Origin: an uncultured Lachnospiraceae bacterium
GTDB taxonomy: Bacteria > Bacillota > Clostridia > Lachnospirales > Lachnospiraceae
Reading direction: 5' to 3'
Assembly: GCA_946403625.1 (NCBI GenBank)
Contig: CAMJAP010000024.1
Location: 1 to 32,966, forward strand
DNA length: 32,966 bases
Shown here: one piece after another, positions 1 through 32,966 of the stretch
Numbering within the stretch: position 1 is the stretch's first letter
Layout of the letters: each line of letters opens with the position of its first letter
The notes under the pieces: generated by a model
What the model was told of the DNA's origin: nothing
Database searches by the model: none
Seen by the model: only the letters and a program-made list of their open reading frames with translations
Position numbers and translations under genes: made by a program

Positions 1-14
1 TATACGTAATCCCG

Positions 15-42
15 TTGCTTTTGTCAAGAATTATGTTAGAAT
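15..42 (+). promoter_or_regulatory. Candidate promoter for first lipoprotein gene
   Basis: A TTGCTT hexamer (15-20) is followed after 16 nt by TAGAAT (37-42), about 35 nt before the ATG at 78. It resembles a housekeeping sigma-A promoter, but the region is AT-rich and chance matches are likely. The window edge prevents seeing further upstream. Confidence 0.3.
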
Positions 43-77
43 ACATATTATATTATAGGATAATTGACGAGGTGGAT

Positions 78-581
78 ATGAAAACAAATAGAGCAAAATA
101 CTCAATATCGTTAATAATGCTTTTGCTGTGTATAGTTATTTCAGGATGTGGCTATTCAGAGATAAACGAAATTCAAGACACATCTTCAGAAAATGGACAG
201 AATGAAAATTGCAATATAATTGAAGTAAATATACGTGAGCAGGGTGGAGAGGATGGAAGAAATAATGATTGGAAAGTATATCAAGAGAATGACAAGTATT
301 ATCTGAGTTATAACGGTAATGGAAGTCAATACTTTGAGCATGATTACAATTTGCCAGGACAGAATATTATCGAGATTACCGAAGATGAATACGGTAATAT
401 TATGTCGTATAACTATGATAAACTTATCAGTGAATTTGATGAAGCAAAAGAAAATGGGATTGTAGACAATATTAGTTTTCAATTAGAGCTTAAATATGAA
501 AATGGTTATGTTAAATCAACGCAAGCTAATATGACTGAAGTTACGGTACTGTTTATTGATATCTTGATAAAACACAAATAA
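78..581 (+). CDS. Small putative lipoprotein, unknown function
   Basis: This gene encodes a 167-aa protein that begins with a lipoprotein signal: basic start MKTNRAK, a hydrophobic stretch, and a lipobox ending VISGC with the modifiable cysteine near residue 24. The mature part is hydrophilic and rich in Asn, Glu and Tyr, and I recognise no domain. The ATG at 78 was chosen over an upstream in-frame ATG at 15 because GAGGTGG (69-75) sits just before it and because it places the signal peptide at the N-terminus. It should be anchored to the outer face of the cytoplasmic membrane. It lies in an AT-rich run of accessory genes on the same strand. Confidence 0.75.
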   Translation: MKTNRAKYSISLIMLLLCIVISGCGYSEINEIQDTSSENGQNENCNIIEVNIREQGGEDGRNNDWKVYQENDKYYLSYNGNGSQYFEHDYNLPGQNIIEITEDEYGNIMSYNYDKLISEFDEAKENGIVDNISFQLELKYENGYVKSTQANMTEVTVLFIDILIKHK

Positions 582-640
582 TTTCAGTTAAACGTAGCAA
601 TGGGGGGGTTCTTGGCATAGAAAATCATCAGGAAAAGTGA

Positions 641-1120
641 GTGAAAATGAAACGTAAGATTGTAATAATCTCTGTAATTGTAATTATTCTTATAGTACTT
701 TTGTCAACAATTCTATGCTTATCACAGTTTCATTTTGATTTTTCACAGGATTACAGAAGTATAGAAGGATATGAAAATATAATTTTCAAGGATTCGTGGA
801 GCGGTCAAGGTTTCCGTTTATGTACCTGGGGATTGATTAAAACAGAAAATGACACTGAGTTTGAAGACCATCGAAACCCGGACGAATCATCTTATGAATA
901 CAGGCTCTTATCCGAGAAGACTGATGCAGAGATGTGGCAGGTTGATCAAATTGTTTCATCTCCGGACGGGAAGTATATTTTGTATGTTGAGAGGGTATAC
1001 CGTGGAACCGGAGTAACTGATGATGAGGATGTGTATTTCAAAGTTTATTCGATAGAAGATGGCACGAGCACAACCATTTATTCCGGTTACAGGCAATTCC
1101 TGCTGGTTGATTGGAAATAA
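641..1120 (+). CDS. Hypothetical single-pass membrane-anchored protein
   Basis: The 159-aa product starts with two to three basic residues and a strongly hydrophobic segment (about residues 6-28), so it is probably anchored in the membrane with an extracytoplasmic domain; a signal peptide is the alternative. The soluble part contains SSPDGKYILYVERV, a pattern typical of beta-propeller or Tol/WD-like strands, but only one or two such strands fit, so I assign no family. GTG 641 has AGGA seven nt upstream. ATG 647, two codons later, is an equally possible start. It lies about 60 nt after the preceding lipoprotein gene and may be co-transcribed with it. Confidence 0.65.
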   Translation: MKMKRKIVIISVIVIILIVLLSTILCLSQFHFDFSQDYRSIEGYENIIFKDSWSGQGFRLCTWGLIKTENDTEFEDHRNPDESSYEYRLLSEKTDAEMWQVDQIVSSPDGKYILYVERVYRGTGVTDDEDVYFKVYSIEDGTSTTIYSGYRQFLLVDWK

Positions 1121-1170
1121 CTGTCAGATGTCGGTAAAATCTTTTAAAACAATTGAGTATGATGAGGAAT

Positions 1171-1914
1171 ATGGAAAAGGAACAGATAAGATTTTTAGAA
1201 AATATAGCAGCCGACGGTTTTGTTGGTTTGGAAGAGATAGTTTATGACGGATGGGAGCTCAGGTTTACGCAGGGGTATACGGGGAGAGCTAATTCGGTAC
1301 AGATCAGGGAAGAATCGACGATCGAATTGTCTGAAAAATTGTATTTCTGCGAGAAGGCATATGCGGAGCATGGTCTGCCGTGTATGTTTAAGTTAACAGA
1401 TGCAGATGAGGAGCTGATTGCTTTCCTGGAGAACAGAGGCTATCAGAAACATAAGCCAACGGATGTTATGCTGCTTGCACTGAACAGTGTAGATACAGAT
1501 CTCGAAATGCCGAATGATGTTTATTTCAGTACAACACCCGATGGCTGGTATGAACCGTATTTTGAATTTGAAGATATTGCAGATGAAACAAAACGGGATC
1601 TGATCAGGAAGATTCATGCCAAAGTTTTGGCTGAGCAGGTTTATATCAGTATAATGTATAAGAAAGCAGTGGCGGCTGTTGCTTCTCTGGCAATTGAGAA
1701 CGGATACAGCTTATTGCATAATGTGGTAGTCTCCCCCGGACTTAGAGGGATCGGGCTCGGCAGAAAACTGTGTCAGGCAGCAATAATGAAATCCGGGGAA
1801 TACGGAGCTTCACATATATATCTTCAGGTGATGCAGAATAATCCGGTGGCTTTAAATCTTTATAAGAAGCTCGGATTTGAAAAACAATATACATATTATT
1901 ACCTGACAATCTGA
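1171..1914 (+). CDS. GNAT family N-acetyltransferase
   Basis: This is a predicted acetyl-CoA-dependent N-acetyltransferase of about 247 aa. The C-terminal half carries the GNAT core: VVVSPGLRGIGLGRKLCQAA holds the R/Q-x-x-G-x-G/A acetyl-CoA pyrophosphate loop, followed by NNPVALNLYKKLGFEK, the usual motif B helix and strand. The N-terminal part (YDGWELRF, then GYTGRANSV) matches a known two-part GNAT layout. The substrate cannot be inferred. The start is uncertain: TTG 1153, ATG 1159, ATG 1162 and ATG 1171 are all in frame; I chose 1171 because GAGGA lies immediately upstream and the protein then starts MEKEQIRFLEN, but the spacing is tight. Confidence 0.88.
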   Translation: MEKEQIRFLENIAADGFVGLEEIVYDGWELRFTQGYTGRANSVQIREESTIELSEKLYFCEKAYAEHGLPCMFKLTDADEELIAFLENRGYQKHKPTDVMLLALNSVDTDLEMPNDVYFSTTPDGWYEPYFEFEDIADETKRDLIRKIHAKVLAEQVYISIMYKKAVAAVASLAIENGYSLLHNVVVSPGLRGIGLGRKLCQAAIMKSGEYGASHIYLQVMQNNPVALNLYKKLGFEKQYTYYYLTI

Positions 1915-1981
1915 GAGTTACGGTTGTAAGTTCACTCGCAACATAACTTGCTAAAAGAAAAGATAAACATTGGGGGATAGC

Positions 1982-3037
1982 TTGAATCATATTGAATTAA
2001 AGAGAATACAAAAAAATAAGAATTGGGTAGACTTTGAGTGGTTTATAGATGGAAAAAGGCTAAGCGACCACTTGAATGACAGAAAAAGTTTTGAATTACC
2101 TGAAAATGTCACTCCTTTTGATGATCTGTGTCCGGCGTGGACCAAAACACTGAGCTATACCGGCGATGTCAGGTTTGTATGGTATCTGCAGAACTTAGAT
2201 AATGCCATTATGCCCGTTTATGTGTGCCCGGATGATCTCGATTTTTCATGTATCGTAATAGTTATCGAAATAGAGAAGAACAAGGATTTTGTTTACTGGA
2301 GCAGAGCGGGATACGTAAAAAATGATTATTATGATCTTCAGGACGAATTAAGAAGCGGCATTGCATGTCTGGAAGCATATTCCGATAAGGATTGGGAAAA
2401 ATATGGAGACAATATTGCTTTAGCGGAAGTAAACAGTCCCGAATGGAAGAAATGGATTTCTGAAAATTGGGATGAAGAACTTTTCAGGAGAAGAATTAAT
2501 TACACATATCCGCATTATTTAAAGGATGAAAACATATTATGGTTTGCCAATTTAGACTTTTCATTTGATAGATATGAATATGAAAAAATGGTTGATGAGT
2601 ATTGGAATGGCGAAAGCCTTATTTGCCTGGAAAAATACAGTAAAACAAGGATGAACTATAAAGAATGCGTAGAACTAATAAAATGTATCCACCGAAATGG
2701 ATATGAAGTATTAGAAAAACATTTAGCTGATTTTGGCGAAGTATTACTACATATTTACGCTAGTGATGAGATCAGCAATCCATTGTTTGAATTATTAAAA
2801 AACCAAGAAAACGAAGAATTAATTAAGATTTATTCAAAGGTCATCGAACTTATGTGGAAATACGGTGACGAAGCAGTAGTAAATGTTGTAGATGTTACAA
2901 TTCTAGAAAAGTTGTCAGATGATATTAATGTTTGGAATCGATTTGGAAAATATATAACCAATGATTTTAAAGAATATATTAATAAAGATCTTATTAGAAG
3001 CAATATCGCCATGTGTCATGTTGCACCTATTGAATAA
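1982..3037 (+). CDS. Hypothetical protein, possible immunity-type protein
   Basis: The gene encodes a 351-aa cytoplasmic-looking protein with no signal or membrane segment. Two regions can be seen: an N-terminal part with many aromatic and acidic residues (about 1-215) and a helical C-terminal part (about 216-345) starting near LEKYSKTRMNYKECVELIK. The C-terminal part resembles small helical domains found in immunity-gene clusters, but that is a family-level impression, not a proven match. The start is TTG 1982, six nt after a GGGGGA ribosome binding site (1972-1977); a TTG at 1970 overlaps that site and is less likely. It is followed by a truncated acetyltransferase, DUF4303 and TPR genes. 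Confidence 0.7.
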   Translation: MNHIELKRIQKNKNWVDFEWFIDGKRLSDHLNDRKSFELPENVTPFDDLCPAWTKTLSYTGDVRFVWYLQNLDNAIMPVYVCPDDLDFSCIVIVIEIEKNKDFVYWSRAGYVKNDYYDLQDELRSGIACLEAYSDKDWEKYGDNIALAEVNSPEWKKWISENWDEELFRRRINYTYPHYLKDENILWFANLDFSFDRYEYEKMVDEYWNGESLICLEKYSKTRMNYKECVELIKCIHRNGYEVLEKHLADFGEVLLHIYASDEISNPLFELLKNQENEELIKIYSKVIELMWKYGDEAVVNVVDVTILEKLSDDINVWNRFGKYITNDFKEYINKDLIRSNIAMCHVAPIE

Positions 3038-3092
3038 TAAATTTAACTTAAACGTGCTAAGGCGCAAGTCGTGATTTGTTGGAGAGAGTGTG

Positions 3093-3302
3093 ATGATTAG
3101 ACTAAGACCATATAAGCCTTCTGATGCAAAAAGTATCGTATCGTGGTGTAAGGATGAGAAGACATTCCTGCAATGGGGTGGTGACCACTTTGGGACTTTC
3201 CCCATTTCGGAAGATACAATGAACCATAAGTATTTACATGAGAATGGGGATTGCATAGAAGAAGATATAAGGAAGATATGTATCAGTTTGAACAGACAAT
3301 AA
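3093..3302 (+). pseudogene. Truncated GNAT acetyltransferase remnant
   Basis: The 69-codon frame begins MIRLRPYKPSDAKSIVSWC and continues into a tryptophan-containing stretch (QWGGDHFG), a common N-terminus of GNAT acetyltransferases of roughly 150-180 aa. The acetyl-CoA binding motif and everything after it is missing; the frame ends within about 15 residues after HENGDCIEED. A good ribosome binding site (GGAGAG, 3081-3086) remains. The most economical reading is an internal deletion or a decayed gene whose 3' part was replaced by the next gene. A short functional protein cannot be excluded. Confidence 0.65.
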
Positions 3303-3317
3303 ACGAGGAGAAAAAAG

Positions 3318-3935
3318 ATGGGTTTACTTGATGGATTTAAGAAGAATACTTTGTTTGATCCGGAGATTTTCTTTGCCGATATTGAAAACAAGGTTTATGA
3401 AGCGATCAAAAAGGATTTGGAAACAATTGTTAAGATGGCAGGGACGGAGAAACTGTACGCGATGGCTTTGGTAGCTGATGAAGATTGCGTTTCCTTATAC
3501 TTTGCAGCAAATACATTGGAGAAGGCACGGGAGAAAGATTTAAAGTACGCAGAGATGCTGAAAGATCGTTTGTCAGAAGAAGAGATTAAGGCCGTTACAG
3601 ATGGAAAGAAGAGTTTTGTAAAATGGATTCCGGATGAATGGGCATATTCAGCGGGAAATAAGAGTCCGTTTACTGCAATCAGTGATAAGTTGTTGAAACA
3701 GGAAGAATCCAATGCCTCGGAATATGCAAAATCCAAAGCACTGTTTTTTGAAAGCCTGACGAATGCTATGAAAAAGATTGCAGAAGAAAATGGCATGAGA
3801 ACCGGTTTTGAAGATATAACATATTTCATAACATTGTGTGATGGTAATGGCAGAGAAGAAATAGAGGACTATTCTGCAAAACTGTTGAATCGGCAAGATC
3901 AGTACGAGAGTTTTATGAAACGCAAGGAAAAATAA
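3318..3935 (+). CDS. DUF4303-like protein
   Basis: This 205-aa protein matches the general layout of the DUF4303 family: an N-terminal helical stretch, then a strand reading LYAMALVADEDCVSLYFAANT, then a KWIPDEWAYSAGN segment with conserved Trp and Tyr, and a long C-terminal helix. DUF4303 proteins are often found in immunity-gene arrays near polymorphic toxins, but their biochemical role is not known to me. The ATG at 3318 follows GAGGAG with good spacing. Only two nucleotides separate it from the TPR gene downstream, so the two are almost certainly co-translated and may work as a pair. Confidence 0.75.
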   Translation: MGLLDGFKKNTLFDPEIFFADIENKVYEAIKKDLETIVKMAGTEKLYAMALVADEDCVSLYFAANTLEKAREKDLKYAEMLKDRLSEEEIKAVTDGKKSFVKWIPDEWAYSAGNKSPFTAISDKLLKQEESNASEYAKSKALFFESLTNAMKKIAEENGMRTGFEDITYFITLCDGNGREEIEDYSAKLLNRQDQYESFMKRKEK

Positions 3936-3937
3936 TC

Positions 3938-4336
3938 ATGAAAACACTGAATGAATACGCTGAAGAAGGAAACAAGCTGTTTGATGAAAGAAAGTATACG
4001 GCGGCTATCTCGATATGGCTGGAAGGATTGGATTCTCTGAATAAACCGCTTAATGAGCAAAGTGAAGTTGTGTGGTTTCAAACATCTATTGCAGATGCTT
4101 GGTTTATGCTGGGAGAATTTGAAAAAGCATACCCGTATTTGAAAGATGCGAAATCAAATATTTCGGGTGAAGGTTATATGAATCCATTCGTAATGCTTCG
4201 CTTGGGACAGTGTTCACATGAATTAGGCAAAGAAGATGCGGTAGAATATCTTATGCGTGCTTACATGCTTGCGGGAGAAGAAATTTTTGAAAACGATGAT
4301 GAAAAGTACTTTGATTTGATTAAAGATCTGATATGA
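3938..4336 (+). CDS. Small tetratricopeptide-repeat protein
   Basis: The 132-aa product is all-helical and built from TPR-like pairs. The clearest are GNKLFDERKYTAAISIWLEG (about 11-30), IADAWFMLGEFEKAYPYLKDA (about 51-71) and LRLGQCSHELGKEDAVEYLMRA (about 88-109), which show the small/large residue spacing of TPR helices. TPRs bind peptides or partner proteins. The gene starts two nt after the DUF4303 stop codon, and in my experience of such loci a short TPR protein commonly accompanies DUF4303-type genes, so a joint role is likely. No catalytic residues are evident. Confidence 0.8.
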   Translation: MKTLNEYAEEGNKLFDERKYTAAISIWLEGLDSLNKPLNEQSEVVWFQTSIADAWFMLGEFEKAYPYLKDAKSNISGEGYMNPFVMLRLGQCSHELGKEDAVEYLMRAYMLAGEEIFENDDEKYFDLIKDLI

Positions 4337-4455
4337 TACAGGTGTTGTCTCTGATGAAAAGTATAGAGCATTAAAAAACGGATTGTTTTTATAAGCCACA
4401 TGTAAGATTAGGTATATGATGGAGAGCTATTCTTGATGATAATTGAGGATTGAAA

Positions 4456-4839
4456 TTGAAGATAGAACATATTGCCATGTACGTGAATGAGTTGGAATCG
4501 GCAAGGGACTTCTTTGTGAAGTATCTCGGAGGAGTGTCGAATGATGGATATAACAACAAAACAACTGGATTTAAATCATACTTTATCAGTTTTGATGATG
4601 GAGCAAGACTTGAAATAATGAATAAACCTTCTATGGAGAATATTGCAAAGTCAATCAATCGTACAGGATATATTCATATAGCCTTTTCTGTAGGAAGTGT
4701 TGAAGAAGTTGATCGTTTGACAAGACAATTCCGGGAAGACGGTTTTGAGGTATTAAGTGGTCCGCGAACTACAGGCGATGGCTATTATGAGAGCTGTATA
4801 GTCGGAATTGAAGGAAATCAGATTGAGATTACTGTTTGA
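4456..4839 (+). CDS. VOC (glyoxalase/bleomycin-resistance) superfamily protein
   Basis: This 127-aa protein has the paired beta-alpha-beta-beta-beta modules of the vicinal oxygen chelate fold. Module 1 begins KIEHIAMYVNELESARDFFVKYLG and ends ARLEIMNKP; module 2 begins YIHIAFSVGSVEEVDRLTRQF and ends NQIEITV. Four candidate metal ligands sit in the usual places (His near residue 4, Glu in RLEIM, His in YIHIAF, Glu in QIEITV), so it may be a metal-dependent lyase or dioxygenase-like enzyme, or a drug-binding protein. The substrate is not predictable. TTG 4456 was preferred because GAGGA (4445-4449) is six nt upstream; a TTG at 4450 is too close to that site. Confidence 0.88.
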   Translation: MKIEHIAMYVNELESARDFFVKYLGGVSNDGYNNKTTGFKSYFISFDDGARLEIMNKPSMENIAKSINRTGYIHIAFSVGSVEEVDRLTRQFREDGFEVLSGPRTTGDGYYESCIVGIEGNQIEITV

Positions 4840-4903
4840 TTATACCGGAATATATGCCAGGATAATAGACTAAGACGAATCGAAGTTTGTTGGGGATGCA
4901 AAA

Positions 4904-5722
4904 ATGAAGAAATATACTATGCCGATCATTATGCTGGTTGTATTCGAAACGATCGCAATTACCTTATGGCTGACAAAGGACAATCTGTTCTATCTGTTCA
5001 ATTTCAGCTACATCGGACTGTCCATTTCGCTTGGTGTTTTTTTGTTTATTAAAAAATATAAATATGCCAGGCGCATTGTTCAACTGCTTGTCGGTCTGTA
5101 CATGCTTGTCTATCTTGGGTTGATATGTAACGAAAACATGCAGATCGAGGGATTCTGGTATTATCTGTTCACAGGCGTGTTTGAGGCTGCAACAATACAT
5201 TATGCCGTAGCCAAAATATTCGGACCGCTGTTATTTGGGCGCGGATGGTGCGGATATGCCTGCTGGACGGCTATGGTGCTGGATTTTCTGCCTTACAAAG
5301 CGCCAAAGGAGCCGCGAAAAAAAATAGGATGGATCAGGTATATCACCTTTGCGGCTTCGCTGATCTTTGTTGCAGCATTGTTCCTTGCTCATGTGGGGAA
5401 CATTGAGAGAATCATGTTCTGGGCATTTATTATTGGTAACATTCTCTATTATACGACAGGAATTATCCTTGCATTTTCCTTCAAGGATAACCGGGCATTC
5501 TGCAAGTACATCTGTCCGATTACTGTTTTTCTGAAGCCGATGAGTTATTTTTCTCTGATTCGTCTGAAATGCGATAAGGAGAAGTGTATCTCCTGTGGGA
5601 AATGCAAATGTGTTTGCCCGATGAATGTTGATGTGACAGATAATTCAAGGAAACGTAAAAACGGTACAGAATGCATCCTATGCATGGAGTGCGTAAAGAA
5701 CTGTCCCAAAGACGCATTATGA
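4904..5722 (+). CDS. NapH-like membrane 4Fe-4S protein
   Basis: The 272-aa protein has about five to six membrane segments followed by a ferredoxin-like C-terminus, as in the NapH/CcoG/RdxA group that passes electrons between membrane and soluble redox partners. Conserved cysteine motifs are GRGWCGYAC (C116, C120) and FCKYICP (C200, C204) at membrane edges, then two 4Fe-4S motifs: C228-x2-C231-x2-C234-x3-C238 and C257-x2-C260-x2-C263-x3-C267. The GRxxCGxxC and CxxxCP motifs are typical of this family. No reductase or maturation partner is beside it, so the electron route is unknown. The protein ends soon after the last cluster (CPKDAL). It starts with MKKYTMPI after a GGGGA site. Confidence 0.87.
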   Translation: MKKYTMPIIMLVVFETIAITLWLTKDNLFYLFNFSYIGLSISLGVFLFIKKYKYARRIVQLLVGLYMLVYLGLICNENMQIEGFWYYLFTGVFEAATIHYAVAKIFGPLLFGRGWCGYACWTAMVLDFLPYKAPKEPRKKIGWIRYITFAASLIFVAALFLAHVGNIERIMFWAFIIGNILYYTTGIILAFSFKDNRAFCKYICPITVFLKPMSYFSLIRLKCDKEKCISCGKCKCVCPMNVDVTDNSRKRKNGTECILCMECVKNCPKDAL

Positions 5723-5832
5723 CAACTTCATGTTTGTAGATGTCTCTTTCTAACTTGCCTTGCAGTCATTCCTATAACGAGTAGTTTATGAAGATGTGAA
5801 AGATAGATTCAAGCAAAGGGAGAAAAAGAAAA

Positions 5833-5946
5833 GTGGATATATGGTCCATATTTGATCCTGAACAGAAAAAGCTGCATCGTGAGACAGTCTTCTCGCAGGA
5901 GAGGAAGAAGGCTTTTGATATGGGAAAGACGATGGAAGAAAGATAG
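5833..5946 (+). CDS. Possible small protein, 37 aa
   Basis: A short frame with a GTG start (5833) and TAG stop (5944-5946) lies in the gap before the next gene. It reads VDIWSIFDPEQKKLHR and later KKAFDMGKTMEER, a charged, helix-prone sequence. A GGGAG site (5818-5822) lies ten nt upstream. The stop is 14 nt before the ATG of the two-TM gene at 5961, which would fit a small co-translated partner. I know no family for it; it could be a decayed remnant. Confidence 0.35.
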   Translation: MDIWSIFDPEQKKLHRETVFSQERKKAFDMGKTMEER

Positions 5947-5960
5947 GGAGGGTATGCAAC

Positions 5961-6548
5961 ATGGATCTTGTAGAAATATTTGAGGTTATTTTTGGGGCAG
6001 GTTTTATCATTCTTGCACTGATCGGCAACCAGCAGATTTTCGGCGGCATATTTTACTCCAAAAAGGTGAAGGCTGTTGTGGGTAAGAGGGAGTCAAAAAC
6101 ATACGCTAATATAGGTGGCGTAAGATACACAGGCGGGCATGATATCTATCTGGCAGAGGAACGGGACCGGAGCCGCCACAGACGGAGCGGCGATCGAAAG
6201 AAGCAAAGATACAGAGTACACAGGGTTGAGAGTATCAGCTTCTCCTATGAGGAGGGCGGAGAAATACATACCACTGATCCTAAAACCACGATATGTCCGA
6301 TCAGCCCGTACTATATTAATGTTTCCAGTGAGTATAATATTATGGTGAGCCGCAGGGATCCGCGTAAAGCAAGACTTGGATTATTTGAAGTATTGAGAGT
6401 ACATCTGTGCTCAAAGGCAAATATCATTATGAAGTTTATCAGCTGTGCTATAGTCACCTGTGATTTCCTGATGGTTCTGGCTGCTGATGTGGGACTTGCC
6501 GCACTTGGCGCATGGATCATGAATCTTGGGATCAATGGGATCCGATAG
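5961..6548 (+). CDS. Two-TM membrane protein, DUF3592-like layout
   Basis: The 195-aa product has a hydrophobic segment at about residues 8-30, a strand-rich middle domain, and a second hydrophobic region at about 155-190. The middle shows KKVKAVVGKRES, then RVESISFSYEEGGEIHTT, then YNIMVSRRDPRKARL. This pattern (membrane helix, small beta domain with an x-Y-x-x-G-G-x-x turn, and a V-x-x-x-P-x-x-x-R-L end) resembles DUF3592-type proteins of unknown function, but the match is only by layout. The start ATG follows GGGAGGG with good spacing. A possible 37-aa gene ends just upstream. Confidence 0.65.
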   Translation: MDLVEIFEVIFGAGFIILALIGNQQIFGGIFYSKKVKAVVGKRESKTYANIGGVRYTGGHDIYLAEERDRSRHRRSGDRKKQRYRVHRVESISFSYEEGGEIHTTDPKTTICPISPYYINVSSEYNIMVSRRDPRKARLGLFEVLRVHLCSKANIIMKFISCAIVTCDFLMVLAADVGLAALGAWIMNLGINGIR

Positions 6549-6554
6549 CGCCTT

Positions 6555-6617
6555 GGAACCGTGTACCATTACACAAATATTAAGTAATGTAACAATATTG
6601 TAACGGTACACGGTTCC
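6555..6617. repeat. 63-nt inverted-repeat element (MITE-like)
   Basis: Two arms of 19 bp (6555-6573 and 6599-6617) are reverse complements with one mismatch; the outer 13 bp (GGAACCGTGTACC) are perfect. The loop is AT-rich. There is no T-run after the right arm, so it is a poor intrinsic terminator. It sits between two genes on the plus strand in the accessory region. A miniature transposable element or a palindromic intergenic repeat is the likely identity. Confidence 0.6.
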
Positions 6618-6652
6618 TATATGATTATGAAAATGAAAAAGGAGAAAACGTT

Positions 6653-7054
6653 ATGAAATCCATGCGAAAATCAACATTTGTGGTATTGAGTACCATCTTA
6701 CTAACTGCCTGTGGGTCGGTACAACTACATGGCGACTATGACAGTCCCCAGGCGGCGATAGAGGATTTTGATGCGAATTATGCGGAAGCTATTTCGGAAC
6801 ATCAGTCATACAGTGATGAAATGGCAGGAAAAACAGTCGTAGTCAAAGCGACCGAGGATTCTGACGAGCGTAATTTGGGTAACAAATTTTTTATCATTTA
6901 TTCTAAGGGTGACATAGAAGTTCAGCTTTGGGATGTCGATCATGCACAGTTTAATGACGGAAAGGATTATTTGTTGACGATCGAACATATTGATAAGATC
7001 CAGACAGGCGGGATAAAACAGTTTCATATTGTTTGTGATGCTATAGAGCAATGA
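6653..7054 (+). CDS. Small putative lipoprotein, possible OB-fold
   Basis: This gene encodes a 133-aa precursor with a lipoprotein signal: MKSMRKS, a hydrophobic core, and lipobox LLTAC with the cysteine at residue 20. The mature domain contains AGKTVVVKATEDSDE and later KDYLLTIEHIDKIQTGG, which looks like a small beta-barrel similar to OB-fold domains found in secreted Firmicute lipoproteins; that fold is inferred, not demonstrated. The ribosome binding site is AAAGGAG. It lies just after the 63-nt inverted repeat and 66 nt before another lipoprotein gene. Confidence 0.75.
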   Translation: MKSMRKSTFVVLSTILLTACGSVQLHGDYDSPQAAIEDFDANYAEAISEHQSYSDEMAGKTVVVKATEDSDERNLGNKFFIIYSKGDIEVQLWDVDHAQFNDGKDYLLTIEHIDKIQTGGIKQFHIVCDAIEQ

Positions 7055-7120
7055 CCCTGCGCCAAGATTATTTTGCAGAGGTGAAAATCCGAAGTAGAAA
7101 GGATATGGGGGAATAATATA

Positions 7121-7717
7121 TTGAAACTTAAAATGATAATTATATTGCTCATTTCTATTGCAGTACCAATCTTCCTGCTATCTTCATGTGCCTCCCCGGA
7201 TAACGTAAAGCTTTCAGATAGTGTGGGCGCAGTAAAATATGTCGAAGAAAACTTTGGGAATGCGGAACTTATCGGAACCAATACAAATTCCGTTTCAATA
7301 GTATATACCTTTCGGGATGAAGAATACGGATTTGAATACAGTATGCGTTCGTTTGCATCGGGGAATAGCGTTGATGGCGAGATATTTGGATATTCCGAAG
7401 AAAAATCATCGGATTTCTCGGAGAAGTATCAGAATTACATAGATTCTCAGATTGATGACGAAGTTACAAGTCTCGAAGAACAGTACCATTTTGACTTTTT
7501 GTGGTACGGTGGAACCTCCGCAGATGTTGCGGGGACGCTGGTATTTGACGATAAATATATTTCTAATGCGGAACAGGCATCAGAGGAAATTGCTAAACTC
7601 ATAAAAAGTATCGATGACCGTGGTTATTTTGAGACTATCCATATAAAATACAGTAAGGGTCTCTTTAATTATTATTATGATTTAAGAAATGATTCATATA
7701 CAATGTATGCTAACTGA
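7121..7717 (+). CDS. Putative lipoprotein, unknown function
   Basis: The 198-aa precursor starts at TTG 7121, eight nt after GGGGGA (7107-7112). It has a lysine-containing N-terminus, a hydrophobic core rich in Ile and Leu, and a lipobox ending LLSSC with cysteine near residue 23. The mature protein is soluble, rich in Tyr, Ser, Asp and Glu, and shows a KYVEENFGNAELIG segment early and a YYDLRNDSYTMYAN tail. I do not recognise a family. It probably sits on the outer face of the membrane, like the other lipoproteins in this region. Confidence 0.75.
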   Translation: MKLKMIIILLISIAVPIFLLSSCASPDNVKLSDSVGAVKYVEENFGNAELIGTNTNSVSIVYTFRDEEYGFEYSMRSFASGNSVDGEIFGYSEEKSSDFSEKYQNYIDSQIDDEVTSLEEQYHFDFLWYGGTSADVAGTLVFDDKYISNAEQASEEIAKLIKSIDDRGYFETIHIKYSKGLFNYYYDLRNDSYTMYAN

Positions 7718-7797
7718 TAAGGGGGCATCTAAAATGAATTGTAACACAAAAAACGCAAAAATAAAGGGAAAAACACTTGACAATATAGGGAGGCATT

Positions 7798-8364
7798 ATG
7801 TTAAAAGATTACGAAATAGATAAACCTGTCCTTGAAACGGATCGGCTGATTATTAGAACTCTTAACGAAGCAGATGTGCCGGATTTGAAAGAATGGTTGG
7901 GGAGAGATGAAATATATACCTATTGGGGGCGAAAAGCAAACAAGAATGAGAAAAATCCTGAATTGATGTTTGTTGACGCTCGGCCTTGGGTGAAAAGAAA
8001 GCCTTCACCGGACTTTAACTGGGGGATTGTTTGGAAAGAAACAAATACTGTTATTGGAATGATTGCGGTATTTGATATACAGAATTCGAGGATGGGAGAT
8101 ATAGGGTATCGTATTCATCCTGAATATTGGAATATGGGAATTACTACAGAAGCACTAAAGGAAGTAATACGGTTCATATTTGAAAATACAGAAATTGAGC
8201 GGATAAATGGACGGGCTGATGTTAGGAATATTGCTTCCAATAAGGTTCTTGAGCGGTGTGGTTTCATAAAAGAGGGGACAGTCCGACAAGGCAAAATGGT
8301 ATCGGTCTATTGTGACTATAACATTTATGGTATGCTTAGAGAAGATTATGCAAAGATAGACTAA
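7798..8364 (+). CDS. GNAT acetyltransferase, RimJ/RimL type
   Basis: This 188-aa protein belongs to the Acetyltransf_3 (RimJ/RimL-like) branch of GNATs. Diagnostic segments are ETDRLIIRTLNEADVPDLKEW at the N-terminus, the acetyl-CoA loop region YRIHPEYWNMGITTEALKEV, and NIASNKVLERCGFIKEGTVR near the C-terminus. Members acetylate protein N-termini, aminoglycosides or small metabolites; nothing here distinguishes them. A GGGAGG ribosome binding site lies six nt before the ATG. It is the last complete gene before the truncated uvrB copy, so it is next to the left boundary of the repeat-bounded segment. Confidence 0.9.
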   Translation: MLKDYEIDKPVLETDRLIIRTLNEADVPDLKEWLGRDEIYTYWGRKANKNEKNPELMFVDARPWVKRKPSPDFNWGIVWKETNTVIGMIAVFDIQNSRMGDIGYRIHPEYWNMGITTEALKEVIRFIFENTEIERINGRADVRNIASNKVLERCGFIKEGTVRQGKMVSVYCDYNIYGMLREDYAKID

Positions 8365-8440
8365 ATGATTGCATCGCTAGATTCTAGTATGTCAGGATGA
8401 GGGAATAGGCATTTATCTCGAAATATCAGAGGTTTAAACT

Positions 8441-8596
8441 ATGAATATTAAATTACATTCCGAATACCAGCCGACCGGCGACCATCCGCAGGCGATCAAA
8501 GAACTCGTTGACGGGTTCAAAAAAAGCAATCAGTTTCAGACCCTGCTGGGCGTTACGGAGGTGATTTGGGTACCCAAATTCGTCGGCATTCTATAA
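8441..8596 (+). pseudogene. Truncated 5' copy of uvrB
   Basis: The first 118 bp (8441-8558) match the start of the intact uvrB (10679-10796) with five mismatches. The homology breaks just after the codon for Thr39, directly before the GSGKT part of the Walker A loop, and the frame runs 12 more codons to a TAA. Three codons differ in protein terms: Phe3 to Ile, Gln15 to His and Gly29 to Ser. These residues are conserved in UvrB proteins I know, so this copy appears to be decaying. It keeps a weak AGG-containing leader. It cannot encode a functional UvrB. Confidence 0.93.
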
Positions 8597-8767
8597 TGAT
8601 TGCACACTTTCTGTGGATTATCTTGTTGGCAGAAGAAAACGGAGGGAGGATCTGATACCAGTAAGTTTCGAAAGATTTGTCGAATGATTTGCTGAAAAAC
8701 ATACATAAGTGTTGTAGTATATCTGTAAGGATCATAGAGAATTATTAATTTAAGGGAGGAAAAAGAT

Positions 8768-9019
8768 ATGCCGACAATAGCACCCATTTCTGAACTGCGA
8801 AACTATGGTCAGGTTTTAGAAAGAGTAAGGCCGAATGCACCGGTTTATCTGACACAAAACGGGCATAGAGAATACAGCGTTCATAGTATAGAAGACGATG
8901 AAGAGTTCGAGAAGACAAAAGCAATGCTTAAGCTTATGATAGAACTGAACAAGGGATTTCAATCTGGGGAGCAACAAGGATGGCAAACAGAAGAAGATCT
9001 GGACAGAGTCTGGGATTAG
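8768..9019 (+). CDS. Phd/YefM-like antitoxin of a type II TA module
   Basis: The 83-aa protein has the N-terminal DNA-binding pattern of Phd/YefM antitoxins: TIAPISELRNYGQVLERV, then APVYLTQNGHREYSVHSIED, in which the TQNG turn is typical. The C-terminal half is acidic and helical (EEFEKTKAMLKLMIELNKGF), as expected for the toxin-binding part. A strong GGGAGGAAAAAG site (8754-8765) precedes the ATG. The reading frame stops at TAG 9017-9019, and the same frame then continues directly into toxin-like sequence, which is unusual. Antitoxins of this class usually repress their own promoter. Confidence 0.85.
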   Translation: MPTIAPISELRNYGQVLERVRPNAPVYLTQNGHREYSVHSIEDDEEFEKTKAMLKLMIELNKGFQSGEQQGWQTEEDLDRVWD

Positions 9020-9304
9020 GTATATGGGGCTTCTCAGAGTTTTGATATTGCAGACAGTTATATCACGAATCTGAGAGCGGCGATCAGTAAAAAGAGGAAC
9101 TATCCTAAGACAGGGACACCATTGAGTTTCATGGGAGAGTTTACCGGTATCTATTACGTGACATTCAAAGAGTACATCGCATTTTACAGAATCAATGAAA
9201 ACAGAATAGAAATCGGTAGAATTCTATTTGCAAGAAGCGATTATATGAAGACGCTGTTCGGGAAGAGCGATTACACTTTGGAAGATACAGATGATCTGTT
9301 CTAG
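9020..9304 (+). pseudogene. RelE/ParE-like toxin lacking its N-terminus
   Basis: The open frame after the antitoxin stop reads VYGASQSFDIADSYITNLR, then KTGTPLSFMGEFTGIYYVTF, then EYIAFYRINENRIEIGRILF and ARSDYMKTLFG. The strand order and the IAFYR...RILFARSDY ending match RelE/ParE toxins, in which the full protein is about 100 aa. No start codon with a ribosome binding site exists near the 5' end; the first plausible ones are TTG 9122 and ATG 9131, which would remove nearly half the fold. The first strand and helix are missing. Most likely a deletion joined the antitoxin and toxin frames and inactivated the toxin. Translation by stop-codon readthrough is a less likely alternative. Confidence 0.6.
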
Positions 9305-9435
9305 AGTGCATCTGGATACAAAGGGGAAGTCTCCAGATAGACTATCCTATCCTTACACTTCTGCCCCTAAACCAATCGAAATGTATCGATTATCAAAAAT
9401 GAAATGCCTTGGAAAATAGAATACGATTAAGAAGG

Positions 9436-9463
9436 GAACTGCCATAAGGGCAGTTTCTTTTTT
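9436..9463 (+). terminator. Intrinsic terminator
   Basis: The stem AACTGCC (9437-9443) pairs with GGCAGTT (9449-9455) over a five-base loop and is followed by CTTTTTT. It lies about 130 nt after the toxin remnant and would end plus-strand transcription from the antitoxin. Confidence 0.8.
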
Positions 9464-9605
9464 ACTGTGAGTCTGATAACGCAAGTTTCCAAGGAGAAAG
9501 TTCCCATCACAATCGATAGAGGGAATGATGTAGCAAAGTAGATTTGACAGATTGTACGGGAATGGTGTTGGATACTATTGTAGATGTTAGCCAATATGTG
9601 AAATT

Positions 9606-9664
9606 ATAAAGGGGCTGTCGCACTAAGCACAGATTTTTATCATCTAATGCGACAGCCCCTTTAT
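9606..9664. mobile_element. 59-nt perfect inverted repeat resembling joined IS ends
   Basis: The arms ATAAAGGGGCTGTCGCA (9606-9622) and its exact reverse complement (9648-9664) flank a 25-nt loop. The GGGGCTGTCGCA motif resembles terminal repeats of IS1182-like elements in Firmicutes as I recall them. With no transposase between the arms it looks like an internally deleted IS or a MITE. It could also act as a transcription terminator, although the downstream T-run is short. Confidence 0.6.
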
Positions 9665-9691
9665 GTTGTTATCAGATGCTATCCTTTACTG

Positions 9692-9710
9692 TTTCCTTAT
9701 ATTAAGGAAA
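9692..9710. repeat. Small inverted repeat
   Basis: TTTCCTTA (9692-9699) and TAAGGAAA (9703-9710) are perfect 8-bp arms around TAT. There is no T-run beyond a natural AT-rich flank, so function is unclear. It lies downstream of vapC on the minus strand. Confidence 0.45.
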
Positions 9711-9724
9711 AGCTGTTCACTATT

Positions 9725-9758
9725 CGAAAATCGAAAAAACAGAGGCTTTCGATTTTCG
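9725..9758 (-). repeat. Hairpin downstream of vapC
   Basis: CGAAAATCGAAA (9725-9736) and TTTCGATTTTCG (9747-9758) are perfect 12-bp arms with a 10-nt loop. In vapC mRNA the hairpin would form about 20 nt after the stop codon. It may end or stabilise the transcript, but no T-run follows on the minus strand, so I do not call it an intrinsic terminator. Confidence 0.5.
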
Positions 9759-9777
9759 GATGAATAGAGGGGCGTTA

Positions 9778-10158
9778 TCAGAGAACGCAGGGCGATTTGT
9801 AATCCAGAATCTTTTTATCTTCTGTAAGGAATTGGAATTTTTCTGCTTCGGCCTGTGCTACAAGCATTCGGTCAAAAGGATCTCTGTGTTCCCATTCCGA
9901 CAGGCTTCGTAATCGCAGTATATGTTCTTTTTTTAGAGGCAATGGAACGAAACCCATTTCATCACACCCTTCCAGTAAATCTTCGGCAGGAATGGGCATT
10001 TTTCCGATATTGTTTTTTATTGCTACTTCCCAGATAGATATCAGACTATAATAGAATCGGTTTCTTCCGTCTATCAGATAGCTTTTTGCCTTATCGGAGA
10101 GTTTATCGTCGTCATAAATACTCCATAGAAGAATATGTGTGTCCGCTAATATGTTCAT
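9778..10158 (-). CDS. vapC: PIN-domain toxin, VapC family
   Basis: This 126-aa protein is a predicted Mg2+-dependent ribonuclease of a type II toxin-antitoxin pair. It has the full PIN acidic set: Asp6 in MNILADTHILLW, Glu44 in SIWEVAIK, Asp93/Asp96 in HRDPFDRMLVAQA, and Asp114 in LTEDKKI. The length fits the family. VapC toxins cleave specific tRNAs or rRNA and inhibit growth when freed from antitoxin. The start codon overlaps the stop of the upstream antitoxin gene by four bases (ATGA), so the pair is translationally coupled. All catalytic residues are present, so it should be active. Confidence 0.93.
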   Translation of the reverse strand: MNILADTHILLWSIYDDDKLSDKAKSYLIDGRNRFYYSLISIWEVAIKNNIGKMPIPAEDLLEGCDEMGFVPLPLKKEHILRLRSLSEWEHRDPFDRMLVAQAEAEKFQFLTEDKKILDYKSPCVL

Positions 10159-10394
10159 ACGCCCTCCATAAGAGATAATACTTCATCATTGCACTCATCA
10201 ATATCATCCGGAATAACATATTTTCCTTTTCTTATGCCTAGCTTACGCGTTTGCGGCTGGGGGATATATAAGGTTAAAACTGCCACTGGGGTGCCGTCCC
10301 TGGCAATTACTATCTGGTCTTCTTCATTTTTTTCCAGGGATGCTATCAGTTTTGAAAGATCGGTTTTAGCCTGAAACATATTTACTTGAGTCAT
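10155..10394 (-). CDS. Phd/YefM family antitoxin partner of VapC
   Basis: The 79-aa product starts MTQVNMFQAKTDLSKLIASL and continues with a DGTPVAVLTLY segment, which is the Phd/YefM DNA-binding fold: a strand, a helix with the K-x-x-L-S-x-L-I pattern, and a strand pair. The C-terminal tail (GKYVIPDDIDECNDEVLSLM) is acidic and should wrap around the VapC active site. The AAAGGAGG ribosome binding site is ideal. Its stop overlaps the vapC start. Together with VapC it is expected to bind and repress the promoter found just upstream. Confidence 0.92.
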   Translation of the reverse strand: MTQVNMFQAKTDLSKLIASLEKNEEDQIVIARDGTPVAVLTLYIPQPQTRKLGIRKGKYVIPDDIDECNDEVLSLMEGV

Positions 10395-10444
10395 ATATTT
10401 TCCTCCTTTACAGTATCATTTCTAATCTTAACTAACCTAGCTAA

Positions 10445-10473
10445 ATAATAGCATATTTTCACATATATGGCAA
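10445..10473 (-). promoter_or_regulatory. Promoter of the phd-vapC operon
   Basis: On the minus strand TTGCCA (10468-10473) and TATTAT (10445-10450) are separated by exactly 17 nt, ending about 50 nt before the antitoxin ATG. The downstream segment repeats TTAG-containing words (about 10424-10442), which may be the autoregulatory operator. Confidence 0.65.
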
Positions 10474-10519
10474 TATAATGAGCATGAAAAATCAGTTCCG
10501 TGGGTGTGGAGCAAGTGAC

Positions 10520-10549
10520 TTGACACGCATTTCTGCAGGAGAGTAGAAT
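10520..10549 (+). promoter_or_regulatory. Candidate uvrB promoter
   Basis: TTGACA (10520-10525) is followed after 18 nt by TAGAAT (10544-10549), about 130 nt upstream of uvrB. The -35 box is perfect. No good LexA/SOS box is visible around it or elsewhere between 10395 and 10678, unlike the uvrA promoter. Confidence 0.5.
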
Positions 10550-10678
10550 GGAACGAGGCGCATATGGAAAAGGCAAAGCGTTATCTTTGGTGTTGGGTTG
10601 TTTTTGCAGCTGAAAAATTGGCCAATAGACGAACTTTTTTTCTATCAAATTATGCTGTTTTTTGAGGATTTATAAGCT

Positions 10679-12652
10679 ATGAATTTCAAATTACATTCCG
10701 AATACCAGCCGACCGGCGATCAGCCGCAGGCGATCAAAGAACTCGTTGACGGGTTCAAAAAAGGCAATCAGTTTCAGACCCTGCTGGGCGTTACGGGTTC
10801 CGGTAAGACCTTCACCATGGCAAATGTGATCGCGGCACTGAACAAGCCGACACTGATCATCGCGCATAACAAAACTTTAGCGGCCCAGCTCTATGGTGAG
10901 TTTAAAGAATTCTTCCCGGAGAATGCGGTCGAATATTTTGTATCCTATTACGATTATTATCAGCCGGAGGCGTATGTGCCTTCGACGGATACCTATATCG
11001 AAAAAGACTCGGATGTCAATGACGAAATCGATAAGCTGCGTTTGTCGGCAACGGCATCGTTGACGGAGCGGCGGGATGTGGTGGTCATCGCCAGCGTATC
11101 CTGTATCTACGGTCTGGGCAGCCCGGACGAATATTCGGGACTGGTCGTATCGCTGCGCCCGGGACAGCAGAAGGATCGTGACGATGTCATACGGGAACTG
11201 ATCGGCATTCAGTATGACCGTAATGATCTGGATCTGAACCGTGGCTGTTTCCGCGTGCGCGGGGATGTGCTGGAGATCAATCCGGCCGAGCAGGGTGACA
11301 CGATCATCCGCGTGGAATTTTTCGGAGACGAGATCGACCGCATCACACAGCTGGACAATGTAACGCATCGCCCGATCTGTACGCTGGAGCATGTGAGCAT
11401 CTATCCGGCATCGCACTATGTAGTTTCCAAGGAGCGCATGGAGGAAGCCTGCAAAGCAATCGAAGAAGAAGCCAGAGAACGCGTGGCATTCTTTAAGAGC
11501 GAAGATAAACTGATCGAAGCGCAGCGTATTTTCGAACGCACCAGCTTCGATGTGGAGATGCTGCGGGAGACCGGTATCTGCTCCGGTATCGAAAACTATT
11601 CCAGACATCTGACGGGTATGCCGGCAGGGGCGCATCCGTACTGTCTGATGGATTTCTTTAAGAATGACTTTTTGATCATCATCGACGAGTCGCATATGAC
11701 GATCCCGCAGATCCGCGGTATGTACAACGGCGACCGGGCAAGAAAGACCACATTGGTGGATTACGGATTCCGCCTGCCTTCGGCATTGGACAACCGACCG
11801 CTCAACTTCCCGGAATTTGAATCCTACATCGATCAGATGCTGTTTGTTTCGGCAACGCCTGCGCAGTACGAGGAAGAGCATGAGTTGCTGCGTACGGAGC
11901 AGATCATCCGTCCGACAGGACTATTGGATCCGGAGATCAGTGTACGCCCGGTGGAAGGGCAGATTGATGATCTGGTGGCAGAGATCAAGAAGGAAACGGC
12001 AAAGAAAAATAAGGTGATGATCACCACTCTGACCAAGCGTATGGCGGAGGACCTGACCACCTATCTGCACGACATCGGCATCCGCGTGAAATATCTGCAT
12101 TCCGATATCGATACGCTGGAGCGGGCCGAGATCATTCGTGACCTGCGACTGGATGTGTTTGATGTGCTGGTCGGCATCAATCTGTTGCGAGAAGGTCTGG
12201 ATATTCCAGAAGTAACCTTGGTTGCGATCCTGGATGCGGACAAGGAAGGTTTCCTGCGTTCGGCTACATCCCTGATCCAGACCGTAGGTCGTGCAGCGCG
12301 AAATTCGGAAGGTCATGTCATTATGTATGCCGACAATATGACGGATTCCATGAAGATCTGTATTGATGAGACCAATCGCCGACGCGGCATACAGATGAAG
12401 TATAACGAGGAACACGGCATCACGCCGACCACGATCAAGAAAGCTGTTCGAGAACTGATCGCGATCAGCAAGTCCATCGCATCTACCGAGACGGCTTTGG
12501 AAAAAGATCCGGAATCCATGGACGAAAAAGAACTGAAGAAAGTGATCGCCGATACGGAGAAGCAGATGCGCAAGGCAGCGGCAGATCTGAACTTTGAAGT
12601 GGCGGCCGAACTGCGTGACCGCATGCTGAATCTGAAGAAATACCTGAGCTGA
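10679..12652 (+). CDS. uvrB: UvrABC excinuclease subunit B
   Basis: UvrB (657 aa) is the helicase-like damage-verification subunit of nucleotide excision repair: UvrA loads it on damaged DNA, and it then recruits UvrC. Visible features are the Q-like start [11 protein letters not shown] (residues 9-19), Walker A GVTGSGKT (37-44), the beta-hairpin region [12 protein letters not shown] (about 93-104), the DEAD-like IIDESH box, helicase motif VSATPA, motif [11 protein letters not shown], and a C-terminal UVR domain (about 620-655) that contacts UvrC. The length fits the family. GAGGA precedes the start. Codon use is more GC-rich than in the genes to its left. Its first 118 bp are duplicated at 8441. 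Unlike in many Firmicutes, uvrA is not adjacent but lies 14 kb away. Confidence 0.98.
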
Positions 12653-12667
12653 TGTTGCGAATGTTGG

Positions 12668-13162
12668 TTAGCTGTCTTTGAATTCCATCTTGCGGATCTG
12701 ATCGGCACGGGCGATGATCTTTTCTTTCCAGTCGTCGTCCTGGGCGTTCAGCTGGTACACATTGTAGCCGTACTGGCGGCCGAGGGTGCAGACGATGGCT
12801 TCATCATCGATGTGCAGAGAGATACGATAGTGATTGGGGAGCTTCTGCGGAAGGAGCTCCTTTTTGTCTCTCTGCACTTCACGGAGATGCCGGTTTGCAT
12901 TGACGATGCCGTTGAAGTGCACGCCATAGTGGCGGAAGAGCGTACGGATATACTTTTCTGAACGAAACGAAGAAGTGTAGACCCACACTTCGTAGCCCTG
13001 TTCCTGCAGGGTGTTGATCAGTTCGGGAGTGCCGAGACGCAGCCGTTCTTTGTAGATACGGTTGAACGGCCAGCGCAGTTCAGGCTCGGTTTTGTGCGTC
13101 TCCGGCAGGACAAAGAGCACCTCATCCAGATCGAAAGACACGCGCATTTTTTTCTCACTCAT
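12668..13162 (-). CDS. HAD-superfamily phosphatase-like protein
   Basis: The 164-aa protein has a compact haloacid dehalogenase fold. Motif I is SFDLDEVLF with nucleophile Asp11 and general acid Asp13; motif II is VWVYTSS (Thr63); motif IV is HIDDEA (Asp119, Asp120). All key acids are present, so it may be an active phosphatase, although the cap domain is short. The substrate is unknown. The gene starts inside the end of the upstream ParB-HAD gene (8-nt overlap) and its core is clearly similar to the HAD part of that gene (shared YKER-RLG-P and WVYT segments), so the two are duplicates. It converges on uvrB with a 15-nt gap. Confidence 0.82.
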   Translation of the reverse strand: MSEKKMRVSFDLDEVLFVLPETHKTEPELRWPFNRIYKERLRLGTPELINTLQEQGYEVWVYTSSFRSEKYIRTLFRHYGVHFNGIVNANRHLREVQRDKKELLPQKLPNHYRISLHIDDEAIVCTLGRQYGYNVYQLNAQDDDWKEKIIARADQIRKMEFKDS

Positions 13163-14060
13163 CTTTGTTGTCCTTTACGATACTTTCCAAAATATTGAGT
13201 ACTTCCCGCGCCCATTCGGCAGGCGGACAGTCCAGATCGTATTGTTCAAAGTCCCGTCCGGAAGTAAAGGAGCGTACGATCCCTTTGTAGTCAATGGTGA
13301 TCGTTTCTTTGTAATTTTCCCGGAACAGGTTGCGGATCGCTTCGCTTTTCTTTTTGTTTTCTTCGGTTTTTTCGACTTTTCGCCCGGTACCGGTGATCAC
13401 GCCGTCTACATGAATGCGATAAAGCCGGAACAAGTGCTGCAGATAATCATGGGAATAGTACGATGCGGTATACACCCAGATATCATAACCTTCCATAACC
13501 AGAAAATGAAGGAAAGTCGGGACGCCGAGGCGTATGCGCTCTTTGTAAAAAAGACAATGCGGGAACGGAAGTTTCTTTGCCAGCAGGGTTTCGTCCGAAC
13601 TGTCAAAGACCAGCTCATCCAGATCCAGCGTGATGCGGCGGTCATGTTTGGAACTCCCAATGATCTTTTGGATATCACTGTCTTGCGTCAGATTGACGAT
13701 CTTGACGGGGACTTCTTTTAAGCCGCAGCGCAGAGCAGCGGCCCAGCGGTGATGACCGTTCAGGATCAGATAACCGTCCGGTGACATTTTTTCGACCAGG
13801 ACCGGCTCGCCGAAAGGATCGTAATCGTCGTAGATCAGGGAGCGCCGGATCTTCTTTTCGTATTCGCCGATGATACGGTAACTGGGTCCCACCTCCGGAA
13901 GACAGAATTCATCCGCCGGGTTGGGATGCAGGCGTTCGCAGGGCAGCGTCTTGTGGTTCATTCGCTCCAGCATACCGGCTTTTTGCGGCATACTGATCCC
14001 CTTGTATTTTTTGACCTGATCTGCGATATAGTTTTCCAGTTCTTCCTGGGATCGGATCAT
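13155..14060 (-). CDS. ParB-like / HAD fusion protein
   Basis: The 301-aa product joins two domains. Residues about 35-125 form a ParB/sulfiredoxin-like nucleotidase domain with the conserved YLILNGHHRWAAALRCG motif (GHHRW at 102-106). Residues about 140-295 form a HAD-like domain with motif I LDLDELVF (Asp146, Asp148) and motif II VWVYTAS. Motif IV reads TIDYKG, where the second acid present in its neighbour (IDDEA) is replaced by Tyr, so phosphatase activity may be changed or lost. ParB-fold domains of this type bind or hydrolyse nucleotides (CTP, ATP). The combination is not one I can name. It is transcribed with the HAD-only gene, away from marR. Confidence 0.75.
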   Translation of the reverse strand: MIRSQEELENYIADQVKKYKGISMPQKAGMLERMNHKTLPCERLHPNPADEFCLPEVGPSYRIIGEYEKKIRRSLIYDDYDPFGEPVLVEKMSPDGYLILNGHHRWAAALRCGLKEVPVKIVNLTQDSDIQKIIGSSKHDRRITLDLDELVFDSSDETLLAKKLPFPHCLFYKERIRLGVPTFLHFLVMEGYDIWVYTASYYSHDYLQHLFRLYRIHVDGVITGTGRKVEKTEENKKKSEAIRNLFRENYKETITIDYKGIVRSFTSGRDFEQYDLDCPPAEWAREVLNILESIVKDNKDE

Positions 14061-14102
14061 GCGATAGCCCCCCTGTCCCCATCCGATTTAAAGACTATCG
14101 AT

Positions 14103-14108
14103 ATTATA
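14103..14108 (-). promoter_or_regulatory. Candidate -10 box for the ParB-HAD operon
   Basis: The minus strand carries TATAAT at 14103-14108, about 42 nt upstream of the ParB-HAD start. No good -35 box is found at standard spacing, so this is a weak call. Confidence 0.35.
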
Positions 14109-14222
14109 CACCATATGAAGCTTTTTTACCATCCGGTTATATCGGAGAACCGGCAGCTGTTTCCGGCGTTGACAAGCGAAATTGCCTCCACTAGGATGGT
14201 TGTAGAAAAGATAGATCCATAC

Positions 14223-14251
14223 TTGACAGGAAAATACTTCGGGTGTAGAAT
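14223..14251 (+). promoter_or_regulatory. marR promoter
   Basis: TTGACA (14223-14228) and TAGAAT (14246-14251) are separated by exactly 17 nt. The start codon follows 55 nt later. Two copies of an AAATACTTCGG-like word overlap and follow the promoter, as expected for an autoregulatory operator. Confidence 0.75.
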
Positions 14252-14267
14252 TAAATTACTTCGGATG
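14232..14267 (+). promoter_or_regulatory. Putative MarR operator, direct repeats
   Basis: AAATACTTCGGGTG (14232-14245) and AAATTACTTCGGATG (14253-14267) are direct repeats about two helical turns apart, spanning the spacer and the -10 box. A third copy (AAATACTTCGAGGG) lies at 14864-14877, upstream of the first arsA gene. Assignment to the MarR protein is inference. Confidence 0.5.
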
Positions 14268-14306
14268 GCGAAATAATTGGCGCGATTGAAAAATACGGGA
14301 GCATTT

Positions 14307-14804
14307 ATGGGCAACAATGCAGCGGAAATGCCGCAGGAGACATTTCAGAGCATCGAAAACTACATAGAACAGGTGAAGGAACTGCTGTCTTCCGAACTGT
14401 GGGGGAACATCTTCCTGAACTGTACCAAGAATGAAGTGATGATCTTCTGGCTCCTGTATCGGAAGAATGAAGTGAATATGAGTGAGATCTCCGAATATAT
14501 TCATGTTCCGCTGAATACCGCAACGGGGATCGTCGGCAGGATGGAAAGGACCGGATTGATCGTGCGGACGCGGTCGGCGGAAGATAAGCGTGTGGTGCTG
14601 ATCCGCTTCAGCGAAAAAGGGATGACGCAGTTCAACCGTCTGATGAACGAAGTGTTTTATTACTTTACGCAGGTGATGGGGACGCTCACGCAGGAGGAAA
14701 CGGTACTGTTTCAAAAGATGATGACCAAGGTGATCGATGTGTTGAAACAGGAGCGGAAGAAAGAGGAAACCACCAGAAAGGTGCGAAAGATCACGATCGA
14801 GTAG
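14307..14804 (+). CDS. MarR-family transcriptional regulator
   Basis: The 165-aa protein has a winged helix-turn-helix of the MarR type: NEVMIFWLLYRKNEVNMSEI and YIHVPLNTATGIVGRMERTG form the recognition region, and LIVRTRSAEDKRVVLIRFSEKG is the wing with the typical D-K-R motif. N- and C-terminal helices should form the dimer interface; the last 30 residues are very basic and charged. The start at ATG 14307 follows GGGAG (14297-14301) by five nt; an upstream in-frame TTG (14277) has no such site. It precedes the ArsA operon by 155 nt, so it is the likely regulator of that operon and of itself. Confidence 0.9.
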   Translation: MGNNAAEMPQETFQSIENYIEQVKELLSSELWGNIFLNCTKNEVMIFWLLYRKNEVNMSEISEYIHVPLNTATGIVGRMERTGLIVRTRSAEDKRVVLIRFSEKGMTQFNRLMNEVFYYFTQVMGTLTQEETVLFQKMMTKVIDVLKQERKKEETTRKVRKITIE

Positions 14805-14823
14805 CGCATATACGAAAGAGAGT

Positions 14824-14853
14824 AAGGCAGCCCGGCAGGTACGCGGCTGCTTT
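14824..14853 (+). terminator. Weak terminator or attenuator between marR and arsA
   Basis: AAGGCAGCC (14824-14832) can pair with GGCTGCTTT (14845-14853) with one wobble pair and a 12-nt loop. Only three T residues follow, so termination is likely partial. Confidence 0.45.
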
Positions 14854-14863
14854 CCCTAAAACC

Positions 14864-14920
14864 AAATACTTCGAGGGCGGAACTATTCAAACAAAGAAAT
14901 ATTCACAAGGGGAATTATTC
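14864..14920 (+). promoter_or_regulatory. Operator-like repeat array upstream of ArsA operon
   Basis: Three copies of GAANTATTC occur at 14880-14888, 14896-14904 and 14912-14920, exactly 16 nt apart. Each is a near-palindrome (GAA-N3-TTC). Just before them is AAATACTTCGAGGG (14864-14877), matching the repeats in the marR promoter. I could not assign a clear -35/-10 pair here. Confidence 0.55.
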
Positions 14921-14959
14921 TGAAAGCGAAGCATACCTGAAGAAAGCGAGGAAAGGTTT

Positions 14960-16138
14960 ATGAGCAGGATTTATATTTTTACCGGAAAAGGCGGCGTGGG
15001 AAAGAGCAGCGTGGCGACGGCACACGCCTACAAAAGCGCGGCAGAGGGGAAGAAAACTCTGTTGGTCAGCACCGATATGGCCCACAATCTGGGAGATCTG
15101 TTTGAGCGCAAACTGGGAAGGGAAGAGGAAGAAGTATTGCCGAACCTGTCGCTCTACGAGATCGATCCCGAGTATGTGATGGAGACGGATTTCGCATCGG
15201 TTACGGGCTATCTGACCAGCTTATTTACGGAACTGGAAAACTTAAGCATCAAGGATCTGGGGATGATCCCGGGGATGGAAGAATTATTCTCCCTGTTAAA
15301 GATCGCCGAGATCTATAAGAGCGGCACCTACGAGCGCATCTTTGTGGACTGCGCACCGACCGGCGAAACCTTATCCTTGCTCAAGTTTCCGGAGTTGCTT
15401 TCGTGGTATATGGAGAAGCTGTTCCCCATCGGCAAGATCGGCGTACGCCTGCTGGCACCGGTTTCCAAATCCATCTTCCAGGTGGAGATGCCGAACAAAA
15501 ACGCGATGAACGATATCGAAAAGATCTACCTGAAACTGGCGGAGTTGCAGGAAATGTTAAAGAACCGGGAGATCACGAGCATCCGTCTCGTTACCACTCC
15601 GGAAAAGATGGTCATCGAGGAAACGAAGCGCAACTATATGTATATGAACCTGTATGATTTTAATGTGGACGGTCTCTACATCAACCGCGTTCTGCCGCAG
15701 GACATCGGCAATACCTTCTTTGACCGGTGGATCGAGCTGCAGAGGAATTATATCACGGATATCAAAGAGTGTTTCCGGGCGCTGCCCATCCTGGAGATCC
15801 CCTGGTATGAGGAGGAAGTCAAGGGGGAGGCGGCCATCCGGCGGATCGCGGAAGATGTGCTGCAAGGCCATGATGTGTTCGGAAAGAAAGTGATCAATGC
15901 CAGAGAGACGTTCACCCAGACGGAGGACGGATATCAGCTGGAAGTATCCGTACCCTGCGCGGAGAAAGGGGACATCGATCTGTATCAGGGAACAACGGAT
16001 ATCGTGATCCGGATCGGCAATTTCAAACGAAACATACCGCTGCCGAACATCCTGCGCACCTATGCGGTATCGGGGGCAAAACTGGAGGACGGCAAGTTGC
16101 GGATCAGCTTTGAGAGAGGAGGCACCGGAGATGAATAA
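14960..16138 (+). CDS. ArsA/Get3-family ATPase with C-terminal Hsp20-like domain
   Basis: This 392-aa protein is a P-loop ATPase of the ArsA/Get3/TRC40 group (deviant Walker A, active as dimers). Features: P-loop GKGGVGKS (residues 9-16), switch I STDMAHNLGDLF (usual form STDPAHSLSD), and DCAPTGETLSLLKFPE. Residues about 315-388 form the small beta-sandwich called ArsA_HSP20. The Get3 CxxC zinc motif is not seen. No arsenite pump (arsB) or arsR is nearby, so arsenic export is unlikely; handling of hydrophobic or membrane-associated proteins is an alternative. The gene follows AGGAAAGG and overlaps the next gene by eight nt. Confidence 0.88.
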   Translation: MSRIYIFTGKGGVGKSSVATAHAYKSAAEGKKTLLVSTDMAHNLGDLFERKLGREEEEVLPNLSLYEIDPEYVMETDFASVTGYLTSLFTELENLSIKDLGMIPGMEELFSLLKIAEIYKSGTYERIFVDCAPTGETLSLLKFPELLSWYMEKLFPIGKIGVRLLAPVSKSIFQVEMPNKNAMNDIEKIYLKLAELQEMLKNREITSIRLVTTPEKMVIEETKRNYMYMNLYDFNVDGLYINRVLPQDIGNTFFDRWIELQRNYITDIKECFRALPILEIPWYEEEVKGEAAIRRIAEDVLQGHDVFGKKVINARETFTQTEDGYQLEVSVPCAEKGDIDLYQGTTDIVIRIGNFKRNIPLPNILRTYAVSGAKLEDGKLRISFERGGTGDE

Positions 16139-16346
16139 GACCATGATCAAACGACTGAAGACGGCGGGAGAATATCAGAAAAAAGCGATCCTGGCACTGT
16201 TGCCGGAACGTACGGCAGGGCATCTGGATGTGATCGGAAACGAGATGAAGCAGATGGTGGCGGAGATGCTGCCGGGCAGCTGCAAGAAGGAGAAGGCTCC
16301 GGAAGCAGAGCAGACAGGGAATGTAAAAAAGGTATCGATCGACTGA
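16131..16346 (+). CDS. 71-aa protein between the two ArsA ATPases
   Basis: The small gene starts at ATG 16131, eight nt before the stop of the first arsA, after a GGAGG site (16118-16122). The product begins MNKTMIKRLKTAGEYQKKA and continues ILALLPERTAGHLDVIGNEM, then KQMVAEMLPG and a charged tail containing EKAPEAEQ. It is helical, basic at the start, and has no membrane segment. The LLPE-x-x-x-x-H-x-x-V-I-G-x-E-x-x-x-M pattern looks like a helix-turn-helix hairpin and may be the conserved core. I recognise no family. The overlap on one side and a 19-nt gap on the other show that it is translated with the ATPases, so it is probably their partner or adaptor. Confidence 0.75.
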   Translation: MNKTMIKRLKTAGEYQKKAILALLPERTAGHLDVIGNEMKQMVAEMLPGSCKKEKAPEAEQTGNVKKVSID

Positions 16347-16365
16347 TCGGGAAAGGATGACAGTT

Positions 16366-17544
16366 ATGAGAGTGATCATATATACGGGAAAAGGTGGTGT
16401 CGGCAAGACCAGTATGGCGTGTGCGACGGCATGTGCGATCGCAAAGACCGGAAAGCGGGTGTTGGTGATGAGTACCGATCCGGCCCACAGCCTGGGGGAT
16501 TCCTTTGGCGTAAAGATCGGGCGGGATGCGACGAAACTGTCGGATACCCTGTACGGGATGGAGATCGACACGGTCTATGAAAGCGAAAAAAGCTGGGGCA
16601 ATATGAAGGACTACTTAAAGCGCCTGCTCACGGCAAAAGGCGGCAGCGGGATCGAAGTGGAAGAATTGCTGGTATTCCCGGGGCTGGAGGAACTGTTTTC
16701 GATGTTTAAGATCCTGGAAGTCTGCGAAAGCGGCGAATACGATACGGTCATCGTGGACTGCGCGCCGACCGGCGAAACCCTGGCTTTGCTCAAATATCCG
16801 GAGCAGCTCTCCGGCCTGATCCGCAGGTTTTTGCCGATGGAAAAAGCGGTGGTCCGTACCGGCGGCCGGCTTGTGGAAACGATCGCAAAAATCCCCATGC
16901 CGGGAGAAAATGTATTTGACGATGTCGAATATCTGATGGACAAGATGGAACGCCTGCAGAAACTGCTGCTGGACAAAAAGACCGTCAGCCTGCGTGTAGT
17001 GACGACACCGGAAAAGATCGTGATCAGCGAAGCCAAGCGGAACTTTACCTGCCTGTGCCTGTACCATTACAATGTGGACGCGGTGATCGTCAATCACATT
17101 TATCCCGAAGCGGCAATGGAAGGATATTTCAGCAAATGGCAGAAACTGCAGGAGGAGGCGTTGCAGGAGATTAAGGAATCCTTCAGTGAAGTGCCGAAGT
17201 TTTATGTGGAGCTACAGGACCGCGAGATCCGCACGCTGGAGGTACTGGAGCAGGTCGGGACACAGATCTACGGGGAGTGCGATCCGGCGGAAGTGCTGTT
17301 TGAAAAAGAGATCTACCATGTGGATGCCGAGGACTGTGTCCTGCAGATCTATCTTCCCTTTGCGGAAAAGAGCGAACTGCAGCTGGAGCAGGACCGGAAC
17401 GAGCTGATCGTCGGAGTGAAGAACGAAAGCCGCACATTTCCCATTCCGGAAGAGTTTCGCAATATGGAGATCCAGTCGGCGCTGTTTCAGGACGGCTATC
17501 TGAACATCCTCTTTACCGAGGGGATGGAAGACGCGGCCATGTGA
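16366..17544 (+). CDS. Second ArsA/Get3-family ATPase with Hsp20-like domain
   Basis: The start at ATG 16366 (AAAGGA eight nt upstream) gives 392 aa, the same length as the first ArsA. It carries P-loop GKGGVGKT (residues 8-15), a canonical switch I STDPAHSLGDSF, and DCAPTGETLALLKYPE, followed by the C-terminal beta-sandwich (about 313-388, starting DCVLQIYLPFAEKSELQL). The two ATPases are similar along their full length but clearly diverged, so the duplication is old and each probably has its own role, perhaps as a heterodimer. An in-frame ATG at 16357 overlaps the ribosome binding site and is less likely. It is the last gene of the operon. Confidence 0.88.
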   Translation: MRVIIYTGKGGVGKTSMACATACAIAKTGKRVLVMSTDPAHSLGDSFGVKIGRDATKLSDTLYGMEIDTVYESEKSWGNMKDYLKRLLTAKGGSGIEVEELLVFPGLEELFSMFKILEVCESGEYDTVIVDCAPTGETLALLKYPEQLSGLIRRFLPMEKAVVRTGGRLVETIAKIPMPGENVFDDVEYLMDKMERLQKLLLDKKTVSLRVVTTPEKIVISEAKRNFTCLCLYHYNVDAVIVNHIYPEAAMEGYFSKWQKLQEEALQEIKESFSEVPKFYVELQDREIRTLEVLEQVGTQIYGECDPAEVLFEKEIYHVDAEDCVLQIYLPFAEKSELQLEQDRNELIVGVKNESRTFPIPEEFRNMEIQSALFQDGYLNILFTEGMEDAAM

Positions 17545-17570
17545 TGCAAAAATTGTCGGGGATGTCGCAA

Positions 17571-17611
17571 GTATCTGTTCACTTGTATCTGTGCACTGAC
17601 TATAGTATAAT
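17571..17611 (+). promoter_or_regulatory. Promoter of the DUF4003 gene with tandem repeat
   Basis: TTGTAT (17583-17588) and TATAAT (17606-17611) are 17 nt apart, about 80 nt before the ATG. A 14-bp tandem direct repeat (17571-17584 and 17585-17598, 12 of 14 identical, unit GTATCTGTKCACTK) covers the -35 region and may bind a regulator. Confidence 0.6.
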
Positions 17612-17691
17612 CAGAAATTGGTGGCATTACTTTACCAACGAAAAGAAGGCATATTTCGGAATACTATATTAGCGATCGGAGGGGAAAGAGA

Positions 17692-18684
17692 ATGAACGAA
17701 TCATTAAAGCAGAAATGCGAGTTGCTGGCAGATAACTATACGGTGATCAACAAGGACTTCAAGTGGGAGTTTGAGCTGATGACGATCGTGGCTGCCAATT
17801 CCTATACGAATGCGGGATTGAAAGCAGATCCGGCCAAGATGAAGGAGTGCAGGGAGATCCTGAAGAAAAAGCAGGGGATGTTCTCGGATCTGCGGGGCAT
17901 CTCGGAACTGGCTCTTTTGTCCAAAATGGCGATCGATCGCAATCCGGAAGGCTTTTTGGATGAAGTGACCGGGGTGTTTGACAAGATCCGTAACGGCAGA
18001 GTGTTCACATCCTCCTATATGGTGCTGTGTGCCCTGATCATCTGTGAGCAGCACAAGGTGGGGCAGGCCGATGAGATCATCAAAAAGATGAATGAAATTA
18101 TGAAGAAAATGAAAAAGGAACATCCTCTTCTGACCGGCAGCGAAGATATGCCGTTGGCGACCGTGATGGCGCTGATGCCGGAAGATACGGACAAGCTGAT
18201 CGATGAGATGGAAGCCTGCTATGATATTTTGAAAAAGAAATTCCCGCTGCATAAAGATGCGGTACAGGGACTTTGCCAGGTACTGTGCCTGAGCGGCAGC
18301 GGTACGGAGGAAAAATGCGCAAAGGCAGCCGAGATCTATGATGCGCTGAAGAAGCAGGGCGTAAAATACGGTAAGTCCACGGAACTGGCAGCCCTCGGCG
18401 CTTTGGTGGATCTGGATCTTGACGCAAAAGAGATCGCAAAAGAGATCGACGAAGTATCCGAACTGCTGAAGAAGCATAAGGGCTTCGGCAACTTTTCACT
18501 CGGAAAAGAATACCGTGCCATGTTTGCGGCACTTTTGGTGGCACAGGAATATTCTCCGCAGGTACTGACCTCCGATGCTCCGGCGATCGGCAGCGCGCTG
18601 GCACTGATCATTGCCGAGGAGATCGTGATGCTGATCCTGGTGGCATCTACGACGGCAGCAGCCGCAAATACATCGCACAGTTAA
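17692..18684 (+). CDS. DUF4003-family protein
   Basis: The 330-aa protein looks like DUF4003 members of Firmicutes: a mostly helical sequence with a RNGRVFTSSYMVLCALIICEQ segment and a KEHPLLTGSEDMPLATVMAL segment, both typical. It ends with a hydrophobic stretch (about 300-325, ALALIIAEEIVMLILVAS), which may be a C-terminal membrane anchor. Function is unknown. A tail-anchored protein directly downstream of Get3-type ATPases is suggestive, since Get3 inserts tail-anchored proteins in eukaryotes, but that is a guess. It has its own promoter and a GGAGGGG ribosome binding site. Confidence 0.8.
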   Translation: MNESLKQKCELLADNYTVINKDFKWEFELMTIVAANSYTNAGLKADPAKMKECREILKKKQGMFSDLRGISELALLSKMAIDRNPEGFLDEVTGVFDKIRNGRVFTSSYMVLCALIICEQHKVGQADEIIKKMNEIMKKMKKEHPLLTGSEDMPLATVMALMPEDTDKLIDEMEACYDILKKKFPLHKDAVQGLCQVLCLSGSGTEEKCAKAAEIYDALKKQGVKYGKSTELAALGALVDLDLDAKEIAKEIDEVSELLKKHKGFGNFSLGKEYRAMFAALLVAQEYSPQVLTSDAPAIGSALALIIAEEIVMLILVASTTAAAANTSHS

Positions 18685-18706
18685 GAGGATATAGGGAGGG
18701 ATTACT

Positions 18707-18991
18707 ATGAATAAGGGACGGTTTTTCCTGCGCATATTATTGGATTCCCTGATCCTGTCCGGTTGTTTTATGCTGGTGATCGGATTCTTTTATATGGCGA
18801 TCAAGGCAGGCATCCCGTATCAGGATCCGCCGGTGGAATTGCAGATCAAGTATGAGATCAATATGGGAATCGGGCAGACGCTGACCGATCTGGGATTTGT
18901 GGTATTTGTCTTTGGCGGGATCAGTCGGATCGCAGCGGCGATCGTATGGAAACTGAAGGACCGGAAAGCGAAAAAAGAAGCACAGGTATAA
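18707..18991 (+). CDS. Small membrane protein with two TM segments
   Basis: The 94-aa protein has hydrophobic helices at about residues 9-31 and 59-79, with a polar loop between (IPYQDPPVELQIKYEINMG) and a lysine-rich end (WKLKDRKAKKEAQV), placing both termini in the cytoplasm. No family is recognised. A GGGAGG site precedes the ATG, and the gene starts 22 nt after the DUF4003 gene, so the two are co-transcribed. Confidence 0.7.
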   Translation: MNKGRFFLRILLDSLILSGCFMLVIGFFYMAIKAGIPYQDPPVELQIKYEINMGIGQTLTDLGFVVFVFGGISRIAAAIVWKLKDRKAKKEAQV

Positions 18992-19010
18992 GATCAGGAG
19001 GATGGAAGAT

Positions 19011-19313
19011 ATGGTAAAGCATGTGATTTTGTGGACTTTAAAAGACGAGTATTCTCTGGAGGAGAAGGAGCAGATCAAAGCAGGGATCAAGAGCGGGCTG
19101 GAAGGTTTGAAAGGCCAGATCCCGGGACTGATCGACATTACGGTCAATACCAAGCCGCTGGCAAGTTCCAACTGCGATCTGATGCTGGATTCCTCGTTTG
19201 AGAACGAAGAGGCATTGAAGGGGTATGCGGTGCACCCCAAGCATGTGGATGTGGCCAATACGAAGGTAAGACCGTATACGGCCAGCCGTGTTTGCATGGA
19301 TTACGAGGTATGA
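19011..19313 (+). CDS. Dabb-family (stress-responsive A/B barrel) protein
   Basis: This 100-aa protein is a dimeric alpha/beta-barrel of the Dabb family: it starts MVKHVILWTLK, with the conserved H-x-x-x-W/F-x-x-K motif, continues EIKAGLEGLKGQIPGLIDI-like helix and strand, and ends with the YAVHPKHVDVANTKVRPYTASR motif typical of the family. Members vary from stress proteins to polyketide cyclases; nothing points to a substrate. ATG 19011 was preferred over ATG 19002 because the AGGAGG site (18996-19001) is directly adjacent to 19002. It is probably the last gene of the operon, ahead of a terminator. Confidence 0.88.
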   Translation: MVKHVILWTLKDEYSLEEKEQIKAGIKSGLEGLKGQIPGLIDITVNTKPLASSNCDLMLDSSFENEEALKGYAVHPKHVDVANTKVRPYTASRVCMDYEV

Positions 19314-19385
19314 AAAAGAAACGGATCACGCAGGTACTGCGGTTCATCGTATGCCGGTATGTACTGTAATGATGCGGTTCGGTGC

Positions 19386-19420
19386 AGGAGCACTCACGGT
19401 TTGTTGGGGCTCCTTTTTTT
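19386..19420 (+). terminator. Intrinsic terminator after the Dabb gene
   Basis: AGGAGC (19386-19391) pairs with GCTCCT (19409-19414), followed by a run of T residues to 19420. It should separate the DUF4003 operon from the RyR/TrkA gene. Confidence 0.75.
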
Positions 19421-19465
19421 GCTAAAGAGGATCCGGACATTCCGGAATGACAGGAGGAGAATCAA

Positions 19466-21322
19466 ATGGTTGGAGATATGACGGTGATCATGCTGTCGGC
19501 GGCAGTTTTTCTGGCGCTGATCCTGTATGTGGCGTTGGAACAGGAACAGAGAGAAAAGGTTACGGGAGCGACCTTTTTCCTGGCGGCGATCGGCGGTATC
19601 ATCATCTATGGTTTTATATATTCCCACGGACGACAGGGCGTTTTTGAACATATGTCGGCAATCCTCCGGACCCTGGTGGATGTGGGCCGTATGTTTGTGG
19701 GGGCCAATAACGAAACACTCTTTTTACAGGTGCTGGAACAGAACGGTGTGAATAAAGGGGCGTGGAGTTTCCTGTTCTGGTGCAGCCATTTTCTGGCGTA
19801 TTATTCCATGGCGAGTGCGGCCATCCTGGCGTTGGGCAAAGGCGCGGTACGAAATCTGCAGATCATTCTCCTGGGCGTACGGAATGTGGAACTGATCTAC
19901 GGTGTGAACGAAAATACCCTGGCATACGGCAGAAACCGGGTGAAAACCAAGAAAACTTCCGTCGTGTTTGTAGGAACGGCAGATCCGATCCAGGAGACGG
20001 AGATCCGCCAGATGGGGGCGATCCTGTTTTCGGATGAGGGAGCGATCAACCCCGGAGAAAAATTCCTGAAGAAACTGAAACTGGGCGGAAAAGTCGGCAA
20101 ACGACTGCATCTGTGTGCGTTGTCGGAGCAGGAGGATGACAACTTTAACTATGCGCTGCGAATGATGAAACTGCTGGAGGATGCCGGGATCGCACCGAAG
20201 AATACGTCACTGGTGCTGCTGGGCAGGGAAGAACGGCAGGGGGTGACGCTGCAGGCCGGCAAGGATCATTACGGGTACGGTGAGGTGAAGACCTTTGACA
20301 CCGCAGAATTGACCGCGCGTCTGCTGATGCAGAAGTATCCGGTATGCAACAATGTTTCCTTTGATGAAAACGGTCTGGCAAAAAATGATGTGGAGGTACT
20401 GATCGTCGGATTCGGGCGTATGGGGCAGGAGATTCTGAAGAAGGCCATCGTTAACGGACAGTTTGAGGGCGGAACTTTCCATGCGGATATTTTTGATCCG
20501 GATTTTCATAACATTGATGGTTTCTTCCGTATGCGTTATGCGGCAATGCTGGAAGAATATGACATTGAATTTCACAGTGACGGCGGACGCAGCAGGGAGT
20601 TTTGCAGGTATTTACAGGAACATGCGCACAAACTTACCTATGTCGTGATCGCGGTAGGAGAGAAGAATCACGGCAGGGAGATCGCGGATGATATCATGGA
20701 TATGTTCATGCTGGAAGGGATCAATACGCCGGTTTATCAATGCTGGGGCGGCAATGTGGTCTGCTATCGCACCAGGGATGAGAGTGAGTTTGCAAGCCTG
20801 CACGATGCGGATATCCTGTATGGCGGCGGCATGGACGAGATGGCGATCCGGCTGAATCATTATTATAATGATCCGGATGGCAATGAGCGGGACCAGTGGC
20901 TGGCCTGCGATTATTTCAGCCGTATGAGCTGCCGGTCCAGCGTGGATTTCCTCTGTTCCTATATCAAGCGGATCCGCAAGGAATTCGGACCGGAGATCTC
21001 GAAGGCCAAGTTGGAAAATATGGCAAAGACCGAGCATCTGCGCTGGAATGCGTTCCATTATACGATGGAGTACCGGTGCATGAGCCGCGTGACCTGGGAG
21101 GCGCGGGCCGAGGAATACCGCAAGCAGGAGCGCGTGGGAACCGTAAAAAAGATCCGTATCTCAAAGGATGCGGTCAATCGTCAGCATGCCTGTCTGGTGA
21201 GCTGGGATGAGCTGGATGAACTGTCCGAGCGGGAAAATGCGGTGACCGGCAAACAGATTGACTACAAGCAGATGGATCGGGATAATGTAAATGTGATCCT
21301 GAAACTGATGACGGAGAAGTGA
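19466..21322 (+). CDS. Membrane protein with TrkA-like and RyR-like domains
   Basis: The 618-aa protein has three likely membrane segments (about 5-25, 33-53 and 102-124), then a cytoplasmic part. A Rossmann domain near residues 308-420 starts VEVLIVGFGRMGQEILKKA with glycine motif GFGRMG (315-320), as in TrkA_N and related NAD-binding domains; an earlier stretch (NLQIILLGVRNVELIYGVNENT, about 130-151) may be a second, degenerate copy. The last 110 residues resemble the RyR domain (LENMAKTEHLRWNAFHYTM; VSWDELDELS). Such proteins could be nucleotide-sensing membrane regulators or channels. The ribosome binding site is AGGAGG. The next gene encodes a TIR protein. The domain calls are from motifs only. 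Confidence 0.7.
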   Translation: MVGDMTVIMLSAAVFLALILYVALEQEQREKVTGATFFLAAIGGIIIYGFIYSHGRQGVFEHMSAILRTLVDVGRMFVGANNETLFLQVLEQNGVNKGAWSFLFWCSHFLAYYSMASAAILALGKGAVRNLQIILLGVRNVELIYGVNENTLAYGRNRVKTKKTSVVFVGTADPIQETEIRQMGAILFSDEGAINPGEKFLKKLKLGGKVGKRLHLCALSEQEDDNFNYALRMMKLLEDAGIAPKNTSLVLLGREERQGVTLQAGKDHYGYGEVKTFDTAELTARLLMQKYPVCNNVSFDENGLAKNDVEVLIVGFGRMGQEILKKAIVNGQFEGGTFHADIFDPDFHNIDGFFRMRYAAMLEEYDIEFHSDGGRSREFCRYLQEHAHKLTYVVIAVGEKNHGREIADDIMDMFMLEGINTPVYQCWGGNVVCYRTRDESEFASLHDADILYGGGMDEMAIRLNHYYNDPDGNERDQWLACDYFSRMSCRSSVDFLCSYIKRIRKEFGPEISKAKLENMAKTEHLRWNAFHYTMEYRCMSRVTWEARAEEYRKQERVGTVKKIRISKDAVNRQHACLVSWDELDELSERENAVTGKQIDYKQMDRDNVNVILKLMTEK

Positions 21323-21330
21323 CGGCGCGA

Positions 21331-21359
21331 TTCACATTCGAGGGGATATGTGATATGAT
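21331..21359 (+). promoter_or_regulatory. Candidate promoter of TIR/Sel1 gene
   Basis: TTCACA (21331-21336) and TATGAT (21354-21359) are 17 nt apart, 40 nt before the start codon. It would allow the TIR gene to be transcribed apart from the gene upstream. Confidence 0.5.
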
Positions 21360-21398
21360 CGCATCATTACGGCGATGGCAGGACTTGGAGGATTGAAA

Positions 21399-24182
21399 AT
21401 GCGTATATGTGCAAAATGCGGGAATGAATGCTCGGAAGATGCAAAGATCTGCGGAAACTGCGGAAGCAAGCTGGATGATATGAAGGAAACGGCAGTAAAG
21501 CCGGAAGAGGATACAAAAGAACAGGCAGAGACCGTCGAAAAAACGGAAGCGCCGACAGAAACTGCGGAAAAGAACGAGGACGAACCTGCGGAAAAGCAGG
21601 CGGAGACTGTGGAAAAACAGCCGGAGATCACGGAGAAGCAGTCGGAAGAGCAGGCAGAGAGTGCGGAGGAGCAGTCGGAAGAGTCGAAGGATGCTGCAGA
21701 GGAACCGCAGGAAAAGCCGGCGGATCCGGTGAATGATACCGAGACGGCGCCGAAACAGGAAGCGAAAAAGATGCGATTCTGCGGAAACTGCGGCAAGCCG
21801 TGTTCGGCAGATGCAAAGATCTGCGGAAACTGCGGTACGAAACTGGGGATGGCGGCCGCTGCACAGGATGTGGCCAAGGTACCGGAAAATACCGTAACAC
21901 AAAAAGCGGAAACACAGAAAACCGAGCCGCAAAAAGGCGGAGTAACCGATCCGGCGGCACAGAACGACTGCGGGCTGGATGTGTTCATCAGTTATTCCAC
22001 CAAGAACAAAAATGTTGCGGATGCCGTGGTAGCGGATTTTGAGCAGCATGGCATCAAATGCTGGTATGCGCCGCGTAACATTATGCCCGGACAGGAATGG
22101 GTATCGGCCATCCGGGAAGGATTGCATGCGGCGAAGCTTTTTGTATTGATCTTTACCGATGAATCCAACGAATCCAGACAGGTAATGAACGAGGTGGCGC
22201 TTGCCTTCAATGCGGGCAAGACGATCATTCCGTTCCGTCTGGCCGAGGTAGGGATGAACGATGAACTGGAATACTATCTGACCCGTGTACACTGGCTGGA
22301 TGCGGTTTCCAACCCGCTCAATCAAAACATTGAACAGCTCCGAAAATATGTAAGCCGGATCCTGGAAGATCCGCAACAGCACAGCAATCTGGTCTCCAAG
22401 ATGGGACGGCAGGCGAAGGCAAAGAAGAAAATGCCAAAATGGGCGATCCCGGCAGCGGTGGCTTTGGCATTGGTTGTCGGGCTGGTTGCATTCTTTGCGC
22501 TCCGCGGACCGGGGGCGGACAAACTGATGGAGCAGGGTTCTGTGGCATACAACTCGGTATATCACGGCGCAGATGATAGTTCCGAGGCGGCATCGTTGTT
22601 TGCGGATGCGGCGGATAAAGGTGCGGCGGATGCCTGGTATTATCTGGGCAAGCTGGAAGAGCGTTCTTTTCGCTATGAGAGTGCGGTACAGAACTACGAG
22701 ACCGGCATGGATCAGGGAAGCGCTTTGGCAGAAGTGGCTCTGGGAGAGATGTATCGTCAGGGACGCGGTGTGCTGCAGGATGTGAACAAGGCCAGAGAAT
22801 TGTACGAAGAGGCTCTGGATGCCGGCTGCGTGGAGGCCAATTTCGGAATGGGACAGCTGGCACAGAAAGGCCTGGCGGGGTTCGATACGGATGCGAAAGA
22901 AGCACTGGAGTACTATAAAGAAAGTGCGGAATCGGAACTGGCGGAATGGCAGGCAGCTTCTCAGGAGGCGATCGGTACCCTGTATAAAAACGGCTATGCC
23001 GGAGTGGAGCGGGATATTGACAAGGCGATCGAGTATTATGAAGAGTCGATCGAACTTACCCCCTACCGGGAAGGAAAAGCAAATATGCTGATCGGGGATG
23101 CACTGATGGTAAGAGGTGAGGATGTTAAGGCGGATGAGTATTACCGGAAAGCGCTGGAGTTTTACGAGGAAGCGTCGGAAGCCGGAAATATCGAAGCAAT
23201 GAACAATGCCGGCTATATGTATATCCACGGACAGGGAACCGAAACGGATGGCGAAAAAGCGATGGATTATTTCCGCAAAGGTGCCGATCAGGGCAATGCG
23301 ATGAGCATGTATAATGTCGGCTGGCTGTATGATTGCGGATCCGGTACGGTAAAGAGGGATGAGGCGAAGGCATATGAATGGTTCAAGAAAGCAGCGGATA
23401 TCGGTGAAGCCGGGGCGATGAGTACGATCGGCGCTCTGTATTATCTGGGAAGATACGGCGCGGACAACGGACAGCCGGATTACCATATGGCGGAACAGTG
23501 GTTCCAAAAGGCTGCAGCTGCCGGGGACTGTACGTCATACCGTTATCTTGGTGATATGTACCGGGAAGGTACTGCGGAGGCATGTAACGGAAAGCCGGAT
23601 TACGCGAAGATGATGGAGTATTACGAAAAAGGTGTCGCGGCAGGAGATACCGGGGCATTGGTATATATCGGTACGGTGTACCAGTATGGATATACTGAGA
23701 GCGGGGCATCGGATCCGGCCAAAGCAGTGGAATATTATAAGAAGGCGGCTGTTGCCGGAGACAGTGACGGAATGCTGGCCCTGGCATATAGCTACTTCAA
23801 CGGTATTACGGGCAGTGTGGATTATGCGGAAGCAGCAAAGTGGTTTCAGATGGCAGCGGACGAAGGAAATGCGGAAGCTATGTTCAGTCTGGGCGGAATG
23901 TATTATAACGGGGAATTCGGAACGCCGGATTATGGGGAGGCGGCTAAATGGTTCCGCAGGGCGGTAAAAGGCGGTTCGGTACACGCGATGTATTATCTGG
24001 GAGCGCTCTACATCTTTGGTGAAGGTGTGGAAGCGGATGCCGAAAAAGCAGTTGAATTGCTGGGAAAGGCCATCGATAACGGTATCCCGGAGGAAGAGGC
24101 GGAGGCGATCCGGACTTATTTCCGGGAACTGGTGAATGCCGGTGCAGTAACGGAAGAGTCTGTGGCGCAATGGCTGAAATGA
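21399..24182 (+). CDS. Zinc-ribbon / TIR / TM / Sel1-repeat protein
   Basis: The 927-aa protein is modular. Residues 1-25 are a zinc ribbon (C4, C7, C18, C21); about 26-123 is an acidic Glu/Ala/Thr-rich linker; about 124-149 is a second, nearly identical ribbon. A TIR domain follows (about 190-315, starting GLDVFISYSTKNKNVADAVV), with candidate catalytic Glu265 in VMNEVALAF, so it may hydrolyse NAD or signal by oligomerisation. A single membrane helix lies at about 347-368 (WAIPAAVALALVVGLVAFFA). The rest is about a dozen Sel1-like repeats, which probably lie outside the membrane and bind a ligand. ATG 21399 was chosen because GGAGG lies just upstream; ATG 21375 has no such site. Confidence 0.85.
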   Translation: MRICAKCGNECSEDAKICGNCGSKLDDMKETAVKPEEDTKEQAETVEKTEAPTETAEKNEDEPAEKQAETVEKQPEITEKQSEEQAESAEEQSEESKDAAEEPQEKPADPVNDTETAPKQEAKKMRFCGNCGKPCSADAKICGNCGTKLGMAAAAQDVAKVPENTVTQKAETQKTEPQKGGVTDPAAQNDCGLDVFISYSTKNKNVADAVVADFEQHGIKCWYAPRNIMPGQEWVSAIREGLHAAKLFVLIFTDESNESRQVMNEVALAFNAGKTIIPFRLAEVGMNDELEYYLTRVHWLDAVSNPLNQNIEQLRKYVSRILEDPQQHSNLVSKMGRQAKAKKKMPKWAIPAAVALALVVGLVAFFALRGPGADKLMEQGSVAYNSVYHGADDSSEAASLFADAADKGAADAWYYLGKLEERSFRYESAVQNYETGMDQGSALAEVALGEMYRQGRGVLQDVNKARELYEEALDAGCVEANFGMGQLAQKGLAGFDTDAKEALEYYKESAESELAEWQAASQEAIGTLYKNGYAGVERDIDKAIEYYEESIELTPYREGKANMLIGDALMVRGEDVKADEYYRKALEFYEEASEAGNIEAMNNAGYMYIHGQGTETDGEKAMDYFRKGADQGNAMSMYNVGWLYDCGSGTVKRDEAKAYEWFKKAADIGEAGAMSTIGALYYLGRYGADNGQPDYHMAEQWFQKAAAAGDCTSYRYLGDMYREGTAEACNGKPDYAKMMEYYEKGVAAGDTGALVYIGTVYQYGYTESGASDPAKAVEYYKKAAVAGDSDGMLALAYSYFNGITGSVDYAEAAKWFQMAADEGNAEAMFSLGGMYYNGEFGTPDYGEAAKWFRRAVKGGSVHAMYYLGALYIFGEGVEADAEKAVELLGKAIDNGIPEEEAEAIRTYFRELVNAGAVTEESVAQWLK

Positions 24183-24198
24183 TCCGAAAGGATCGGCG

Positions 24199-24226
24199 CC
24201 GGGGCAAATAAAAAAATTTGTCCCGG
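24199..24226 (+). terminator. Hairpin after TIR/Sel1 gene, possible terminator
   Basis: CCGGGGCAAAT (24199-24209) pairs with ATTTGTCCCGG (24216-24226) with one wobble pair. No T-run follows, so termination efficiency is uncertain. Confidence 0.45.
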
Positions 24227-24265
24227 TAGCAGTAAAATTTGGGTGTGTGAAGTTTTGATTTTTTG

Positions 24266-24274
24266 TGTTATACT
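24266..24274 (+). promoter_or_regulatory. Extended -10 promoter of the GGDEF gene
   Basis: TGT followed by TATACT (24269-24274) fits an extended -10 promoter (TGnTATAnT), about 42 nt before the start codon. A recognisable -35 is lacking. Confidence 0.45.
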
Positions 24275-24316
24275 ATATGCACAATATTAGCATGTGTTTT
24301 TTAGGAGGATTTCAGA

Positions 24317-25651
24317 ATGAAGATCGACCAGCAGGCATTTAACCAGATTGCCACCACACTGGCTGAGCGTTTTGACAGTTTATTCTATATTGATATTGAG
24401 ACAGGACATTATGTTATTTTTATTCCGTCCGAAATGTTCAAGGGGGAGGAGATCCCGATGGAAGGGGATGATTTCTACGCTCTGTCGATGGAACACGGAC
24501 GCAAGTATGTGCACCCGAAGGATGCGGAATTGGCGAAGCGCATACATGATAAGAAGAATATCATGGATCACCTGGCCAAGTCAGATTATTTTTCGGCCAC
24601 ATGTCGCCTGCTTATCGAAGGGCGGACGGTATATATCCGTCATGTTGTGATGAGGTGCGGAGATGGGAAACATGCGTTGTTCGGTATGGAAAATATCGAT
24701 GAGGAAGTGCGCGAAAAAGAAGAACAGCGCAAAGCGATGCAGTCCATCGAGCGCATGGCCCGTCTGGATGAACTGACCGGCATGAAGAACAAGAATGCGT
24801 TTGTGGAATGCGCCCACGAGATCGATAAGCGGATCCAGAATGCGGACAGCAGTCTGAATTTCGGCGTGGTGATGTGCGATATCAACGATCTGAAATTTCT
24901 GAACGATTCCAGAGGACACAATTTCGGTGACGAGTATGTCCGCAGGGCATGCCGTATGATCTGTGAGGTCTTTCCGAAGAGCCAGGTATACCGTATCGGC
25001 GGAGACGAATTTGTCATTGTGCTGACCGGTGAAGAATATGAGATCCGCGAAGAATTGCTGGAGAATCTGCGGCGCGAGTCCTTTGCTAACGGCCGTTCCC
25101 GTTCCGGCCCGACGATCGCTGCCGGTATGTCGGTGTACGATCCGGCATCGGATGCGAGATTTTCCGATGTGTTCAAGCGTGCGGACTTTGCAATGTATGA
25201 GAATAAGAAGCTGATGAAGCCGGAGCGCATCGTGATGAATCCGGCGGTAGCAAAAGAGGTGGAGATCCCGGTTCCGGAGGATCGCAAGCGGAAGCTGGAT
25301 GCGCTGTTTGAGGCGCTGCTGACGGTAGTCGGCGAAGGCTACGTTTATCTGAACGATCTGAAATACGACTATTCCAGATGGGCCATCTCACTGGTGGATG
25401 ACTTTGGTTTTGAGTCGGAATATGTATATCACGCCGGAAAGATCTGGCAGAACTATATTCATCCGGATGATCTGATGCCGTACCGGCAGAGCGTGGATTC
25501 CGTTGTACGCGGAAAGGCAAAGGTGGAATCCTACTGTCACCGGGTACGCAAACCGGACGGCACCTATATCGTGATCCAGCCCAGATATTTCATCTTAAAC
25601 GATGATGAGGGCAAGCCGGAGTATTTCGGCGGTATCCTGGTTCCGCAATAA
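24317..25651 (+). CDS. PAS-GGDEF-PAS diguanylate cyclase
   Basis: The 444-aa cytoplasmic protein makes cyclic di-GMP. An N-terminal PAS-like region (about 10-128) is followed by GGDEF (about 149-300): RLDELTGMKNKNAF, metal-binding CDINDLKFLND (Asp188), and the intact active site YRIGGDEFVIVL (GGDEF 228-232). No RxxD inhibition site lies five residues upstream, so product feedback through that site is unlikely. The C-terminal part (about 307-444) looks like a PAS_3 domain (YHAGKIWQNYIHPDDLMPY, then CHRVRKPDGTYIVIQPRYF). No signal peptide or TM segment is seen. Cyclic di-GMP is relevant to the flagellar genes further on, but no direct link is shown. Confidence 0.92.
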   Translation: MKIDQQAFNQIATTLAERFDSLFYIDIETGHYVIFIPSEMFKGEEIPMEGDDFYALSMEHGRKYVHPKDAELAKRIHDKKNIMDHLAKSDYFSATCRLLIEGRTVYIRHVVMRCGDGKHALFGMENIDEEVREKEEQRKAMQSIERMARLDELTGMKNKNAFVECAHEIDKRIQNADSSLNFGVVMCDINDLKFLNDSRGHNFGDEYVRRACRMICEVFPKSQVYRIGGDEFVIVLTGEEYEIREELLENLRRESFANGRSRSGPTIAAGMSVYDPASDARFSDVFKRADFAMYENKKLMKPERIVMNPAVAKEVEIPVPEDRKRKLDALFEALLTVVGEGYVYLNDLKYDYSRWAISLVDDFGFESEYVYHAGKIWQNYIHPDDLMPYRQSVDSVVRGKAKVESYCHRVRKPDGTYIVIQPRYFILNDDEGKPEYFGGILVPQ

Positions 25652-25662
25652 AAGAGGAGTTT

Positions 25663-25699
25663 AAACGGTATGAGATCCTGGATTTCATACCGTTTTTTT
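25663..25699 (+). terminator. Intrinsic terminator of the GGDEF gene
   Basis: AAACGGTATGA (25663-25673) and TCATACCGTTT (25685-25695) form a perfect 11-bp stem, extended by inner pairs, followed by a T-run to 25699. It lies 12 nt after the stop codon. Confidence 0.93.
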
Positions 25700-25703
25700 C
25701 GAC

Positions 25704-25736
25704 AAAAAAAGAGCTGCTGCAGTTCTGCAACAGCCC
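25704..25736 (-). terminator. Intrinsic terminator of the AIM24-family gene
   Basis: Read on the minus strand, GGCTGTTGCAG pairs with CTGCAGCAGCT (one wobble pair) and is followed by a run of seven T (25704-25710 as A on the plus strand). It lies 25 nt after the stop of the minus-strand gene and faces the previous terminator. Confidence 0.85.
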
Positions 25737-25760
25737 CTGGAAATGCATTATGACAGCGGA

Positions 25761-26441
25761 TCAGCTCTTGTTCGGAATGTACGGGATGATGGCTCCTGCC
25801 AGCTGCGGTACCGGCATGGTCTGCAGCCATACATGGCCCGGGCCGGTGATCACGGTGTTGAAGATGCCTTCGCCGCCGAACAGTGCATTCTTGATGCCCG
25901 GTACGGTCTGCACATCGATCTTGCAGGTGCTGCTCATGGCTGCCAGATAGCCGGTATCGACGATCATCTGCTGACCCGGCTGCAGTTCATATTCTTTGAT
26001 AAATCCGTCAAATTCCAAAAAGGCGATACCCTGACCGGACACCCTCTGCATAATGAATCCTTCGCCGCCGACCAGACCGGAGCCCAGTTTCTTCTGAAAG
26101 AAAACGGACAGTTCCACGCCGCCGGTGGAAGCCAGGAATGCTCTTTTCTGTGCTACGATATCCTGACCCGGAGCAATCTCGAATGCACGGATGGAACCCG
26201 GAAAACTGGAAGCGAATGCGATCATACCTTCGCCGCCCTGTGCGGTGTAGATGTTCTGGAACATGCTCTCACCGGAGAACATACGGCCCAGCATTTTGCC
26301 GACACCGCCGTTGGAAGATGTCTGCATTTTCATGTTCGGTGTCATCCAACTCATTGCACCGCTCTCGGTGATCATGGACTCGCCCGAATCCAGCGTACAG
26401 ATCACGACCGGTAACGGCTCGCCTTCAATTGAATATCTCAT
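25761..26441 (-). CDS. AIM24 / TIGR00266-family protein
   Basis: The 226-aa protein belongs to the AIM24-like (TIGR00266) family of beta-rich proteins. Signs are the start MRYSIEGEPLPVVICTLDSG, the SESGAMSWMTPNMKMQTSS segment, repeated glycine-rich turns (GGEGMIAFASSFPG, GLVGGEGFIMQRVSG, ALFGGEGIFNTVITG), and the end PYIPNKS. Such proteins form a jelly-roll-like or beta-sandwich structure and are abundant in bacteria; the biochemical role is not settled, with suggested links to membrane integrity or stress. AGGAGGGG precedes the ATG. It is divergently transcribed from uvrA. Confidence 0.92.
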   Translation of the reverse strand: MRYSIEGEPLPVVICTLDSGESMITESGAMSWMTPNMKMQTSSNGGVGKMLGRMFSGESMFQNIYTAQGGEGMIAFASSFPGSIRAFEIAPGQDIVAQKRAFLASTGGVELSVFFQKKLGSGLVGGEGFIMQRVSGQGIAFLEFDGFIKEYELQPGQQMIVDTGYLAAMSSTCKIDVQTVPGIKNALFGGEGIFNTVITGPGHVWLQTMPVPQLAGAIIPYIPNKS

Positions 26442-26557
26442 ATTTAACCCCTCCTGAATTTTTTTTTGCCGCAGGTCTTTCCTGCCGGCGTCTATTTCAG
26501 TTTAACTTATTGTACCGAGAATTGCAATCAGTTTTGTGCGGGGCAGGCAGGTAACGA

Positions 26558-26586
26558 TTGACAATCGGAAGGGTGCGTGATATGAT
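26558..26586 (+). promoter_or_regulatory. uvrA promoter
   Basis: TTGACA (26558-26563) and TATGAT (26581-26586) are exactly 17 nt apart, 40 nt before the uvrA start. Confidence 0.88.
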
Positions 26587-26589
26587 GAC

Positions 26590-26603
26590 AGAACAAATGT
26601 TTG
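26590..26603 (+). promoter_or_regulatory. LexA (SOS) box of uvrA
   Basis: AGAACAAATGTTTG matches the Bacillus/Clostridium LexA consensus CGAAC-RNRY-GTTYG at 13 of 14 positions. It lies four nt downstream of the -10 box, where a bound repressor would block transcription start. Confidence 0.88.
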
Positions 26604-26625
26604 GATAAGAAATGAGGATAGCGGC

Positions 26626-29472
26626 ATGGCAGCAAAAAGCCTGAAAATGCTCCCGGCATCGCAGTCGATCCGGATCACGGGAGCGAGAGAGCATAACCTG
26701 AAGAATGTGGATCTGACGATCCCGAGAGATCAGTTTGTGGTATTTACGGGGCTTTCCGGTTCGGGAAAGTCTTCTTTGGCATTTGATACGATCTATGCGG
26801 AAGGGCAGCGGCGTTATATGGAGTCGCTTTCTTCTTATGCAAGACAGTTTTTGGGACAGATGGAAAAGCCGGATGTGGACAAGATCGAAGGCTTGAGTCC
26901 GGCCATCAGCATCGACCAGAAATCGACGAATAAAAACCCCAGATCTACCGTGGGAACGGTGACGGAGATCTATGATTATTTCCGATTGCTGTATGCGAGA
27001 GCCGGTATCCCCCACTGTCCGGACTGCGGAAGGCCGATCATGCGGCAGACCGTGGATCAGATGACGGATCAGGTGATGGCGCTTGATGAGGGCACCAAGA
27101 TCCAGCTGCTGGCGCCGGTGGTGCGCGGTAAGAAAGGTCGTCATGAAAAAGTCCTGGAACGGATGAAGAAGAGCGGCTATCTGCGGGCGGAGATCGACGG
27201 CAGTGTCTATGAACTGGATGAAGATATCACGCTGGACAAGAATATCAAGCACACCATCGAAGTGATCGTGGACCGACTGGTGGTCAAAGAAGGTATCGGC
27301 AAGCGACTGAGCGATTCCATCGAAAATGTACTGGAACTGACGGACGGCTTGCTGGTGGTGGATGTGATCGGCGGGGAGCGGCTCAATTTCAGCCAGAGCT
27401 TTTCCTGTCCGGACTGCGGCATCAGCATCGACGAGATCGAGCCGCGCAGTTTCTCCTTTAATAATCCTTTCGGCGCCTGCCCGGAATGTGCAGGGTTAGG
27501 TATCAAGATGGAGTTTACGGAAGGCTCCATGATCCCGGATCCCACCAGATCCATCAACGAAGGCTGTATCGCGGTGCTGGGCTGGCAGTCGGCAAATCAG
27601 GAGGGCAGTTTTGCCAATGCCCTGCTGCAGGCGCTGGTGAAGAAGTTCAAGTTCAGTCTGGATACTCCGTGGGCGGATCTGGACGAGAAGATCCGGGACA
27701 TTTTGCTGTATGGTACGGACAAGGAAGTGGATGTTCACTACCAGGGGCAGAGAGGCTACGGCGTGTATCCGATCGCCTTTGAAGGTCTGATCAAGAATGT
27801 GGAGCGCCGTTACCGCGAGACGGGATCGGAATATTCCCGGGCGGAGTACGAGCGCTATATGTCAATCACCCCGTGCAATATGTGTCAGGGCATGCGATTG
27901 AAGAAAGAATCGCTGGCAGTCACCGTAGCGGACAAGAATATCTTTGAGATCACCTCGATCTCCATCGGAGCGCTCAAAGACTTTTTGGACGGTATGGAGC
28001 TGACGAAACAGCAGCATCTGATCGCGGATTCCATCATCCGTGAGATCAAGGCGAGAGTGGGATTTCTGGTGGAAGTGGGACTGGAGTATCTGTCCCTGTC
28101 GCGGGCAACGGCGACACTGTCCGGCGGTGAAGCACAGCGTATCCGTCTGGCAACCCAGATCGGCTCCGGCCTGGTGGGCGTGTGCTATATCCTGGATGAG
28201 CCGTCCATCGGACTGCACCAGAGAGATAATGAAAAACTGCTGGGAGCACTGCGCGGACTGCAGTCTCTCGGAAATACGCTGATCGTAGTAGAACATGACG
28301 AGGATACCATGCGGGAAGCGGATTATATCGTAGATGTGGGGCCTCTGGCCGGAGAGCATGGCGGACAGATCGTTGCCTGCGGTACCGTAGACGATATCAT
28401 TGCGGCCAAGGATTCCATTACGGGCCAGTATCTGAGCGGTAAGAAAAAGATCGAAGTGCCGTCGGTGCGCCGCAAAGCCACCGGACATCTGACCATCAAA
28501 GGGGCGCAGGAGAACAACCTAAAGAATATCGATGTGGATATCCCGCTGGGGATCTTTACCTGCGTGACCGGTGTGTCCGGATCCGGTAAGAGCTCCCTGA
28601 TCAACGAGATCCTGTATAAAGCACTGGCGCGTAAGCTGAACCGGGCGTTTACCGTTCCGGGCAAGCATAAGAAGATCACGGGAATGGAAGCACTGGATAA
28701 GGTGATCGCCATCGACCAGTCCCCGATCGGGCGCACGCCGCGATCCAATCCGGCGACCTACACGGGCGTGTTTGATATGATCCGTGACCTGTTTGCCAAC
28801 ACACAGGATGCCAAGGCGAAGGGATACAAGAAAGGACGATTCAGCTTTAATGTAAAGGGCGGACGATGCGAAGCCTGCAGCGGCGACGGTATCGTCAAGA
28901 TCGAGATGCATTTCCTGCCGGATGTGTATGTACCCTGCGAGGTGTGCGGCGGCAAACGCTATAACCGTGAGACCCTGGATGTCCGTTACAAGGGCAAGAC
29001 CATCTCGGATGTGCTGAATATGACGGTGGAGGAAGCGCTGGAATTCTTCAGCGCTGTACCGTCCATCCGAAACAAGATCGAGACCTTGAATGATGTAGGT
29101 CTTTCCTATATCCGTCTGGGACAGCCGTCCACGGAACTGTCCGGCGGTGAGGCGCAGCGGATCAAGCTGGCGACGGAACTGTCCAGACGCAGTACCGGCA
29201 GGACCATCTATATCCTGGATGAGCCGACCACCGGTCTGCATTTTGAGGATGTGAACAAGCTGGTGGGCATCCTGCAGAAACTGACGGACGGCGGCAATAC
29301 CGTGGTCGTCATCGAGCACAATCTGGATGTGATCAAGAATGCGGACTATATCATCGATATGGGACCGGAAGGCGGAGACGGCGGCGGTACCGTGATCGCC
29401 AAAGGTACGCCGGAAGAAGTGGCAAAATGCAAGCAATCTTATACGGGGCGATTCATTAAGAAGATGCTGTAA
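26626..29472 (+). CDS. uvrA: UvrABC excinuclease subunit A
   Basis: UvrA (948 aa) is the damage-recognition ATPase of nucleotide excision repair and loads UvrB. It has two ABC modules: Walker [10 protein letters not shown] near residue 43 and GVSGSGKSS near 655, each with a signature ([28 protein letters not shown]) and a Walker B ending in LDEPS or LDEPT. Zinc fingers are [18 protein letters not shown]...CPEC, and CEACSGDG...CEVCGGKR. Family length is about 940-960, so it is complete. The gene stands alone with its own SOS-controlled promoter, separate from uvrB. Confidence 0.98.
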
Positions 29473-29637
29473 AAGGAACGGTATAAAGTTTTTGGCTGCC
29501 CGGACCGATATCTATAGCAGATGCCGAACGGATTTGCCGGGGCCGGACCTTTGAAACGAATGGTATGGAACAGGATTGTTGTAGGAATCGTACCCATACC
29601 GGTGTTATGTAGACCACATTTTGTGAAAAACATACAC

Positions 29638-29691
29638 TTTCCAAAAATCCCGCGATGGTTTATAATTCTGTAGTGTATTTTGGGATTTTTG
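29638..29691 (+). promoter_or_regulatory. mreB/mbl promoter inside an inverted repeat
   Basis: TTTCCA (29638-29643) and TATAAT (29661-29666) are 17 nt apart. Perfect 10-bp arms CAAAAATCCC (29642-29651) and GGGATTTTTG (29682-29691) enclose the -10 box, with arm centres 40 bp apart, about four helical turns. The left arm lies upstream of the start of transcription, so this is not an RNA hairpin and could be an operator. Confidence 0.6.
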
Positions 29692-29718
29692 CAGGGTTCG
29701 AAAGGGGAAGGCAGTAAA

Positions 29719-30714
29719 ATGGCAAATTTGGACATTGGAATCGATCTGGGTACCGCAAGTGTCCTGGTATATATCAAAGGCAGAGGCGTAGTTTTGAAAG
29801 AGCCGTCTGTACTGGCATTTGACCGTGACAGCAGCACGGTAAAGGCAATCGGAGAGGATGCGCGTCTGATGATTGGACGTACTCCGGGCAATATCAATGC
29901 TGTCCGTCCGATGCGTGAAGGAGTTATTTCGGATTATAACGCAACCGAGCAGATGATGCGTTATTTTCTGACCAAGGCGATCGGAAAGAAGACTTTCCGC
30001 AAACCGCGCGTGGTCGTTGGTGTACCGAGCGGGGCATCTCCGGTGCAGAAAAAAGCCGTAGAGGATGCGACTTATCAGGCAGGAGCCGGTAAGGTATGGA
30101 TCATGGAAGAGCCGCTGGCAGCAGCGATCGGTGCAGGCATCGACATCGCAAAGCCGCAGGGCAATATGATCGTGGATATCGGCGGCGGTACGACCGATGT
30201 GGCGGTGATCTCTCTGGGAGATGCCGTAGCCAGTACTTCGGTTCCCAAGGCAGGCGATCATTTTGACGAAGCCATCGCCAATTATATGAGAAAGAAATAC
30301 AATCTTCTGATCGGTGAGCGTACCGCAGAGGATGTAAAGATCAATATCGGAACAGCATATCGCAGAGATGAGGTCGACTACATGGATGTCAGAGGCCGTA
30401 ATCTCGTAACCGGTCTGCCGGAGACCGTAAGGGTATCTTCGGATGAGACCTATGAAGCTCTGAAGGAAACCACCACCCAGATCCTGGATGCGATCTGCAA
30501 AGTGTTGGAGGAAACTCCGCCGGAACTGGCAGCAGACATTATGGATCGTGGAATCGTTCTGACCGGTGGCGGCGCAATGCTGCGCGGGTTGGAGGAACTG
30601 ATCGAGGAGCGTACGCACATCAACACGATGACGGCGGATGAGCCGATGACTTGCGTGGCGATCGGTACCGGTAAATATATCGAATTCCTTGCAGAGTTTA
30701 AAGATGAAGCATAA
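29719..30714 (+). CDS. mreB: MreB/Mbl-type rod-shape actin homologue
   Basis: The 331-aa protein is a bacterial actin that forms membrane-bound filaments and directs lateral cell-wall synthesis. Key motifs are phosphate 1 GIDLGTASVLVYI (residues 5-17), phosphate 2 VDIGGGTTDVAVISLG, adenosine motif LTGGGAMLRGLEE, and VVVGVPSGASPVQKKAVEDA. The length fits. ATG 29719 follows GGGGAAGG; an upstream TTG at 29680 lies within the inverted-repeat region and is unlikely. The next two genes are flhO and flhP homologues, the same order as mbl-flhO-flhP in Bacillus, so it is probably the Mbl-like copy. Confidence 0.92.
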   Translation: MANLDIGIDLGTASVLVYIKGRGVVLKEPSVLAFDRDSSTVKAIGEDARLMIGRTPGNINAVRPMREGVISDYNATEQMMRYFLTKAIGKKTFRKPRVVVGVPSGASPVQKKAVEDATYQAGAGKVWIMEEPLAAAIGAGIDIAKPQGNMIVDIGGGTTDVAVISLGDAVASTSVPKAGDHFDEAIANYMRKKYNLLIGERTAEDVKINIGTAYRRDEVDYMDVRGRNLVTGLPETVRVSSDETYEALKETTTQILDAICKVLEETPPELAADIMDRGIVLTGGGAMLRGLEELIEERTHINTMTADEPMTCVAIGTGKYIEFLAEFKDEA

Positions 30715-30761
30715 AGTGGCATGGAGGCCGCAGGCGTTTTAAGTGACAGGAGGTAGTTACA

Positions 30762-31550
30762 ATGCTGAAAGGTCTCTATACTGCATATACGGGCATGATC
30801 CAGGAACAGCAGCGCATGGACACGCTGGCAAACAATCTGGCGAATGCCGATACCGCGGGCTTTAAGAAGGAAGGGCTTACCAGCCAGTCCTTCGATGCCG
30901 TGCTCGTGGACAAGATCAGGGACGATTCGGATCCCTATCGTTTTGCCAGACGGATCGGTCAGGCAAATCCCGGTGTAAAAATTGGTGAGAGTTATACGGA
31001 TTTTACGCAAGGTTCGTTACAGGTGACGGATGTTTCTATGGACTTTGCGATCGGCGGAAAAGGCTTCTTTACCGTGGATTATACAAACAAGGGCGGGGAA
31101 AACTCGACGTTTTATACCAGAGACGGTAATTTCCAGTTGACTACGGACGGCTATTTGGTGACCACGGACGGCGATTTTGTACTGGGAAAGAAGGGCAACG
31201 GAACCGAACGGATCAAACTGGATCCCACGAAGGAAGTGGTAGCGGACAAGCAGGGATACCTGTTCCAGGACGGCAAGAAGGTTGCGCAGTTTATGATCAC
31301 GGATTTTGAGGATTACAACTATCTGGAGCATTACGGCGAAAACTTCTATTATCCGGTAGACGGGGCGAAAACGATCGACGCGGAAGGACAGATCTTTCAG
31401 GGCTATCTGGAAACTTCCAATGTACAGGTGGTTTCCGAAATGGTACAGATGATCTCCGTATCCAGACAGTACGAAGCGAACCAGAAGGTCATCCAGACCT
31501 ATGATACTTCGCTGCAGACGGCAACACAGCTGGGCAGACTGCAGGGATAA
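30762..31550 (+). CDS. flhO: Flagellar hook-basal body rod protein, FlhO/FlgF type
   Basis: This 262-aa protein is a distal rod component of the flagellar basal body. It has the N-terminal rod motif LYTAYTGMIQEQQRMDTLAN followed by NLANADTAGFKKEG, and the conserved C-terminal helix GYLETSNVQVVSEMVQMISV, then YEANQKVIQTYDTSLQTATQ. The middle carries the FAIGGKGFFTVD segment seen in FlgF/FlgG proteins. It is exported by the flagellar type III system and lacks a cleaved signal. An AGGAGG site lies nine nt before the ATG, 47 nt after mreB, so the four genes form one operon. Confidence 0.9.
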   Translation: MLKGLYTAYTGMIQEQQRMDTLANNLANADTAGFKKEGLTSQSFDAVLVDKIRDDSDPYRFARRIGQANPGVKIGESYTDFTQGSLQVTDVSMDFAIGGKGFFTVDYTNKGGENSTFYTRDGNFQLTTDGYLVTTDGDFVLGKKGNGTERIKLDPTKEVVADKQGYLFQDGKKVAQFMITDFEDYNYLEHYGENFYYPVDGAKTIDAEGQIFQGYLETSNVQVVSEMVQMISVSRQYEANQKVIQTYDTSLQTATQLGRLQG

Positions 31551-31610
31551 GGATTTTCGGACGATATATAAGGTAATCGGTGATTTAGCAGGTATAAAGG
31601 AGGGCGCGAT

Positions 31611-32426
31611 ATGGTACGTTCTTTATGGTCCGGGGCAACCGGAATGCTGGCACAGCAGACAGCGGTAGATACGATCTCCAATAACATAGCAAATGTAAAT
31701 ACGGCAGGCTACAAGACCAGTCAGATGGAGTTTAAGTCTCTGCTGTATCAGGAATTACAGACCAAGACGACTACGGCAAACGGTGAGCCGAAACCGATCG
31801 ATTCTCAGGTGGGCCTGGGTGTACGCAGTGCTTCCATCACTACGATCTTCCGACAGGGTGCATTTCAGGAAGCGGACAGCAATTCTTCCTTTGCCATCGG
31901 CGGTCAGGGTTTCTTTGCGGTACAATTGGCGGATAAGAGCGTCGGCTATACGAGAAACGGCGATTTTCACTGGGCAACCACCAGCAACGGTATGGAACTG
32001 ACGGATTCCGAAGGAAATGCGGTGCTGGATACCAAGGGACAGCCGATCCGTTTTACCGGAGAATATACGACCAGCAAGATCACGATCACGCAGGACGGTA
32101 AGTTTATGTATCCGGACGAAACGAACAACCCGAAGGATATGGGACCGCAGATCGGTCTGTGGCAGTTCAACAATCCGGCAGGTCTGGAGAAGGAGGGCGG
32201 ATCGCTCTATCTGGAGACGGAAGCCAGCGGAAAGCCTTTAAACGAATATACAAATGCCAATCTGGAAAAGAGCAAGGTGGTACAGGGCTACCTCGAAATG
32301 TCCAATGTGCAGCTGGCGGATGAAATGGTCAATCTGATCGTGGCGCAGCGTGCTTACGAGGCAAACTCCCGCGTGATCACCACAACGGATACGATGATGC
32401 AGCAGGCGAACCAGTTGAAGCAGTAA
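31611..32426 (+). CDS. flhP: Flagellar hook-basal body rod protein, FlhP/FlgG type
   Basis: The 271-aa protein is a second rod protein, related to FlgG and FlhP. It begins MVRSLWSGATGMLAQQTAVD and continues with SNNIANVNTAGYKTSQMEFK, contains FAIGGQGFFAVQLADKSVGY, and ends GYLEMSNVQLADEMVNLIVA followed by the coiled-coil helix QRAYEANSRVITTTDTMMQQ. It is similar to but distinct from the gene upstream. GGAGGG precedes the start. Together with FlhO it would build the distal rod between basal body and hook. Confidence 0.9.
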   Translation: MVRSLWSGATGMLAQQTAVDTISNNIANVNTAGYKTSQMEFKSLLYQELQTKTTTANGEPKPIDSQVGLGVRSASITTIFRQGAFQEADSNSSFAIGGQGFFAVQLADKSVGYTRNGDFHWATTSNGMELTDSEGNAVLDTKGQPIRFTGEYTTSKITITQDGKFMYPDETNNPKDMGPQIGLWQFNNPAGLEKEGGSLYLETEASGKPLNEYTNANLEKSKVVQGYLEMSNVQLADEMVNLIVAQRAYEANSRVITTTDTMMQQANQLKQ

Positions 32427-32484
32427 TGCAGCTTTGAAGGTGTCGTGAAGCGACGGATGAGGTGGAGTAATGGGGGGATAAGTT

Positions 32485-32892
32485 ATGGATTTTGGTAATA
32501 TTTCGAACTTAACAGATTATTCGGCATCGCTGGCATCGACGCAGAATGCACAGAAACTGGGCGACAGCGCAAAGGCGGCCCAATCCGACGAGAAAATGCT
32601 GGATGCCTGCAAAGCCTTTGAAACCTACCTCTGGGAGCAGGTGATCAAATCCATGAAATCGGCATCCGAGGTTTTTTCGGATGGGGAGAAGAGTCCGCAG
32701 GTCGATTATTTTATGGACACCGCCATCACCAAGACGGCGGAGCAGATGACGGATCAGAATCTGGGCTCCAACAGTCTGGCAATGCAGATGTTTGAGCAGA
32801 TGAAGCGCAACTCCGGCATCACCTTAGAGGAGATCATGGCAAAGAACGCCGCCGAGCAGGGCGTTGCGGACACCGGCAGTACCGAAGAGTAG
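32485..32892 (+). CDS. FlgJ-like rod-binding protein
   Basis: The 135-aa protein matches the rod-binding domain (N-terminal part of FlgJ): CKAFETYLWEQVIKSMKSAS, then YFMDTAITKTAEQMTDQNLG and NSLAMQMFEQMKRNSG. In this group the muramidase half of FlgJ is absent, as is usual for Firmicutes; the domain helps cap or position the rod. GGGGG and GGAG-type sites precede the ATG at a loose distance. It lies 58 nt after flhP and is followed by a strong terminator, so it ends the operon. Confidence 0.85.
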   Translation: MDFGNISNLTDYSASLASTQNAQKLGDSAKAAQSDEKMLDACKAFETYLWEQVIKSMKSASEVFSDGEKSPQVDYFMDTAITKTAEQMTDQNLGSNSLAMQMFEQMKRNSGITLEEIMAKNAAEQGVADTGSTEE

Positions 32893-32921
32893 TACTACAA
32901 ATCTTACACATAGCACAAATC

Positions 32922-32953
32922 CGGGAGGGTGGCGCAGGCCACCTTCCCGTTTG
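32922..32953 (+). terminator. Intrinsic terminator of the mreB/flagellar operon
   Basis: CGGGAGGGTGGC (32922-32933) pairs with GCCACCTTCCCG (32938-32949) over a four-base loop with one wobble pair, followed by TTTGT. Flanking ACAAA and TTTGT extend the stem. Confidence 0.85.
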
Positions 32954-32966
32954 TCATGCATAATTG

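Follow-up and report, generated by a model that had tools for sequence, protein, structure and literature searches.

A decayed element of a uvrB-targeting family as the probable origin of a repeat-flanked toxin-antitoxin segment in a Lachnospiraceae genome

Mobile elements that use conserved genes as integration sites

Transposons of the Tn554 type carry tandem tyrosine recombinases and use a fixed chromosomal target gene, radC, which they interrupt rather than supply with a new 5' end; tnpC is a feature of this family. In the available parts of the respective sources, islands located in tRNA genes are described as restoring the gene that they split, and SGI1 as integrating in the 3' end of trmE. 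The integrase family of the dusA islands and prophages places islands in the 5' end of a housekeeping gene, and these islands exchange the 5' end of the target for one of their own, part of the old 5' end staying behind, according to the accessible part of PMC4482086. ICESa009 of Streptococcus agalactiae is located between uvrB and secA, as stated in the available text of PMC12441131. A phrase search carried out in the open PMC literature has yielded no paper in which uvrB is named as a target of this kind (broader word searches did not require uvrB), and the available part of PMC6907783, on gut mobile elements, contains no mention of 'excinuclease'.

The window considered here (the whole stretch of 32,966 nucleotides that was analysed) includes an intact uvrB gene and, upstream of it, a fragment of a second uvrB 5' end, with toxin-antitoxin (TA) genes between the two copies. 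With a probability of about 0.85, this segment represents a decayed copy of an integrated element, from a family whose chromosomal attachment gene is uvrB. The original prediction of a uvrB-targeted insertion supplying a new 5' end has thus gained ground, since a widespread element family of this kind is present in relatives and the window carries an end motif of it.

Elements at the uvrB site in related genomes

In relatives, the element sits in uvrB at the codons V-S/Y (about 89/90), its right end consists of the leader and the first ~270 bp of uvrB, a second 5' uvrB fragment remains at its other end, and a tandem tyrosine recombinase pair is located just upstream of the rebuilt gene. The uvrB gene stays whole because the right end of the element is in frame with the remaining gene of the host.

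The first 40 residues of UvrB were used as query against 397 family genomes, and two or more matches were found in 31 of them, the genome of the window included. The extra match was a short copy in 30 of these 31 genomes, that of G310 being a full gene cut by the contig, and another short copy was found in G002, a member of the window's genus outside the 397-genome draw. Outside the genus, 37 rows with extra or short copies were obtained, from which three were dropped (G310, a second G356 copy that looks like contig terminal redundancy, and G243:C58, a split main gene) and 34 were examined. Thirty-one of these end at UvrB residues 89-94, at the codons V-S/Y (15 in a first set and 16 of 19 in a second one); the remaining three are that of G190, which runs off the contig, and those of G195 and the second G224 fragment, which end at residues 25-30. 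The letters that follow EYFVS start with TA in all 15 short copies of the first set. A shared left end composed of TGGAC repeats and GTGACC...ATTCGT is usually found after the fragment, and a left-end model (nhmmer) built on the first 15 short copies recognised 14 of the 19 others (E<0.01). When fragment and gene share a contig, they are on the same strand and the fragment precedes uvrB by 3 to about 217 kb, with the exception of G079, in which two fragments are far from the gene. In the locus L143 the V-S codons are immediately followed by a run of N, compatible with a mixed population or with a withheld stretch. The break before the Walker A codons was rejected as target site, because the 31 short copies outside the genus, and also a fragment in the congeneric G031, reach residues 89-94; the site lies ~50 codons beyond that break, which in the window has the appearance of a deletion that came later.

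Two tandem tyrosine recombinase genes (PF00589) are present near the right end in Coprococcus catus VPIC661 (G058), G356 and G046, the pair being broken in G046. Matches to the second recombinase in the 397 genomes (E<=1e-45) sit 0.3-1.6 kb upstream of the uvrB start on the same strand in 24 of 27 cases, two of them preceding short uvrB copies; the three not adjoining uvrB are those of G092, which runs off the contig, G209:C11 and G356, the latter probably belonging to a stacked element. From genomes of named species, which overlap with the 397 family genomes, the best 80 of 390 recombinase relatives were kept. In these best 80 loci, uvrB was found at 2.5 kb or less in 74 (68 full and 6 short) and the partner recombinase adjoined in 71; of the six loci left over, the sequence stops within 310 bp in four, uvrB is 4.6 kb away in L214, and no uvrB occurs over 10 kb in L155. 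Of 291 class-wide genomes, matches were obtained in two, G231 (same family) and G589. No uvrB was present within the 19 kb read around the match in G589, and therefore a related pair may use another target. As to a possible monophyly of the 80 chromosomal recombinases (the same best 80 of 390), two changes were counted, with G589 placed inside. A phage origin was rejected, given that 23 viral-contig loci were only distantly related (31% identity at most, none with uvrB in the DNA compared) and that phage records yielded two matches at 26-30%; a plasmid origin was likewise discarded, with a single plasmid record at 33%.

The comparison between the elements of C. catus and Eubacterium ramulus ATCC 29099 (G192) has revealed, on the right side, zero mismatches over 2,600 bp and through uvrB nt 275, followed by a fall to about 75-77% identity. 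On the left side, the 59 mismatches are confined to the uvrB fragment; the last one precedes the V-S codon end by 22 bp, and 5,027 bp of perfect match follow. As both sequences agree up to the site on either side and diverge in the adjoining uvrB pieces, this is one and the same element, and the 5' end moves with it; in this pair both element boundaries are within about 26 bp around EYFVSY. Integration would be carried out by the recombinase pair, with a crossover inside these ~26 bp, perhaps in GTNTCCTA. In pairwise comparisons of 67 named loci, 10 of the 2211 pairs share a 5' part with at least 97% identity followed by a part below 90%, and none displays the reverse; these pairs involve 9 loci in three clusters, and the edge of the swap is not sharp to the base, since some differences are already present 16-19 bp before the V-S end.

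Elements can be stacked at the uvrB site in relatives, and in E. ramulus another recombinase pair precedes the left fragment. In C. catus, the ~128 kb between fragment and gene, treated as one putative element, include genes for a VirD4/TraG coupling protein (PF02534, E=1.8e-41) and a VirB4-like ATPase (TraG P-loop/AAA_10), no relaxase being recognised among them. Conjugation genes by which an element is classed as an ICE were found in this element only, and none was seen in the window. In smaller units, cargo proteins matched defence or candidate defence families (AbiL-like, PDC-M62, PDC-M69, PDC-S01 and PDC-M28), with matches for 9 of 10 proteins; as these were picked by eye, the figure is no measure of enrichment, and many models of this type are also matched by AAA ATPases.

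The repeat-flanked segment of the window

A direct pairwise comparison in the window confirmed the predicted 118-bp match with five mismatches, the stretches 8441-8558 and 10679-10796 being identical at 113 of 118 positions (95.8%). The repeat can be extended to 124 nt (8435-8558 versus 10673-10796, 95%) and is by far the longest direct repeat in the region 6000-14000. The left copy (8441..8558, forward strand) corresponds to nt 1-118 of the gene and would be the displaced and decaying uvrB 5' end at the left end of the element. The mismatches are located at uvrB nt 7, 9, 42, 45 and 85; those at nt 7, 45 and 85 cause the changes F3I, Q15H and G29S in the left copy, and the base of the right copy at these positions is present in 9 of 9 genus relatives compared, in agreement with the three changes at conserved residues proposed earlier. 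Changes at shared bases are what a copy released from selection would show. The left copy departs from the UvrB frame after GVT (codon 39), right before the GSGKT codons, as had also been described, and the intact uvrB located downstream is whole. An assembly artefact, which could be suspected in a draft genome of 195 contigs, is hardly credible here, as the copies differ at five positions, three of them at bases common to all nine relatives, their flanks are different and a similar architecture occurs in other genomes.

On the right side, the uvrB leader (10602..10678, forward strand) would constitute the right end of the element, and it lacks ~82 bp in which G016 has the likely right-end motif. 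By analogy with relatives, the element-type uvrB 5' end probably extends from 10679 to 10947 on the forward strand, to about codon 89/90, and the remainder of uvrB (10948..12652, forward strand) would be the chromosome's own. The codons V88-S89-Y90 were read at 10940..10948 on the forward strand, and this would be the place of the integration site judging from relatives. The GC content in 1-kb windows is 33-43% up to position 10,000 and 46-56% from 10,501.

The left copy stops at codon 39 and is followed by AGGTGATTTGGGTACCCAAATTCG, in a stretch (8559..8591, forward strand) that begins with AGGTGATTTGGGTACCCAAATTCGTCGG and is a candidate remnant of the left end of the element. The motif TTGGGTACCC of this stretch is common to the left ends of G002 and G031 and to the right ends of G002 and G015, and the window junction has an 18-nt exact match to the right end of G015. 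The fragment of G002 stops near codon 20 and then continues with the same inner sequence as the window, and on another contig of G031 a uvrB fragment with an internal deletion reaches the same site as in other relatives, with TTTTGGGTACCC about 100 bp on. In 337,053 bp of DNA from the genus, the motif (TTGGGTACCC/GGGTACCCAA) occurs five times, each time at the end of a uvrB element and once of these at the window junction, against 0.55 matches expected from base shuffles, an enrichment figure that is weakened because the motif was picked after the window junction had been seen. The exact motif is absent from most right ends of the genus, that of G031 included, and the left end of the window was not found by the nhmmer left-end model made from 15 short copies outside the genus.

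Among 35 genus genomes, the recombinase pair was detected at E<=1e-20 just in G031, where it precedes uvrB by 0.3-0.4 kb, and in G024 a remnant (E=2.8e-6) of a recombinase was located ~11.5 kb upstream of uvrB. In the genome of the window as a whole, and also in the window, no match to the second recombinase of the family was obtained at E<=1e-20. The statement that no integrase is seen therefore holds for the window and its genome, but a congeneric genome, G031, does have the pair adjoining uvrB. The window copy is considered a relic rather than a working member because its genome has no match to the family recombinase. It most likely belongs to the family on the basis of a 10-18 nt motif plus the architecture, which carry the assignment since the break is at codon 39 instead of 89/90 and neither a recombinase nor a full left end is present.

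The cargo between the repeats includes genes for a Phd/YefM-like antitoxin (8768..9019, forward strand; PF02604, E=2.8e-4, below the curated Pfam cut-off) and a ParE-like toxin remnant (about 9020..9304, forward strand; E=0.009, below the Pfam cut-off), and for a PIN-domain toxin (9778..10158, reverse strand; PF01850, E=3.9e-11) with its Phd-like antitoxin (10155..10394, reverse strand; PF02604, E=5.7e-6, below the curated cut-off). The ParE-like frame lies in frame directly after the antitoxin stop codon and lacks the first part of its homologue in G020 (L092). Two TA modules had been proposed; both gene sets are indeed between the copies, but just one module looks whole because the ParE-like toxin is truncated. 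In G016 the PIN/Phd pair adjoins uvrB and is 98% identical to that of the window, G014 holds the PIN/Phd pair plus Phd-like antitoxin DNA, and G020 holds both modules in a changed order with 85-95% identity. The left uvrB fragment is absent in these three genomes in the 10-12 kb read at each uvrB locus. With a truncated toxin, and with sister species that keep TA genes beside uvrB without the left fragment, TA addiction is a weak explanation for the unit staying in place, and the suggested role of these genes in holding it loses weight. A still mobile, TA-stabilised unit would agree with the TA genes between the repeats and with the VapBC- and RelE-like genes (named by eye) just inside the left end in G031, but it is very unlikely, since the genome has no family recombinase, the left core and the right-end motif are missing and one toxin is truncated.

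The window and G016 are 98.7% identical in the leader and 84% identical where uvrB begins, so the uvrB 5' end did not travel with the cargo here. This drop speaks against the element reading, as does the TA cargo located beside uvrB in sister species with no left fragment in the 10-12 kb read. Local duplication, in which DNA with a uvrB 5' end and TA cargo recombined homologously and left a partial extra copy with no site-specific recombinase, is improbable but finds some agreement in this drop, since a cargo 98% identical to that of G016 next to a uvrB start at 84% indicates that ordinary recombination acted here. The left and right copies are also nearer to each other (95.8%) than to any other genus sequence compared (best 92%). 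Against a local duplication, the junction motif has no other occurrence in the genus DNA read than at the ends of uvrB elements, and the left fragment with the motif occurs in two other genus members, one of them with the recombinase pair.

For the preferred reading, a decayed element of the uvrB family, the recombinases would have been lost from the window, and a later deletion may have taken codons 40-89 and about 100 bp of the left end, so that uvrB codon 39 now adjoins AGGTGATTTGGGTACCC of the inner left end. The motif of the right end would also have disappeared, the TA cargo being left behind, and the low-GC genes upstream may be older layers.

Consequences for uvrB and relation to described elements

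A decoupling of uvrB from SOS control by the new leader was not supported, with LexA-like boxes present in both groups of leaders; in the DNA compared, perfect boxes were found in 11 of 63 distinct leaders with a recombinase versus 2 of 47 without it. It is proposed only tentatively that the element takes uvrB hostage by replacing the leader and the first ~90 codons, the Walker A motif included, in which case imprecise loss of the right end would cost the cell uvrB, because the sole working uvrB 5' end would belong to the element. If this were true, a hostage uvrB could keep elements with cargo in the genome with no need for a toxin and could explain relics that keep the right end after the loss of the recombinases, and each newcomer could stack on the last one and reset uvrB expression. 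The family explains uvrB fragments in Lachnospiraceae-type genomes, where uvrB codons 89/90 provide a precise address to find and delimit conjugative and smaller elements with defence-like cargo, and it provides a case in which genera exchange the P-loop portion of a core gene for DNA repair.

The uvrB elements resemble Tn554 in the tandem tyrosine recombinases, observed in relatives and not in the window, and in the fixed target gene, but the target is uvrB instead of radC and it is supplied with a new 5' end instead of being interrupted. Integration into a conserved gene is shared with SGI1 and tRNA-gene islands, SGI1 differing in the use of the 3' end of trmE in the available part of its description. 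ICESa009 is also conjugative and adjoins uvrB, but it lies between genes, and the available text of PMC12441131 mentions neither a uvrB fragment nor a 5' swap. The nearest known systems, as far as the accessible part of their description goes, are the dusA islands, which the uvrB elements resemble in mode of action without being members of that group, as the element supplies the new 5' end of the target, a feature seen in relatives. The uvrB elements differ from them in the target gene, in the swapping of about 270 bp that include the Walker A codons, in the usual presence of two tandem recombinases and in their Lachnospiraceae-type hosts.

Genes flanking the uvrB locus in the window

The DNA upstream of the uvrB repeat (window 1-8364) is low in GC and carries accessory genes, including those encoding two GNAT acetyltransferases, DUF4303 and DUF7674 proteins, and glyoxalase-like and 4Fe-4S proteins, together with lipoprotein-like genes recognized by eye. 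These low-GC accessory genes are perhaps older layers of insertion at the uvrB hotspot. Downstream of uvrB, two tandem ArsA/Get3-like ATPase genes (14960-17544) and a long protein in which zinc-ribbon and TIR-like sequence occurs alongside Sel1-type repeats (21375-24182) were also identified by eye.

Recombinases and short uvrB copies in other genomes

A run of N at 3968-4314 of locus L143 directly follows the V-S codons that mark the integration site in uvrB, and a recombinase pair adjoins. A recombinase also adjoins uvrB in genome G399 (L220, 13428-15152), and its sequence resembles the first member of the family's tandem pair (55%) more than the second (34%). A related pair is present in G589, from another family of the same class (L215, 12247-14633), and uvrB was not found in the DNA read there. 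In genome G079, far from the intact uvrB, two short uvrB copies lie in succession, 2.8 kb apart (L087, 1238-4318, reverse complement), with RhuM- and DUF1016-like genes (by eye) between them.

A published uvrB-like annotation

In a study on an E. coli phage-inducible island, a small gene a tenth of the size of UvrB is annotated as uvrB-like, an annotation that the study's authors doubt (PMC11773190).
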